This document shows positions 1 to 64,000 of a stretch of 64,000 nt of DNA, in pieces (positions within the stretch are counted from its first letter, which is position 1; each line of letters starts with the position of its first letter). Location: the NCBI GenBank assembly GCA_025200525.1, contig CM045761.1, positions 95,146,182 through 95,210,181 on the forward strand. Reading direction: 5' to 3'. The translations under genes and the position numbers were made by a program. The notes beneath the pieces are model-generated. The model was not told the origin of the DNA, did not search any database, and saw nothing but the letters and a program-made list of their open reading frames with translations. Source of the DNA: Camellia lanceoleosa. Lineage: Eukaryota > Streptophyta > Magnoliopsida > Ericales > Theaceae.

Positions 1-284
1 TAAAATGAGAAAATCAGATACAACCGAAGTGCCTCGAAATGCGCGCCCACAGGCACGCAAACCGAGGCAATGATAAAATGAGAAAATCGGATACAACCGA
101 AGTGCCTCGAAATGCGCGCCCACAGGCACGCAAACCGAGGTAATGATAAAATGAGAAAATCAGATACAACTAAAGTGCCTCGAAATGCGCGCCCACAGGC
201 ACGCAAACCGAGGCAATGATAAAATGAGAAAATCGGATACAACCCGGTAAAAACGCTACCACAGCACGCAAACCGAGGCAATGA
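1..284. repeat. 73-bp tandem repeat, about 3.9 copies
   Basis: Units begin with TAAAATGAGAAAATC at 1, 74, 147 and 220, an exact 73-bp period. The first three are nearly identical, differing at a few positions (cagata/cggata, gaggcaa/gaggtaa, accgaag/actaaag). The fourth diverges after about 25 bases and then rejoins at the GCACGCAAACCGAGGCAATGA motif. The array probably continues to the left of the window. Confidence 0.9.
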
Positions 285-1227
285 TGAAATGCAATGAAAT
301 GGCACACGGAATGCCACGATGGGCTTACACCAACATGGGAGAGCCTCGGCTCACTCATAGGGGGGGTCGGATAATAAAAAGGTGAGGTGGCGCAAAAACC
401 GAGGCAATGCATTAAGGCATAAAATGACATGGAAATGATATGCAAGCATGCAAACCAAATTTCAGCCACTAAATAAAGGGGAAAACAGCCCCGAAATGAT
501 GTGAAATGACAATCAATGCACGAAATCATCCCGAAATGCAATTCTAAGTGCCCGAAATGGCCTACGGCCATGCTAAACACGCAAAATGGGCACGTGACAG
601 CAAGAACAGTAGTAAGGAAGCCCCAAAAATAGCATCTTTCCAGTACAAAACATAGCCAAATTGTAAGCATAGATATGGCAACAATAGCTTGCAAAAATAC
701 GGAAAAAGAGAGGAATTACAAAGCAAGTGGTATCTACCATGCTCAAACCCAAAAAATCAGTTCTACAAAATTAGAGATGAGACAAAAATATTCACATTTA
801 CAGTATATGACATCCCTCAAAACAGTGTGTAGACATGGCAAGCATAGCATGCAAAATATGGACCAAAAGGGGCTATAACATAAGGTACCATAAGCAAACA
901 TCAAATGGCCTAAGACCCTTAATAAAATACAAATAATAGGCCAAAACAAGACACTTCCTAAGCCTGATTAAGGCCAGAAACAGAAGCTAGAATGGCCTAA
1001 AAAAACATGCAAATTTACGGAAAATTTGATGGATTTCAAAGCAAGTACTAAAACCAATCACCAAATGGCTTAAGACCCTTCACAAAGAATGATTTATGGA
1101 CCAAAATAAGACTCCTTCAAGACCTGATGAAGGCCAAAAACAGAAGCCAAAAGAGCCTAATAAAGCATGCAAGATAGGCATAGAACATGGATTCAAAGCA
1201 AGTGCATGATAGAGGAGGCAAACGTGG

Positions 1228-1580
1228 TTGAGCCCTTCTTCAATGTTGAAGAAGGGCTCAAAATGAGCACAATATCAATAGGTTTCATACTCCAAATCAG
1301 ATCACTAATAGGCTAATTAACTCATGCAATTTTACGGTAAAATTGAAGAATTTCAAAGGAAGTGCATGAAATAATCACCAAACATGATGGAGCCCTTCTT
1401 CAATGTTGAAGAGGGGATCAAAACAAGCCCACTAACAGTTTATAGTATGCTCGAAATCAGATCACTCAAAAGCCAAACAAAGCATGCAATTTTATGGCCT
1501 AAAGAGTGGTATTGAAAGAAGTGTATCAAGGAGACACCAAACAGAGTTGAGCCCTTCTACAATGTTGTAGGGGGGCTCAA
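1228..1580. repeat. Three spaced hairpin repeats in LTR
   Basis: Three inverted repeats share the sequence TTGAGCCCTTCT(T/A)CAA, TG, then its complement. The first (1228-1243 with 1246-1261) is a perfect 16-bp stem. The second (1390-1403 with 1406-1419) has one wobble and one mismatch. The third (1547-1562 with 1565-1580) changes T to A in one arm and A to T at the paired position in the other, and carries two G.T pairs. Spacing is about 160 bp. The surrounding sequence (catgcaattttacgg, atttcaaag.aagtg) is also repeated, so these are degenerate ~160-bp units. Function is unknown. Confidence 0.75.
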
Positions 1581-1914
1581 AATGAGCACAAAACCAGTAG
1601 GGTTCAAAGCCCAAAAACTGAAGGGAAATAGGGTAAAAAGTTGGTCCAAGAAAATGATAGAAAAAGGGTTTTAGTGGCTTACCCTTGTAGACAACTCTTT
1701 CTTTGCTTCTTGACTTGAATTTGTTGATCCTTGGCCACTGGAAATCACTCCCTTGCTGCTGAAATGGAGTTGGCAAAGGTGGAGCTTAAGGTTGGTGAAG
1801 GGATTGGCTAGGAAGCTTGAAGGTTTTTGAGTTTTTGAGATTGAAAATGGAGGATTTGTGAGAGAGGGTTTTGAGATAAAATTTTCTAACCCTAGCAAAG
1901 GGGCTGTCCAGCCC

Positions 1915-1922
1915 TTTAAATA
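1915..1922 (-). promoter_or_regulatory. Possible TATA box of the minus-strand LTR
   Basis: TATTTAAA on the minus strand lies about 1.34 kb from the LTR start, where a U3/R boundary is plausible. It is AT-rich inside a GC-richer context. Only the motif supports it. Confidence 0.35.
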
Positions 1923-2154
1923 GGGAAGAAAAGGTGTAAAAGGGGAGGGAAATGGAGGCAATCTTTCCTCCCAAAATATCCCCGGAAGGGTGATATTTTG
2001 GCAAAAAAATAGACAAATTTGGAATGAAATTTGGAAAGCAAAAAGCTGGCCGGCCAGGTGGTTTTCTGCAAGGTGGCCGGCCAGCCACCCCACCTGGTCG
2101 GCCAGCCACCCACCATGGCTGGCCGGCCACCCCAAAAAAATGAAGTAATGATTT

Positions 2155-2450
2155 TCTGGCCGACCACCCTGCAAAGGTGTCCTCCCAAGTGTGTAGAATA
2201 AGGCCCCGGGGTCGGAATCTGGCAACTCTGAAGCAGGAGTCACAACATAGAGCTTGAAGGAGAGGCTCAAAAATGAACTGCACAATTGCTGGCCGACCAC
2301 CAACTTTTAGGGTCCTCCCAGATGTGTGCAACAAGGTTCCAAGGTCGGAAATTGGCAACACTGAAGCAGGAGCCACAACATAGAGCTTGAAGGAGAGGCT
2401 CAAAAATGAAAATCAAAATTGCTGGCCGACCATACATTTTTAGGGTCCTC
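2155..2450. repeat. ~130-bp tandem repeat, about 2.3 copies
   Basis: Units start with GGCCGACCA near 2158, 2291 and 2423. Each holds a GTCCTCCCA box, an AAGGTCGGAA.TGGCAACTGAAGCAGGAG-like core and the tail ACATAGAGCTTGAAGGAGAG. The third copy is cut off after the GTCCTCCCAT box. The repeat lies inside the minus-strand LTR. Confidence 0.8.
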
Positions 2451-3264
2451 CCATGTCCCCTGATCACAGATATGTAGCTTTGGTTGGAAGAAAATACCCC
2501 CATGGTGTTCAACATTGGCCCGGAAGTGAGAAAAACGGGCTCCGGAGGAGCGAAACTGGTTATCTGGGATAATTGCTGGCCTCCCACCCCCCAGTGATCT
2601 TCCTGGTATTGAAACAGAGGTACCTGCCAATTTTGAACAAAAACTAATGAGAAATGAACGCTCGGGGCCAAAACCGAGCAACTCGGGATCCCGAAAATGG
2701 GCTGCAGTCTTAGGAAGTGGCATCTGGCGATTCTGCGACCCAGAGTCCCTCGGAATGACAAAACAGAGGTTCTGTCAAAAATCGAGAAAACCGATGCAAA
2801 ATGAATGCTCGGGGCCCAAACCGCTGCGGTCCCAAAACCGCTGAGCACGAAAGTGGTGTTCGGCCACGAGGTGGGCATCAGAGGCCCCAGTGTTCCTCGG
2901 AACTATAAAATAGAGGTGCATGCCAAAAACCAGAGAACTCGGAGATGGTTGGGCGGTCCCGAGCCGAGGCACACGACCTAACTCCGCAAGGCAAGAGCTC
3001 GAAAAGGCAAAATGGCCTCTGGCCACAAAAAGTAGCTCACGGCCACCGGAGATAGTCTCTGAGACCATTCCTTCCCTCGGGAAAGAAAAGCAGAGAAAAT
3101 CGAGTCAGTTCGCAAACCGAGACAAGGCATAAAGAGATTAAGTCCGGAGGCAGGGCGCACGGCCGCGACTCTGAGACTTCTGAACAAGCACAGTATGCGA
3201 CATCACCAAGCGCTCAATCGGTGACGTCTGAGTCTTAAGGTCGGTCAAAAATGGGGTGTCTACA

Positions 3265-4160
3265 ACCGTCTTATGGAGACTATCCATGGAGGAGAGTGCG
3301 AGCGCACATGAATGGTGTGATGCTAGCCCGAAAGATCCCCAGACAAGGTTATTACTGGTCAACCATGAAGAAGGATTGCATTGGTTTTGTACGGCAATCC
3401 CACAAATGCCAGATCCATGCCAATCGCATGAATATACCGCCGTCTATGCTTTACAACATGACTTCACAGTTGGCATTCTCAGTCTGGGGAATTGAAGTTA
3501 TCGATGTAGTCTCGCTCTCGCTAAAAGGGTTAAATGGACACGAGTTCATCCTGGTGATGGTCAACTATTTCATGAAATGGGTGGAAGCTTAATCCTATGC
3601 AGTGTTGAAAGCGTCACATGTAGCCAAGTTCATCAGAAATAACATCATCTGCCAGTACGAAGTTCCAAATGAGATTATATCAGATAACGGCTCACACTTC
3701 AAGAAAGAGGTGGTGGATCTGCTTGAGAAATAAAACATGGCTTTACATAAGTCATCGACATATAGACCACAAACTAATGGAGCTGTTGAGACTGCCAACA
3801 AGAACGTCAAGAACATCTTGCAGAAGATGGTGGAAACATATAAGGACTGGTTGGATAAACTGCCATTTGCACTCTGGGGTTACAAAACCTCAATCCGAAC
3901 ATCTACAAGGGCAACCCCTTATTCTCTCGTCTATAGGATGGAGGCTGTTTTACCAATTGAAATTAAAGTGTCGTCACTACGAGTTATAACCGAGTGTCAG
4001 ATAGCGGAGGCAGACTGGCAACAGAGTAGATTTAAGGAGTTAATGTTGTCTGATGAGAGAAGACTAAGGGCATTGTATCATGTCCAAGACTACCAACGCC
4101 GAATTGCTAGGGCTTTTAACAAGAAAGTTAAGTCCAAGAATCTCAAGGAGGAAGACATGG
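3265..4160 (+). pseudogene. Ty3-gypsy (Tat-type) integrase remnant
   Basis: This is a fragment of the pol integrase, the enzyme that inserts retrotransposon cDNA into the host genome. Readable pieces are the end of the zinc-binding module (HKCQIH at about 3391-3408), the core start SVWGIEVID, SDNGSHF at about 3681, YRPQTNGAVETANKN at about 3761-3805, and LPFALWGYKTSIRTST followed by TPYSLVYRMEAVLPIEI. The wording is typical of Tat/Athila-type integrases. It is dead: a frame change near 3300, an in-frame TAA at about 3590 and another at about 3731. The first catalytic Asp, normally in GIDVIG, reads Glu, while the Asp of SDNG and the Glu of AVE are kept. The reading frame stops abruptly at an LTR start at 4161, and the left end also abuts an LTR end, so both flanks are breakpoints. 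Confidence 0.88.
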
Positions 4161-4302
4161 TGTAGACACCCCATTTTTGACTGTCCTCGAGACTTGGACT
4201 TCATCGTTTGAACACTCGATGATTTTGTATGTGTAGACACCCCATTTTTGACCGTCCTCAAGACTTGGACGTCACTGATTGAACACTCAGTGATCACCCT
4301 TG
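4161..4302 (+). repeat. 71-bp direct duplication of the LTR 5' end
   Basis: TGTAGACACCCCATTTTTGAC occurs at 4161 and again at 4232. In both it is followed by a GTCCTC.AGACTTGGAC stretch, then GA.TGAACACTC and GTGAT/GATGAT. The first copy is cut where the second begins. Confidence 0.85.
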
Positions 4303-4721
4303 TTCGTGTTCGTTTCGAGTTCCCAGAAGGCCTCGGCTACGCGCCTTGCCTCGGGATCTCTTAACTCGTTCGTTTAGTGTTCAGTTTTGCACCAAACACT
4401 TGTATCCTTGCCTTGGAAGGTAGGGAATGGCTTGTTGGTCATCCCCACACTCCACCGGCCCTCCCTTTATGTCACCGGCCTTTCCTTGTTGCCACTGGCC
4501 ATTGTTCCTTGTTATCAATGGTCGGTCGGCACTCTGTGTGGCCGGCTGGCACCTTTTTTGGCCGATGACCTATTTTTCTAGCCGGTGACCCTTCTGCACC
4601 CCTTCAGGCTTGGTGCATGCCAGCTGTGCCAGCTGGAATGCACCAACACCACTCCCCATGCACGGGGATGGCTGTTTTGAGCCCTTGACCCCTTTTTCCT
4701 TCTAGAACGATGACCCCTATG

Positions 4722-4746
4722 GCCAAGCTTCTTGGGGAAGCTTGGC
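4722..4746. repeat. Perfect 10-bp hairpin upstream of LTR TATA
   Basis: GCCAAGCTTC (4722-4731) pairs with GAAGCTTGGC (4737-4746). A second short hairpin, GCTTCTTCAAGAAGC, follows at about 4758-4772, and an AGCTTC..GAAGCT pair lies near 4809-4824. All lie just upstream of the TATATAAG box. Confidence 0.7.
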
Positions 4747-4842
4747 AAGCTGTCCCAGCTTCTTCAAGAAGCCATGGACCATTTGCACCCTTTGCCCATT
4801 TTCATTTAGCTTCCTTGAGAAGCTTGGAGCCTTTCCTTTGCT

Positions 4843-4850
4843 TATATAAG
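4843..4850 (+). promoter_or_regulatory. LTR TATA box
   Basis: TATATAAG is followed by a CT-rich region and GGGTTAGAGTC. It lies about 610 bp into the LTR, a plausible U3/R junction. Motif only. Confidence 0.5.
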
Positions 4851-7800
4851 AGTCCTTCTTCCTCCTTTGTCTAGGGTTAGAGTCTTTGAAGGGGAAAACC
4901 AGAGATATACATATATACATCTGTCAAACATACTCTCTCTCTATATTTCCCTCTCTCTCCTCCTTTTGTGTGTGTTTTGTGGCCTAAAAGTGTAGTTTTA
5001 CCTTAGTTTTGCACTAACACACACTATCACACCTTACTTTGACTTTGAGGGACTTGGAGGGTCTTTTCTTGAGTTTTTGGACTTGTTTTGATCAGAAGAG
5101 AGTGGCTGGACCTACTGTTCTTGAGGTGTTCTTCAAGGGTAACTACTTTGCTTTAGTTTCCCTAATTTTGCAACAGCTTTTTACTTGTCTTGCATGATGA
5201 TTTGAGCTTTGTGTATAACTAGAAAAAGTCTTATATTTGCATGCTTTAAATACTTCATTAAGGTCATTTTGTGGTTTGGGGTCGAACTCACCCTCTTAGG
5301 CCTTATTTGGCCCTTTTGGTGCTTCCATTGCTGGGCTTTATTTGATTGGGTGTTTTGTTCTTTTCACCACTGAAATATAGTCGATTTTTAGTGGTAAAGA
5401 AGAGGGTTTGAAGTCTTGTATAGGGGAGGGACACCCCTCTCCCCTTTGTCCCTCTTGTATCCTTGTTTTGGCTTAAAGAGCAACATGCATGTTTGGTTTG
5501 TTTTTGGTGCCATATCAGATGTTTTTGGTGCTATTTAGGTCACATGTTGTCTCTGTTTTTGGTCAGATTTGTGGCCCTTTGCATGCTTAATGTACTTGCT
5601 TTGTATTCCCTTGTTTGTACCTAGAAGTGCATCATGACTTTTGGCTACCATGCTCTCATATCTTGGCTTTACTTTGTGAAGTTTTTGGCCATATCTTATC
5701 ATGTTTAAGGTCTGTTGGCCACTGAGTTGGCCTTGTTTAGCATGTTTAGTATAGTTGCTTTACATTTTGGCTTGTGAGCCTTGAAGGTGTGAATCATAAA
5801 CATGCATTGGCTGGGCTATTTCAATGATTTGGAATCATCTAATATGCTATTTCAGTCCCTATACCATGCTTACATGTCTTCATTTATCATCTCATTCATG
5901 CCTTGAAGAGTTGGCCTTTCATGACTAGGAAGAGGTCATTATGCATAGCCCTATATTTGAGGCTTTGGGGCTGCCATATTAGGGGTATTTGGGGCTTATT
6001 TTGCATGTTAAAATTCTGTTTTTGGTTGTATGGTTCATGCCATGTTTGCTTGGGGTAGTGGTAGTAGAATGCCCCTTTGTTATGCCTTAGCTTTGGGCCT
6101 CTTTGACTTGCATGTTTGTTGTGCATTTTGTCCATCATTTGGGATGCTTTTGGCCACTGTTTTGGAGGTGCTGAGGTCTGCCCCTTCATGGCTTATGTCC
6201 ACCACTGCTTGCTTGTCACACGTTTGTTGCATGTTTGATTCATGATGTGTTGTCACATACTAGTTCTTTTGCATACTTGTCATGACATATTGCATTGCAT
6301 TTGGCATGCCTTGCATCTTAATCTTATGTTGCATCTTTGAGCCATGTTTGCATAACATGCATTACACTGCTTGGTTTGGGATGTCAAGCCAAGTGTGAGA
6401 ATTGAGAAATGTTCATACTCCAAGTGATGTAACGCGTCTCAACTCTCGATCACCGAGGCCCTTAACTTCGACATGATAGGGTCTTGGTATTCATTTGCGT
6501 GTTGCATGCATTTTCATTGAATTGCAACCTTGGCCTCTTAGGCCATCATGCATCAAAATGCACAATTGATGGCCCGAGGATCGAGGGCCACGCTCCCTTG
6601 AGTCCATTGCATGATGGGGAGTGTGGCCATGCTTACATTTGCTTGAAATTCCATGCCATACACTGTCTGTCCTTTGTTGGTGTCAAAACCGGTCTGCGGG
6701 GAGTTTTGGCGGTCGGCTAAATCGATGCCACCGCCATTTATTTTGGCCGATATTATAAAAAGGTGGCCGGTGGTCTCCCCCTTTGGTTGGTGGCATTTGT
6801 GTCTGGCCGGTGGCATTCCTCAGCACCCATAGATTATGTCCCAAGACTTTGGCAGTTTTCAGAAAAGCAGGGCAGTGTAAACAGAGGCAGCGGTGGCATG
6901 GTACGGGTTTTCCGGGCGAAACGGACTCAAGCATGCATCATTCGCGCATTCCAAGGCGGGGCTGTGGCCTTTTCCCTTCTGCATTTATTTTGTTAATTAA
7001 TTAGGAGTTTTGTAATATTTAATTTGTAATAATTAATTTAGTGTTATTTATTCGGACTGTAATATTCATTTGGACCCTCCGAGTGAGGGCAATTGTGTAA
7101 TAAGTGTGTCTGTGTGCGTGTATGTCTTCCAACCCACGTCTTTCTTCCCTTTTATTTACCCGCTTATGATGTTAGATTAGGGCATGTTTCAATTAGCATA
7201 CAGTATGATAGCATGTTGCATTCATTCATCTGTTTTGCATGCATCGGGCTCAGCGCATCATACTAACTGCATTTGTATTTTAATTCCAAGTTGAATACAT
7301 GATAGCTGTTGCATCTCATATGCCATGTTTAGAATAGCCGAGCCTGCTATAGTTGCATCTTTGCATGTGTTGCATTAGCCATTCTAAACATGAACTACGA
7401 TCATGCATATGATTACTAACTAGTTCCTGTTTTGGCTTGGAGTACTAGGTGAGCTTTTATGCTTTAGCATACCGCATGCGTGTGAGTGTTGCCATGACAG
7501 CATGATTACCATGAGGCTAGCTGCTTATGTGATATAACTGCTTGAATGCCTGTGGATGGAGGTCAAATTACCTAAATTGGGATAAATGTATTAAAACTGA
7601 GAGTTTTAAGCCCACTTGATAGTGGCAAAGCCATCTTTTTCCAAAGCCCACTCGAGGGTGGCAAAACCTGCATTTTAGCCTACTTCCGAGTAGCAAACCG
7701 TTTTCAAAACAAACATGAAATTTTATGTTCCAATGTAGGCGATTTGGTCTATGCTTGTTTTGCTGTGCGCATAACGTAGTAATTCTAGGCTAATAACCAG

Positions 7801-8169
7801 AATAAGAACACATAAACATTTTCAAAATTGGATATCATGGTTAGTAGAGGCCGATCTTCGAATCAGGCGAGCAGGGGTGCTCACGAAGTGACCTTTCCCA
7901 ATCGTACCTAAGTTCCCGAGCCGAGGCAACTTTGGTGATGACGGACACGTGGCCTTAGGCAAACGAGTCAGGGTTTCCTAAATTTTCCAAAATAAAATAT
8001 TTAGGTGGCGACTCTGTATCTGGCAAAGCAGTCCATGTTTGGCACTTCTTTCAAAAAAAAATCTGTTTTCTCAAAACGATTTGCCGGATTTGGACTCTTT
8101 GGTTCAGATTAAGAACCGTGACAAAAATCGAGTCTGAACTGTAGCAAGGTCCCCCGCGGGCTTGTTATA

Positions 8170-10726
8170 GTATGCTCGTGTTCATTTTGAGCGCCTGAAG
8201 TTCTTGGCGAAGTGCCTTGTCTTCGAGCCTCTCAACTTGTCCGTTTTGTACTTGGTTGTAGACCAAGAGCTTGTTGTTTCAAATTTGGAGGAGAAGGTGG
8301 CCTATTGGCCATCCCCAGAGTCCATTGGCCATGGCTTGTGCCTGCCGGCCATCAGTGGTGGCTGGTTGGCCACATTGATGGCCGGTGGCCATTTTTCTCC
8401 TTTTTCAGATATTTGTTTGCTAGCTGTGCCAGCTGTTGCTCACTGATGTGCATCTCCATACACGTGTATAGAGGGATGAATACAAGCTCTAAGCTTGTTT
8501 TTCTATATATAGGGGGGTCTCTCCCTCATTTTGGAGCCTAGGACAATTTGGAACAAAATTTTCTCTCTCTCTTTTCTTTTTTTGTGCTTTGTAGTTAGCT
8601 TTCTCTACACCTTTGCACATAGACTCTTGATCAATCTTGACTACCTTGGAGCTGAGGTTCTAGGAGGTCTTCTTAGAGCTTTAGAAAGGGTTTTCATCTT
8701 GAATTTGTGCCTGAAATTGTCTTGTGCTTCAAGAGGTATAAGGCTTTCCTTTTAAACTTGTCTTGCATAATTTAAATTACTATCTTTTTGTACTGTTTTG
8801 ACTTGGTTTTTCAACTACAAAAAAACTATGTTTTTGAGGTTTGAAAATAGTAGTTTAAGTCTTGGTAAGTTGGGGGTTTGTCTCATCTTTTTGTTCTTTG
8901 GCTTGTAAAGCCTTTTGTGCCATTCCTCACCATCTTTGTATCAAACTTTTGGCCCTTTAAACCATTGAAAATCAGAGTTATTTCAGTGGTAAAAATCAAA
9001 TTTTGAAGTCCAAAATAGGAGGGGTTAGCCTTCCCTCCTTGCGCCTTGTTTCTATGCCTAGGTTGCTTCACATGTTGGCTTGATTTTCTAGCTTAACTTA
9101 GCTCAATTCAAGCATGTTTTAAGCTCTATTTTGGCATGTTTGAGCTCTATTTTGGGCTGGTTGAGGCACTTGAGGCTTACTTTATATGCTTGTAGTGCAA
9201 TTGTGCTTGTTATGTTTAGCTTGTGCCATGCTTTGGCCTCTTATTCTAGCTTAACTTAGCTTAATCTCAGCATGATTTTGCCACTGTTTTGATTGGTCTT
9301 AGCTTTGTTTTGAGCTGGTTTGGCCATTTGAAGCTTGCATTGTGTAGTTGAAGTGCAATCTCCTTCACTAGCTTAATGTTTTAAGCTTTCTAGCATGAAT
9401 TACATGAGTTGCTTACATGTTTTAGGGTCATTTTGCATGCAATTTCAGCACATATAATATCTGCAACCTCCCTCATTTCATCATTTTTTCATTTGCTTTG
9501 AGGGTTGCTTAGCCTTAGGGTTGTGTTTAAGCTTGAGATTGAGATTTGGGCTTAATGGCTTTAATCCTCTTTTCAAGGTTTCTACTAACCAAAGACATGA
9601 TCTCTCTCATGCCTTAAATCATCCCTTGGTTGACACCTCTCTCATTAGAGGACTCTCACCTTGGACTTAACCGGTTAAAGAATGGATCGGTAATCAAAAT
9701 GAGTAAATAAAACATAACAAGTAAAACTTGAGCAAGTTAAGCATGTTGTGTTGCATTGCATGTGTTCAATCGGACGTTATATTGAACACAAGAAAGATTG
9801 GAGCATTTCATACTCAAAGTGATGAAATGAGCCAATCTCCTTGGTCTCCATTGCCTTTGATCACACATGATAAGGCGATGGTCTTGAGTCTTTTTTTGGC
9901 ATACAAGGAAGTTATACTTCTTCGTTCTTTGGCCATCATGCATTGAGAATGCTTGGTTGGTGGTTTTGGAGCCAAGAATTACACTCCTTTGACTTTGTGT
10001 AATGATAAGGAGGGTAATGGTACACATATATTCCTTGAGAATACATTGCTTTGCCTCTGTTTGCTCTCTGTTGTAGCAAAAAAGGAAGTCCAGGAAAGCA
10101 GTGGCCGACTGGCCACCAATGGTAATCGACAGCCACAATTGGTCGCCGACCAGCCAGAAATGAATTTTGCACCAATGTGTTCCTGAGTTAGAGCAAAGGC
10201 ATTTTGGGAGTTGGTACAATTTTCAGAGATCAAACGAGTGTAAATAGAGGCGTCCAATAGCAAGGCGGTGGATTTTCTGAAGGAAGCTGACCGAGCATGC
10301 ATGCGTCCCTCGCCCTCGATGCTCGCCCTCGAGGCCATTTAATTGCTTTAATTAGTTAGCATAGCTAATTATTCAATTCAAATGTTGTACTTAATTAGTT
10401 AGTGTAACTAATTCTTCAATTCAGTTTGTAATTAATTAGCTTAGAATAAGTTAGTTAATTAGTTTTGTGTTGTAATAGTTAGCTTAATTAGCGTAGCCCA
10501 CTTGAGGTTTAAGCCCACTTTGCGAAGTGGAAAATCATGTTTTAAGCCCACTTGAGAGTGGCAAATTCAAACTATTTTCGAAAGCAAACACAAGTTGAAT
10601 TCATTTCAATTCTTGTGATTTAGTCTATACTTGTATGTGTGCATCACATAGTAAAGTTAGCTAATAACTGGAATAAGAACACATGAGATTTATACAACAA
10701 CATATCATGTTTAGTAGAGGCCGAGT
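8170..10726 (+). mobile_element. Second, truncated plus-strand LTR of the same family
   Basis: From about 8174 (CTCGTGTTCATTTTGAG) this follows the same order of blocks as the LTR starting at 4232 (CTCGTGTTCGTTTCGAG and onward). Shared blocks are the GTGGCC..TGGCCATCCCC tract, the TATA region, the long T-rich lead, the TAGTTAATT repeats and the TAGTAGAGGCCGA box at 10711. It lacks about the first 60 bases of the LTR and is cut at 10726 by the Tekay fragment, so it is truncated at both ends. It carries no coding sequence. Confidence 0.65.
8504..8511 (+). promoter_or_regulatory. LTR TATA box
   Basis: TATATATA is followed by AGGGGGGTCTCTCCCTC, in the position that corresponds to the TATATAAG box of the neighbouring LTR. 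Confidence 0.5.
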
Positions 10727-12340
10727 TGCACTATCACCGGGGAAAGGCCAATGTTGTGGCCGATGCCCTTAGCAGGAAATCCATAGGTGATGTAGCTTAC
10801 ATAGCCATCCGGGAGTGGGAGATGTTGGGTGTACTTGGTGAGTTTGATTTGCTTCTGGGTGAATCTATTGAGGCAGCGGCCTTGTTTTCTGTTATTGCGC
10901 AGCCTACCCTCGTGACTCGAGTGTTAGAGGCACAGAGAGGTGACCTTGAGGTAGACTCCCTCCGAGAGAAGATCTCCAGTGGAAAGGTTGAGAAGGGTTT
11001 GACGGTGTACCCCAACCTGAGTGTGAGATACCGAGACCGTTTGTTTGTGCCGGAGTCTTAACGAGAGGAAGTACTCCGAGAGTTTCATCATTCACGCCTT
11101 GCGGTGCATCCGGGAGGCACCAAGATGTGTTGAGATTTGGGTCGCCAGTTTTGGTGACGAGGAATGAAGAGAGATGTGGCAGTCTTCATGACTAAGTGCC
11201 TTACTTGTCAGCAAGTGAAGGCCGAGCATCAGAGGCCAGCGGGTTTGTTGCAACCCTTGCCTATTGCCGAGTGCAAGTGGGAGCATGTCACTATAGACTT
11301 CGTTGTAGGTCTTCCGAGGACTCAGCGGGGTAGTGATGCTATTTGGGTGGTTGTAGACCGGTTGACCAAGTCGGCGCACTTTATCCCTATGCGCGTGAGA
11401 GATTCGGTAGATCATCTTGCCAACTTGTATATTCGGGACATAGTGAGATTGCACGGGGTCCCAGTGACGATCGTCTCAGATAGAGATCCTCGTTTTACTG
11501 CCAGGTTGTGGCAGAGTTTGAAGAGTGCCTTGGGCACTAAGTTGACCTTTAGTACGGCTTACCATCCTCAGACTGACGGGCAGTCTGAGCGTACTATTCA
11601 GATCCTTGAGGATATGCTTCGAGGTTGTGTCCTTGACTTTAGTGGGACGTGGGAGAGGCATTTGCCTTTAGTGGAGTTTGCCTACAACAACAGATTTCAG
11701 TCTAGTATTCGGTATGGCACCATTTGAGGCCTTATATGGTCGACCGTGTAGGTCTCCAGTTTGTTGGGCCAAGGTGGGTGATACACCTTTGTTGGGCCCG
11801 GAGTTGGTTAGAGAGACGACGGAGAAAGTTGAGCTTATCCGTAGGAGGCTTGTTACAGCCCAGAGTCGTCAAAAGAGTTATGCCGACCGTAGGAGGAGGC
11901 CTTTGGCATTTGAGGTAGGTGATCATGTTTTCTTGAAAATATCACCTGGGCGAGGTTTGATGAGGTTTGGGAAGAGTGAAAAGTTATCCCCTCGGTTCAT
12001 TGGTCCCTTTGAGATCCTTGAGAGGGTTAGGGAAGTTGCTTATCGTTTGGCTTTGCCACCGCAGTTGTCCGGGGTGCATGACGTGTTTCATGTTAGTATG
12101 CTTCGGAAGTATGAGCCGGATCCATCCCATGTGTTGGATTGGACCGATTTGGAGGTAGATAAGGATGCCTCGTATGAGGAGAGACCGGTTCGGGTTTTGG
12201 ATAGACGGGATCAAGTCTTGCGAGGCAAGACCATTCCCTTGGTAAAGGTTTTGTGGAAACATCACGGAGTGGAGGAAGCCACTTGGGAACGTGAGTTGGA
12301 AGTCCGAGAAAAGTATCCGGACATGTTTGTTGATGTGTAA
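10727..12340 (+). pseudogene. Tekay/Del chromovirus pol, C-terminal part
   Basis: This is the 3' end of a Ty3-gypsy polyprotein. In order: the RNase H tail (YHRGKANVVADALSRKS, 10729-10780), the connecting region, the integrase zinc module (HHSRLAVHPGG then CLTCQQVK), the integrase catalytic core and a C-terminal chromodomain. The core has the first Asp in TIDFVVGLP, the second in VSDRDPRF and the Glu in QTDGQSERT, so the DDE triad is intact. The chromodomain segment reads RPVRVLDRRDQVLRGKT then LVKVLWKHHGVEEATWE. It is broken by TAA at 11059, two TGA codons near 11133 and 11157 and a one-base insertion near 11710, after which the frame resumes to TAA at 12340. Reverse transcriptase, protease and gag are missing; the 5' edge is a breakpoint inside another LTR. 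Chromodomains of this type direct integration to heterochromatin (known of the family). Confidence 0.93.
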
Positions 12341-12710
12341 TCATGTAACGAAATATTGTAATAATATTGAACTTTAAGAACATTATATATGTCCTAAGTT
12401 GTAAAACGTTGTGAATGTTTTGGTTTATGGAAGTTATGTTAACATTGTGTATGTTAAGTATTGTGGAAATGCAAGCATGATATTAATGTTGCATGTGTCG
12501 TGGAATTGTGGAAAATGAGTTGAAATTGGTAAATTTCAAATGAATGCTTCTTGATAATGCAGGTTGTTATGTGTAACGTGAAATGCCTCTTGAAAAGAGA
12601 TGAGATTGACCAGTAATGGGTCGGAATGTTTAATATTATGTAGTAATATTGTTGGAAATAGAGAAAACTTGTTTTTGAAAACTTGTATTTAATTTCGGGG
12701 ACGAAATTCT

Positions 12711-12723
12711 TTAAGGGGGGAGG
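12711..12723 (+). other. Polypurine tract of the Tekay element
   Basis: TTAAGGGGGGAGG lies immediately before the LTR, following the ATTTCGGGGACGAAATTC stretch usual at this place in Del/Tekay elements. It primes plus-strand DNA synthesis. Confidence 0.8.
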
Positions 12724-12913
12724 TTATAGCGATCTCAGTTGTCCCTTTGCTGTTCAGTTGTACTTCGAACTCGGTTCCGTGAAGTTGATAGTGGTAATTA
12801 TCTTGTTTACATCCTTTACTCTTTGTGTTTGGGTTTTGGGATGTTTTGGTCAGGTGTGTTACAGGTTGGTTGAGCCTAAGTCTCAAATCTAGTTGCCCAG
12901 GTTTTTGGTGTTA

Positions 12914-13297
12914 CGCTCGAGCGGGTTATTCTACGCTCGAGCGGAGTTTGGTTTTTTGGTTGTCCGCTCAAGCGGGTCTTCTTGCGCTCGAGCGGGGATT
13001 ACACACTCCCAGTATTTCATGTTCCTGCAAAACTTCTGCAGGTGTGTTTTCTACGCTCGAGCGGGTTTCCTGCGCTCGAGCGGGTCACACTCGAGCGGTC
13101 TTGTTGGCGCTCGAGCAAGTGGTACATTTTTGCTGTAAGTTCTGGGAGGGGGAAATCTACGCTCGAACGGACTGGTTTTTGCGCTCGAGCGGATGTACTT
13201 TATTCCTGTGTCTTGGCGCTCGAGCGGGATTTCTTGCGCTCGAGTAGACCTAGTCTTTTGCTCTTGACGCTCGAGCGTTGTGTTCTCCGCTCCAGTG
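12914..13297. repeat. Cluster of 14 CGCTCGAGCG-type palindromes
   Basis: Fourteen exact or one- to three-base variants of the 10-bp palindrome CGCTCGAGCG occur in about 385 bp, for example at 12914, 12934, 12965, 12985, 13054, 13073 and 13268. They often come in pairs about 20 bases apart and are mostly followed by GG. The DNA between them is unique, so the motif itself is repeated rather than a longer unit. It may be a protein-binding array in the LTR promoter region (inference). Confidence 0.85.
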
Positions 13298-14151
13298 GGA
13301 ATGTCGTATATCAGTTGGCAGCTGGGCATTTTGAAATCACTTTTTACATTCTCTCTCTTTCTCTCTTACTTTCCCAAAACCGATTTTGAGAGCCTCTCTC
13401 TCTCTAGAAACTCCCTTCTCTCTAAGGTTTGATCTAGTTAGAGTTTTTCTCATCCCTTTGGCCTTTGTCAAAGTTGTGTTGATCGTCGAGGGCTTCGTTT
13501 TGATCCGCGGATCTTGGAGTTTGGAGCATTTTGATTTTCTTCATCTTCTTCCTTGGGCTCCGAAATTTGAGGTAGGGATTCCTACTCACTCTTATGGGTT
13601 GTAACCTAGATTATTAAGCATTTGGTTAAATGGTTTGATTTTGGGATCTAGGGTTTCGAAATGTGTAATGGGGTTTTGTCATATTGGTTCTTAAATATGT
13701 ATTTTGGGCTTCAAAATGGTGTTATTGTTGTTGGTTGTTGATTTATGGACCATGGGGTTCTTGTTGGAAAAAGGGGTAGAAGACCCTAAGTTGTAGTATA
13801 AATTAATTGATATAATTAATTTGGGAAAAATGTTGTTGTTTGGAATTGAGATGGAAATAATGAAATTGGCTCATTATATTGTAAAATGGTGGAGTTGGAT
13901 TTATTAATCGCTCACTTTTGAAAACATTGATAGTTTATCTGTTGGAGCTTTTATTATCTGTTTAGAAATAATTGATTGGGCTACCGGTGGAGGGTGGTTT
14001 TGATTGTTGTAGACAATGCATGATGATTAGGCAAACTAAAACTAATCAATTGGATATGTCATAGAGTATGACGGTTGACAGAATACATTAACATTATGTA
14101 TTGACTGATTGTGTATATGACCTATGTGTATATACGTTGTGTGTGTGAGAG

Positions 14152-14440
14152 GAGATGGGGGATGCACTCCACAGTTTAGGGGAAGATAGGGGATGGACCT
14201 CTAAACCGGATGTTGTTTGGGAGGAAATAGGGGATGGACTCCACTGATACAGCTCATATGCATGTTAGTTAAAGTGTTGATATAGCTCATATGCTTATCT
14301 ATGGAAGTGTTGATATAGCTCATATGCTTATCTTTGGAAGTGTTGATATAGCTAATATGCTTATTTGTTGAAATGTGGATACAGCTTGTATGCTTATCTG
14401 TTGAGATGTTGATACAACTAGTATGTTTATCTATTGTAAA
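14152..14440 (+). repeat. Short tandem repeats in Tekay LTR
   Basis: Three copies of an (A)GGGGATG(C/G)A(C)CTC unit lie at about 14155-14245. About six ~36-bp units built on GTTGATATAGCTCATATGCTTATCT follow to about 14437, with increasing divergence. Confidence 0.75.
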
Positions 14441-15017
14441 ACGGGAAGCGTTTAATATGAGTCACTGTCTCATATAAGTGGTTGGCTAGGTTCTGAGCCG
14501 TTGATGTAAATTGAGAAAATGATGAGAAATGGAAAATGAAATGAAATATGAACATTGTGGTCATGTAATGGAAATAGGTTATGGATTGATTTATGGTAAT
14601 CGAACATTTATCAATTGCTAATGTCTTAGTTACTGCTCATACTGTGTTTAGCATATCTCTACCGGGCGTTGGCTCACCCTATATGGGACATTATTTTCAA
14701 GTACAAGTAGCATACCACCTCCAAGGACTTAGCTTGGAAGGATACGGGAGTTGAAGACTCTTTTTGATTATTTTGTTGTATTACATGTACATCAAGCCAC
14801 GGGCTTATTTTGTATAGAGTTAGTACTCTTCTTTTGTGTAACCAAGTGTTAACTTGGAAAGCTGTAAGCCTATAGGGCATTTGCTTTTGTTGTTAACATG
14901 TAATACTGTTGTAAGAATTACTCTGATGAATGGAAAGGTGTTGATTTCTTTTTACCATTGCATGTCTAAAATGATGGGATTGATGTATTATTTTGAGGGC
15001 GTTACAAATAACCTCAG

Positions 15018-17050
15018 TTGTAGGCTTGATTGACTTGGGCTTTGTATGCATCCCAGATAGCGGCTTGCCCTTCTGAGAACACCTTCTCGTCAGCCATCTT
15101 GATTTAAACCTCTTTTGTAGCCAGGGCCTCCTAGGGCTCAGCTTTGGCTTCTGTAGTTTTGACCTCGGCATTCTTGATCTAGGACTTGAGTACCTTAACC
15201 ACAACCTCGGTTGCCTCAACCCTCTCTTCGGCCTGGTCTTGCGTATGTCTAGCAACCTTGGCCTAATCTAGCAGAGCCTTGATCTTGGCCTCGGCATTGT
15301 TAAGAGAGGTAAGGTAGCCAGTAGCGTCTTGAGTCTTCTGGATTAACTCCTTTTTGAAAGCCTCGGCCTTTACTGTGAAAGAGTGAGCATGTTGGATGGC
15401 CTAGAAGGAAAGGAACAAGCAAGTTAGTGAAATTTCTTAAAGTGCAAGGAGTTGAAACATGAAGCTAAATGAAAAAGCATAAGTGCTAGGAACTTACCAA
15501 AACAGAGTATTGCATCATCAATGCAAAATTTTTATATTTAGTGATCTCAGCCATATGATTCAAATTGGTACGCAAGAGAATAGTGGTGAAAAGAGCGGTG
15601 CCGACCTCAACGCTATGACTTGCACTATCAGCAGCAATCATTGGTTGGTCCCCAACCACAAATGCAAGGGCCCAGGGCTTGTCAGCGTAGAAAACACCTA
15701 GCGCCACTGAACCTTTTGACCTCGGCTTCTTGGAACACTGTTGGTCAGAAGGCTCGACCTCGGCATGCCTCTTCACGGTGACAATTGTGTTTTTCTCGAT
15801 CACGGCCAATTTGGAGATCGGCATGGTATCTTCAGAGTCTACTTGGGGTGGTAGGGGCCTTTGCTTTGGCTCTTTTGACTCTTTTTTGCTTAGGCTTTGG
15901 TTGGGACTGAGAGGGGGAAGAGTGAACAATAACAACTCATGGAAGGTCGGCCAGTAAATCTTCAACGACGGCTTGACTACGGCCCATATCGTCTGCTATG
16001 GCAGCAACGGTAACTCTAGGGCCGAAGTGAATTGCAGGCAATGCGATTGGAGGATTGTTTGGATCGTACGCCGATGCCTCTGAATCTTGCCGCTTACGAC
16101 TTGGGGTTCATCCGGCAGGGGTGTTGGGAACTCGATAACGTCGCTGGCCCTGGAATGGTGGAATAAGTTTAGCTGGAACTGAAGTGGATGGTTGGTCCAC
16201 TAGATCTGATGAGAAGGCCTGATCAAGTCTTGGTGAGGAAGTAGCTGGTTAAGTGGTTGTCGAAGTCTTGCCCTTTCTGGGAGTGTTGGGCAGAGGACTT
16301 CGGTAGGTCGATATGTAATTAAGCTGCAGTGGGTCTTTGCGTTTCTCAATTAGAAAACCCAATAGGCTTTTTAGATCTTTGCTGGGGAAGAAAGTTTGGC
16401 AGAAGTCTTTTGATGATTGGGGAAGAACTACAAAAGGCAAGAAGCAAACATTAGTACAAATAGATAAATTAACAAGTCTTAGCAGATATGGAGTTATGAG
16501 ATGACTCAATTTTTGCCCTCATCCTCTCTAAACACTACTTGGTGCAGAGAAAAGAGATAAAGATCATCATCAGGTGCAAATTCCCAATTGCCAAAGAGGA
16601 TCAAGTAGTCATCTCCAGTACCCTTATTGGAGCCTGAGAGGTCGGCTATAAGTTTGAAGGTGGTGGATCTGGTTTTAAGGTAGTACGTGTAGCCTTTGTC
16701 AGACTTAAGGCCACACATGGTATAACAGAACTAGTTATCGGCAAGTGTGATCCTAGCATTTTTTCGGTGTGCTAGTTTGATTATACCGTTTATGACCTTG
16801 TATAAGTTGATGGCTAGTTACATGGGGTTAAGTTTGTAGTAGTGGAGGATTTCTCAGAAAAGAGTGTTTAGGGGAAACTGAAGTCCACACTCAATGAAAC
16901 TAACTATGGGGAAGGGCATGGAGTCTCCATCATGCATGATAGAGTCCTTCTCCCCAGCCAACCTGATTTGAATGTCAGTTGGAATGGAGAACTCCTGCCT
17001 AAAGTATTCTAATTTGGTCGGGGTGTCTACATTCTACCTGAACATACCCA
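15018..17050 (-). pseudogene. Antisense transposon gene remnant (PF04195-like protein)
   Basis: The minus strand, antisense to the host element, shows remains of a spliced gene. At about 17025-16870 it reads VDTPTKLEYFRQEFSIPTD then IRLAGEKDSIM and MPFPIVSFIECGLQFPLNTL. This is the pattern of the plant 'putative gypsy type transposon' domain (PF04195-type, from memory). It continues with HYYKLNP, LAINLYKVINGIIKLAHRKN and MCGLKSDKGYTYYLK (about 16840-16650). A basic, Ser/Pro-rich middle exon spans 15965-15498, ending at a GT donor. A coiled-coil-like last exon, 15400 down to about 15018, reads QHAHSFTVKAEAFKKELIQK and ends WDAYKAQVNQAYN then TGA. At least three in-frame stops in the first part and four in the last exon mark it as dead. 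A CT-rich leader near 17780-17740 may be its 5' UTR. Confidence 0.65.
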
Positions 17051-18267
17051 TGATGTCAGCTTGATGAAACTGGTATTAGATTTCAGAAAATAGTGATTGG
17101 TATGGATTTGAAAACTTCAGCTAAAACCTATAGAGCTCTAGGTTAAGGGTTTCTGAAGATTAAGGGAAGGATTTTTGTTTTAATTTTCCTAAGAAATAGA
17201 GTTCTAAAATCAAACACCAAAGCCTAACTCTATGCAAAAACAGGAATCTAATGTAGGAATCTGGAAACCAACCAAGAAGACCAGAAAAGAAACATGATTT
17301 AGAAATAAAGAATGAAGTAGAGAAACAGAAAATAGATGTGCATACACAGAGCAACCAAAATTTGTGAACAGTGCATAGGTGCGTACAAGAACCACGAACA
17401 GAGTGTGAAGACATGGGGGCAAATTGAACATTGCAGAACAGATACAAGAACAACAATGGCAACCAAAATTAGGGGATGAATGAAGAAAAACAGAGTATAG
17501 CTACGAATACAGATTCAATGGCGGCAAATACAATGAAAACATATGGCAAAATTCTGAAGGAAATTATATTGAAAAATATGGCTAGAAATTAAAAAAGTTT
17601 AGGACTTGCCGAATGAAACCGATACAACAGACGCCGAAATAAGGCTTGCCGGAGACAAACGACGGAAGGTAATGACAGAAAGCTCGCTGGAGGAGATGAT
17701 TGCAATGGTTGCAGGGAGCTCAAAAGCACATCAATTGAGGATTTGGGAGTGTAGAGAGAGAGAGAGAGAGAGAGTTTGAGCACAAAGAGAGAATACGAGA
17801 ATGAGAAGTGAATAGATAGAGAGAGAAAGAAGTTTTGTTAAAAATGTGAAAATGTAGCAAAACATAATGAGCTGCCTTGGACGACGTGCTTGTCAGGTGG
17901 CGTGGACAGGAATGACGCGTCCTGATAGCGCGTGTCAAGTACGAACCAACAAAAAAAGGACATGTATATGAAATGGTTGGAAAGACAATGCGTGGCAGCC
18001 CATGCACAGTTAGAGCTCTTGAACTTCTTGATTAAAGAAACAATAACCTCAGCTAGAGGAGCGATCTCGGTTGAGATGCTTAAAGAACTGGATTCTTGGT
18101 CCTTGATCCTTGGGAAAGTGGACAGCTGAATCCTCTGGTTATATGAAGTCGACGTGTCATGATCTCGGTTGGAGAAATGAATGGATTATTAGCCGGTATG
18201 CTATGTGGACAAACGATGTAGGTTCCATCACCTCAGGTTGCCGAGGTAATAGAACCTAGGGGGCAGT

Positions 18268-18804
18268 TGTGGGGAAGTATTTTGTAAATAACAGCACGTG
18301 GCCAATTTGACTCTAAAGTGTTAGCCGAGGTTCCACGTGGCCTGGTCACGTTATGGAGATGATCTTGACTGGCCGATGTTATCTGCGGGGAGATCAGAAT
18401 CAGAGATAAGCAAATAAGGGAGAAGAGTCCTAGAATAGGAGAGAATCTCAGTTTGGATAAAGATAAGGATCAAGAAAAGTTTATCTCTATCTAGCTAAGG
18501 GTCTAGGATAAGCACTAAGCCTGGGTCCATTGCAGTGAGGCTTTTAAAGGGATCAGGTCACTGCTGATTATAAAAGCAAGACACGCTCGTGGGTCAGAGG
18601 TAAGCCTTTTATTGCGAGTTTAAGGACAATTTGCTATCTTTAAGAGATATTGATTATTGACTTAATCGTTGGAGTGCCCCTGGGTAGACGAACCATTGCT
18701 GGATTCTCATCTTCTTGTTACAAGTTGTTGGGCTTAATCTATTCTGTTGATACTCTCTAACTGAGTTCTCCTTTTAGTTGTGTGGTCGAAAATCAACACC
18801 CACA
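18268..18804 (+). mobile_element. 3' LTR, 537 bp
   Basis: It begins TGTGGGGAAGTATTTTG and ends GTCGAAAATCAACACCCACA, with short inverted ends TGTGG../..CCACA. It is preceded by the purine-rich ACCTAGGGGGCAGT. A homologous LTR of 542 bp lies on the minus strand at 61298-61839. It carries a TATAAAA box. Confidence 0.85.
18569..18575 (+). promoter_or_regulatory. LTR TATA box
   Basis: TATAAAA lies in GCTGATTATAAAAGCAAG. The homologous minus-strand LTR also has a TATAAAA at the matching place (61531-61537). Confidence 0.65.
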
Positions 18805-20009
18805 TAATAATTGAAACTCAAGGAAAAGTTTTTGTCATGGGCCAGATTGATGTAACTAAATAAAAGAGTTTTTGTTCATCGCATACATCCTCAAGGTTTA
18901 CTATATGTGTATGCTCTGCATCTGCAAAATCAAAGATCATTTTGCTTTCCTTTGTTTTTTTGTTTCATTTCTATGAAGCACTGAGACAACCCATTTTCGT
19001 TTAGGAATTCACAATCCCAACCCTAATCAGCCACCAATTCAAACCCAATACATTTTTTACGATTTTTTTTTTATTTGGAAGAGGTGCTGACGTGAAGGTG
19101 GGATGGCGGTGGCCGTGGAGATAGTGGTATGGTGCAGGACGTGAGACCCAAGATCAAAATTTGAATTGATTGAATATCGTGCCTGGAAAGAGATGAGAAG
19201 AGAGGAAGAGAGGGAAATAGTCATTTTTTAATCGATTTGCTTATTATTTGAATGTACTACAAATTATGATTTTATCTTAAAGGTTAATTTTTGAAAAAAT
19301 AAGTGTATTGAGAGTAAATTATAATTCTAAATAATTTAATAAAAAGTATTGAAAAGTTAAACATACTTAATAATTTTTTAGGTGTAAATAGAATCACTCA
19401 GTCTACGCATGTTAGATTTGCAAATTATGGGCCATGCTTGCCACAATGCATTTGCCTAATCCCAAGGTTATTGGCTTGGCCTGTACATACCAATTAGACA
19501 CAATGTATATATTTTACACATATTTATTGTCGTAAATGTATAAATTTTATAGATATTTATTATCGTGGCTATACTACCTTGACTAGCCATTCACTATATA
19601 TAAAGGCGTTGATCCCTTATGAATGGTAATTTTTTGGTCATAGTGGAAGGTTGATTTTTCCCTCTTTTCTACTTTTGTTTCTTTTTCATATTTTTTTGTT
19701 AGGATTAAAATCGTCATTTTTATATAGTTTTATCTTTTTGGAGATCAAAAATAATTTTGACAAATTTAAAAGTATATTTTTTATATTTATTTTTGTCAAA
19801 CTAGTTTTTATTTTTTCAAAAAAAAAATTTGAAAATATTTTTAGGGAACAAAACGGAACATTGTTTTTTTGCCTATTCCAAATGGGAAATTTTAAAGGTA
19901 CCATTTAGAAATTACTATTCCCAATCATACATTTTTTTTTTTTTTTGGAACTGTAAAAATCTATGAGTTTTTTTTTTTTTTGAATATTCCAAAAAATTAA
20001 ACTATTTAG
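18805..20009. other. AT-rich intergenic DNA, no gene seen
   Basis: No domain-bearing reading frame occurs on either strand. It contains homopolymer A/T runs (for example 19820-19830, 19930-19980) and a short local repeat TACACATATTTATTGTCGTAAATG / TATAGATATTTATTATCGT near 19512-19570, written here with its variants. The two overlapping frames on opposite strands at 19651-19908 are low-complexity. Confidence 0.7.
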
Positions 20010-20274
20010 GTAATTAGCCAACCTTTTAAATTATTTATCAAACTAACTTATTTTTTAAAATTGCATGTTCAAAATATGATTTCGTGATGAAATCACATAT
20101 TGAACATGCGATTTCATATTGAGATGATCCACATCTACACATCAGTAAGTAAAATCAATATCAAATCGCATATTTTCGCATTTTGAATATCTGATTTCAT
20201 GACGAAGTTGCATTTTAAACTTGTGTTTTTGAAAAAGTAAGTTAATTTGATAAATAGTTTAAATAGTGAATTAC
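20010..20274. mobile_element. Fold-back MITE with ~40-bp terminal inverted repeats
   Basis: The left end GTAATTAGCCAACCTTTTAA..TTTATCAAACTAACTTA matches the complement of the right end (GTAATTCACTATTTAAAC..TTTATCAAATTAACTTAC). An inner hairpin is formed by GCATGTTCAA..ATGATTTC and GAAATCA..TTGAACATGC around 20065-20110. It has no coding capacity. A target duplication is not obvious, so the superfamily is undetermined. Confidence 0.6.
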
Positions 20275-20934
20275 TTTGATATATATTTTGATTTTTTAGT
20301 ATATTTAAAAAAAAAAAAAACTACTCAAAAAATTGTATGTTGAATTTTGAAATAGTCAAAAAGCTGCCATAAGTTGTCATAGCATCACTCTCTCTATATT
20401 TTTACATATCTTTTTATAAAAAAATAAAGAAGCCAACTAAATTAGTCAATTTATTTTTATTTATTTATTTATTTTTTTTGTCTACAAGTCACACCCTCCA
20501 CGGTGGAGGTGAGGGTCACCCTCATTGGGGTCCCCAACAGGACTATATTATTAATTAAGAATTGTCTAACCAAAAGACCTACAATCATTATTTATAATGA
20601 AAACAAGACTAACCTGAGTTAGTAATGGATCTTGATCTCTATCATATTTCCAATCATTCCACTCAATTTCACAAAAATTGAGCACATGCCATTCGATTCC
20701 TGCTACTGCCACTAGCCTTGTTTTCCTACGTGCCTCATCCATTTGTTTCAAGAATTGCATGGCCAAGAATATTGTACCACCAAGCTTTACGAATGGAAAT
20801 AACTAAAAGGAAAAATCAACTATGTTACATAATAATAATATTATGCACCTTACTATATTTGTCATGTCATTGTACAATAATAATCAATATACATCATGTG
20901 ACATATACATGATTTGTTAATTGGTCATTGCCCA
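20275..20934. other. Intergenic DNA with 3' flank of kinase copy A
   Basis: The right part (about 20690-20934) resembles the 3' flank of kinase copy B at 38920-39135 (TTGTTTCAAGAATT.CAT.GCCAA and TATGTTACATAAT blocks). It is therefore part of the duplicated kinase unit. A 66-codon minus-strand frame (20566-20766) lies here; the matching stretch at 38.9 kb has stops, so it is probably not a gene. A small inverted repeat, CCTCCAC/GTGGAGG, sits at about 20495. Confidence 0.55.
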
Positions 20935-22870
20935 TCACTAATCGATAGAGAGGCCAGATTCAAACATATTTTTGTTGCTTTCTACACTACTAAAGAAAGG
21001 GCCTTTTGAGTCGGTTTTTTGAGTCGACAGATTTTACCGTCGCAAAAGGTAGCCTTTTTGAGACGGCACTGAGTTACCGACTCAAATACCAAACCTTTAG
21101 CGTCGACACCGTTGGCCGAGACAAAAAATTAATATTTAATAGCATTATTTGAGTCGGTTGAATTTACCGACGCAAAAGATAGACTTTTTGAGTCGGCATA
21201 GACCTTTTGCGTCGGCAAATTTGTGCCGACGCAAAAAAATAGACCTTTTTGTGTCGGCAACTGATGTCGTAGCCAAAAAAAAAAAAAATTTATAGCCAAG
21301 ATATATATATTTACTTGATTATATTTAATAAATATATTTATTTATACATATACTTTTATATTAATATTGAGTGTATATACTATAAATAATATATATCTCA
21401 TTAAATATCTGAAAGAGGTATGGTGGTAAAATGGATTTAGTGTGGTGGCTTTGGGTCAAAGCGTCCAAATGGTGTGTGTTCGAAACTTGGGAGCCTCAAT
21501 GAGAAAATTATGGGTTAAATTTTTTAAAACATTTAACAACTTTTTGAGTCGGCAGATTGCCGACTCAAAAACTTTTTGCGACCCCACCATTTTCGTCCCT
21601 TGAGTTGCCGTCGAAACACCGTCGCAAAAAGTTTTTGCGTTGGCAAATACGCTATTTGCGACGGCACGCTGCCGACTCAAAAACCATGATTTCTAGTAGT
21701 GCTAACTGAAGATCAATGTTTGACATACTTTGAATCGTAAATGTAGGTAGTTTTGGAAGTGGAAGTTCTATTTCACTTCTCAACATAAGAATCACATCTG
21801 ACATAGTTGGTCTACCCACAACGTTGTCTTAAACACAAAGAAGGCCAATATGTATACATCTCATTACTTTAGACATAAATCAACCACTACCTCATCCACT
21901 ATGTTTGATGCCCGACTTTTGTTGCACAATTCCCATGCATGGAATAGTTTTACATATGGCCATATACCAATTAGTGGAACCACATATAATGGTGGTGACT
22001 AGCAATGTTTGAAATCATGTAAAGGTCAAATCAGTGCACTTACACAACCAAGGAGGTTCAAATATTTTTAATGATAATGTAAAGTAGTATTTTTCATGCC
22101 ACTGACCATGTCTAGTAGCAAAACACTAAAATTAAGGACATCTGACTTCTCTGATAGTAGCCCTTCTTATGCATACTCGAAAGACATATAGCCACTGCAT
22201 TTGATTGGGAATTGTTACATTTATGCTTACTCAAGATTATAGGACTTCGAATAAATAAATATAATGCAACTATTCTATGAAAATTAAAAATTTTAAAAAG
22301 GAAAGTGAATAACTTATCTACTATGTTGTTTGCAAAGGAACTAATTGTTAGATTGACACCTCATAATAGTTGAACCCCTAACCTTTCCTTACAAGCATTT
22401 ATGTCTTGCCCCCATACTTTCACATTTGTAACTCTAGTCTTTGTCTCCACCCAAGATATATTTGAAGCAAATTTTCAAAGCGATGAGCCTATTGTCATAC
22501 CAACTAGTGTTTGCTTCCATTAAACTTTTATTCATAGTATTTTAAACATAAAATGTTCCACATATATCATACATAACTGCACCAGTAGGGAAAATAGTTG
22601 GCAAAGGCAAGCAAAATCTATTGAAGGGGAAAAAAAAATCCTTACATTGTTCCGACCAATCTATGAGTGTTGGCCAACCCTTGTGTCACTTGGAAAGTTC
22701 ACACTAACCCAAGTCTAAAATTTTTGGATTCATGTCATCATCCAAGAGAATATTGCTAGTTTTCAAAATCTCTAAGAATAACTCTTAAACAAGAATCATG
22801 TTGGAGATAAAGAAGCCCTCTAGCAATATCTTCAATAATGGAGAGTTTTCTAGTGAGATCTACATGTCTA
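20935..22870 (-). pseudogene. S-domain receptor-like kinase copy A, decayed 3' fragment
   Basis: Minus-strand remains of the last three exons of a G-type lectin S-receptor-like Ser/Thr kinase, homologous exon by exon to copies B and C. The exon with HRDL and DFG sequence spans roughly 22850-22646 and fades upstream of about 22850. The activation-loop exon is 22194-22044, with 151 nt exactly as in B and C, but has an in-frame TAA after FEYA and another at its end. The last exon lies between about 21925 and 20935 and is split by a CACTA insertion (20985-21701). The acceptor AG of the last exon has become TG. Kinase N-lobe, membrane and ectodomain exons are absent. It is non-functional by every criterion visible here. 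Confidence 0.85.
20985..21701. mobile_element. Non-autonomous CACTA (En/Spm) element, 717 bp
   Basis: The ends are CACTACTAAAGAAAGG and (complement of the right end) CACTACTAGAAATCATGG. The 3-bp target duplication is CTA at 20982-20984 and 21702-21704. Inside are many copies of TTTTGAGTCGGCA or TTTTGCGTCGGCA in both orientations at both ends, the expected subterminal transposase-binding repeats. There is no transposase. A tRNA-like stretch with TGTGTTCGAAAC lies at 21420-21490. It sits within the last exon of kinase copy A. Confidence 0.92.
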
Positions 22871-22893
22871 CCTTGATGAATTGAGAATGATTT

Positions 22894-23097
22894 ATGGATC
22901 AACACGCTTACATTGAATATCATCAAGGGGTTTCTATTTCAATTACACTTTCCAAGACAGATGTTCATAAGTGGATTTCAGAGAACTTGAGCTTGAAAGC
23001 TTTAGTGGATTCTAGAGTGGCTCGTTGTCTTGGATTCGACAATGGCATTATGGATTCAACTTTGGGTGAAGCAATTCCGAGGTGGAGACAACATTGA
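22894..23097 (+). CDS. Small hypothetical ORF, probably not a gene
   Basis: A 67-codon open frame starts MDQHAYIEYHQG, contains CLGFDNGIMDSTLGEAIPRW and has balanced composition unlike the AT-rich surroundings. I recognise no family. It could be a fragment of a host gene captured between the end of kinase copy A homology and the LTR element at 23586. No promoter or splice context is visible. Confidence 0.15.
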   Translation: MDQHAYIEYHQGVSISITLSKTDVHKWISENLSLKALVDSRVARCLGFDNGIMDSTLGEAIPRWRQH

Positions 23098-23580
23098 AAG
23101 AGGCACAATGAGTTGGGTTCAATTTGGAAGTTGATCCGCTTGGTAATTGAGGGTATTCTTGTGTAATTTCATTATTTTTTTAGTAGATTGAATTATGGCT
23201 TTGGTCTGTGATTTTTTTAAACACAATTGTAATTTTTTTTTAATGTAAAATCTGTGTATATTATTGTTGCTTGATAGTAGATCTAATTCAATTATCTCAT
23301 TATTGGATTACATATATGGTTTTTTTTTTTTTTTATTGGGAATTGTTACTGATTGTTGATATCGAATCATAGTCACAAATCAGAATCTCAACAATCTTAA
23401 ACTTTTCAACTTTGTCTCTCTATGTTTCTCGATTCTTGATGCATCACCACCCTCTCCACCTCCCCTAATGCACCTTCTTTTACTTTCTACTCCATCTATG
23501 TCCTTCTGTCTCCACAATCTCACCTCTGACGCCTCCTCCAATAGCTAGCCCTTTCCACCTCTCCCTCTCTTTCCTATAGG

Positions 23581-23585
23581 GATGG
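23581..23585. other. Target site duplication GATGG, left
   Basis: GATGG abuts the left end of the LTR element, and the same five bases occur at 38529-38533. The empty site would read AGGGATGGCAACGG, which resembles the end of a hAT-type MITE. Confidence 0.92.
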
Positions 23586-26500
23586 TGTAACATGCTCGGG
23601 GGGTACCCGTGCGCGTTAAATAGTTCGGACTCCCGAGATCTCTTTGATCTAGTCTCACGAGTGCAATGTGAAACGTAGATGAGAGTCCAGATTTGGCAAT
23701 TTTTATTGAAAATCCATTGTATTGCAATTTTGTCAAAAATAGACTGCGTTATCAGATCTCAGAGTCGCCACCTAATATTTTGGAAAATTAAGAAACCCAT
23801 GACTCGTGCCAAGGCCACTGTTCGTCGTAACCAAGGATGCTTGGCTTGGAACCTTAGGTATGAGAGGGAAAGGTCAATAATGAGCACCACCGCTCACCCG
23901 ATCAAAAGATCGGCCTCTACTAAACCATGATATGAATTTTATTTTCTTTATATGTTCATGTTCTGATTATTGTAGTAAATCCTAAAATTTACTGTGTGAA
24001 GCATACAAGTATAGACTAGTTTGCTCAAATTTGAACAATTCAACTTTATGTTTGCTTTTCGAAAAGGAGTTTGAATTTGCCACTTGACAAAGTGGGCTTA
24101 AAGTTTGTGAGTTTGCCACGATAAAGTGGGCTTAAAACGTACAAGCGTTGAATCATTCCAATTCAAGTAACAAGCCTTCATCCACAGACATTCATAGAGT
24201 TATATCACATAAGCACATAGCTTCTTGGTAGAATGCTAACACATAGTAAGAAAAACACACACAAATGGGATGCTAAAGCGTAAAAACTCACAGATTTACT
24301 GACGTCCCTCGAACAGCTACAAAACAAAGTTAGTAAAATATGCATGATCATATATACAAATTCCTAATGCAATTCACTCACGAGATGTAGCTAAAGATCT
24401 CGCTTCTAAGATATGACATATGAAACATTGTAGGTGATAGCGCACATAATCACGTAGGAATTGATGAAATCTACAAATGCAAACTTAGCCGAATCAAAAT
24501 GCATGAAACATGGATGCAAAGTATGGATATGCATGGCATGTCAAATATATACATATGTACAGTTAGAGAAAGCGATTAAAGAATGGGATAGAAAGAAGCG
24601 GGGTGGGGGATTATTACAACACTTTAAATATTACAGAACCGAGGGAGAGGGAAAGGAATAAATATTACAGCAAAATATAAAAATCCTCACAAACTCTCAA
24701 AATAAAAATAAAATGAAACAGTGACACCTTAATCAATCCTGGCAGAGATGGCTCGAGCAAAACCTCATAGAATCACATGAGAATCACATGATCAATCATC
24801 ATAAATAGACCATTATAAACCATATACTGCAAGTGGACCCCATCAGCCCATATCTTAACTCCCACCAATTTCTTAACAAATTGGGTCCAAAGAGATGCAA
24901 AACAAACCCACGGCCAAGCACTACTCAACCAGCCCATAAAAATGGGTCAAACTGTTGACATATGAACCAATGTTAATGGCCCATTAATATCAAGGCCCTC
25001 TGAGAGAACACGTGAGCCCCCCTCCAAATTGATGTTCAGCAGAAGTGCCACCACCCTTACTTCCATAACACCATGGCGTAGACGAGGTGGCATGGAGCCG
25101 AGTCGGGAGAAGGAGAACTGAGCTTGAGAATGTCGAGAGCCCATCGGAAGGTGTTCATGCTCTTCACGCTATCTTTTGTTTAACCACATTTGCATGCCCT
25201 TTTCTATCCACCCCGTCGGTGTAGTGTAGTCCATTTCGGCCGAAGGATCATCCCCAAGCATCATTCACCTTGTCAACTCTACAAGCCATTCCTCCATTTT
25301 GAAAAGAGAGAGATAGACAGAGGGAGATCCTTGAGAAGAGAGAGTTGCCGAGATGATGATCCTTCCAGCGGATCGGCGCCACTGTCGTATCGGGAAGAAA
25401 GTTGGTCAAGTGAGGAACATCTTCGAGTTCAAATCCATCATCAACGGTGTCGTTTGGATTTTGAGCTCTGATGGGGTGATTATGGTGCCAAAGTAACAAT
25501 TTTTTGAAATACATTGGTGAAAACAAAACAAATGGGAGTCCACCCAAGAGGGAGGGGAGATAAGAGAGAGAGATGGGCTGCTTGTGTTGATTCAAAAACT
25601 CAAGAGAGAGAGAGAGTCCATGTCGGTTTTGTAAGTGTGTTGAGTGTCTCCATGTGTGTGATCTGTATGGAAGGAGAGAGAGAGAGAGAGTCGTTGGATG
25701 CATGTCTCAATCTGTGATGTCTGTGTGTATGGTGATGTCCCGTGTACCTATGTGTGTATAGCAATCTTTGTTTTCTTTTTTTGTACTCCAACCCTCTGCC
25801 GAGAGAGAGAGCTAGAGAGAGGGAGTTGCAGAGAAAGTGGTGCCAAAAGGTTGATGCCGTGTGTGGTGTGTTATGTGTGTGCTAGGTGTAATGCTCTCAC
25901 TCTCTAAACCGTGTGTGTGAATATGCATGTCATCATGTGTGCTGGGTCCGTTTAGCTCTGTGATAGCCGTGTGTGAGAAGATGAAGTTGGTGGTGTGAAG
26001 TGTGTGTCCTCTCTCTCTAAACCCGTGTGTGTGTTCAGTGGTGAATGGATGTGTTCAGTGGTATTGTGCATGTGTGTTGGGATGGCAGTGGTGGTGTAGT
26101 GAGAGTGTGTGTTGTGCATGTGTGTGGTGTGCTGCTGCCGTGAGTGTGTGTGCATGGCTGTGTGTGGTCTATGTGTCTTGCCGTGAGTGTTTATGCATGG
26201 CTGTGTGTGGTGTGAGTGGTGTGAGTTGCAGTATGTGTGTATGTATGGTGTGTCATAGGAGAGAGAGAGAGATATGAAGTTGGGTTTTTTTTTTCTCTCG
26301 AGAGAGAGTTTGCAAGACCAAAAATTCTCTCCCAAAATCCCCCCCCCCCTTCTTCTTGGTGGTGTGTTGAGTCTCAATTATAGAGAGAGAGCCATCACCC
26401 ATGCATGTCAGTAAGATGAGAGAGACCAAATTGGAGAGAGATTGCCCCTCATCAGTGTATCCCTCAATCATTCAAGAGAGTGAATTGTTTGTTGTGTATG

Positions 26501-26964
26501 TCTCCTCTCCACCCACTCTCACATGCTCTCCTCTTTTTCTTTTCTTTTTTGATTCTTTTCCCCCATGACCTTACATGTTCCCTCCTCTTCTAAAAATAAT
26601 TGTTTTCCACCACCTCCACACAACCTTACCAAAAATCTTATCTCCATCTCCCCACTCATTCATCCTCTTTTTCTAATTTTATATATATACTTTTTTTTTA
26701 TCATTTTCTTTTTTTATCAAATATCAAAATTAATTATACCAATTTAGATAAAAACATCAAAAACTATGTACAGCACATAAAATTACAAAATATTATGAAA
26801 TACTAAAAATTAATAATTTGGCCAACATGGGTAAGGTTTGGGATTAAAGTTTTTTTTATATTTTATGCTGAGAAATTCATAAAATAGTATATTCCAACAT
26901 TCATCATGGGATGTTCAAAAAAAGGTGCCCAAGTCTTATGGCCGGTTAAAATGGGGTGTCTACA
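23586..26964 (-). mobile_element. 3' LTR of the 14.9-kb element
   Basis: On the minus strand it starts TGTAGACACCCCATTTTAAC at 26964 and ends CGAGCATGTTACA at 23586. It contains a TATATATA box near 26680, then GA/GT-rich low-complexity DNA around 25600-26300 with many TGTGTG and GAGAGA runs. Open frames in that zone are simple-sequence artefacts. Confidence 0.9.
26679..26689 (-). promoter_or_regulatory. Possible TATA box of 3' LTR
   Basis: TATATATA on the minus strand lies about 280 bp into the LTR and is followed downstream by a purine-rich leader. The same motif is at 38244-38254 in the 5' LTR, which would drive the element. Confidence 0.45.
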
Positions 26965-26976
26965 GTTGCCCCTCTT
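26965..26976 (-). other. Polypurine tract
   Basis: AAAGAGGGGCAAC on the minus strand lies directly upstream of the 3' LTR start, as expected for the primer of plus-strand synthesis. Confidence 0.75.
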
Positions 26977-27254
26977 TGACAGAGCTCAAAGTCATTTCAT
27001 GACGTGAGTGAATGTCAAAGCCCGAAGACGACCCTTTTGACGAGACCATAAGACTTGGGCAAACAAACAAGATGCAATGCAAGTGGTTGAACCCGAAGGT
27101 TGTCTACGTATCCCTTTGTAAGGAATCAAACCAACGTAGTTCAGGGGCAAAATGCAAATGATATGTTGGAAGATTGTGACAACTGGACTTATACGCTACG
27201 CGAAGCCGATTATTTTTTAAAACCTTATGATCATGCAAGAGAGGGAAGACCTCA

Positions 27255-29205
27255 ACCAAGAGAAATCAACATCCTAACACGTGTCATGCGAAAGGAGGAA
27301 AGATGGTGTAAACAACAGGCGCACCTGATATTTTTAACCGAGTGAATCAAAGACCTAACACGTCTCACGCGAAAGGAGGAAAGATGGTGTAAACAACAAG
27401 CGCACCTGATGTTTCTCACCGAGTGAATCAACAACCTAACGCGTCTCACGCGAGAGAAGAAGGGGTGGTGTAAGCAGGCAGGCGCACCTGCTGTTTTTAA
27501 TCGAGTGAATCAATAACCTACCGCGTCTCACGCAAAAGGAGGAGGGATGGTGTAAACAACAGGCGCACCTGTTGTTTTTAACCAAGTGAAATCAATATCC
27601 TAACGCGTCTCACGCAAGAGGAGAAGGGGTGGTGTAAACAACAGGCGCACCTGCTGTTTTTAACCGAGTGAAATCAACATCCTAACGCGTCTCACGCGAG
27701 AGGAGAAGGGGTGGTGTAAACAACAAGAGCACCTGCTGTTTTTAACCGAGTGAAATCAACATCCTAACGCGTCTCACGTGAGAGGAGAAGGGGTGGTGTA
27801 AACAGACAGGTGCACCTGCTATTTTTAACTGAGTGAATCAACATCCTAACGCGTCTCACACGAGAGGAGAAGGGGTGGTGTAAACAGATAAGCGCACCTG
27901 CTGTTTTTAATTGAGTGAATCAACAACCTACCGCGTCTCACGCGAAAGGAGGAAGGGTGGTGTAAACAACAGGAGCTTCTGCTGCTTTTAACCAAGTGAA
28001 ATCAACATCCTAACGCGTCTCACGCGAAAGAGGAGGGGTGGTGTAAACAACAGACGCACATGCTGTTTTCCACCGAGTGAAATCAACATCCTAACGCGTC
28101 TCACGCGAGAGGAGAAGGGGTGGTGTAAACACACAGGCGCACCTGCTGTTTTTAACCGAGTGAATCAACATCCTAACGGGTCTCATGCGAGAGGAGAAGT
28201 GGTGGTGTAAACAGACAGGCGCACCTGCTGTTTTAAACCGAGTGAATCAACAACCTACCGCGTCTCACGTGAAAGGAGGAGAGGTGGTGTAAACAACAGG
28301 CGCACCTGCTGTTTTTAACCGAGTGAAATTAGCATCCTAACGCGTCTCACGCGAGAGGAGAAGGGGTGGTGTAAACAGACAGGCGCACCTACTATTTTTA
28401 ACCGAGTGAATCAACAACCTACCGCGTCTCACGCGAAAGGAGGAGAGGTGGTGTAAACAACAGGCGCACCTGCTATTTTTAACCGAGTGAAATCAACATC
28501 CTAACGCGTCTTACGCGAGAATAGAAGGGGTGGTGTAAACAGACAGGCACACCTGCTGTTTTTAACCGAGTGAATCAACATCCTAACGCGTCTCATGCGA
28601 TAGAAGAAGGGGTGGTGTAAACAGATAGGCGCACCTGCTGTTTTTAACCGAGTGAATCAACAACCTACCGCATCTCACGCGAAAGGAGGAGGGGTGGTGT
28701 AAACAACAGGCGCACCTGCTGTTTTTAACCGAGTGAAATCAACATCAGGGGTGGTGTAAACAAACAGGCGTACCTACTGTTTTTAACCGAGTGAATCAAT
28801 AACCTAACGCGTCTCACGCGAAAAGAGGAGGAGTGGTGTAAACAACAGGTGCACCTACTGTTTTTAACCGAGTGAAATCAACATCCTAACGCGTCTCACG
28901 TGAGAGGAGAAGGGGTGGTGTAAACAGGTAGGCGCACCTGCTGTTTTTAACCAAGTGAATCAACATCCTAACGCTTCTCACGCGAGAGGAGAAGGGGTGG
29001 TGTAAACAGACAGGCGCATCTGTTGTTTTTAACCGAGTGAATCAACAACCTACCGCGTCTCACGCAAAAGGAGGAAGGGTGGTGTAAACAACAGGCGCAC
29101 CTGCTGTTTTTTAATCGATTTGGGTTTTGATATTTGGACTTATACACTACGCGAAGTTGATTTAGGTGGTGTGAACAGACAGGCGCACCTGCTGTTGTTA
29201 ACCGA
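27255..29205. repeat. 3' UTR tandem array, about 24 units of ~82 bp
   Basis: Units contain, in order, CCTAACGCGTCTCACGCGAG, AGGGGTGGTGTAAACA, CAGGCGCACCTGCTGTTTTT and AACCGAGTGAATCAAC. I counted about 24 copies of the GGTGGTGTAA core from 27302 to 29165. Most are 80-84 bp apart; one junction near 28745 is shortened. Each unit has two short palindromic elements: CGCGT-CTC-ACGCG and CAGG-CGCA-CCTG, the latter extended by AACA/TGTT. The array is flanked by copies of GGACTTATACGCTACGCGAAG at 27186, 29136 and 29221 (slightly varied). It lies between the antisense ORF and the polypurine tract, the hypervariable 3' UTR position where Tat-lineage elements are known to hold tandem repeats. No long open frame crosses it. 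Confidence 0.93.
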
Positions 29206-29371
29206 TTGGGTTTTGATAATTGGACTTATACGCTACGCGAAGTCGATTTGGGTAATTCATGATTTGTGCAATGCAATGCAATGTCATGGAGTGATGATAA
29301 AGCTATGAAGATGGCAACATGGGTGGCAAGCTTTGTGTAAAACACACGAAGCAAGCCACATTTCTACCTGG

Positions 29372-30112
29372 CTATATTTGTAACTTTCCCTATTCTCCAA
29401 CAGGGTGACAGACTAGGTTAGTTCAGTTTCCAGAGTTGAGGCGCATACAAGTTATCTCAACCTATGGGGCTGCCATATAGATTTCAAGCCGGGGATACAC
29501 CCCTGGGTATTTAAACCAGACTTTAGTCTCAGAAATCCTGAACCTTTTGCATTCTAAGCATCACCATTCGAACTCTAGTTTCCACCGTCTCAATTGATCT
29601 CCTAGGAACTCATTACAAACATAGTCAGGTGACTATACCAGACCGATTGAAGTCGTTTGGGCACGACAAACACCAAAGAAATTGCACCTCTAAAGGATTT
29701 AAGGTCTCCTAGACCATAAAAGTCGTTTGGGCATGACAAACACCAAAAGACTTGCACCTTCACAGGATTTAAGGTCTCCTAGACCCGAAAAAGAACAACA
29801 AGCACACTTGTTGTTTTTAACCGATTAAATGGCCATGAATGCCGCTTTACTTCCTGATTATATTCACAACTTTCCCTATTCTCCAATGGGGTGACAGACT
29901 AGGTTGGTTCAGTATCCAGAATTGAGGCGCATACATGATACCTCAACCTATGGGGCTGCTGTACAGATTTCAAGCCGAGGATGTACCCTTAGGTATTTAA
30001 ACCAGACTTTAGTCTCGGAAATCCCAAACCTTTTTGCATTCTAGGCCTCGGCCATTCGAACTCTAGTTTTCACCGTCGCAGTTGGTCTCCTAGGAACTCA
30101 TTGCAAACACAA
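29372..30112. repeat. ~255-bp direct duplication plus 70-bp duplication between
   Basis: Two copies (about 29372-29625 and 29859-30112) share CTTTCCCTATTCTCCAA, GGGTGACAGACTAGGTT, TTGAGGCGCATACA, ATGGGGCTGC and CTCCTAGGAACTCATT. Between them a 70-bp unit built on AAGTCGTTTGGGCA.GACAAA is present twice (29649 and 29719). No coding is seen. Confidence 0.8.
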
Positions 30113-30120
30113 CCAATATA

Positions 30121-30300
30121 ATACACAAATATTTACATATCAATACACACATATATGTACATATGGTATACACATATGCATATACAGACAACATACAGAC
30201 AGATATATATAGATATATACACAGACATATACAGGTATATACGACACAGACATATACTGACCTATACACAAACATATACAGATATATACACAGATGGAGA
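30121..30300. repeat. ATACA/TATACAGACA microsatellite-like region
   Basis: Low-complexity repeats of TATACA, ACACAGACATATAC and similar. The open frames on both strands here are products of the repeat. Confidence 0.85.
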
Positions 30301-30420
30301 ATATTCCGTTTGCAACCGTCAGCCGGAAGATGCCGTTACTGAGAAGGCATATTCCGTTTGCTGACGTTAGCACACGTACGCAAAACACGCAGAAGAAAGG
30401 AAAAACACAAAATGAATGGA

Positions 30421-30660
30421 TGTGGGGATATGGGGTTTCGAACCCCGGACCTTAGGCCTGGTCTTCGAGTCCTCGATCACTGAACCACGCCACTCTTGTA
30501 ACAAGATATGCAAACAAATATATATACATATACAAGACATATGTACACAAAATCAAAGAAAAAACAAAGAAACATTTGTTGTGGGTTCGAACCCCTGACC
30601 TCAAGCTTAGGCTCTCCGAATCCTCAACCCACTAGGCCAAACCACTGAACCCAAGCCACA
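30421..30660 (-). repeat. Pair of degenerate tRNA-like segments
   Basis: On the minus strand, 30493-30425 has an A-box-like TGGCGTGGTTCAGTGATC and a B-box-like GGGGTTCGAAACCCC. A second segment at 30658-30580 has TGGTTTGGCCTAGTGGGTTG and GGGGTTCGAACCCAC. Both place the boxes about 35-45 bases apart. Neither folds obviously into an intact tRNA (no clean acceptor stem or anticodon arm is visible). They look like decayed tRNAs or tRNA-derived SINE heads. Confidence 0.4.
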
Positions 30661-30714
30661 CCTGTGACCCAAATGTTCAAACAAATATATATATTACATA
30701 GCTATACAATACAT

Positions 30715-30736
30715 ATACATATATATATATATATAC
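30715..30736 (+). promoter_or_regulatory. TATA-like tract upstream of antisense ORF
   Basis: A run of TATATATA about 310-335 bases before the ATG at 31050 is followed by pyrimidine-rich CTCTCTCTTCC stretches (30770-30810), typical of plant 5' leaders. It could also be a simple microsatellite. Confidence 0.35.
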
Positions 30737-31049
30737 AACTTTCCCGCATCTCTTTCTGTTTTTGTCTTACTCTCTCTTCCTATTTTTGTCTCACTCTCTC
30801 TTCCTTCATCTTTTTCGAGCGTCGTTTCTATCGCGCGATTTCAACAATCGCAGCACCTGACCGACAGGCTATCCAATCCTGCCCCGATTGTCAATGATCG
30901 TCTCGAGCCTTCCTCCCTCTTTGTCTTCTTTTTTGGCTTCATCCACTTCTTAAGTTGAGGCATGCGGTAGAGAGAGGCAGAGCGATAGCCTGCAAACTTT
31001 CTCTACCACCACTCTGCAACCTCTTTCTTTTGCATTACTCTTCTCTACC

Positions 31050-31538
31050 ATGGCCTCTTCACAAGGTTCTCTCACTCTTTTTCCAGACCTAAACGAGTCT
31101 ACGATAGAGATGACCAATTCCGACTCCACTAAACCTCAACCACGAGCTCCTCCTCCTTCTCCTGTTTTTAACTTTCCAGCGATGTCAGTTGAACAAATCA
31201 TGGCGGCACAGTCTGACATCAAAGCAAACTCGTATACACTGAGGTCATGTGTGGAGACCGTGACAGCGGTCTCCAACTTGTCCCATCGACTGCAGAACAG
31301 GATGTGTGAAGTACATCAGTTACATGCACAACTTTCCCTTCTTCAACGCATGTACAAAGATGCTCGAGTAGAAATTAGTGCACTAAAAAAGCAGAACAAA
31401 GAGCTGAAACGACTGACAACCTCCGTGACTCGATTCGGAGTTTCTTCGCACAACCAATTTGATGGTCGGCGAGGAATAATCTCCTTTGGAAGCTCTGCCA
31501 AGGCCGAGGTAGAGTCTTTAAAAGCTTCGAAGGAGTAA
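31050..31538 (+). CDS. Antisense coiled-coil ORF inside the LTR element
   Basis: 162 codons on the strand opposite to the host retroelement. The start is in a strong context (ACCATGG). The N-terminus [17 protein letters not shown] contains a DLN core like the EAR repression motif. A Pro-rich linker ([10 protein letters not shown]) and a block [17 protein letters not shown] follow. Residues about 70-125 are helical and coiled-coil-like ([20 protein letters not shown] then [15 protein letters not shown]). The stop at 31536-31538 looks secondary: just after it, other frames read EARQQMEKLGNETV and ANEARCNLRCRATAEKLRKC. Two small frame changes therefore seem to have clipped a coiled-coil tail, and the ancestral protein was roughly 40-50 residues longer. 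An AATAAA lies at 31751. No catalytic domain is visible and its function is unknown; I recall similar unnamed proteins in plant genomes but cannot name a family. Confidence 0.6.
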
Positions 31539-31750
31539 AGATGAAGCGAGGCAGCAGATGGAAAAGTTAGGCAATGAAACTGTGTGCAAATGAAGCCCGT
31601 TGTAATCTTCGTTGCCGAGCTACTGCCGAAAAACTGAGAAAATGCTACTCTCTCTTTTTGCTTTTTTTGTTGTTTTTGTTTTTGCTTTTGTTTTGTTTTG
31701 TTTTTTTTCTTTTTGTGTCTCTGTGATCGGGGATGTCCTCCCCTGACTGC

Positions 31751-31756
31751 AATAAA
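31751..31756 (+). terminator. Candidate polyadenylation signal for antisense ORF
   Basis: AATAAA lies 213 bases after the stop codon, beyond a T-rich stretch (31650-31715) typical of plant 3' ends. Confidence 0.4.
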
Positions 31757-31939
31757 ATCAGTTTAGTTTTTGCACATCAATGGTGTGACTGGCATATCAC
31801 TTTGAACTTGAAAACATTTTTGTTTGATTGAATTTGAGAGTGATTGAATTTTGAACTCTGAATTGAACATTGATTCTATATTGACCTGAATCAAAGAATG
31901 ATTTAACGAAACAAGAACGAAGCAAAACGATCCGAACAC

Positions 31940-32070
31940 ACTTATATACACTGACTGGTATGAATACGCCGATTGGTATAAATATACTGACTGGTATGAA
32001 AGGAACACACTTATATACATTGACTGGTATGAATACACTGACTGGTATGAATACACACTTATATACACTG
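31940..32070. repeat. ~18-22-bp repeat (GACTGGTATGAATACAC type)
   Basis: Six to seven degenerate units of CTGACTGGTATGAATACAC occur, some as CACTTATATACACTGA. The minus-strand frame rich in YSYQSVYIS is its translation. Confidence 0.75.
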
Positions 32071-32394
32071 AATAGTTGACTCGAGCGGTGGAGGAAACAG
32101 AATCTCTAACTCGACTATGTCCCTAGTTCATTGCCTTGACCCTTTTTTTCTCTCTTGATTTTTTGTAAAAAATGTTTTGATCAACATGAGAGTCAGATTA
32201 GCATACTTATTCCATTTTCTGTTTTGAAATCATGTAAACTAAGTTGTGAGCACTAAAAATTTTCCTTTTTTAAGTCCAAAGAATGGTCTGGTTTTGCAAA
32301 AATGAAATTTTTTTTGAGAAAATCAGTCAACTTCATTCAAAATAATCAAAACCTATTTTTGCAAATGGCCACTACCCAACCAACATGGAATCAA

Positions 32395-32565
32395 CCATTG
32401 GGATGCATAGCCCCGAACCAGATAATCAATGGTGATAACCGAACCAAGCCAATCCGAACCGAATGAAGCCGACCAGAACTGGACCAAACTGAACCGTCGA
32501 ACCGAACCGAACCAAACTGAACCAAGTTGAATTGAACCAACTTAACTGAGCTGAACGAAGATACA
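32395..32565. repeat. GAACC-rich minisatellite
   Basis: A dense series of (C)CGAACC and AACTGAACC motifs, giving frames rich in SV/QF on the minus strand. No gene. Confidence 0.7.
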
Positions 32566-32689
32566 CCAATCAAACACGGATAGAACAACCAAGTCGACTA
32601 AAGATACACGAATCAAGCATGGACGAAATGAATGAGTTGAAAAATTATTAGGGCCGAACTTTGAGATGAAGCTATCTACATATCCCAAA

Positions 32690-33720
32690 GATAGGAACCA
32701 GGCCATCGTAGTTCGGGCTGAGGGTCACTCAGGTATTGACACTCTCCTTTTGTGCTCTAACTTTTGCCAAAGCCGCCTTTTCGGGTTTTCAACCTTGCGA
32801 GCTTTTCATTTTTCATTTTTATTTTTTTCATCAATTTTTTTTTTTCTGCTCTAACCTTTGCCAGGGTCGCCCTTCCGGGTTTTCCGCCCAGCGAGCCTCT
32901 CAAGGGTTTCAGTTTAGCTTGTCCATGTTGATTGGGTGTGAGATCTCTAAGCCATCAAAATCTATAATAATGACTGCTACACTTGACCAGGAGATATGAT
33001 GATGTAAGGACTAGGCTACTTGGGTCTGAATTTGCCCCTAGTGTTGCCCCTAGTGTAGTGGATAGGAACTCGACTGTCCTTCAATAATAAAATTTATTCT
33101 CTCAAATTCTAGGTTTGGCCTTTTTGGGCGGTCTTCATTATGAAACGATTCAATTTTAACTCTTTGATCACATCCAACCTTTTGCCCCTAGTTCAAGGGC
33201 TGCTTCAAATCTAAATCACATCCAACCTTCTTGCCTCTAGTTCAAGGTTTGCTTCCAATCTGAATCCCAGGCCCTACATAGTTTTGGCTAAGGTTCACTC
33301 GGGTATTGACACTCTCCTTTTACACTCTAACTTTTGCTAAAGCCGCCCTTTCGGGTTTTCAACCTTGCGAGCTTTTCATTTTTCTTTTTCTTTTTCTTTC
33401 TTTTTTTTTTTTTTTTTTTTTTGTGCTCTAACTTTTGCCTGGGTCGCCCTTCTGGATTTTCAACCCAGTGAGCCTCTCAAGGGTGGTACCTTATTGCCCC
33501 TAGTTCAAGGGCTGCCTCCATTTCAGCTATGCAAGCCTCACACTTTTGCCCCTAGTTCAAGGGCTATTTCAAATCGAAATCACATTCTCTACCCTGAGTT
33601 CAAGGTCTGTTTTCAATCTGGATCACATCATTGCCCCTAGTTTAAGGGCTGCCTCCATTTGAATCACATCATGGCCCCTAGTTCAAGGGCTATTTCCAAT
33701 TCGGCTATGCAAGACTTACA
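32690..33720. repeat. Two long direct repeats plus GCCCCTAGTTCAAGG units
   Basis: A ~200-bp block with TCACTC.GGTATTGACACTCTCC, GGGTTTTCAACCTTGCGAGC and GCGAGCCTCTCAAGGG occurs at about 32700-32905 and 33290-33485. TTGCCCCTAGTTCAAGGGCTG or variants recur about seven times between 33030 and 33700. Non-coding. Confidence 0.75.
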
Positions 33721-34568
33721 CTTTGAATGATCATTGAATACTTCAAATCAAGGTTTGAAAGCTAAGGAGCTAAGGAGGTCGGACCACGAGTCAAGAGGGA
33801 TCCTATGCTGTATAACTAATTCCAGGCATGTCTTCGTAGGACCACGCAAAAACAGTTTTTGAAATCTTTTCACATAGTGACTAATCACTCGTACTTTTAC
33901 GAAGATAAGATAGAACCAATTTGGACCATGCCAGGATCCTTCTCAGTACCCACATTAACAAAAATGATTTTATTCATCAAAGGCTTAGCACACCTCTCAT
34001 CTTCTCAGTTGATCAAAATTTGCAAATCCTGAGGAAATTCTTCCTCTTCGTTTTTATCAGAGTTTTGGAAAAAGTTTTGAAAAACTTTGGTCAATGCGAT
34101 GAATTAAGGCACAGAGAAGTAGGTAGACTCTATGGCATTTTGTTTTTTTATTTTTCTGTTTATTGAAAAGAGACTATGACTCAGCAATGACAACAGACTT
34201 TTGAAAACATACTCAAAAGAAAATGACAAAGATGACCTAGACAGGACAGAAATGTCTAGGTTAGCACTATTGAAATCAATAGACTCTAACTCATTAGGCT
34301 GACTCGAGCCTAACTCTAACTCTACAAACTTGGTGGAGTCAAACTTAGACTCAATACACAATTCAGAACTCAGAATAAAACCATTCTCAAATTGCCAGTC
34401 AACGTGTGGGCCATCCGCAATATTCAAAATAAAACCCGTCCAATCAACAGGTGGTCACTCCCCAATCACAGAGATGGTCGGATACCCTACAAGTTCTATT
34501 TATTTACAATGGTCAACTTTGTGGGATATCGGAGTTTTTTTTTGTTTTTAATTTTTTTTTGATTTTAT

Positions 34569-34605
<37 letters not shown>

Positions 34606-35170
34606 AAGTAATGGTGCTAAATTGAACATCCTAAACCACTCATTCGAATGTGAGAACCCCTATATAGATCCAATACATTACACATAAAGCATGAAAGAGA
34701 ACAAACACCCCTAAAGAGGGTAGGGTTATCCTGTCCTAGCTTGGAATGATCTAGGGTTTCACTATTCACACAAATGGTATCATACATCCTAGAAATGGGA
34801 AAGCATCATGTCCTAATTTGAAAGGTACTATAGCTCACTATATGTACAAGGTTGGCTCTACTTTAGGGGTTGAAGCCAGGGTGACATTACCAAAGAGTCC
34901 TTTGGGTCATAACCAATGAAGATCTTAGGAAATCAGAAGGGTCAATATAGCCTCTCTTCAAAATTCGAGAACCTTTAGATCTCAAAAGATTATAACACAA
35001 GACCTCCAAAGTAACGTAGAGATAGGTGTAGTGTCACAAAAAGTGTGTCTGTGCTCCCACTAGCATCTGGACAACACAGGGACTTTAAGTGCACCAATGC
35101 ATGCGATGCAATAAACATATAATTGAAAATAAAAGTCATATCATGGAGTTCGAGTCAAGGTATCATAAAA
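33721..35170. other. 5' leader side of the element, no gene seen
   Basis: This is the stretch next to the PBS, where gag would start in an autonomous element. The longest frame on the element's coding strand is 107 codons (34427-34104), Ser/Leu-rich and without a CCHC or other gag motif. A poly-T run of about 37 bases lies at 34568-34604. A degenerate or replaced gag cannot be excluded. Confidence 0.55.
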
Positions 35171-35188
35171 TCCCCAACAGAGTCGCCA
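35171..35188 (-). other. Primer-binding site
   Basis: TGGCGACTCTGTTGGGGA on the minus strand lies five bases inside the 5' LTR end. It resembles the tRNA-type PBS I recall for Ogre/Tat elements (reported as tRNA-Arg). The tRNA identity is from memory and unverified. Confidence 0.75.
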
Positions 35189-35193
35189 GAAAC

Positions 35194-38100
35194 TATAACA
35201 TGCTCGGGGGGTACCCGTGCGCGTTAAACAGTTCGGACTCCCGAGATCTCTTTGATCTAGTCTCACGAGTGTAATGTGAAACGTAGATGAGAGTCCAGAT
35301 TTGGCAATTTTTATTGAAAATCCATTTTATTGCAATTTTGTCAAAAATGGACTACGTTATTAGATCTCAGAATCCCCACCTAATATTTTGGGAAATTAGG
35401 AAACCCATGACTCGTGCCAAAGCCACTGTTCGTCGTAACCAAGGATGCTTGGCTCGGAACCTTAGGTATGAGAGGGGAAGGTCAATAATGAGCACCCTCG
35501 CTCACCCGATCAAAAGATCGGCATCAACTAAACCATGATATGAATTTTATTTTCTTTATATGTTCATGTTCTGATTATTGTAGTAAATCCTAAAATTTAC
35601 TATGTGAAGCATACAAGTATAGACTAGTTTGCTCAAATTGAAACAATTCAACTTCATGTTTGTTTTTCAAAAAGGAGTTTGAATTTGCCACTTGACAAAG
35701 TGGACTTAAAGTTTGTGAGTTTGCCACTATAAAGTGGACTTAAAACGTACAAGCGTTGAATCATTCCAATTCAAGTAACAAGCCTTCATCCACAGACATT
35801 CATAGAGTTATATCACATAATCACATAGCCTCATGGTAGAATGCTAACACATAGTAAGAAAAACACACACAAATGGGATGCTAAAGCGTAAAAACTCACA
35901 GATTTACTGACGTCCCTCGAACAGCTACAAAACAAAGTTAGTAAAATATGCATGATCATATATACAAAGTCCTAATGCAATTCACTCACGAGATGTAGCT
36001 AAAGATCTCACTTCTAAGATATGACATATGAAACATTGCAGGTGATAGCGCACATAATCACGTAGGAATTGATGAAATCTACAAATGCAAACTTAGCCAA
36101 ATCAAAATGCATGAAACATGGATGCAAAGTATGGATATGCATGGCATGTCAAATATATACATATGTACAGTTAGAGAAAGCGATTAAAGAATGGGATAGA
36201 AAGAAGCAGGGTGGGGGATTATTACAACACTTTAAATATTACAGATCCGAGAGAGAGGGAAAGGAATAAATATTATAGCAAAATATAAAAATCCTCACAA
36301 ACTCTCAAAATAAAAATAAAATGAAACAGTGACACCTTAATCAATCCTGGCAGAGATGGCTCGAGCAAAACCTCATAGAATCACATGAGAATCACGTGAT
36401 CAATCATCATAAATAGACCATTATAAACCATATACTGCAAGTGGACCCCATCAGCCCATGTCTTAACTCCCACCAATTTCTTAACAAATTGGGTCCAAAG
36501 AGATGCAAAACAAACCCACGGCCAAGCACTACTCAACCAGCCCATAAAAATGGCTCAAACTATTGACATATGAACCAATGTTAATGGCCCATTAATATCA
36601 AGGCCCTCTGAGAGAACACGTGAGCCCCCCTCCAAATTGATGTTCAGCAGAAGTGCCACCACCCTTACTTCCATAACACCATGGCGTAGACGAGGTGGCC
36701 ACCGGAGCTGGAGTCGGGAGAAGGAGAACAGAGCTTCAGAATGTCGAGAGCCCATCGGAAGGTGTTCATGCTCTCTTCGCTGCTATCTTTTTTTTTAACC
36801 ACATTTGCATGCCCCTTTTCTATCCACCCCGTCAGTGTAGTGTAGTCCAGCTCAGTCGCAAGGATCATCCCCAAGCATCATTCACCTTGTCAACTCTACA
36901 AGCCATTCCTCCATTTTGAAAAGAGAGAGATAGACAGAGGGAGATCCTTGAGAAGAGAGAGTTGCCGAGATGATGATCCTTCCAGCGGATCGGCGCCACC
37001 GACGTATCGGGAAGAAAGTTGGTCAAGTGAGGAACATCTTCGAGTTCAAATCCATCATCAACGGTGTCGTTTGAATTTTGAGCTCTGATGGGGTGATTAT
37101 GGTGCCAAAGCAACAATTTTTTGGAATAGATTGGTGAAAACAAAACAAATGGGAGTCCACCCAAGAGGAAGGGGAGATAAGAGAGAGAGATGGGCTGCTT
37201 GTGTTGATTCAAAAACTCAAGAGAGAGAGAGAGTCCATGTCGGTTTTGTAAGTGTGTTGAGTGTCTCCATGTGTGTGATCTGTGTGGAAGGAGAGAGAGA
37301 GAGAGTCATTGGATGCATGTCTCAATCTGTGATGTCCGTGTGTATGGTGGTGTCCGTGTACTGTGTGTGTATGGCGTCTTTGTTTTCTTTTTGTACTCCA
37401 ACCCTCTACTGAGAGAGAGAGCTAGAGAGAGGGAGTTGTAGAGAAAGTGGTGCCAAGAGGTTGATGCCGTGTGTGGTGTGTTATGTGTGTGCTAGGTGTA
37501 ATGCTCTCTCTCTCTAAACCGTGTGTGTGAATATGCATGTCATCATGTGTGCTGGGTCCGTTTAGCTCTGTGATAGCCGTGTGTGAGAAGATGAAGTTGG
37601 TGGTGTGAAGTGTGTGTCCTCTCTCTCTAAACCCGTGTGTGTGTGTTCAGCGGTGAATGGGTGTGTTCAATGGTATTGTGCATTTGTATTGGGATAGCAG
37701 TGGTGGTGTAGTGAGAGTGTGTGTTGTGCATGTGTGTGGTGTGCTGCTGCCGTGAGTGTGTGTGCATGGCTGTGTGTGGTGTGAGTGGTGTAAGTTGCAG
37801 TATGTGTGTATATATGGTGTGTGATAGGAGAGAGAGAGATATGAAGTTGGGTTGTTTTTTTCTCTAGAGAGAGAGAGTTTGCAAGACCAAAAATTCTCTC
37901 CCAAAATCCCCCCCCTCTTCTTGGTGGTGTGTTGAGTCTCAATTATAGAGAAAGAGCCATCACCCATGTATGTCGGTAAGATGAGAGAGACCAAATTGGA
38001 GAGAGAGTGCCCCTCATTAGTGTATCCCTCAATCATTCAAGAGAGTGAAGTGTTTGTTGTGTATGTCTCCTCTCCACCCACTCTCACCTGCTCTCCTCTT

Positions 38101-38528
38101 TTTCTTTTCTTTTTTGATTCTTTTCCCCCATGACAATACATGTTCCCTCCTCTTCTAAAAATAATTGTTTTCCACCGCCTCCACACAGCCTCACCAAAAA
38201 TCTTATCTCCATCTCCCCACTCATTCATCCTCTTTTTTTAATTTTATATATATACTTTTTTTTTATCATTTTCTTTTTTATCAAATATCAAAATTAATTA
38301 TACCAATTTAGATAAAAACATCAAAAACTATGTACAACACATAAAATTATAAAATATTATGAAATACTAAAAATTAATAATTTGGCCAACATGGGTAAGG
38401 TTTGGGATTAAAGTTTTTTTGATATTTTCTGCTGAGAAATTCATAAAATAGTATATTCCAACTTTCATCATGGGGTGCTCAAAAGAAGGTGCCCAAGTCT
38501 TAGGGCCGGTTAAAATGAGATGTCTACA
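35194..38528 (-). mobile_element. 5' LTR of the 14.9-kb element
   Basis: 3,335 bp, collinear with the 3' LTR at 23586. On the minus strand it starts TGTAGACATCTCATTTTAAC and ends GAGCATGTTATA, followed by the PBS. The start differs from the 3' LTR (CATCTC versus CACCCC). It contains a TATATATATA tract at 38244-38254 and a GA/TG-rich zone at 37150-37850. Confidence 0.9.
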
Positions 38529-38533
38529 GATGG
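38529..38533. other. Target site duplication GATGG, right
   Basis: The same five bases as 23581-23585, directly adjoining the right LTR end. Confidence 0.92.
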
Positions 38534-39141
38534 CAACGGAATAGGTTTGTAGTAATCTACCCCTACTTTTATGCCCTACCTTGAAGAAACTCTCCACACT
38601 AATGGCTAAACTATGGAGTCATGTCCATTCATGTTTTTAGAATTCATAATAGAAAAAGAATAAAATGATGAGAGACAAAAAATTAAGAAGAGAAATATTT
38701 TTTTTTTTTTTAATTACGTTGGAGAGTGAAACAGTTAAAAGTTCTATTACCAAAATACAAAATTCTACCATGTACACTCACATCGTAAGAAAGTTATAAA
38801 TGTTTGTGTTGTTATGTCATTTTGTAATGACGAATCTATAATGTGAACCTCTAAAGTGAAAGAAACAAACTATTGTGGTTATATTATGAATATTGTGGTT
38901 ACAAACCTTTTGATTCTTGCTAGTGCCACTTGCCTTGTTTTCTTATGTGCCTATCCATTTGTTTCAAGAATTACATAGCCAAGTACACTGTAACACCAAA
39001 CTTTATTAATGGAAAATAATCAAAAGAGAAGATCAACTATGTTACATAATTATATAATTATAGTCCTTGCTATATTTGTTGTTGTCATTACACAATAACG
39101 TCAATATATGTTGTGCAACATATACATAATTTGTTAATTGG
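38534..39141. other. 3' flank of kinase copy B
   Basis: AT-rich. The part from about 38920 matches the 3' flank of copy A (20690-20934), so it belongs to the duplicated unit. No gene is seen. Confidence 0.6.
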
Positions 39142-42100
39142 TTATCGCCCTTCAATACTTGATAGAGATGCCTTATTTATAGAATATATTTTATTGCATT
39201 GTGATCGAAGATCGACATCTGACAAGCTTTTAATGGTGAATGTAGGTTGTTTTGGATGTGGAAGATCTATTTCAGTGCTGAGCATGAGAACCACATCAGA
39301 CATAGTTGGCCTATCCGCAACGTGGTCCTGAACACAAAGAAGGCCAATCTGTATACATCTCATTACTTCAGACCAGGAACATGAATCAATCACTACCTTA
39401 GCTACTAAGTCTGATGCTCGGCTTTCGTTGCACAATTTCCATGCCTAGAATAGTTCCACATATGTCCGTATATGAATTAGTAGAACCACATATAATGGTG
39501 GTGACTAACAATATATGAAAGCATGTAATGGTGAAATTAGTGCACTTACATAACCAAGGAGGTTCAAATATTTTTCACGATAATGGAAACATGTATTCCT
39601 CATGCCATTGACCATCTCTAGTAACAAAACACCAAAGCTATAGACATCTGATTTCTCTGAAAATAGCCCTCCTATTGCATACTCGGGAGACATGTATCCA
39701 CTGCATTTGATTAGAAATTATTACATTTATATATGCTTACCCAAAATTATAGGACTTCCAGTCAATAAATATAATATAACTATTCTAAAAAAATTGAAGA
39801 TTAAAAAAAGGAAGGAGACAAAACTTATTTATTGAATCACTTATATTGCCTAAATGCATATTTTAATCCAGTCATTTCACTAAATGATAAACAAAAATAA
39901 AATTTATGTACCGAAATGAAAACTACTTAGCCTCATTTGTAACTCTAGTCTCCATCCTAATCAAAGATATATTTTAAGCTTATTTTTAAAGTGGTAAGCC
40001 TGTTGTGATCCATACTAGTGGCTATTTCCATTATACTTTTATTTGTTGTATTTCAAACATAAAATGTTCCATATCAATACATAACTGCATCAGTAGAGAA
40101 AATAGTTGGCAAAAGTGAGAAAAATCTATTGAAGGAAAGAAAAGATCCTTACAATGTTCCCACCACTCTGTGAGTATTTGCCAGCTCTTGTGTCACTTGG
40201 AAAATTCGCGCTAACCCAAAGTCTGAAATTTTCGGATTCATGTCATCATCTAAGAGAATATTGCTAGCCTTCAAATCTCTATGAATAACCCTTAAACAAG
40301 AATCCCGATGGAGATAAAGAAGCCCTCTAGCAATACCCTGAATAATGTGGAAGCGTTTAACCCAATCAAGCTTCACCCCTTTCGTTGCATCTAAAGCATG
40401 AAAAAGAAGAAAACAAGTTGGAAAATTTCTTTCCTGAGTGCTAGACATAGTTGTAGTAACAATATTGAATGCTATGAACAATTTACAGGAGGAAAGATGA
40501 GACTATAAACCAACCAAAGAGAAAAGTGTCCAAGCTTTTGTTTGTCATGTACTCATAAACCAATAGCTTCTCTTCCCCTTCAATGCAGCAACCCAAGAGC
40601 CTAACAAGATTCCTGTGCTGCAATTTGGATATCAATATGATCTCATTCTTGAACTCTTCCACGCCTTGTCCTGAATGCCTCGAAAGTCTTTTCACTGCCA
40701 CTAGCTGCCCATCTTCCAACTTTCCCTGTAGTCCACCATTTTTATTAGTTAGTAAATCAGATATATGTCAACTTAATTCATATATTTAAAAACATAATTA
40801 CCTTATAAATGGGTCCAAATCCTCCTTCCCCAAGTTTGTTTGTTGTGCTGAAGTTATTGGTAGCAGCTAATATTTTATCAAAGCCAATAATAGGTAGCTC
40901 TGAAGTGTCCATTGAATCAGCCATTTCAAAGTCCTTTCTTCTGTTTTCTTTGTTTACTGATGTACAAAAATTGAACCACAGTACTGAAAATTATTTAGAT
41001 TTCTCATATGTTAATAATAATCATAGTCTCTTGTTAGAATTCAATTATGTAGCTTTCTTACCTCTTTGATTTGCTCTCCACCTGTGCAAACCATACATGA
41101 AGGCACCCAAGAGGACAGCCCCAGAAATTGTTGTAAAGCTGATGACGAATTTTTCATCATTTTTCTTATCTTTTCCTGGAAATGAAAAAAAACAAAAAGA
41201 AAAGAAAAGAAAAAGATAATGAAAAACAAATTACAGAGTAAAAATGGCGTTGCTAATCCAAAGATATTAAGGCTCAAATAAATTATCTTTACCCATCTCT
41301 GAATCTGAAAGGCGAAGGTAGAAGTCGTTCCCGTCAAGAGAAACCTGCTGAACATCCATGAGCCCTCCAGTCCAAACCATACAATCAATTCCAGTCACAG
41401 ATGCATATGCCACACAAGAACAGTTACTCAAGCACCATTGTTGGCAACCTGAGGAATCCTCAGTGTACAAATATTCATAATGATCCGGCAGCTTCATACT
41501 TCTCAACTTCCAAAATCCATCATTTTGAGCCTTTCCTGATGATGCTAAGCTGCTAGTGTTCTTTTGGCATAGCAAATCAGTTTTCCTCACACAACCACCT
41601 GCCCAATTTCCTTTCTTCCAATCCTCAATTGAGTTTGGTACAAACCCTTTCAAGCACTCACAATTTGGAGACATATTCTTGTTGCAAACTCCAAAAGGTC
41701 CACAAACCCCATAAATATCACATCGATTGACTGGAACCATAAAATAAACATACGGGTTCTTGACTTTTTCATCCATATACATTAGCTTCAAAGTTCCATT
41801 TGGTGTTAAGAACGTAAAGTGGACATAAGAGATGTTGTAAACGTGCCATGTCATATACACACTTCCCTGCTGATTATCTTGTATGACGTTAAATCCATCG
41901 CCGTAGCATTAGGTCCAAAGGTCCCTATAAACTTCGATCCGTCCATGGACCACTTCTCCAAGATGGCTTGGAAACATTCCAAATGAAAACTCATGTGGTG
42001 TGTCCATTGAAAACCCGCAAACAAACTTTCCAGGATGGGTCATCTTCGTCACCAGAAGACAAGAAGCATTTCTCTCTGTTTTCTTTGTTCATTCTCGCAT

Positions 42101-42600
42101 CATTCCGGTAAAAAAGTGTCACAAGGATAGTTAAAGCTCTCCCACAAGATCAATCCAGAGACACCGCTTTAAGAGTAAGGTTTCCTTGTCCGAAAGCACC
42201 GCAATTGAGTTGTTGGAATGGATGAAACATTTGTAAACCAGAGTGTTGTTCATGCCATCAAGTAGTCTCGATTTCCATCTTTACCAATTGTTAGACTTGA
42301 AGAGGCGAGTTTGTTTATGTCAGAGTGGATTCTCTCTGTTTGCCACCCATACGACTTTTCGATCATGTATTGGTATGTTCTTTCGCCAAATCCCAACATA
42401 TCGCCATCGGAATTGCTTGGAATGAAGAAGCCTAACTCAAAGATTTGGCCAGAGGAGATGAGAGTTTGTCCTACTGAGATTGGTTGTGATTGTGTTAAAG
42501 TATCAGTTGGAGTGCAGTGTTGTGATGGAATAGTTAATAAGACAAACAAGAGGAATGGGAATGAAAGAAAAGAAAAAGGAATTCTGCATTGGATACCCAT
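39142..42600 (-). pseudogene. S-domain (G-type lectin) receptor-like Ser/Thr kinase, copy B
   Basis: A plasma-membrane receptor kinase of the S-locus/SD1 type. Exon 1 (42600-41293) encodes a signal peptide (FSFLSFPFLLFVLLTIP), the start of a bulb-lectin domain (DTLTQSQPISVGQTLIS then FELGFFIPSNS), the S-locus glycoprotein/EGF-like part (CDIYGVCGPFGVCN) and a PAN domain (CQQWCLSNCSCVAY). Exon 2 (41175-41062) holds the membrane segment (FVISFTTISGAVLLGAFMYG). Exons 3-7 (40956-40802, 40725-40515, 40390-40154, 39700-39550, 39444-39142) give a complete kinase with [26 protein letters not shown] and YMSPEY. All junctions are GT-AG and exons 2-7 stay in frame. Exon 1 is broken: frame changes after FIPSNS near 42405 and several frame switches and stops between about 42300 and 41870. 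Either it is a pseudogene or the exon 1 breaks are assembly errors. The GATGG-flanked element lies downstream and a CACTA starts 365 bp upstream. Confidence 0.9.
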
Positions 42601-42964
42601 TTCCTTTTAAATGTGCTCTGTCTTGTGCTGCTTTGCTAAATGGCTTCACATAACTTGATTTTTATGCTTACATAACTTGTCTCTAATTATTATTATTGAG
42701 ATCCACCTTTCGTTGTATCACCACTTGGGTGGTGCAATTTGACTGAAGTCACGTGTAGTTGCTGCCGGCACATAAGTGTAATTTGATTTACCTCTAATTT
42801 TTTGACTTTTCCCTTCTATCATTAATTACTCTCCTTTTCGAACTCAACTACTCTTCTACTTCTAGTTTAAGTTTTAGATTTTTTTTTTGTTCTTTTCTTT
42901 TTTTTGGGTGTTTCTTATTTATTTCTACATTAACTTACCATTTATCTCTCTCAATTATTGTCCT
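42601..42964. other. Upstream region of kinase copy B
   Basis: 364 bp between the start codon of copy B and the CACTA element. No clear TATA box on the minus strand; pyrimidine-rich. The CACTA insertion separates any distal promoter from the gene. Confidence 0.5.
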
Positions 42965-42983
42965 CACTATAGGAAATTCGTTT

Positions 42984-43312
42984 TTTAGCGGCGTTTTAAA
43001 AACGCCGCGAAAAGCCTGAAAAACGCCGTAATATCTTATAGCGACGTGTAAAACTTTCGCCGCTGATAGGGCCACCGCAATAGCTACACAACGTTTAAAA
43101 AACGTCACTAAAAACATTATACGGCGTTTTTTAAAACGCCGTAAAATCTTTGACAACCGTCTCATCCTCCGTCCCCAAATTAACGTGTGACGTGGAATGA
43201 CGTCATTTTGTGGCGTTTTTTTGAAAAACGCCACTGTTTTTTATTTTTTATGAATTAAATTTGTGACGTCACAATGACGTCATTTTGTGGCGTTTTTCGA
43301 AAAAACTCCACT
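42984..43312. repeat. CACTA subterminal repeats, left
   Basis: Repeated GCGGCGTTTTAAAAACGCCG, GAAAAACGCCGTAA, ACGGCGTTTTTTAAAACGCC and TTTTGTGGCGTTTTTC motifs in direct and inverted order. Such motifs bind the element's own proteins in En/Spm (family knowledge). Confidence 0.85.
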
Positions 43313-45595
43313 TTTTTTTTTTTTTTTTTGGTGGTGGTGGTGAGGGAACCTGCTGCTGCAAAAATATGAAAAAAAATACCATTTTGAATGATATGTTTTT
43401 TTTTTCCTTCCATTAATTGAAATTAGGGAATATTTTATTAAAATGAAGCTATTCTTAGTTCCATTTGAATCATGTCTTGTATGACAAAAAAAAAAGAAAA
43501 AGAAAAAGAAAAAGAAAAAGAGCACTGAAATGAGGCGGCACATACCTTAGAAACTACTACTAACATCAACTGCAACACAACCTGTCAAGACCCATATACA
43601 ACAACAGTAGTAGTAGAGCATCAATAAGACCAGCGGCAACAAGTCAATAATGTAAACATCAAAACATCACTAGCAACATAAGAATAGCATCAACAGTGTC
43701 ATCTAGTTCATTTAGGCAAAAACATACATCATCTGGTTTCCGCTTATCAAAAACAGTAACTAAAATAGTAGTAGTAAAATTGTAGTAATAACAACAATGA
43801 AACCAAACTAGTAACATCCATCATAACAAAGAATATTTACAGAACCAAAATCTTGCGAACCACACTGCTAACTCTACATTTGTTGACTGAGAATTGAGAA
43901 TCATCAAGATTTCCATTAACACTGTTAGACAAGCCCTGCAAAGAGGGATACAAAGATGTTAGTTATTTCTAGAAGGCCCAATCCTTATTGAGCTGCCTCT
44001 CTTGGTTTTGATATATGATAGCAAATTTCCATAAGAGGAAAGAGAAGAAAATGTTGTGCAATCATACATATGAAATATATAACATTTCATAACTTTGGCA
44101 AATTTAGCAGACTCTATTAAGTTGACTTCAATTCTTGCATCTTTCCAGTCCCAAACACTAACCAACCAGCAAGTAATAATAGAAAATCAGGACACAGAGC
44201 GATCTAAATAGAGTGATAAACAAAGTGTACAGTTAGCAATTCGTCCTACTCTTGTTCAAAATCCGATATCAAAACCATCCAACCCCAAATATAGGTTCTA
44301 ATTCCACCCCATAAGTAAAGTAGATCAGGCTAGGATTAATCCATTCCATTGCCAGCTATTCAATTTTTAGCACTTGAATCTATTGAGAAGGAAAAATTCT
44401 TATCCATAATAGAGAACACAACTAGTGAAAAACTGAAATAAGCCCAAAAAGGACAGTGACAAGCAAAAATCTTGTGATGTTCCTAAAACATTAGTGAATA
44501 CACAAATGACTATTTTATGTGGAGTATACTTCCCAATAATACCTTAAGGTTTCAATGTGTGTCAAGCACCAGAGTTTTTGGCTTGCCTCTCCAAAAAAGC
44601 CCACTTTTCCAATTGAAGTTCCCACATTAATCACCTACATTGATTCTAATAGTAGTTAGACAAAAATTTAAAAAAATCAAATAGAAAAAGTACATAGTTT
44701 GAAATCTAGTTCCAAAGAACAAATCTATGAAAACACGAGATTGCATTGATGTAGATTAAAAATACTCCATAATCTATAGTAGCCACCAAAGATTGACAAA
44801 ATAATGAACTATTATATAAAATAGAAAAATAATTAACTATTGGAAAGCAATTAAGCACATAGCTCAATCTCTATGCTAGGTAATACCAGGAACAAACAAT
44901 TAGCAAAGTCCTTGGTTAGCATCAAATTCATTCTGGTTTGGGCTATAAGTGCACAGGCAAGAAGACATTACGTCATGAAAATTTTTTATGAAGGTATAGC
45001 TTCAATGAATAACTAACCTCACTACATCTATGAACAAAAAATGTTCTTTCTTTAGGGTAAAGGGTGAAACAAACAAAAACCACATGCTACAAAACTACTA
45101 AATTATTTGCTAACCCATGTCTAACAAGTGATTGACATGACTTATTAAGGTATAAAGACTGTTCAAATAGCTTTGGTAACACCATTGGCTCATATATTAA
45201 GCCTACAAAACACAACACTGAAACAACGGAAAAAGTAATGAAATAAAGTTTAGAGCACTTACTGACTCCAGATGATCATTGTCATTGATACTTGCACTGG
45301 TATCAAACAAACATATCAGTCCATCTACATAACCAAGACAAACCTACTAGTCATGGAATAAAAAGGTTGGATCATCATGATTACCATAACCAAATCCTAC
45401 AAGAAATACCAAATAAAATGGGTTTGTCATAACCAAATCCTACAAGAAATACCATAACCAAATAGAATGAACCTGAATTTGTCATATCTACTTCTTCTTT
45501 TCTTTCTTTGATATGTGAACCTGCATTTGATAAGAACAAATAACATAATTAAAATGTCATATGAAAATTTCATAATTAACTATTTACTCACTTCC
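43313..45595. other. CACTA interior downstream of its genes
   Basis: AT-rich, with an AAAAAG/GAAAAAG run (43487-43520), TAGTAG runs and a 27-bp duplication of CCAAATCCTACAAGAAATACC (written with flanks) near 45390 and 45432. No confident exon. Confidence 0.5.
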
Positions 45596-47106
45596 TCGGA
45601 CGAACGATGGCAATTAAACGATGAGGTGTATGCATGGGATTGTTGTTGTGAATGCACATGTGTAGTAGCTGGTGCAACAGGCCCACCCATGGCCTGTTGA
45701 GACTCCAATTGCTCTATTCGTGCTTGTTGAGCTTGGATTGTGCCTTGCATCTCCATTTGTACTTTCTGTTGATTAAGCATAGCATCCATCATCTCTTTCA
45801 TTTGCATCTCCATTTGTGCTTTATATTGGTTAAGTTGCTCTTGGACTTGCATTTGGATGATACGAGTTTGTTCTTGCGATTGCCTATATCCGCCTCCAAA
45901 GACATCCGTCGGAGAAGGACCCAATCCATATGTTCGAACACGACCAGGTCGCTCAGGCCCTAGAACCTGTGTGATAATTTCTTCATCTGTAGCATTGGAT
46001 TGCGCCCCAAGATCCTTCATTTGTGTCTACAATTGTTAATTAGTAATTAGCCACCAATAAAATTCAGCCTACGAGCAAGACATAATTAGTTGACTCTTAA
46101 AATCTCATTCAATATTGGAGCGTAATGTAAACAAGCCAAACTTGAACACATTTCAAAACTTGTTAAGTTTTCAAACCAAACTTAAACAACCTAATACTTG
46201 GCTCGTTAAGCATATATGCCATAAAAAACCAAGCTACCTTCCATGTACTTGGGTTACCAATGGGATCATCCTAAGGTACATTGACATGTATTGTATCTAG
46301 GCTAAAAAAAATTTAAAAAATAAAATAAAACAAAACAAAAGGGCAAAAAGAAAAGGCTTAGTTAGGATCTTTAATAAATCCATATAGTTGGATACAACTC
46401 TTCAAGTTAAAAAGATGGAAGCATCATTACCCTTTCATGCTCCACTTAGTCTCTAGAGTGCGCACTTGAAATGATTTCTCAAACTAATCATAGCTATCAA
46501 TGTTCTGCAAAATGCATTATTATAATTATGGTGCTACATACCATGACCTCAGCAACTTTATCATTACTTGGTTTGTTATCCTTCGAGTACCCAGCCATCC
46601 ACACCTCTAAGCGAGTTGCAGGAACTCCATTCTTCTTATTAGTTTCCTACAATTACACTTAAAATTAAGTAACAAAATCAAAATATACAATTTCAATTTG
46701 AAATATAAAGAAACTATATACCTCTACTCGAACAACTGAGAATGGTTTTACGCATTATGTGATTTAATGTCTTCTTCTTCGAATTTCTTTGTTTTTGTAC
46801 TTTTTTACATTACATATGAACACAAACACAAGATAATTTATTAATTTAACAAACTCATCTTATGAGATTACGATAGAGATCAATAAATAATTTAAATGAT
46901 ACCTGTGCCTTCCGAGTGCCCCAATAATAGACTAAGCTTCGCCATTGATGCTCATGTACTCTTTCGGGTCGATGAGTTAACCTATCAGCATCGTTGTCGA
47001 ATAGCGTATACCCCATTTGTTTAACTCTAGCCTTCCACTCTCTCCATTTTTTTCCAACAGATGCCAAAACAAATTTCTTCATTGACTCATCGGCATCTGT
47101 ATTGAC
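45596..47106 (-). pseudogene. TNPA-like CACTA accessory protein (Transposase_24 type)
   Basis: The second gene of the element, encoding the DNA-binding partner of the transposase. Exons visible on the minus strand: 47106-46903 (VNTDADESMKKFVLASVGKK then WKARVKQMGYTLF and HQWRSLVYYWGTRKAQ), about 46795-46723 (ending KPFSVVRVE but with two in-frame stops), 46646-46542 (TNKKNGVPATRLEVW) and 46026-45596. The last reads TDEEIITQVLGPERPGRVRT, YGLGPSPTDVFGG, then a Gln/Met-rich coiled coil, QAQQARIEQLESQQA. The pattern matches the plant transposase family PF03004. The splice sites are mostly good; the stops in the second exon make it a probable pseudogene. The N-terminal exon is not identified. Confidence 0.8.
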
Positions 47107-47515
47107 CTACAAATAATTGGCAACTTTGTGACTATATATCTATAAGAAAAGCAAAGCACATGATATCTCTCTTTCCCTAATGTCCATTACTTACAAAAAA
47201 AAATTCAAAAAGAAAACAGAAAGTAATCAAAATCTAAAAGTATAAGGCGAAGGCATCTTAGAAGGACAAAAAGCTAAGGCACAAGACTTTTTTCAATCAC
47301 CTTCAAAGCAAGCCCCCACCCACACACACACACACAAATGGAGAAGAAATAAAACCCACCCCCAGAAGTAATGTTAAGTACTAGATTACAAAAACACAAC
47401 TCTGTGCATAGTTGAACAACCATAGTTAAAAGCAATTCAGAAGTGTAAATTGCATGATAGAATTATCTAGACTACTTCAAACAACCACCTACCTAACTCT
47501 TACATACCAACATTT

Positions 47516-50500
47516 TCACATACACCACTCTAAAAATAAAATTCCAACTTCACCTTGTCTAACCCAATTTATGTCCTCTTCACAAGCAAACGAAGTTGCA
47601 TCTAACTCTTGGTCACCAAATCCTTCCACTTCATTGTGATGTTCTCTATCATTAATTGGTTGTTCTCCACACACCTCATACAAGTCTCTAGGTTTCATCT
47701 TGACTACAACATCCCAATCAGCTTCAACGGGATCATTAACATAGAAAACTTGTTGTGCCTGAGATGCTAGGATGAATGGCTCATCACTATTTTGTTTCTT
47801 TGTATATAACAAATGATTGAAATTAACAAGTGTGAAACCAAACCCATCCTGCTTCAGTCCTTTGTTGTTGTCAATCCAGTCGCACATGAATAGCACATAT
47901 CTACGGTCGTATGAGTAATACAATTCAATAATATCTATCACATATCCATAGTATGCTACTTCACCTTCCACAGGATTCATGTCTCTGGTACTTGCATAGC
48001 TACAAGTCTTTGCTTTCACCATAACCCCACTATTTTGAGTTTTTCTTCTCCACTCACGACTCCTCGTATGATACCTAGTACCATTAATTATATACCCATT
48101 GAATCTCGTGGCCTTTTTACTAGGTCCCAATGCCAAAGTTTTAATCTCATCTGACAACACAGCATTTTCAACAGCTAGAAGCTCTTCAACCTATTTTTAC
48201 AAAGTCAACAAAATTAAACATCAACTAACAGAGAATTAAAAATTGAAAACATGAAAATTGAAAATTAAAAACATGTAAGTTATTAGCACTTACATGAGAA
48301 TTAAACCATCTGGGAAACTCATCATTGTGACGGCGATCCACGTCAAAATCTTTGAGACGACGATGTGACCGCTTAATAAAATCATGATGCTCCCTATACA
48401 TTTAAAGTACTTATAAAATGTAAGATACTTATTAATGGTATCAATAAAATTTTGGAACAAAGATTGTATCTTACTCTCGATATGGGACAACCGCAGCAGT
48501 GTTAAATAACACATACCGATGAGCTTGTACCCATGATGTGTTATCAAGCGCAAACCCTTTTCCTTTTCCTAAAGCATGACCCAGTAATATCCCAGGATTG
48601 TCGCTAACATCGTAATTCCTTATTGGTCGATTCAATTTTGACTCGACATCATCCAAGTACCTTGAGCAAAAGGTCATACACTCTTCAACTAAGTATCCCT
48701 CTGCAATTGAACCTTCTGGATGACTTCGATTACGCATATATGACTTAAGTGTCATAAGATACCTATAAACAAACAAATGCACACATGACTTTCAATTATA
48801 AACAAACAAATGACTACAACTGTAAATTGGAGTAGAATTGCACACCTTTCTATAAAGTACATCCAGTGATATTGCCTTTGGACCAAAGAATCATGGCCTC
48901 CTCTGCTAGGTGAATAGGCAAGTGCTCCATTATATCGAAAAAGGATGAAGAAAAAATTCTCTCAAGATGACAAAGTGTAAGAGCAATTTGGGATTGAAGA
49001 CGATCTAACCCATCTGGCTCTAGAGTTTTGGAGCACAACTGCCTGAAGAAATTGCTTAACTCAATCAATGGTTCAACAACTTTCTTCGGTAACAAATTTC
49101 TCACTGCTATTGGAAGTATTTGTTGCATCAATATATGGTTGTCATGACTTTTCAGTCAGAATATGCTATGTTGTTTGAGGTTAACACGACGAGAAATATT
49201 GGATGCATACCCATCTAGAACTTTGATATTCTTCAAGAGTGTACAAAACAAACCTCTCTCTCTATTGCTCATAGCGAAACATGCAGGCGGCAAATAATAC
49301 CTGTTCCCAACCCCTTTTTTAGGATGTAATGCCTTTCGAAATCCCATATCTTGCAAGTCTCGACGAGCATTTAAATTATCCTTTCCTTTCCCATCAACAT
49401 TTAATATCGTCCACAATATATTATCACACACGTTCTTCTCAATGTGCATTACATCAAGATTGTGGCGGATCAAATTATCCTCCCAATATGGAAGCTCAAA
49501 GAAAATACTCCTCTTCCTCCAATTATGATCCTCCTCGTTGTCCTCTTTTTCCTTTCCTTTCCTAGTTCTTTTTTATCTGTTAGTTGGTTGATGCTTAGGC
49601 CCTAGCTGTCGTAACACATTAGCCCCCGATAACCGAGTTGGACATGGTTCAAATTCAAAAGTTCCATCAAAAGACGCACCATCTTTTCAAAATTTGTGAC
49701 TCGCATTCAACCAGCGGCGATGCCCCATGTAACAAATTTTCCTTCCATTCTTCAAATACCGATGTCGAGTACGTATGTTACAACAAGGACAAGCTAAAGC
49801 ACCTTTCGTGCTCCATCGCACAAATTGGCATATGCAGGAAAATCATTTATTGTCCACAATAAGACCGCGTGCAATTGGAACATTTGATTAGTTTCTGCAT
49901 CGTACGTCTGAACACCATTTTCCCACAATTCATTTAGTTCATCCACTAACAAGCGCAAGTAGACATCAATGTTATTGCCAGGTGAAGAAGGACCATCAAT
50001 GAGCAATATCATCATCATATGAGGTTGTTTCATGCACAACCACGGTGGCAAATTATAAGGCATCACAATAACTGGCCAACTGCTGTGAGCAACATTCATT
50101 GCCTTGAATGGATTAAATCCATCCGCTGCTAAACCTTGTCTGACGTTGCGAGGCTCACTCGCAAACTTCGGATACAAAGTATCAAAAAATTTCCAGACAG
50201 GAGAGTCAGCAGGATGTCTCATTTTGCCGTCATCAATTCGGCCCTCTACATGCCATCTCATTAATGAAGCAATTTTAGATGACATGAACAATCTTTGAAG
50301 CCTTGGAATCAAAGGAAAGTATCTCACAATCTTTTGTGGAATTCTTTGTTGCTTCTTTTTATAATCATTCTTCTCACCCTCAAACTGTTTGTATCTAGGC
50401 GTCTGACACACTATACAATCATCCCTACTAGCTGTCTCCTTCCAATACAGTGAGCAATCTCTTGGGCATGCATGTACCTTGTGATAATCGAGGCCTAATT

Positions 50501-51116
50501 CCCTAAGGAGTGCCCTCGTTGCATAGAACGACTTTGGCAAAGTTTCACCTTTTGGGAATGCATCCTTCAAAAGTTTAAGCAACATCGTGAAAGACTTGTC
50601 GCTCCATCCACTAAGGCACTTGATATGCAATAATCGAACAACAAATGAGAGCGTTGAAAACTTGTGACACTCTGGATACAACTCTCTTTCGGCCTCCTTC
50701 AATAAACTGAAAAATCTTTCAGTTTTCTTATCCGGGCCTAGTTCGATATTAGAACTTCCTGTCTCATTACTAGCACGATGAACCAAGCTTGGTGGAGGAA
50801 GTCCGAACCCCTCATATATCATTTCATTGACTTCATCGCCATCATTCGAATCACTGACATTCTCATTCAATGGCACAGACGCCGGTAAATCTTCCCCGTG
50901 AAAAATCCATCTGGTGTAGCTTGGAAGAAACCCATTGACCATTAAATGTTCCCCCAAAAGGTCTTTCTTTACTAGTTTGACATTCCGACACCGTTTACAT
51001 GGACATGTGACTTCAATTGATAGAGGATTATTTTGGCATGCAAGTTTAACAAATTCCTTAACCCCTTCTATATATTCTGGATGCAACCTATGCTGATTTA
51101 TCCAACTTTTATCCAT
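47516..51116 (-). pseudogene. CACTA transposase (tnp2/TNPD type)
   Basis: The start at 51116 (MDKSWINQHRLHPEYIEGVK) gives the transposase-associated N-terminal domain with CPCKRCRN and GFLPSYTRWIFHGE. The tnp2 core follows: ACPRDCSLYWKE, CIVCQTPRYK, MRWHVEGRIDDGKMRHPADS, GLAADGFNPFKAMN and VYLRLLVDELNELWENGV. It continues through ALACPCCNIRTRHRYLKNGR, NLDVMHIEKNVCDNILW, LPPACFAMSNRERGLFC, the DUF4218-like part (48850-49131), exons 48772-48475 and 48393-48294, and a last exon 48190-47516 with the DUF4216-like DRRYVLFMCDWIDNNKG. Damage: a frameshift near 49810, stops near 49702, 49573 and 49154, and a frame change near 48885. It catalyses cut-and-paste excision when intact (family knowledge). 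The long first frame (440 codons) is undamaged. Confidence 0.92.
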
Positions 51117-54100
51117 CTGACTTCGTCTTACACTACAAATGTCACTGTCAAATCAACAAAATTTAAAATTATCATTTCATGTTAATTATTCTTAACCTCA
51201 ATTAAGTACCTTATAATGCATGCGACATGACACCATTCACCTCTAACTCTTCTCTAATTGGTTGGTTCATCCTACTTTCTCATTCAGGAATGCACAGTCT
51301 ATATTGTAAAAAGTAACTCATACCGCTCTATCCATCTCTAACAAAATTTCAGTAACATCTCTCCATGGTTCTCCAAGTACACTACACTAACTGGGTGTAT
51401 TGCTACGCCTTGTCTAGTATGCACCAAGAGAACATGGAGAGCTACTACACGAAATCTCTACGAGATAGACTACATTTAAGCAGTAGAACTACTAATTGCA
51501 ACATAGACTTGTGCTCTTAAACTGTCCAAATTGGACAATCCAAGAAGAGCCTCATCAAAGATGACTAGGTATCTCTGATGAAGATTCTTGGACGGGTCTA
51601 CGGCTATTTATGCATGCATGGATAATTACTTGCTAAATTAACAACTGTCATTATTTTTGCATCCCGGTGGTGCAACTTGAATCAACACTATCAAGCATAC
51701 TAGAAGCATTTCTAGCATGAAGCATATTAATGAAGAAACTAAAAGTTTCTACAATGCTCTTGATAGATTATGATATAGAACTTCATCAAGATAACTAGGT
51801 ATCTCTAATGAAGATTCTACAAGAACAATCAGATTATCCTAATTGATCACAAAGTAAAAAATTCCATGATTGTAATTGATAGCACATAACAATGGCAAGT
51901 ACTCGATATTAGGTATGCTTCATTTAGTTTGTTCTCGTACTCACAAGTAAGCAACAAGTTCATCAGATATCATGAGCTACTACACAAAAAATATAAGCAC
52001 AAAAAATATAGACCAAGCACACTTGCCAAATAGATAAAAACCAAACCTTATCTTTTTTTATTATATTGTGTGTACACCAAGTATTTGTCAAGTATTTGTC
52101 CAAAGTATTTTAAAGTTGAGGCAAGTCGGCCGTTATATTTTGGCTTTTGGGAGGGGAGACCAAGTAAGAGAACTAAAGAGAAATGAATAATGAACTTTTT
52201 GACTTATGTATATTATCATTGTAGTTTACAAAATATATATAAAACTAAATGAGAATTGACCCAACATGTTAGAAATTAGGAAAAATAGTATCACAGTAGG
52301 GAGCATAATGCTGCAAATGAATGTCCTCTGCAATGGGACCAAAAAACTTGACCCAGACATCACATTTTGTAATAGGGTAGCTTATCTACTAGACTAACTC
52401 TCTCTTGGTCTTACAAAATTTTATTGGTCACACTCACAATTGCATTATGGAAGAATAACAAATTCAGTGGGGTTTTGAAACATTCATAGCCAAAAGAGTT
52501 AAAATAAGGTGACTTGATGCCAATGATAATTGACCAATTATTCAGAAACAATTGCTTCGTGGGGTCGTCACTAAGGTCAGTTATATGAGCTGGGTAGATA
52601 GAGATTCTTTATCCTCATTTAGCCACTGATTGTGTATCTTCTAATAGTCAGTCTGGTAAAGATGCTTTCTGGAAGAATATAGTGCTAATGATAGATGCGA
52701 TTCCAAGGAATAACATATATAATGTTACTTAAAAAAAAATAATAATAAAATAAAACGAAAACCACACCCGACCTACGACAACATTGATACAAAAAAATCA
52801 TTTTATCAAATACAATTACAAATTCATTTTTAAAACTATTCACAAACACTCCCCTCTCATTGTCATAAACTGTTCTCTATTTAAAAATTAACCCAAGGGG
52901 TTTTTTTGTTTTAAAAAAAGGAAACGAAAAGAAACAATCAATGTTATATAGAACATCACCCATCTACCTACTCAAATTCTCATCTGTTGATGACTCAGAA
53001 GCTGATACCAGAATGAAAACAGATACCATATTCAGATAATCAATGTTATGGGACCAAAATGAAAACTGATACCAGATTCAGATAAAAATTCTCTTGGGCC
53101 GCCTCTTTAGATTTGTCCCTTCTTAGAAAGGTGATATAATTAATACTATCTTAATAAAGAATTTTTCAATCTTGTGACCGTCATTCTCAGCCGCCTCTTT
53201 AGATCCGTCCCTTCTTAGAAATTGAAGTATACTTATCAAATTCGGAAAAAAATTAAAGCAACAAATTTGCTCTCTTCTGGAGCCAACAACTGTCCAATAT
53301 CATCCCAATTTTGTTAGGCATTGACTAATTGGAAATCAATGTTTGTTGTCTCTAAGTTACCTTCCAATGAACCAATTAAAGTGTTTACATAATACACAGT
53401 AACACACATGTATTTGTATACGCAAGCAAAAAAAGTTGTTCTTCTAGTGAGCAAATGCTTTTAAATCACAAAGTCTTTTGAGGGCCATGAATGCATAAAA
53501 TGATAAAGTAAGTCTATTCATCTGATTGAATCATGTGCATGTCTATTTGCTTAAGCAACATACTCTAGTTCTTCCATTGACTTCAATACAGTTCTCATCA
53601 ATATCATGAAGAAAATATTTTAAAATGCTACATTTGATATGTTTAAGTTTGCTACATTTGACATATTATTGACTTGATCAGATTTTTCCCTATTAGTCTT
53701 TATCCATATATTCATTGCATTTGAATGAGCATGACAATGAAACTTTGCAATTGTGAATTGGCATTTTTACGATGAGGACCTACCTCAACTCAAAGATTAG
53801 GGATCCAATTGAAAAACAAGAAAATAAACTAAAGTAAGACACTTCTTCGGGTTTTGGATGGGGACGGGCCAAGAGGTTCTGCCACTGGGCTATGACCAGA
53901 CTACCAGAAAAGGTGAGAAGCTACTTTTTTTTCTTTTTCTTTTTTTTCCAAAGCTAATATTGGTTAGAGCATTTGTTAAATGGACTCTTCTAAATTTGTG
54001 AAATTCCCATGTCAAACACTCTACACTAGAGTAAAAGTACGGGATAGAAGTTCAACAAGCTTAATGACAAGCCTAAGTAATCAATTTCATTATATAACAA

Positions 54101-55680
54101 TGCACAACTCTCATTTTATCCACAAAAAATAATAATAATAAATAAATAAAATGTTGGTTTATATACACCATTTCACCCAAAAAAGAAATATTTGAGAATT
54201 ATGAAATCCAACCATGTCCTTGGACATAAGAATTAGATAAATCCAACACTTAGACACATACACCAAACATCACACCCAAATCTGTGCAACATAATATAGA
54301 GATAGAACATTCACCAAATAAAATGGCTAATAGTTAAGCCTACTTAAAATTGTAAGGTATATGATGAGTTGATGTTTAAATGAGAACTTATTTTTGTAAC
54401 AAACACTAGCAAAAGAGATGCATGCATTCGTATTCATGCCACTACTTCTATGTCTACGAGTGCACAGAGTCTAACCTTATCTAGGATGAAGGCCCAATCC
54501 TTCAAGTAAGACAAAAGCTTCAAAGCATCCGAGAATGGCAATGCCTGCAACGTAAACATTCCTTGTTTAGAAAGTAAGCCCATCCATGTCCACAATCCAA
54601 AATGGAATCAAGGAATTACTAACCCTTTCAGGTTTTATCAAAGGATGTTATCTAGAATTCTGCTGTAAAGAAAATGGCTAATAGTTAAGCCTACTTAACA
54701 GGGTCAATAGGATCCACTACAAACATTAATGAAACATACCACAACCAAATGAACTTCCAATCCTCTATGATGGGACTCATACAGAATATGTAATTTGTAG
54801 CAGATTTGATCTTTTTGATTTTTTTCCGGCCAGTGGATGAATTTCTCTCTTCAAATAGAAATTGTAACTACTATAGTATTGTTTGAGTACTCTCACTATT
54901 AGCTCTGTTTCAATGCACAAATTTCAGGTCACTATTAGCTCTGTTTCAACGCACAAATTTGAGCTATCTAATCCCAAACTGTCTTGCAAATTAGAGAGTT
55001 AATTGATTTGAAAAACAAACAAAGTAATGAAAAACAAACAAACCTACCAGCAGATTTAATCGATCTGGTTCAACGAAAATTAGATTTCATATATTAATCA
55101 TATATGAAAATTAATATAGAATATAGAATATAGAATATACTAATCATATATGAAAATTAGATTTCATATATTAGAATATAGAATATATGATCAATATATG
55201 AAACAGGACCTATATATCAACTGTGCAACCATTGATCCAAAAAAAAAAAATTTCGAAATAATCATATATAGGTCCCAAGGTACGCTTGATCTAATCTGAA
55301 AATGAAAAAATTAGAGAGTTAATCAGCAGATTTGACAATGAGAAAGTAGACCAACAGAGATCGATCTGGTTCAAACTCGAACACCGATTAAGAGAATGAA
55401 AATTGTACCTGAGATAAGACCAACAGAGATCGATCTGAGCTCAAGTTCGATGAAGAGACTGATCAAAGCTCTCCAGCGACAGATCGATGAAGAGCAATAG
55501 AGATCGAGAAAGAGAGAGTGTGTCTGTGTGTGTCTTTGATCTGGATCGAATCGATGAATATCAGTCGAGGGCTTTAGAAGAGAGAGCGAGAGAGAGCGAG
55601 CTATGGAAGAGAGAGAGAAAGTGAGAGACAGAAAAGTGAGAGACGGAGCATGACGGTGTCAACATATACACCCCAAGACG
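51117..55680. other. CACTA interior upstream of the transposase, no gene
   Basis: AT-rich non-coding DNA, presumably promoter, leader and introns of the minus-strand genes. Small duplications: ACTAGGTATCTCTGATGAAG-type at 51565 and 51797, CCGCCTCTTTAGAT.TGTCCCTTCTTAGAAA-type at 53100 and 53188, and AATATAGAATATA runs at 55110-55190. A GA-rich zone (55500-55640), which is CT-rich on the coding strand, may be the 5' leader near the element's end. Confidence 0.5.
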
Positions 55681-55799
55681 ACGCCGTTCAACTGAGCTCT
55701 AAGACAACGTTTTTAAAACGTTGTCTTTCATCAATCTATAATGGTGTTTCCAAAAACGCCATAAAAGAAACGTTGCAATAAGTCATTTTTCCTGTAGTG
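55681..55799. repeat. CACTA subterminal repeats, right
   Basis: AAGACAACG / CGTTGTCTT forms a hairpin (AAAGACAACGTTTTAAAACG-like), followed by GTTTCCAAAAACGCC and AAACGTTGCAATAAG, ending CCTGTAGTG. It shares the AAAACG core with the left end. Confidence 0.75.
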
Positions 55800-55861
55800 C
55801 CTATATCACTTTCCCTCCTCTTGACCCAATATAACTTTATCCCAACAACAAAAGAATGATA

Positions 55862-56578
55862 GACTTATCGCTTTAAATTATAAATTTATATCAATATAAA
55901 TATTTTATTAAGAATTTGTCTCTTAAATAAATTAAAATTTGATAGGTGTCATGTACATGACATCGAATGGAAAGTTCAAAATGATATTATCAACCTATTT
56001 GGTTTAGTTTCTAAAAACTACTATTGAGCGCTTTTTTTTTCCTTTTTTTTTTTAATCTTTAATGAATTTCTTTCATTTTTGGTTAATTTTTTTTTTAAAA
56101 ACTTTTACATACATCTAATTTATATGCATTTAAAAAGAAAAAAAAATTTGATTTGATTTTCATAAAATATAGTTTGACAAAATAAACACTCGAAATATAT
56201 TTTTAATTTTCTAAAATTTATTTTTACCATTCAAAAAAAAAAAAGGATAAGACTATATGAAAATGACGAATATTTTTTATTTTCTCACTAAAATAATTTT
56301 TAGTTTTTTAGAAAAAAATTTAAAAAACAAATTTTGAAAACCAAACCAAGTAGAGAAATGATATTTATGAAGAAATTTTAAAAAGTTCACTAAAGACAAA
56401 TAAAAAAAAAATATACCAATTTTTTTTTTTTTTTAATTTTCTCATCATTTTAGACATTTCATTTGAGATATCATGCGTAAGTCACATGTCAAACTTTCAT
56501 CTATTTAAGAGTCAATTCGTTAACAAAATATTTATATCGATATAAATTTATAATTTAAAGTAGAAAAGTCAAAACACC
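55862..56578. mobile_element. Fold-back MITE, ~110-bp inverted repeats
   Basis: The left arm (from about 55868, GACTTATCGCTTTAAATTAT and TATATCAATATAAATATTTT) matches the complement of the right arm ending at about 56572 (GACTTTTCTACTTTAAATTA and TATATCGATATAAATATTTT). Both arms continue into CTCTTAAATA and a TGTCA box. The interior is A/T-rich with no ORF. Exact ends and target duplication are not resolved. Confidence 0.6.
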
Positions 56579-56640
56579 ATTAAAGATGTGAGAAATTAAG
56601 ATGGAGGCAAGTCCCCTTCGATTCAAAATCTGAACTAGAG

Positions 56641-57000
56641 GTCACTGTTTGGGCCCATGGGAGCCATCATAGGTCTTTTTTCAATTATCAAAATCGTTCA
56701 TTTTGTTGAGCACTTTTGTGTATTTCATTCAATAAAAAATTAGATTGATCCAATGACAATAACTTGTTTAATTTATCGTGTTTTTCACCAAAAAAAAAAA
56801 ATAAAAATAGATGACAATTGTGTTTTTAAGAAAAAATCACACATTTTTTTATGACAAATGCAATAAATTGAACAAGTTATAGCTATCGAAGCGATCTAAT
56901 TTTGTGTGTGGATAAAATACATGAAATAACTGACAAAATAAACTATTCGAATCATCAAAACAAAGCCCATGGTTGGGGCCAGAGTCCCAAACAACGCCCG
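56641..57000. mobile_element. Fold-back MITE, ~150-bp inverted repeats
   Basis: The left arm, TCACTGTTTGGGCCCATGGG.. through CATTTTGTTGAGCAC.. AAAATTAGATTGAT.. TAACTTGTTTAATTTAT, matches the complement of the right arm, GCGTTGTTTGGGACTCTGGC.. through TAACTTGTTCAATTTAT. The loop is short. It has no coding capacity; long inverted arms suggest a Mutator-type or other fold-back MITE. Confidence 0.6.
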
Positions 57001-57052
57001 TCAATCTAGATTTTGATCTTGAGGGATCTTCTTTTAATTAAGATCATAGCTC

Positions 57053-57069
57053 TGAGTGTGTGTGTGTGT

Positions 57070-57151
<82 letters not shown>
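57053..57151. repeat. (TG)n(AG)n compound microsatellite
   Basis: An uninterrupted run of GTGTGT broken once by TATG passes directly into GAGAGA. About 60 bases of TG and 33 of AG. Confidence 0.97.
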
Positions 57152-57153
<2 letters not shown>

Positions 57154-58600
57154 AAATTGGAACATGAAAACTATTCAAGATGAGAAATTATTCAATAAAG
57201 AAGAAATTATTCAATAAGTCACGTATATCACGTCATCATATTAATGTCCCTAAAAATCACTCCACCTCATAAAAAGCTTGACTTCGACTTGGACAAGAGG
57301 TGGAGTGACTTTTAGAGACTCCACTCATCACGCCATGGATATGGATCAACTCAAGGCACAATTTTGAAAATTAAGGCATCCTTTATATTAGTTGAAAAAA
57401 TTAGGAAAATTTACATATAAATCTCATAAGTGGAATATTCATTTATTTAGTTTTAAGAGTTTTCTTATGAATCAATTAGTATTTTTGTTTTGAAAAGTGC
57501 TATTTGTTTGATTTGGTGCAATTTGAGTATAAGTGAATGTCTTTTTGTGATTTATTTTTTTCAATTTTTTGATTCGTGTTTAGGATGAGAATGAAAATGT
57601 GAGCTGTGGAAGATTCTTTTTAGGAGGATTGGTGATTGAACTGTTTGCTGTTGAGTACATTTTTGTTATTGTGGTTTTTTAGTATTATGTTGGAGTGTTA
57701 TATTTGATTGCTACATTTGAAAAAAATACACGAAGGAGTTTTTATGTGTTACATTAATTGGATTATTACGTTTGAAAAAAAAACACTACATAGTTTTTTT
57801 TAGAATGTTACTATATTACATTTGAAAAAAAGTACACGAAGAAATATTGTTAGTGTGATACATTGAACGTTACATTTGAAAAAAAGAATATTTTAGTATT
57901 ACATTGACTAGAGCGTTACATTTGAGAAAAATACACTAGGAGTGCATTTGATTCAAGGGATTTTTTATTTTTATTTTTGGGAGGGGGGGTGGGGAGGACT
58001 AAACACTATTTGGATTGTAATCCATTGGAAGCCCTTTATCCAGTGTTTGTTTTTTTTTTTTTTTTAATCCGCCGGACTCCCACATTGTTGGACTGATGCT
58101 AGACCACCGTTGACTGAAAAGTTCACCATAAAAGTTGCCTAAAAAGTCAATGGCAGTGGCAGATGGTGGTAGGTAGCAACAGTGGTGGTGATGATTATAT
58201 GGACAGATAGGTAGATAGGTGAAAAGATAGGTGACACATGAACAAATAGCGAGATGACACATGGACAAATAAGTGAGCTAGCAATGGATAAATAGATAGA
58301 TTGGTAAGGGTAAAATCATCTTTCAATTTATAATTTTGGTCTCAAAAGAATAAAGTTTAGGCCTATTAACTCAAAAAATTTAGAAATGGACATCTAGCTT
58401 GAGTACCCAAAAAAAAATTCCTTAGTGATGTTTGATTTCAATTTTAAATTACAATTTATTTGAAATTTTCAATTTATTTAGCCCAAAAAAGTAAGATATT
58501 CTTAAGTTACAATTTGTATTTCTTTTATCTTATTTAAAATCATTAAATAAATATGGACAAAATATTCCCACCTATACCGAAGCTTATGAATAGCAAATAA
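57152..58600. other. Intergenic DNA, no gene seen
   Basis: Contains an inverted pair (AAAATCACTCCACCTC at about 57253 and GAGGTGGAGTGACTTTT at 57299). Five to six loose copies of TTACATTTGAAAAAAA lie between 57715 and 57930. Tandem GATAGGTAGATAGGTGA-type motifs lie at 58200-58300. The minus-strand 89-codon frame at 57999-58268 is low-complexity. Confidence 0.6.
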
Positions 58601-58724
58601 CTAACCCAGAAGATCATTTGTGTTACATAACATTGATTTCAAGCTTTAATTGCTATATTTGTAGATGCCATTGTACAATAATACCAACATACATTGTGCG
58701 ATGTATACATGATTTGTTAATCGG

Positions 58725-60772
58725 TTATTGTCCTTCAATAATCGATAGAGATGCCTCATTGATGGAGCATATTTTATTACATTGTGACCGAAGATCGGCA
58801 TCTAACAAGCGTTGAATAGTAAATGTAGGTTGTTTTGTATGTGGAAGATCTATTTCATTACTCAATATAAGAACCACGATAGACATAGTTGGCCTATCAG
58901 CAACATGATCCTGAACACAAAAAAGACCAATATGTACACATCTCTTTACTTCAAACAAGGAACATGAATCAACCACTACTTCATCCACTAAGTCTGATGC
59001 CTGGCCTTCATTGCACAATTCCCATGCCTAGAATAGCTCCACATATGTCCATATATGAATTAGTAGAACCACATATAATGGTAGTGACAACAACATTTGA
59101 AAGCATGTAAAGGTGAAATTAGTGCACTTACATAACCAAGGAGGTTTAAATATTTTTCATGATAATGAAAACTGGTATTCCTCACGCCGCTAACCATCTC
59201 TAATAACAAAATACCAAAGCTATAGACATCCGACTTCTCTGATAATAACCCTCCCATTGCATACTCGGGAGACATATAGCCACTGCATTTGATTAGAAAT
59301 TGTTACATTTATGCTTATCCAAAATTATAGTACTTCCAATAAATAAATATAATGTAACTATTCTAAAAAAAATAAAATAAAAAAATTAAAGAAGGGAAAA
59401 AACTTATTTACTGAATCACTGATACTACCTAAATATATATATATAGAAGCAGATAAGGATTTTATATAAAACAAGATGATCAAACTCTTGTGGTTTGCTT
59501 ATTTGGAAGTAATGTATAGAATAAGGGCTCCAGCAAATTAAATAATAAATAATTAATTAATTAATTATTAATAATAAGGGCTCTTGCTTTCTATATGTTG
59601 AGATCATGTTTTTCAATGTATTTTGTCTAAAAATGTTGAGATAAGAACACAGTAATGGAGGTAAGAAGGGAAGATAACTAATCAGGGGGAGGGAGAGACG
59701 AAAAAAAGTTTAGAAAAAAAAGAGCACTCCTATAGTCCCCATCTCAATCCAAGATATATTTTAAGACCATTATACTTTTATTTGTAGTATTTCAAACATC
59801 AAATATTCCATATCATACATAACTGCATCAGTAGGAAAAGTAGTTGGCAAAGGTGAGCAAAATCTATAGTAGGAAAAAAAAGGATCCTTACAATGTTCCC
59901 ATCACCTTGTGAGTGTTTGCCAGTTCTTCTGTTACTTGGAAAGTTCGCGCTAACCCAAAGTCTGAAATTTTTGGATTCATGTCATTGTCCAAGAGAATAT
60001 TGCTGGCTTTCAAATCTCTGTGAATAACTCTTAAACAAGAATCGCAAAGGAGATAAAGAAGCCCTTTGGCAATACCCTGAATAATGTGGAAGCGTTTAGC
60101 CCAATCAAGCTTCACCCTTTTCGTTGCATCTAACCAAAAGCATGACAATCAAAAAGATGCATTCATCAAAGTCAGTCCTTTCCATACATTGTATCACCAA
60201 TTAGGATAAGAGAACAAGGCTAAACATAAGTTTTTATCATTTCTTTCCTCGGTGTTAGGCACCGTTGTAGTAATAGTATTGAATGACCTATGAACAATTT
60301 ACAGTAATAAAGATGAGACTATAAACCAACTAAAGAGAAAAGTGTCCAAGCTTTTGTTTGTCATGTACTCATAAACCAATAAGTTCTCTTCCCCTTCAAT
60401 GCAGCAACCCAAGAGCCTAACAAGATTCCTATGTTGCAGTTTGGAAATCAATACGATCTCGTTCTTGAACTCTTCCATACCTTGTCCTGAATGCCTCGAA
60501 AGTCTTTTCACTGCCACTTCATGGCCATCTTCTAACCTTCCCTATAGACCACAATTTTTATTAGTTTCTACATCAGATATATGTCAGCATAATTCATATA
60601 TTAAAGAATATAATTACCTTATAAACAGGTCCAAATCCTCCTTTCCCAAATTTGTTTGTTGTGTTGAAGTTATCGGTAGTGACTAGTATTTCATCAAAGT
60701 CAATAATTGGTAGCTCTAAAGTGTCCATTGAATCAACCATTTTAAAGTCCTTTCTCATGTTTTCTCTCTTTA
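58725..60772 (-). CDS. S-domain receptor-like kinase copy C, kinase exons 3-7 only
   Basis: Five exons on the minus strand, 60772-60618, 60541-60331, 60129-59892, 59282-59132 and 59027-58725, with lengths 155, 211, 238, 151 and 303 nt. Four of these equal copy B exactly; the 238-nt exon is one base longer than my reading of B, within the uncertainty of the boundaries. They join in frame without stops to about 352 codons ending TGA/TAA at 58725. Kinase motifs: glycine loop [53 protein letters not shown] and RPTMSIVVL. The glycine loop has K for the usual E, and LYLLCDS replaces the usual LYLHRDS. No exon for the membrane segment, PAN, S-domain or lectin domain is found up to 61297, where an LTR begins. 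It is either a truncated pseudogene or a soluble kinase starting at a Met near [10 protein letters not shown] (inference). Confidence 0.8.
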
Positions 60773-61297
60773 CTGATGTTCAAATATTAAACCACAGAAC
60801 AAAAAATTATTTAGATCTTTCAAATTTGAAATATGTTAAAAATAATCATAGTTGCTTCGCTTGTTGAGCAAAAAACAAACCCAATAATTTATGACTTAGC
60901 TATAGCTAATGATAAGTGAATTTCCTCGTAGTTGTTTTTTGTTTGGCAGCTTAAAATGTTTTTAAAATACCGCTCCTGTTTTTTCACAAAGTACACTGGC
61001 TTTAAAATTATAAATTTTGCAGGTCATTAAACTTGAAGATTCTTTTAATTAATCTGACTATTAAGAGTACAAAATTGTTGTATTGTCTGCAGAAAACAAA
61101 AATGAATATTTATACCACTTTAAACAGAATACAGAGCTCATCTAATTTTGATGAAACATAAATCATTATTTTTCGTTGACAGGAGAGAGAAAATTGATGG
61201 CCACATCTTTGTGTTACATGTCCATGACAAGTTAGTTTCAGAAGCAAATAGATATGTCCTTGTTGATTTACTCTGCATATTAAAAATACCCTTCTGT
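60773..61297. other. Truncation zone upstream of copy C
   Basis: The first ~60 bases still resemble intron 2 of copy B (CCACAG.AC.AAAATTATTTAGAT and ATATGTTAA.AATAATCATAG), after which similarity to B stops. A 60-codon plus-strand frame (61148-61330) and an overlapping minus-strand one have no recognised domain. The LTR element starts at 61298. Confidence 0.55.
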
Positions 61298-61839
61298 GTG
61301 GGTGAAAATCTGACCACACTGCAATCTTAGTATCCAGCTGGAGAGCACCGGCAGAATAGATGGCACCTGACTAACCTGCAACAGAAAGAGAAGACTCCAG
61401 TGGTGGTTCGCCACCTGGGGGTGCTCCGACGATCAAGTCAGTACTCAATATCTCTCAAAGATAATCAATAGTGCCAAACTCACTAGCTTGAGCATAAAAA
61501 GCATACCTTAGACCCATGGGGGTGCCTCTCTTTTATAGCCAACTCAATCCTAGTCCCAATGGAAGCCTAACTCTAATGGACTCAGGATTACTGCTAATCT
61601 TGGACTCCCTATAGGATCAGGATAAGCTCTCTAAGAGTCTCATCTTTACCCAAACTGAAGTCTCCTTCCATTCTAGGACTCTTGTTCTTTATCCGCTTAT
61701 CTCGGATTCCGGTATTCTCGTTGATAACCTTGGCCTAACCGAGATCATCTCGGCATCATGACCAGGACACGTGGCACCTCGGCTGGCACTTCGGTGACAC
61801 CTCGGCCACGTGTTGTCATTCAAAAATTATGTCCCCACA
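61298..61839 (-). mobile_element. 3' LTR, 542 bp
   Basis: On the minus strand it begins TGTGGGGACATAATTTTTG at 61839 and ends GTCAGATTTTCACCCACA at 61298, the same ends and length class as 18268-18804. A TATAAAA box lies at 61531-61537, reading on the minus strand. Confidence 0.85.
61531..61537 (-). promoter_or_regulatory. LTR TATA box
   Basis: TATAAAA on the minus strand, in GGCTATAAAAGAGAGGC, at the position equivalent to 18569-18575 in the related LTR. Confidence 0.65.
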
Positions 61840-62269
61840 ACTGCCCCCTAGGTTCTATTACCTCGGCATCCTGAGGTGATGGAACCTATATCATTCCCTC
61901 CATTTAGCATGTCGGCTAAGCTTGCTTCATCATCTATTGCCGAAGTCAGAACTCGTTGGCTCAATATGATCGAGACCTATAATCTGCTTTCATCAATACT
62001 TTGGAACCAACAAGCAAGTTCGTCCAAGTTTTTCAACCGAAACCGTCCTCCTAGCCGAGGTATTTGTTTCATTAAATCAAAAACTCCAAGTGTTTCATCA
62101 CGCGTATGAACTGGTATGTACAATATTTCAACCGAAACCGTCACACATCTTTCCTCTACGGAGCTGTGTCTGATATGCGTCATTAAGTCGTCTCGTACTT
62201 ACTTGCGCTGTCTGACAAGCACATCGTCCCAAGCACCATAATTGCCATTTTGCTGCCATTTCATGCTTT

Positions 62270-62880
62270 TGATCAAAATTAACCCTCTCAAATCTTCCAT
62301 TTGCTGCTTTTGCGAAGCTTTCTGCAACCAGTTTCACTCTCTCCCTCCGATGAGGCTTTTGCTGATCCTTTCCAATTGCTGCCGTCGTCTGATTTTGGCA
62401 ATCCTCATACCGGCTTCACTTTTTCTGGTAAGCCACTGTTCCTCCTGGTTTTAATTTTTGTTGCTCTTCAAGAGTTTTTGCTTCATTACTTGTTGCCATT
62501 GCTGTTTTGTTCAAGTATTCAATTTCATGAATCATGTATCTCAGTGTGTCTATTTCATGATTTTGTTTTTGACCAAGTCTTGAATACACATACTGTTCAC
62601 AACTTTCTTGCACTTTTGCCACTGTTCTTGGCCTTGTACCCTTGCATACACTTTGTCACAGTGTTCTTGATGATTCACCACTATTCTTGGCTCTAAATTT
62701 TCTCTTCTTGTCTTTTCTTGTTGTATTTCCAGATTCTTGCCCTCGTTTCTGTTTTCTGCATAGTCCTAGAACCATGTCCCTTCTTGAAATAGATGTCGAG
62801 ATAACAGTAGAGAAGCTTCCCCAACTGACTGCCGAGGCTGAACTACCGTTAATCGTCGAAGCAGATTAGTCCGACGTTCT
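62270..62880 (+). pseudogene. Antisense gene remnant in second family copy
   Basis: Plus strand, antisense to its element. A CT-rich leader (TTTCACTCTCTCCCTCC, 62328-62346) is followed by an exon-like stretch SDEAFADPFQLLPSSDFG and HTGFTFSG ending at a GTAAGC donor (about 62430). A T-rich intron-like stretch follows. A possible terminal exon with MSLLEIDVEITVEKLPQ and AEAELPLIVEAD stops with TAG at about 62867. The arrangement of leader, exon 1 and GTAAG/CAAGTC donor resembles the minus strand at about 17780-17590 of the other copy. Coding is weakly supported; the PF04195-like domain was not found in the visible part. Confidence 0.35.
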
Positions 62881-63139
62881 TGCTTTAGTCCCTAGTTCTT
62901 AGGGTCTTCATTCTTGTACTTTTGTTGTCTTTGCATATGTAACTTCTTTGCTTCTGAACAATGTCTATTGTTCACTAATGCGCCACTGCTTTGTATTCGA
63001 ACAAGAAATCACTTTACCAGGTCAAAGTGCTTCTTTTACTTCATGTTTGTATTTTTCTGAGTATTGAATGCTTTCTTCTGCTTACTGCCTGTATGCTTCC
63101 CCATACTTTAGAATTTTTTGAACTTTTTTTTGAATATAT

Positions 63140-63290
63140 CCTGCAAATCACCTCGAGGTAGTACACCTTGGATAAACATCACTTCGGAATTATCATCAGG
63201 TAGACACCTCGGATAAGCATCACTTCAGAATTATCATTGGGTAGACACCTCGGACTAACATAACTCCGGTACTTTATTTCTACAAGTGTG
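63140..63290. repeat. ~46-bp repeat, three copies
   Basis: Units with CACCTCGG(A)TAA.CATCACTTC.GAATTATCAT.(A/G)GGTAGA occur at about 63153, 63202 and 63248, the last diverging after CTAACATAAC. Confidence 0.75.
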
Positions 63291-63439
63291 TTCTTTAACA
63301 GAGGTATTCAAGTGTTGCTTCCTTAGTTGTACGTGCCTTCTTTTATACATGCTTCACTCAACCTTCTAAGCTTTTAACAAGCTAGTTGGTCATCTCGGAT
63401 GATCATATCTCGGAAAACATCTTTTAATGTGATCTCAGC

Positions 63440-63545
63440 TATACCAAACTTGTAAATTGCTAAAAAATTTCAACAAGTGGTAGACTTCGTAATCTTCAAC
63501 TATTTCAACTTGTAAATTGTTTTAAAATTTCAATAAGTGGTAACA
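63440..63545. repeat. AACTTGTAAATTG..TTTCAA.AAGTGG duplicated unit
   Basis: Two copies about 60 bp apart (63448 and 63510). A third similar stretch (CTTGTAAATTTTTCTCAAATTTCAACAAGTG, shown here only by its ends) lies at 63938-63970. Confidence 0.65.
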
Positions 63546-64000
63546 TTATCATTCCTTCTCCTTGCCCACTAATGTGAACATAAGTTGCACTTAGGATCAC
63601 ATTATGGAAGTTGGCTTCATGCCGCAGTCACAGATCCTTTCTAGCCGATGTGTTCTTCTTTTTACTCATGTATGGAAAAATAATTTGCATGTCTTCAATT
63701 TACACCTTAACTGTGTAATCTCCTCGGGGTGTAACACCTCGGTTGTACCCATTAATCGGTTTATCTCAGCCTCGGTATTTGAAAACATTGTCACAAATGT
63801 TTTCACAAGTGTTGCTCAAAAATTCGCCACTTTTCTTTTACTTCTTAAGACTTCTGTCTTTCATTATCTTCCAAGTCCTAGCAACATGGTAATCTTGGCA
63901 AATATGTAGATACTTCTTTCAGTACAACCTTGTCTTGACTTGTAAATTTTTCTCAAATTTCAACAAGTGTTAAACATCATCTCGGTTTAACTCTGCTTGT
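63546..64000. other. Internal region of the LTR element, no gene seen
   Basis: CTCGG-rich words continue (for example 63722-63745). The 101-codon plus-strand frame at 63604-63909 has no domain I can name. The element continues past the window edge. Confidence 0.5.

Follow-up and report, generated by a model that had tools for sequence, protein, structure and literature searches.

Plant LTR elements have long been known to contain accessory ORFs in antisense orientation, whose function has never been established. In Retand elements, TRP28 (PF04195) is encoded antisense in 97% of recently active clusters, Camellia clusters included, as described in PMC11963269. These ORFs resemble the gene we report here: they are antisense, lie on the 3′ LTR side with tandem arrays nearby, and are suspected regulators. 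Our ORF differs in being shorter (162 aa) and in having no gag-pol found with it, and the LTRs of its element measure 3.4 kb, as against the 315 to 1194 bp given there (PMC11963269). PF04195 is absent among the Pfam matches of our ORF at E ≤ 1, and it is not among the best 25 of the 78 Pfam families that match a 35-member alignment of the ORF family. Maize Grande gene23, with its own promoter and a nuclear product, and PvRetro13 ORF2, with an SMC match, are likewise antisense accessory genes, but they belong to families that bear gag-pol, and we set them beside our ORF by description (PMC7264820). The ORF3 proteins of bdelloid rotifers are accessory types common to retroelements of different classes, a case of modular sharing. 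According to PMC5408684 they are enzymes encoded beside gag and pol, whereas the Camellia ORF is antisense and without gag-pol. HTLV-1 HBZ, which an LTR element encodes in antisense and which has a zipper-like helix (PMC6950816), is an analogy of the works-like kind only, and the Camellia ORF has neither a bZIP match nor a demonstrated basic region before its helix.

Antisense accessory ORFs, the sharing of ORFs among retroelements, and gene capture are already known, and the Camellia family is a variant of these. We found no report of this ORF family in the open-licence PMC literature that we searched. What goes beyond the original prediction is the probable exchange of the gene as a cassette and the presence of the same gene family in small elements that are likely copia type.

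The host element in the window

In the window, a 64-kb stretch of Camellia lanceoleosa DNA, positions 23586-38528 are taken up by a complete LTR element of 14.9 kb, which lies on the minus strand and has 3.4-kb LTRs, a primer binding site (PBS), a polypurine tract (PPT), and the target site duplication (TSD) GATGG (Table 1). The reverse complement of the PBS lies beside the right LTR and that of the PPT beside the left one, an arrangement that puts the reading direction on the minus strand. Its LTRs are 94.8% identical in a BLAST comparison of the window with itself (direct repeats 23588-26968 and 35196-38532), and their K2P divergence is 0.035 over 3324 ungapped sites; at plant substitution rates, this value corresponds to a few million years. 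Within the 8.2-kb interior are an 82-bp tandem array and the antisense ORF. Its longest sense ORF, from stop to stop, is 139 codons, and a Pfam scan of all 18 sense ORFs of at least 60 codons gave no gag or pol match, in agreement with the original prediction of an LTR element lacking recognisable gag-pol genes. Large retrotransposon derivatives (LARDs) have LTRs, a PBS, a PPT, a TSD, and a long interior without gag-pol. The window element has the same architecture, with an LTR pair, PBS, PPT, TSD, and no gag-pol in the 18 sense ORFs scanned, and adds to it a selected antisense protein gene.

The element had been called Tat/Ogre-like. Traits of the Tat/Ogre/Retand lineages of Ty3/gypsy include a non-Met PBS, large LTRs, and noncoding tandem repeats (PMC6317226). 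With the PBS TGGCGACTCTGTTGGGGA, 3.4-kb LTRs, and the 82-bp array, the window element matches these traits, which are not exclusive to the lineage. RT phylogeny and an archaeal RNase H are what define the lineage, and no RT was found in this element; the label would fit the PBS type, the LTR length, and the tandem repeats.

Table 1. Features of the host element and of the antisense gene, in window coordinates
Feature	Positions	Strand	Basis
TSD GATGG, left	23581-23585	.	Sequence match to right copy
3′ LTR of host element	23586-26964	-	LTR pair comparison
Polypurine tract region, reverse complement GTCAAAGAGGGGCAAC, beside 3′ LTR	26965-26980	-	
Tandem array, period ~82 bp, 16-17 copies, between antisense gene and 3′ LTR	27234-29128	.	
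(TA)8 tract, possible TATA region of antisense gene; backbone side of cassette junction	30720-30735	+	Putative role
Exchangeable cassette: leader, ORF, first part of 3′ UTR	30765-31648	+	Match ends against subfamily B backbone
Antisense ORF, ATG at 31050, TAA ending at 31538, 162 codons; LFPDLN motif near N terminus, Pro-rich linker, long helix 47-130	31050-31538	+	
3′ UTR block, predicted hairpin GGGGATGTCCTCCCC, AATAAA at 31751-31756	31716-31757	+	
Primer binding site TGGCGACTCTGTTGGGGA (reverse complement in window), beside 5′ LTR	35171-35188	-	
5′ LTR of host element	35194-38528	-	LTR pair comparison
TSD GATGG, right	38529-38533	.	Sequence match to left copy

The window holds other mobile and host-like sequence as well. 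Decayed integrase-like ORFs lie at 3239-4162 on the plus strand (PF17921, below the cut-off), and 3 kb past this remnant, a stretch at 7449-8098 resembles the LTR of the host element at about 69% identity, in the opposite orientation. Judged by their sequence, the two are perhaps what is left of a gag-pol-bearing relative of the host element. A CACTA-type transposase with Transposase_21 (E 2.5e-68) and Transpos_assoc matches occupies 49794-51116 on the minus strand, and a receptor-kinase-like fragment with S-locus glycoprotein and PAN domains occupies 41267-41860 on the same strand.

The antisense gene family and its protein

The antisense ORF sits on the 3′ LTR side of the element. Its length alone is weak evidence, because an ATG ORF of at least 162 aa appears in 5 of 300 Markov-1 simulations of the 8.2-kb interior; homology settles that it is real. 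A protein search returned 105 relatives at E ≤ 0.01, the best at 1e-88. Of these, 81 carry a species name, all from Camellia (C. sinensis or C. fascicularis), and 24 are unnamed. The hits include unnamed 'ena' contigs of 583 to 2356 bases, which may be transcripts. A profile search gave 165 relatives, and among the 120 listed, the named ones are all Camellia; a third search, intended to recover longer relatives, yielded 48 proteins, and the 42 named ones are again all Camellia. Several family clusters represent 50 to 104 member sequences each. No relatives were found in collections of viral contigs and genome contigs. The plus-strand ORF in a minus-strand element, as read from the PBS and PPT, and its homologues together confirm the predicted antisense gene of 162 codons.

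We then searched the 3.0-Gb assembly of the same genome. A DNA query led to 40 scored copies among 2065 first-look candidates, and two protein queries, P0079 and P0017, led to 150 scored among 5006 and 150 among 5236, respectively. Subfamily A consists of the window copy and the DNA-query copies, subfamily B of the 15 loci kept with P0079, and subfamily C of the 30 kept with P0017, an abundant C. sinensis protein whose best match in this genome is 84% identical. Homologues within other elements had been expected, and they were found, both as the 105 proteins and as copies in the plant's own genome, where they reside in two element types. The 39 other A copies comprise 13 that are intact in register, 23 interrupted by in-frame stops, 2 with frameshifts, and 1 without a stop whose ATG is lost. 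In a tree of 43 proteins (18 genome copies, namely 6 A, 5 B, and 7 C, plus 25 database proteins), A, B, and C each come out separated from the rest by a supported branch (100/99, 100/99, and 98/94). Protein identity between the subfamilies is about 50 to 60%, with dS near 1.

Some of the database proteins may be composite. By eye, P0010, P0017, P0033, P0037, P0051, P0061, and P0065 pair C-terminal variants with differing N-terminal variants, and from these sequences they look as if copies had recombined by template switching. P0139, a 498-aa C. sinensis model with 4 members, joins a plant-mobile-domain-like part (E 2e-5, below the cut-off) to the family; it may be a true long form or a gene-model chimera, and we did not use it as evidence. 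P0101, P0112, P0133 to P0138, and P0140 are annotated Camellia models with pieces of the ORF family beside other sequence, through exonisation or annotation error.

The sequence signals that were originally described around the ORF are present in the window copy: an ACCATGG start, an upstream TATA tract (the (TA)8 of Table 1) with a CT-rich leader, DLN in the N terminus followed by a Pro-rich linker, and a downstream AATAAA. ACCATGG occurs in only 6 of 38 readable A copies, and the ATG itself is kept in 37 of 39. AATAAA is kept in 39/39 A copies and is itself among the 3 of 445 noncoding hexamers that are fully conserved, with a possible slight bias in favour of conservation from its place at the end of the search query (31756). 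A 33-mer of the hairpin block, at no more than 4 mismatches, was found in 37/39 A, 14/15 B, and 0/30 C copies; A and B have this block in common despite their far-diverged coding cassettes.

AlphaFold2, run with an alignment of 35 family members, predicts one helix at residues 47-130 with disordered ends (mean pLDDT 72.6, pTM 0.41; block-mean pLDDT 97 to 99 for residues 51-120). None of 2000 shuffles reached the observed power of the hydrophobic period of 3.5, and the heptad-like coiled-coil helix of the original prediction is borne out by both analyses. Across 35 chosen family members, 22 positions are invariant, including P, L, and N of LFPDLN. No Pfam family passes the cut-off for the window ORF, which has 5 weak matches at E ≤ 1, and a sequence search of the PDB gave one match, at E 0.92. 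The best Pfam match, TMF_TATA_bd (E 3e-4, below the cut-off; matched by 35/35 members), we take as coiled-coil resemblance. A bZIP identity was rejected, with no bZIP family among the matches at E ≤ 1. The consensus of the EAR repressor motif is DLNxxP or LxLxL. The strict DLNxxP form is found in 0/15 A, 0/12 B, and 0/17 C open copies (0/44), and LxLxL in 0 A, 1 B, and 1 C open copies, and we rejected an EAR repressor.

The protein had also been thought once longer. The window ORF stops at the same place in the alignment as its four nearest full-length relatives, P0001 to P0004, and 38 of 39 A copies have TAA or TAG at this site; the window copy has therefore not been recently truncated, and its stop is a trait of subfamily A. 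At the level of the family, the idea holds, since the sister subfamilies have a basic C-terminal tail: it is present in 12/12 open B and 16/17 open C copies and in 0/15 open A copies.

To measure selection, we fitted, from several starts, a codon model in which internal and terminal branches each had their own omega. The frameshifted L033 and L050 were dropped from this analysis, and L088, which is mostly N, was left out. Internal and terminal omega were 0.25 and 0.67 in subfamily A (38 rows), 0.18 and 0.69 in B (15 rows), and 0.20 and 0.42 in C (30 rows). An internal omega of 1 was rejected in all three (p 1e-7, 1e-4, and 3e-19, respectively), and internal and terminal values differ (p 4e-4, 6e-3, and 5e-4). 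A terminal omega of 1 was rejected in A (p 2e-5) and C (p 1e-15) and was not rejected in B (p 0.05). Because terminal omega is below 1 in A and C, the branches do not divide cleanly into selected and neutral. The pattern is roughly that of genes selected while their elements are active and decaying after insertion, with terminal branches in A and C that are not neutral. The B and C loci were gathered by protein queries, which biases them toward low dN; only A is free of this bias.

Controls were run on the A copies with the same tree. The correct frame gave an overall omega of 0.57, and the four non-mirror wrong frames gave 1.17 to 1.22. Downstream noncoding sequence, a small control of 218 nt (66-67 codons), gave 0.89 to 1.11 overall; its internal values were spread between 0.56 and 1.83. 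The mirror frame, which has its third positions in common with the gene, gave 0.62 overall and 0.26 internally, and it is open in 0/37 A, 0/15 B, and 0/30 C copies. Kappa in A is near 10, a strong transition bias such as would be expected of methylated DNA. Pairwise dN/dS in A, B, and C was 0.38, 0.31, and 0.22 at kappa 1 and 0.51, 0.42, and 0.31 at kappa 5, values that are supportive only. With internal omega at 0.18 to 0.25 in three subfamilies, not near 1, the suggestion that the antisense product is under selection is supported. This is a real, selected antisense gene family, and we hold that conclusion with high confidence.

Two kinds of carrier

Window-type backbone of at least 300 nt outside the ORF was found at 14/15 B loci and 7/7 A loci with 1.5-kb flanks, and at 0/30 C loci. 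Compared with the window backbone, B is 77.2 to 81.4% identical upstream (a collinear piece in 13/15 loci) and 73.9 to 82.5% identical downstream (14/15 loci). Compared with the window ORF, it is 62.7 to 64.7% identical, with dS 0.92 to 1.16 (15/15 loci), a contrast that may be widened by BLAST pieces, which favour the better-matching backbone. The upstream match stops at 30753-30764 in 13/13 B loci, and the downstream match restarts at 31649-31687 in 14/14. Since synonymous sites have diverged about four-fold beyond the backbone, more than the BLAST bias should give, the gene has a history other than that of the backbone. The contrast between A and B would be most simply explained if the transcribed unit had been replaced within a slot that stayed in place, and modular exchange of the gene as a cassette is, in our judgment, very probable. 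The left junction falls about 20 to 30 bases past the (TA)8 tract, close to where transcription of the antisense gene would be expected to start.

Subfamily C travels differently. Four C copies (L058, L061, L067, and L070) were examined with 8 to 9 kb downstream, and all four lie in elements of 3.4 to 3.6 kb with LTRs of 207 to 247 bp (96.4 to 98.7% identical) and perfect 5-bp TSDs. The reverse complement of a tRNA-Met-like PBS, TGGTATCAGAGC, precedes the right LTR; the match is exact in L070 and differs at 1 position in L067 and L058 and at 2 in L061. The reverse complement of the PPT TTTGAGGGGG follows the left LTR in 4/4. By this placement, the C elements too are read on the minus strand, with the ORF antisense and adjoining the 3′ LTR in 4/4. 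Their PPT and LTR ends we take to be copia-like. Primers of the tRNA-Met type are those of Ty1/copia lineages and most chromoviruses, not of non-chromovirus gypsy elements, as laid out in PMC6317226. On the basis of this PBS, the C elements, in which no RT was recognised, are likely copia type.

None of the 8 sense ORFs of at least 120 codons between the gene and the 5′ LTR of the C elements has a gag or pol match in Pfam. Three of the four have host fragments in this interval, a bromodomain in L061 and L070 and a kinase in L067; in L058, no host gene fragment was recognised there. L061 and L070 are 91% identical through their captured cargo, which indicates that the two multiplied as elements lacking gag-pol. 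Upstream of the ORF, LTR-like sequence was found at 26/30 C loci (the four probes included), 0/8 A loci, and 0/15 B loci; these matches align over at least 188 nt in 16 loci and over 64 to 96 nt in 10, with a probe that includes 60 nt of interior. A C LTR used as a query gave 41 matches, among them 8 LTR pairs 3.1 to 3.6 kb apart and two more pairs 11 and 15 kb apart. An ORF from the P0017 search is enclosed by 4 of the 8 pairs, the query's own included, in the same orientation in 4/4. Maize Bs1 and the TRIMs, small plant LTR elements known for capturing genes (PMC13317346), resemble the C elements in their short LTRs, in the lack of any gag-pol found, and in host fragments (present in 3/4 C elements); the C elements differ in also having an antisense gene, related to that of a gypsy-type element.

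Further observations concern single loci. L061, L067, and L070 group with L090 to L092 among small LTR elements or ORF neighbourhoods that contain host pieces. L085 has a Complex1_51K (Complex I 51K) Pfam match downstream of its ORF, and an LTR pair was not seen there. By eye, the neighbourhood of L077 is presumably GATL-like and that of L087 hydrolase-like. L071 looked like an autonomous copia carrier of the ORF (RVT_2, E 3e-34), and we ruled this out: the copia element is nested, with its own PPT and LTR start. Beside it lies a second, decayed copy of the ORF with LTR-like pieces (L093:3510-4394).

Possible roles of the antisense protein

The explanation we prefer, and consider probable, is that non-autonomous LTR retrotransposons carry this family as an antisense accessory gene, selected for its protein and exchanged as a cassette. 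It uses two vehicles: A and B occupy one backbone slot, and C sits in an equivalent antisense position in elements with other LTRs and another PBS. How the gene might work can be outlined. A promoter at the (TA)8 tract would drive a short antisense mRNA ending near the AATAAA; the protein would dimerise through its long coiled coil and display the conserved LFPDLN motif on a disordered N terminus. It would then enter the nucleus, where the basic tail of B and C may serve it, and act as an adaptor on chromatin or transcription, such that gag-pol provided in trans would copy its carriers more often. This mechanism, a coiled-coil nuclear regulator, we offer tentatively, as possible rather than probable. 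Subfamily A has no basic tail and, if the tail is a nuclear signal, would have to enter otherwise, which counts against a single simple model. An extended form of the preferred explanation treats the antisense gene as a semi-independent selfish module, a cassette in a standing antisense slot of gypsy-type and copia-type vehicles, that raises the copying or survival of its carrier whichever gag-pol does the copying; we regard this as speculative and somewhat unlikely.

Selection might act instead in gag-pol-bearing relatives outside our sample, in which case the copies we see are passengers that lost gag-pol and simply inherited a recently selected gene. In the account of PMC11963269, Retand elements that were recently active typically carry antisense ORFs, and most of these elements, Camellia ones included, have gag-pol. 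Terminal omega exceeds internal omega, as passengers would have it, and A copies other than the window were covered for only 1.5 kb on each side. The elements covered end to end, namely the window element and the four C elements L058, L061, L067, and L070, speak to the contrary, since all five are without recognisable gag-pol. Other A and B copies were covered for up to 1.5 kb on each side, except the B copies L009 and L012, which were covered for 8 kb downstream; on this coverage, the originally suggested recent loss from an active relative may or may not have happened. At L009 the backbone continues for about 2.9 kb downstream of the gene, and the two longest sense ORFs beyond it, within these 8 kb, have no gag or pol match. 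The 91% identity of L061 and L070 through their cargo also goes against passengers, as these amplified without gag-pol. Overall, we find the passenger explanation doubtful.

A different activity is conceivable for the same selected protein: an anti-silencing factor like VANC, which keeps the element transcribed, in place of a repressor or adaptor. VANC of Arabidopsis VANDAL elements is described as a sequence-specific anti-silencing protein (PMC10398659, PMC5735166), and a gag-pol-less element would gain in cis from continued transcription. Our protein, however, is a single predicted helix in which no DNA-binding domain was recognised, and the likeness is functional and by description, so that we rate this activity, too, as rather improbable.

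Capture of a host gene as retroelement cargo, with the selection signal belonging to the host gene, is very unlikely. The C elements do contain host fragments (bromodomain and kinase), but the branches on which selection was measured join repeat copies, the two element types have the ORF in one and the same antisense position, and general protein searches gave no named match outside Camellia (in one search, among the 120 of 165 listed). A chance open frame, or an antisense RNA with an irrelevant protein, is scarcely credible: an ORF this long did arise in 5 of 300 simulated interiors, and roles for antisense RNA are discussed in PMC7264820, but omega is frame specific, and the subfamilies keep about 50 to 60% protein identity at dS near 1, with start and stop retained. 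An RNA role may exist in addition to the protein.

Earlier surveys could have overlooked this family by their criteria: PMC6317226 left extra ORFs of fewer than 250 codons uncounted, and PMC11963269, as it describes its sampling, took in only elements with an intact RT domain. The presence of the gene in two kinds of element argues that the protein acts on something common to them, such as host chromatin, RNA export, or silencing, and not on one gag-pol. A selected family whose carriers have no further recognised retroelement gene poses in isolation the question of what antisense accessory genes do: here, the protein should aid a non-autonomous element.
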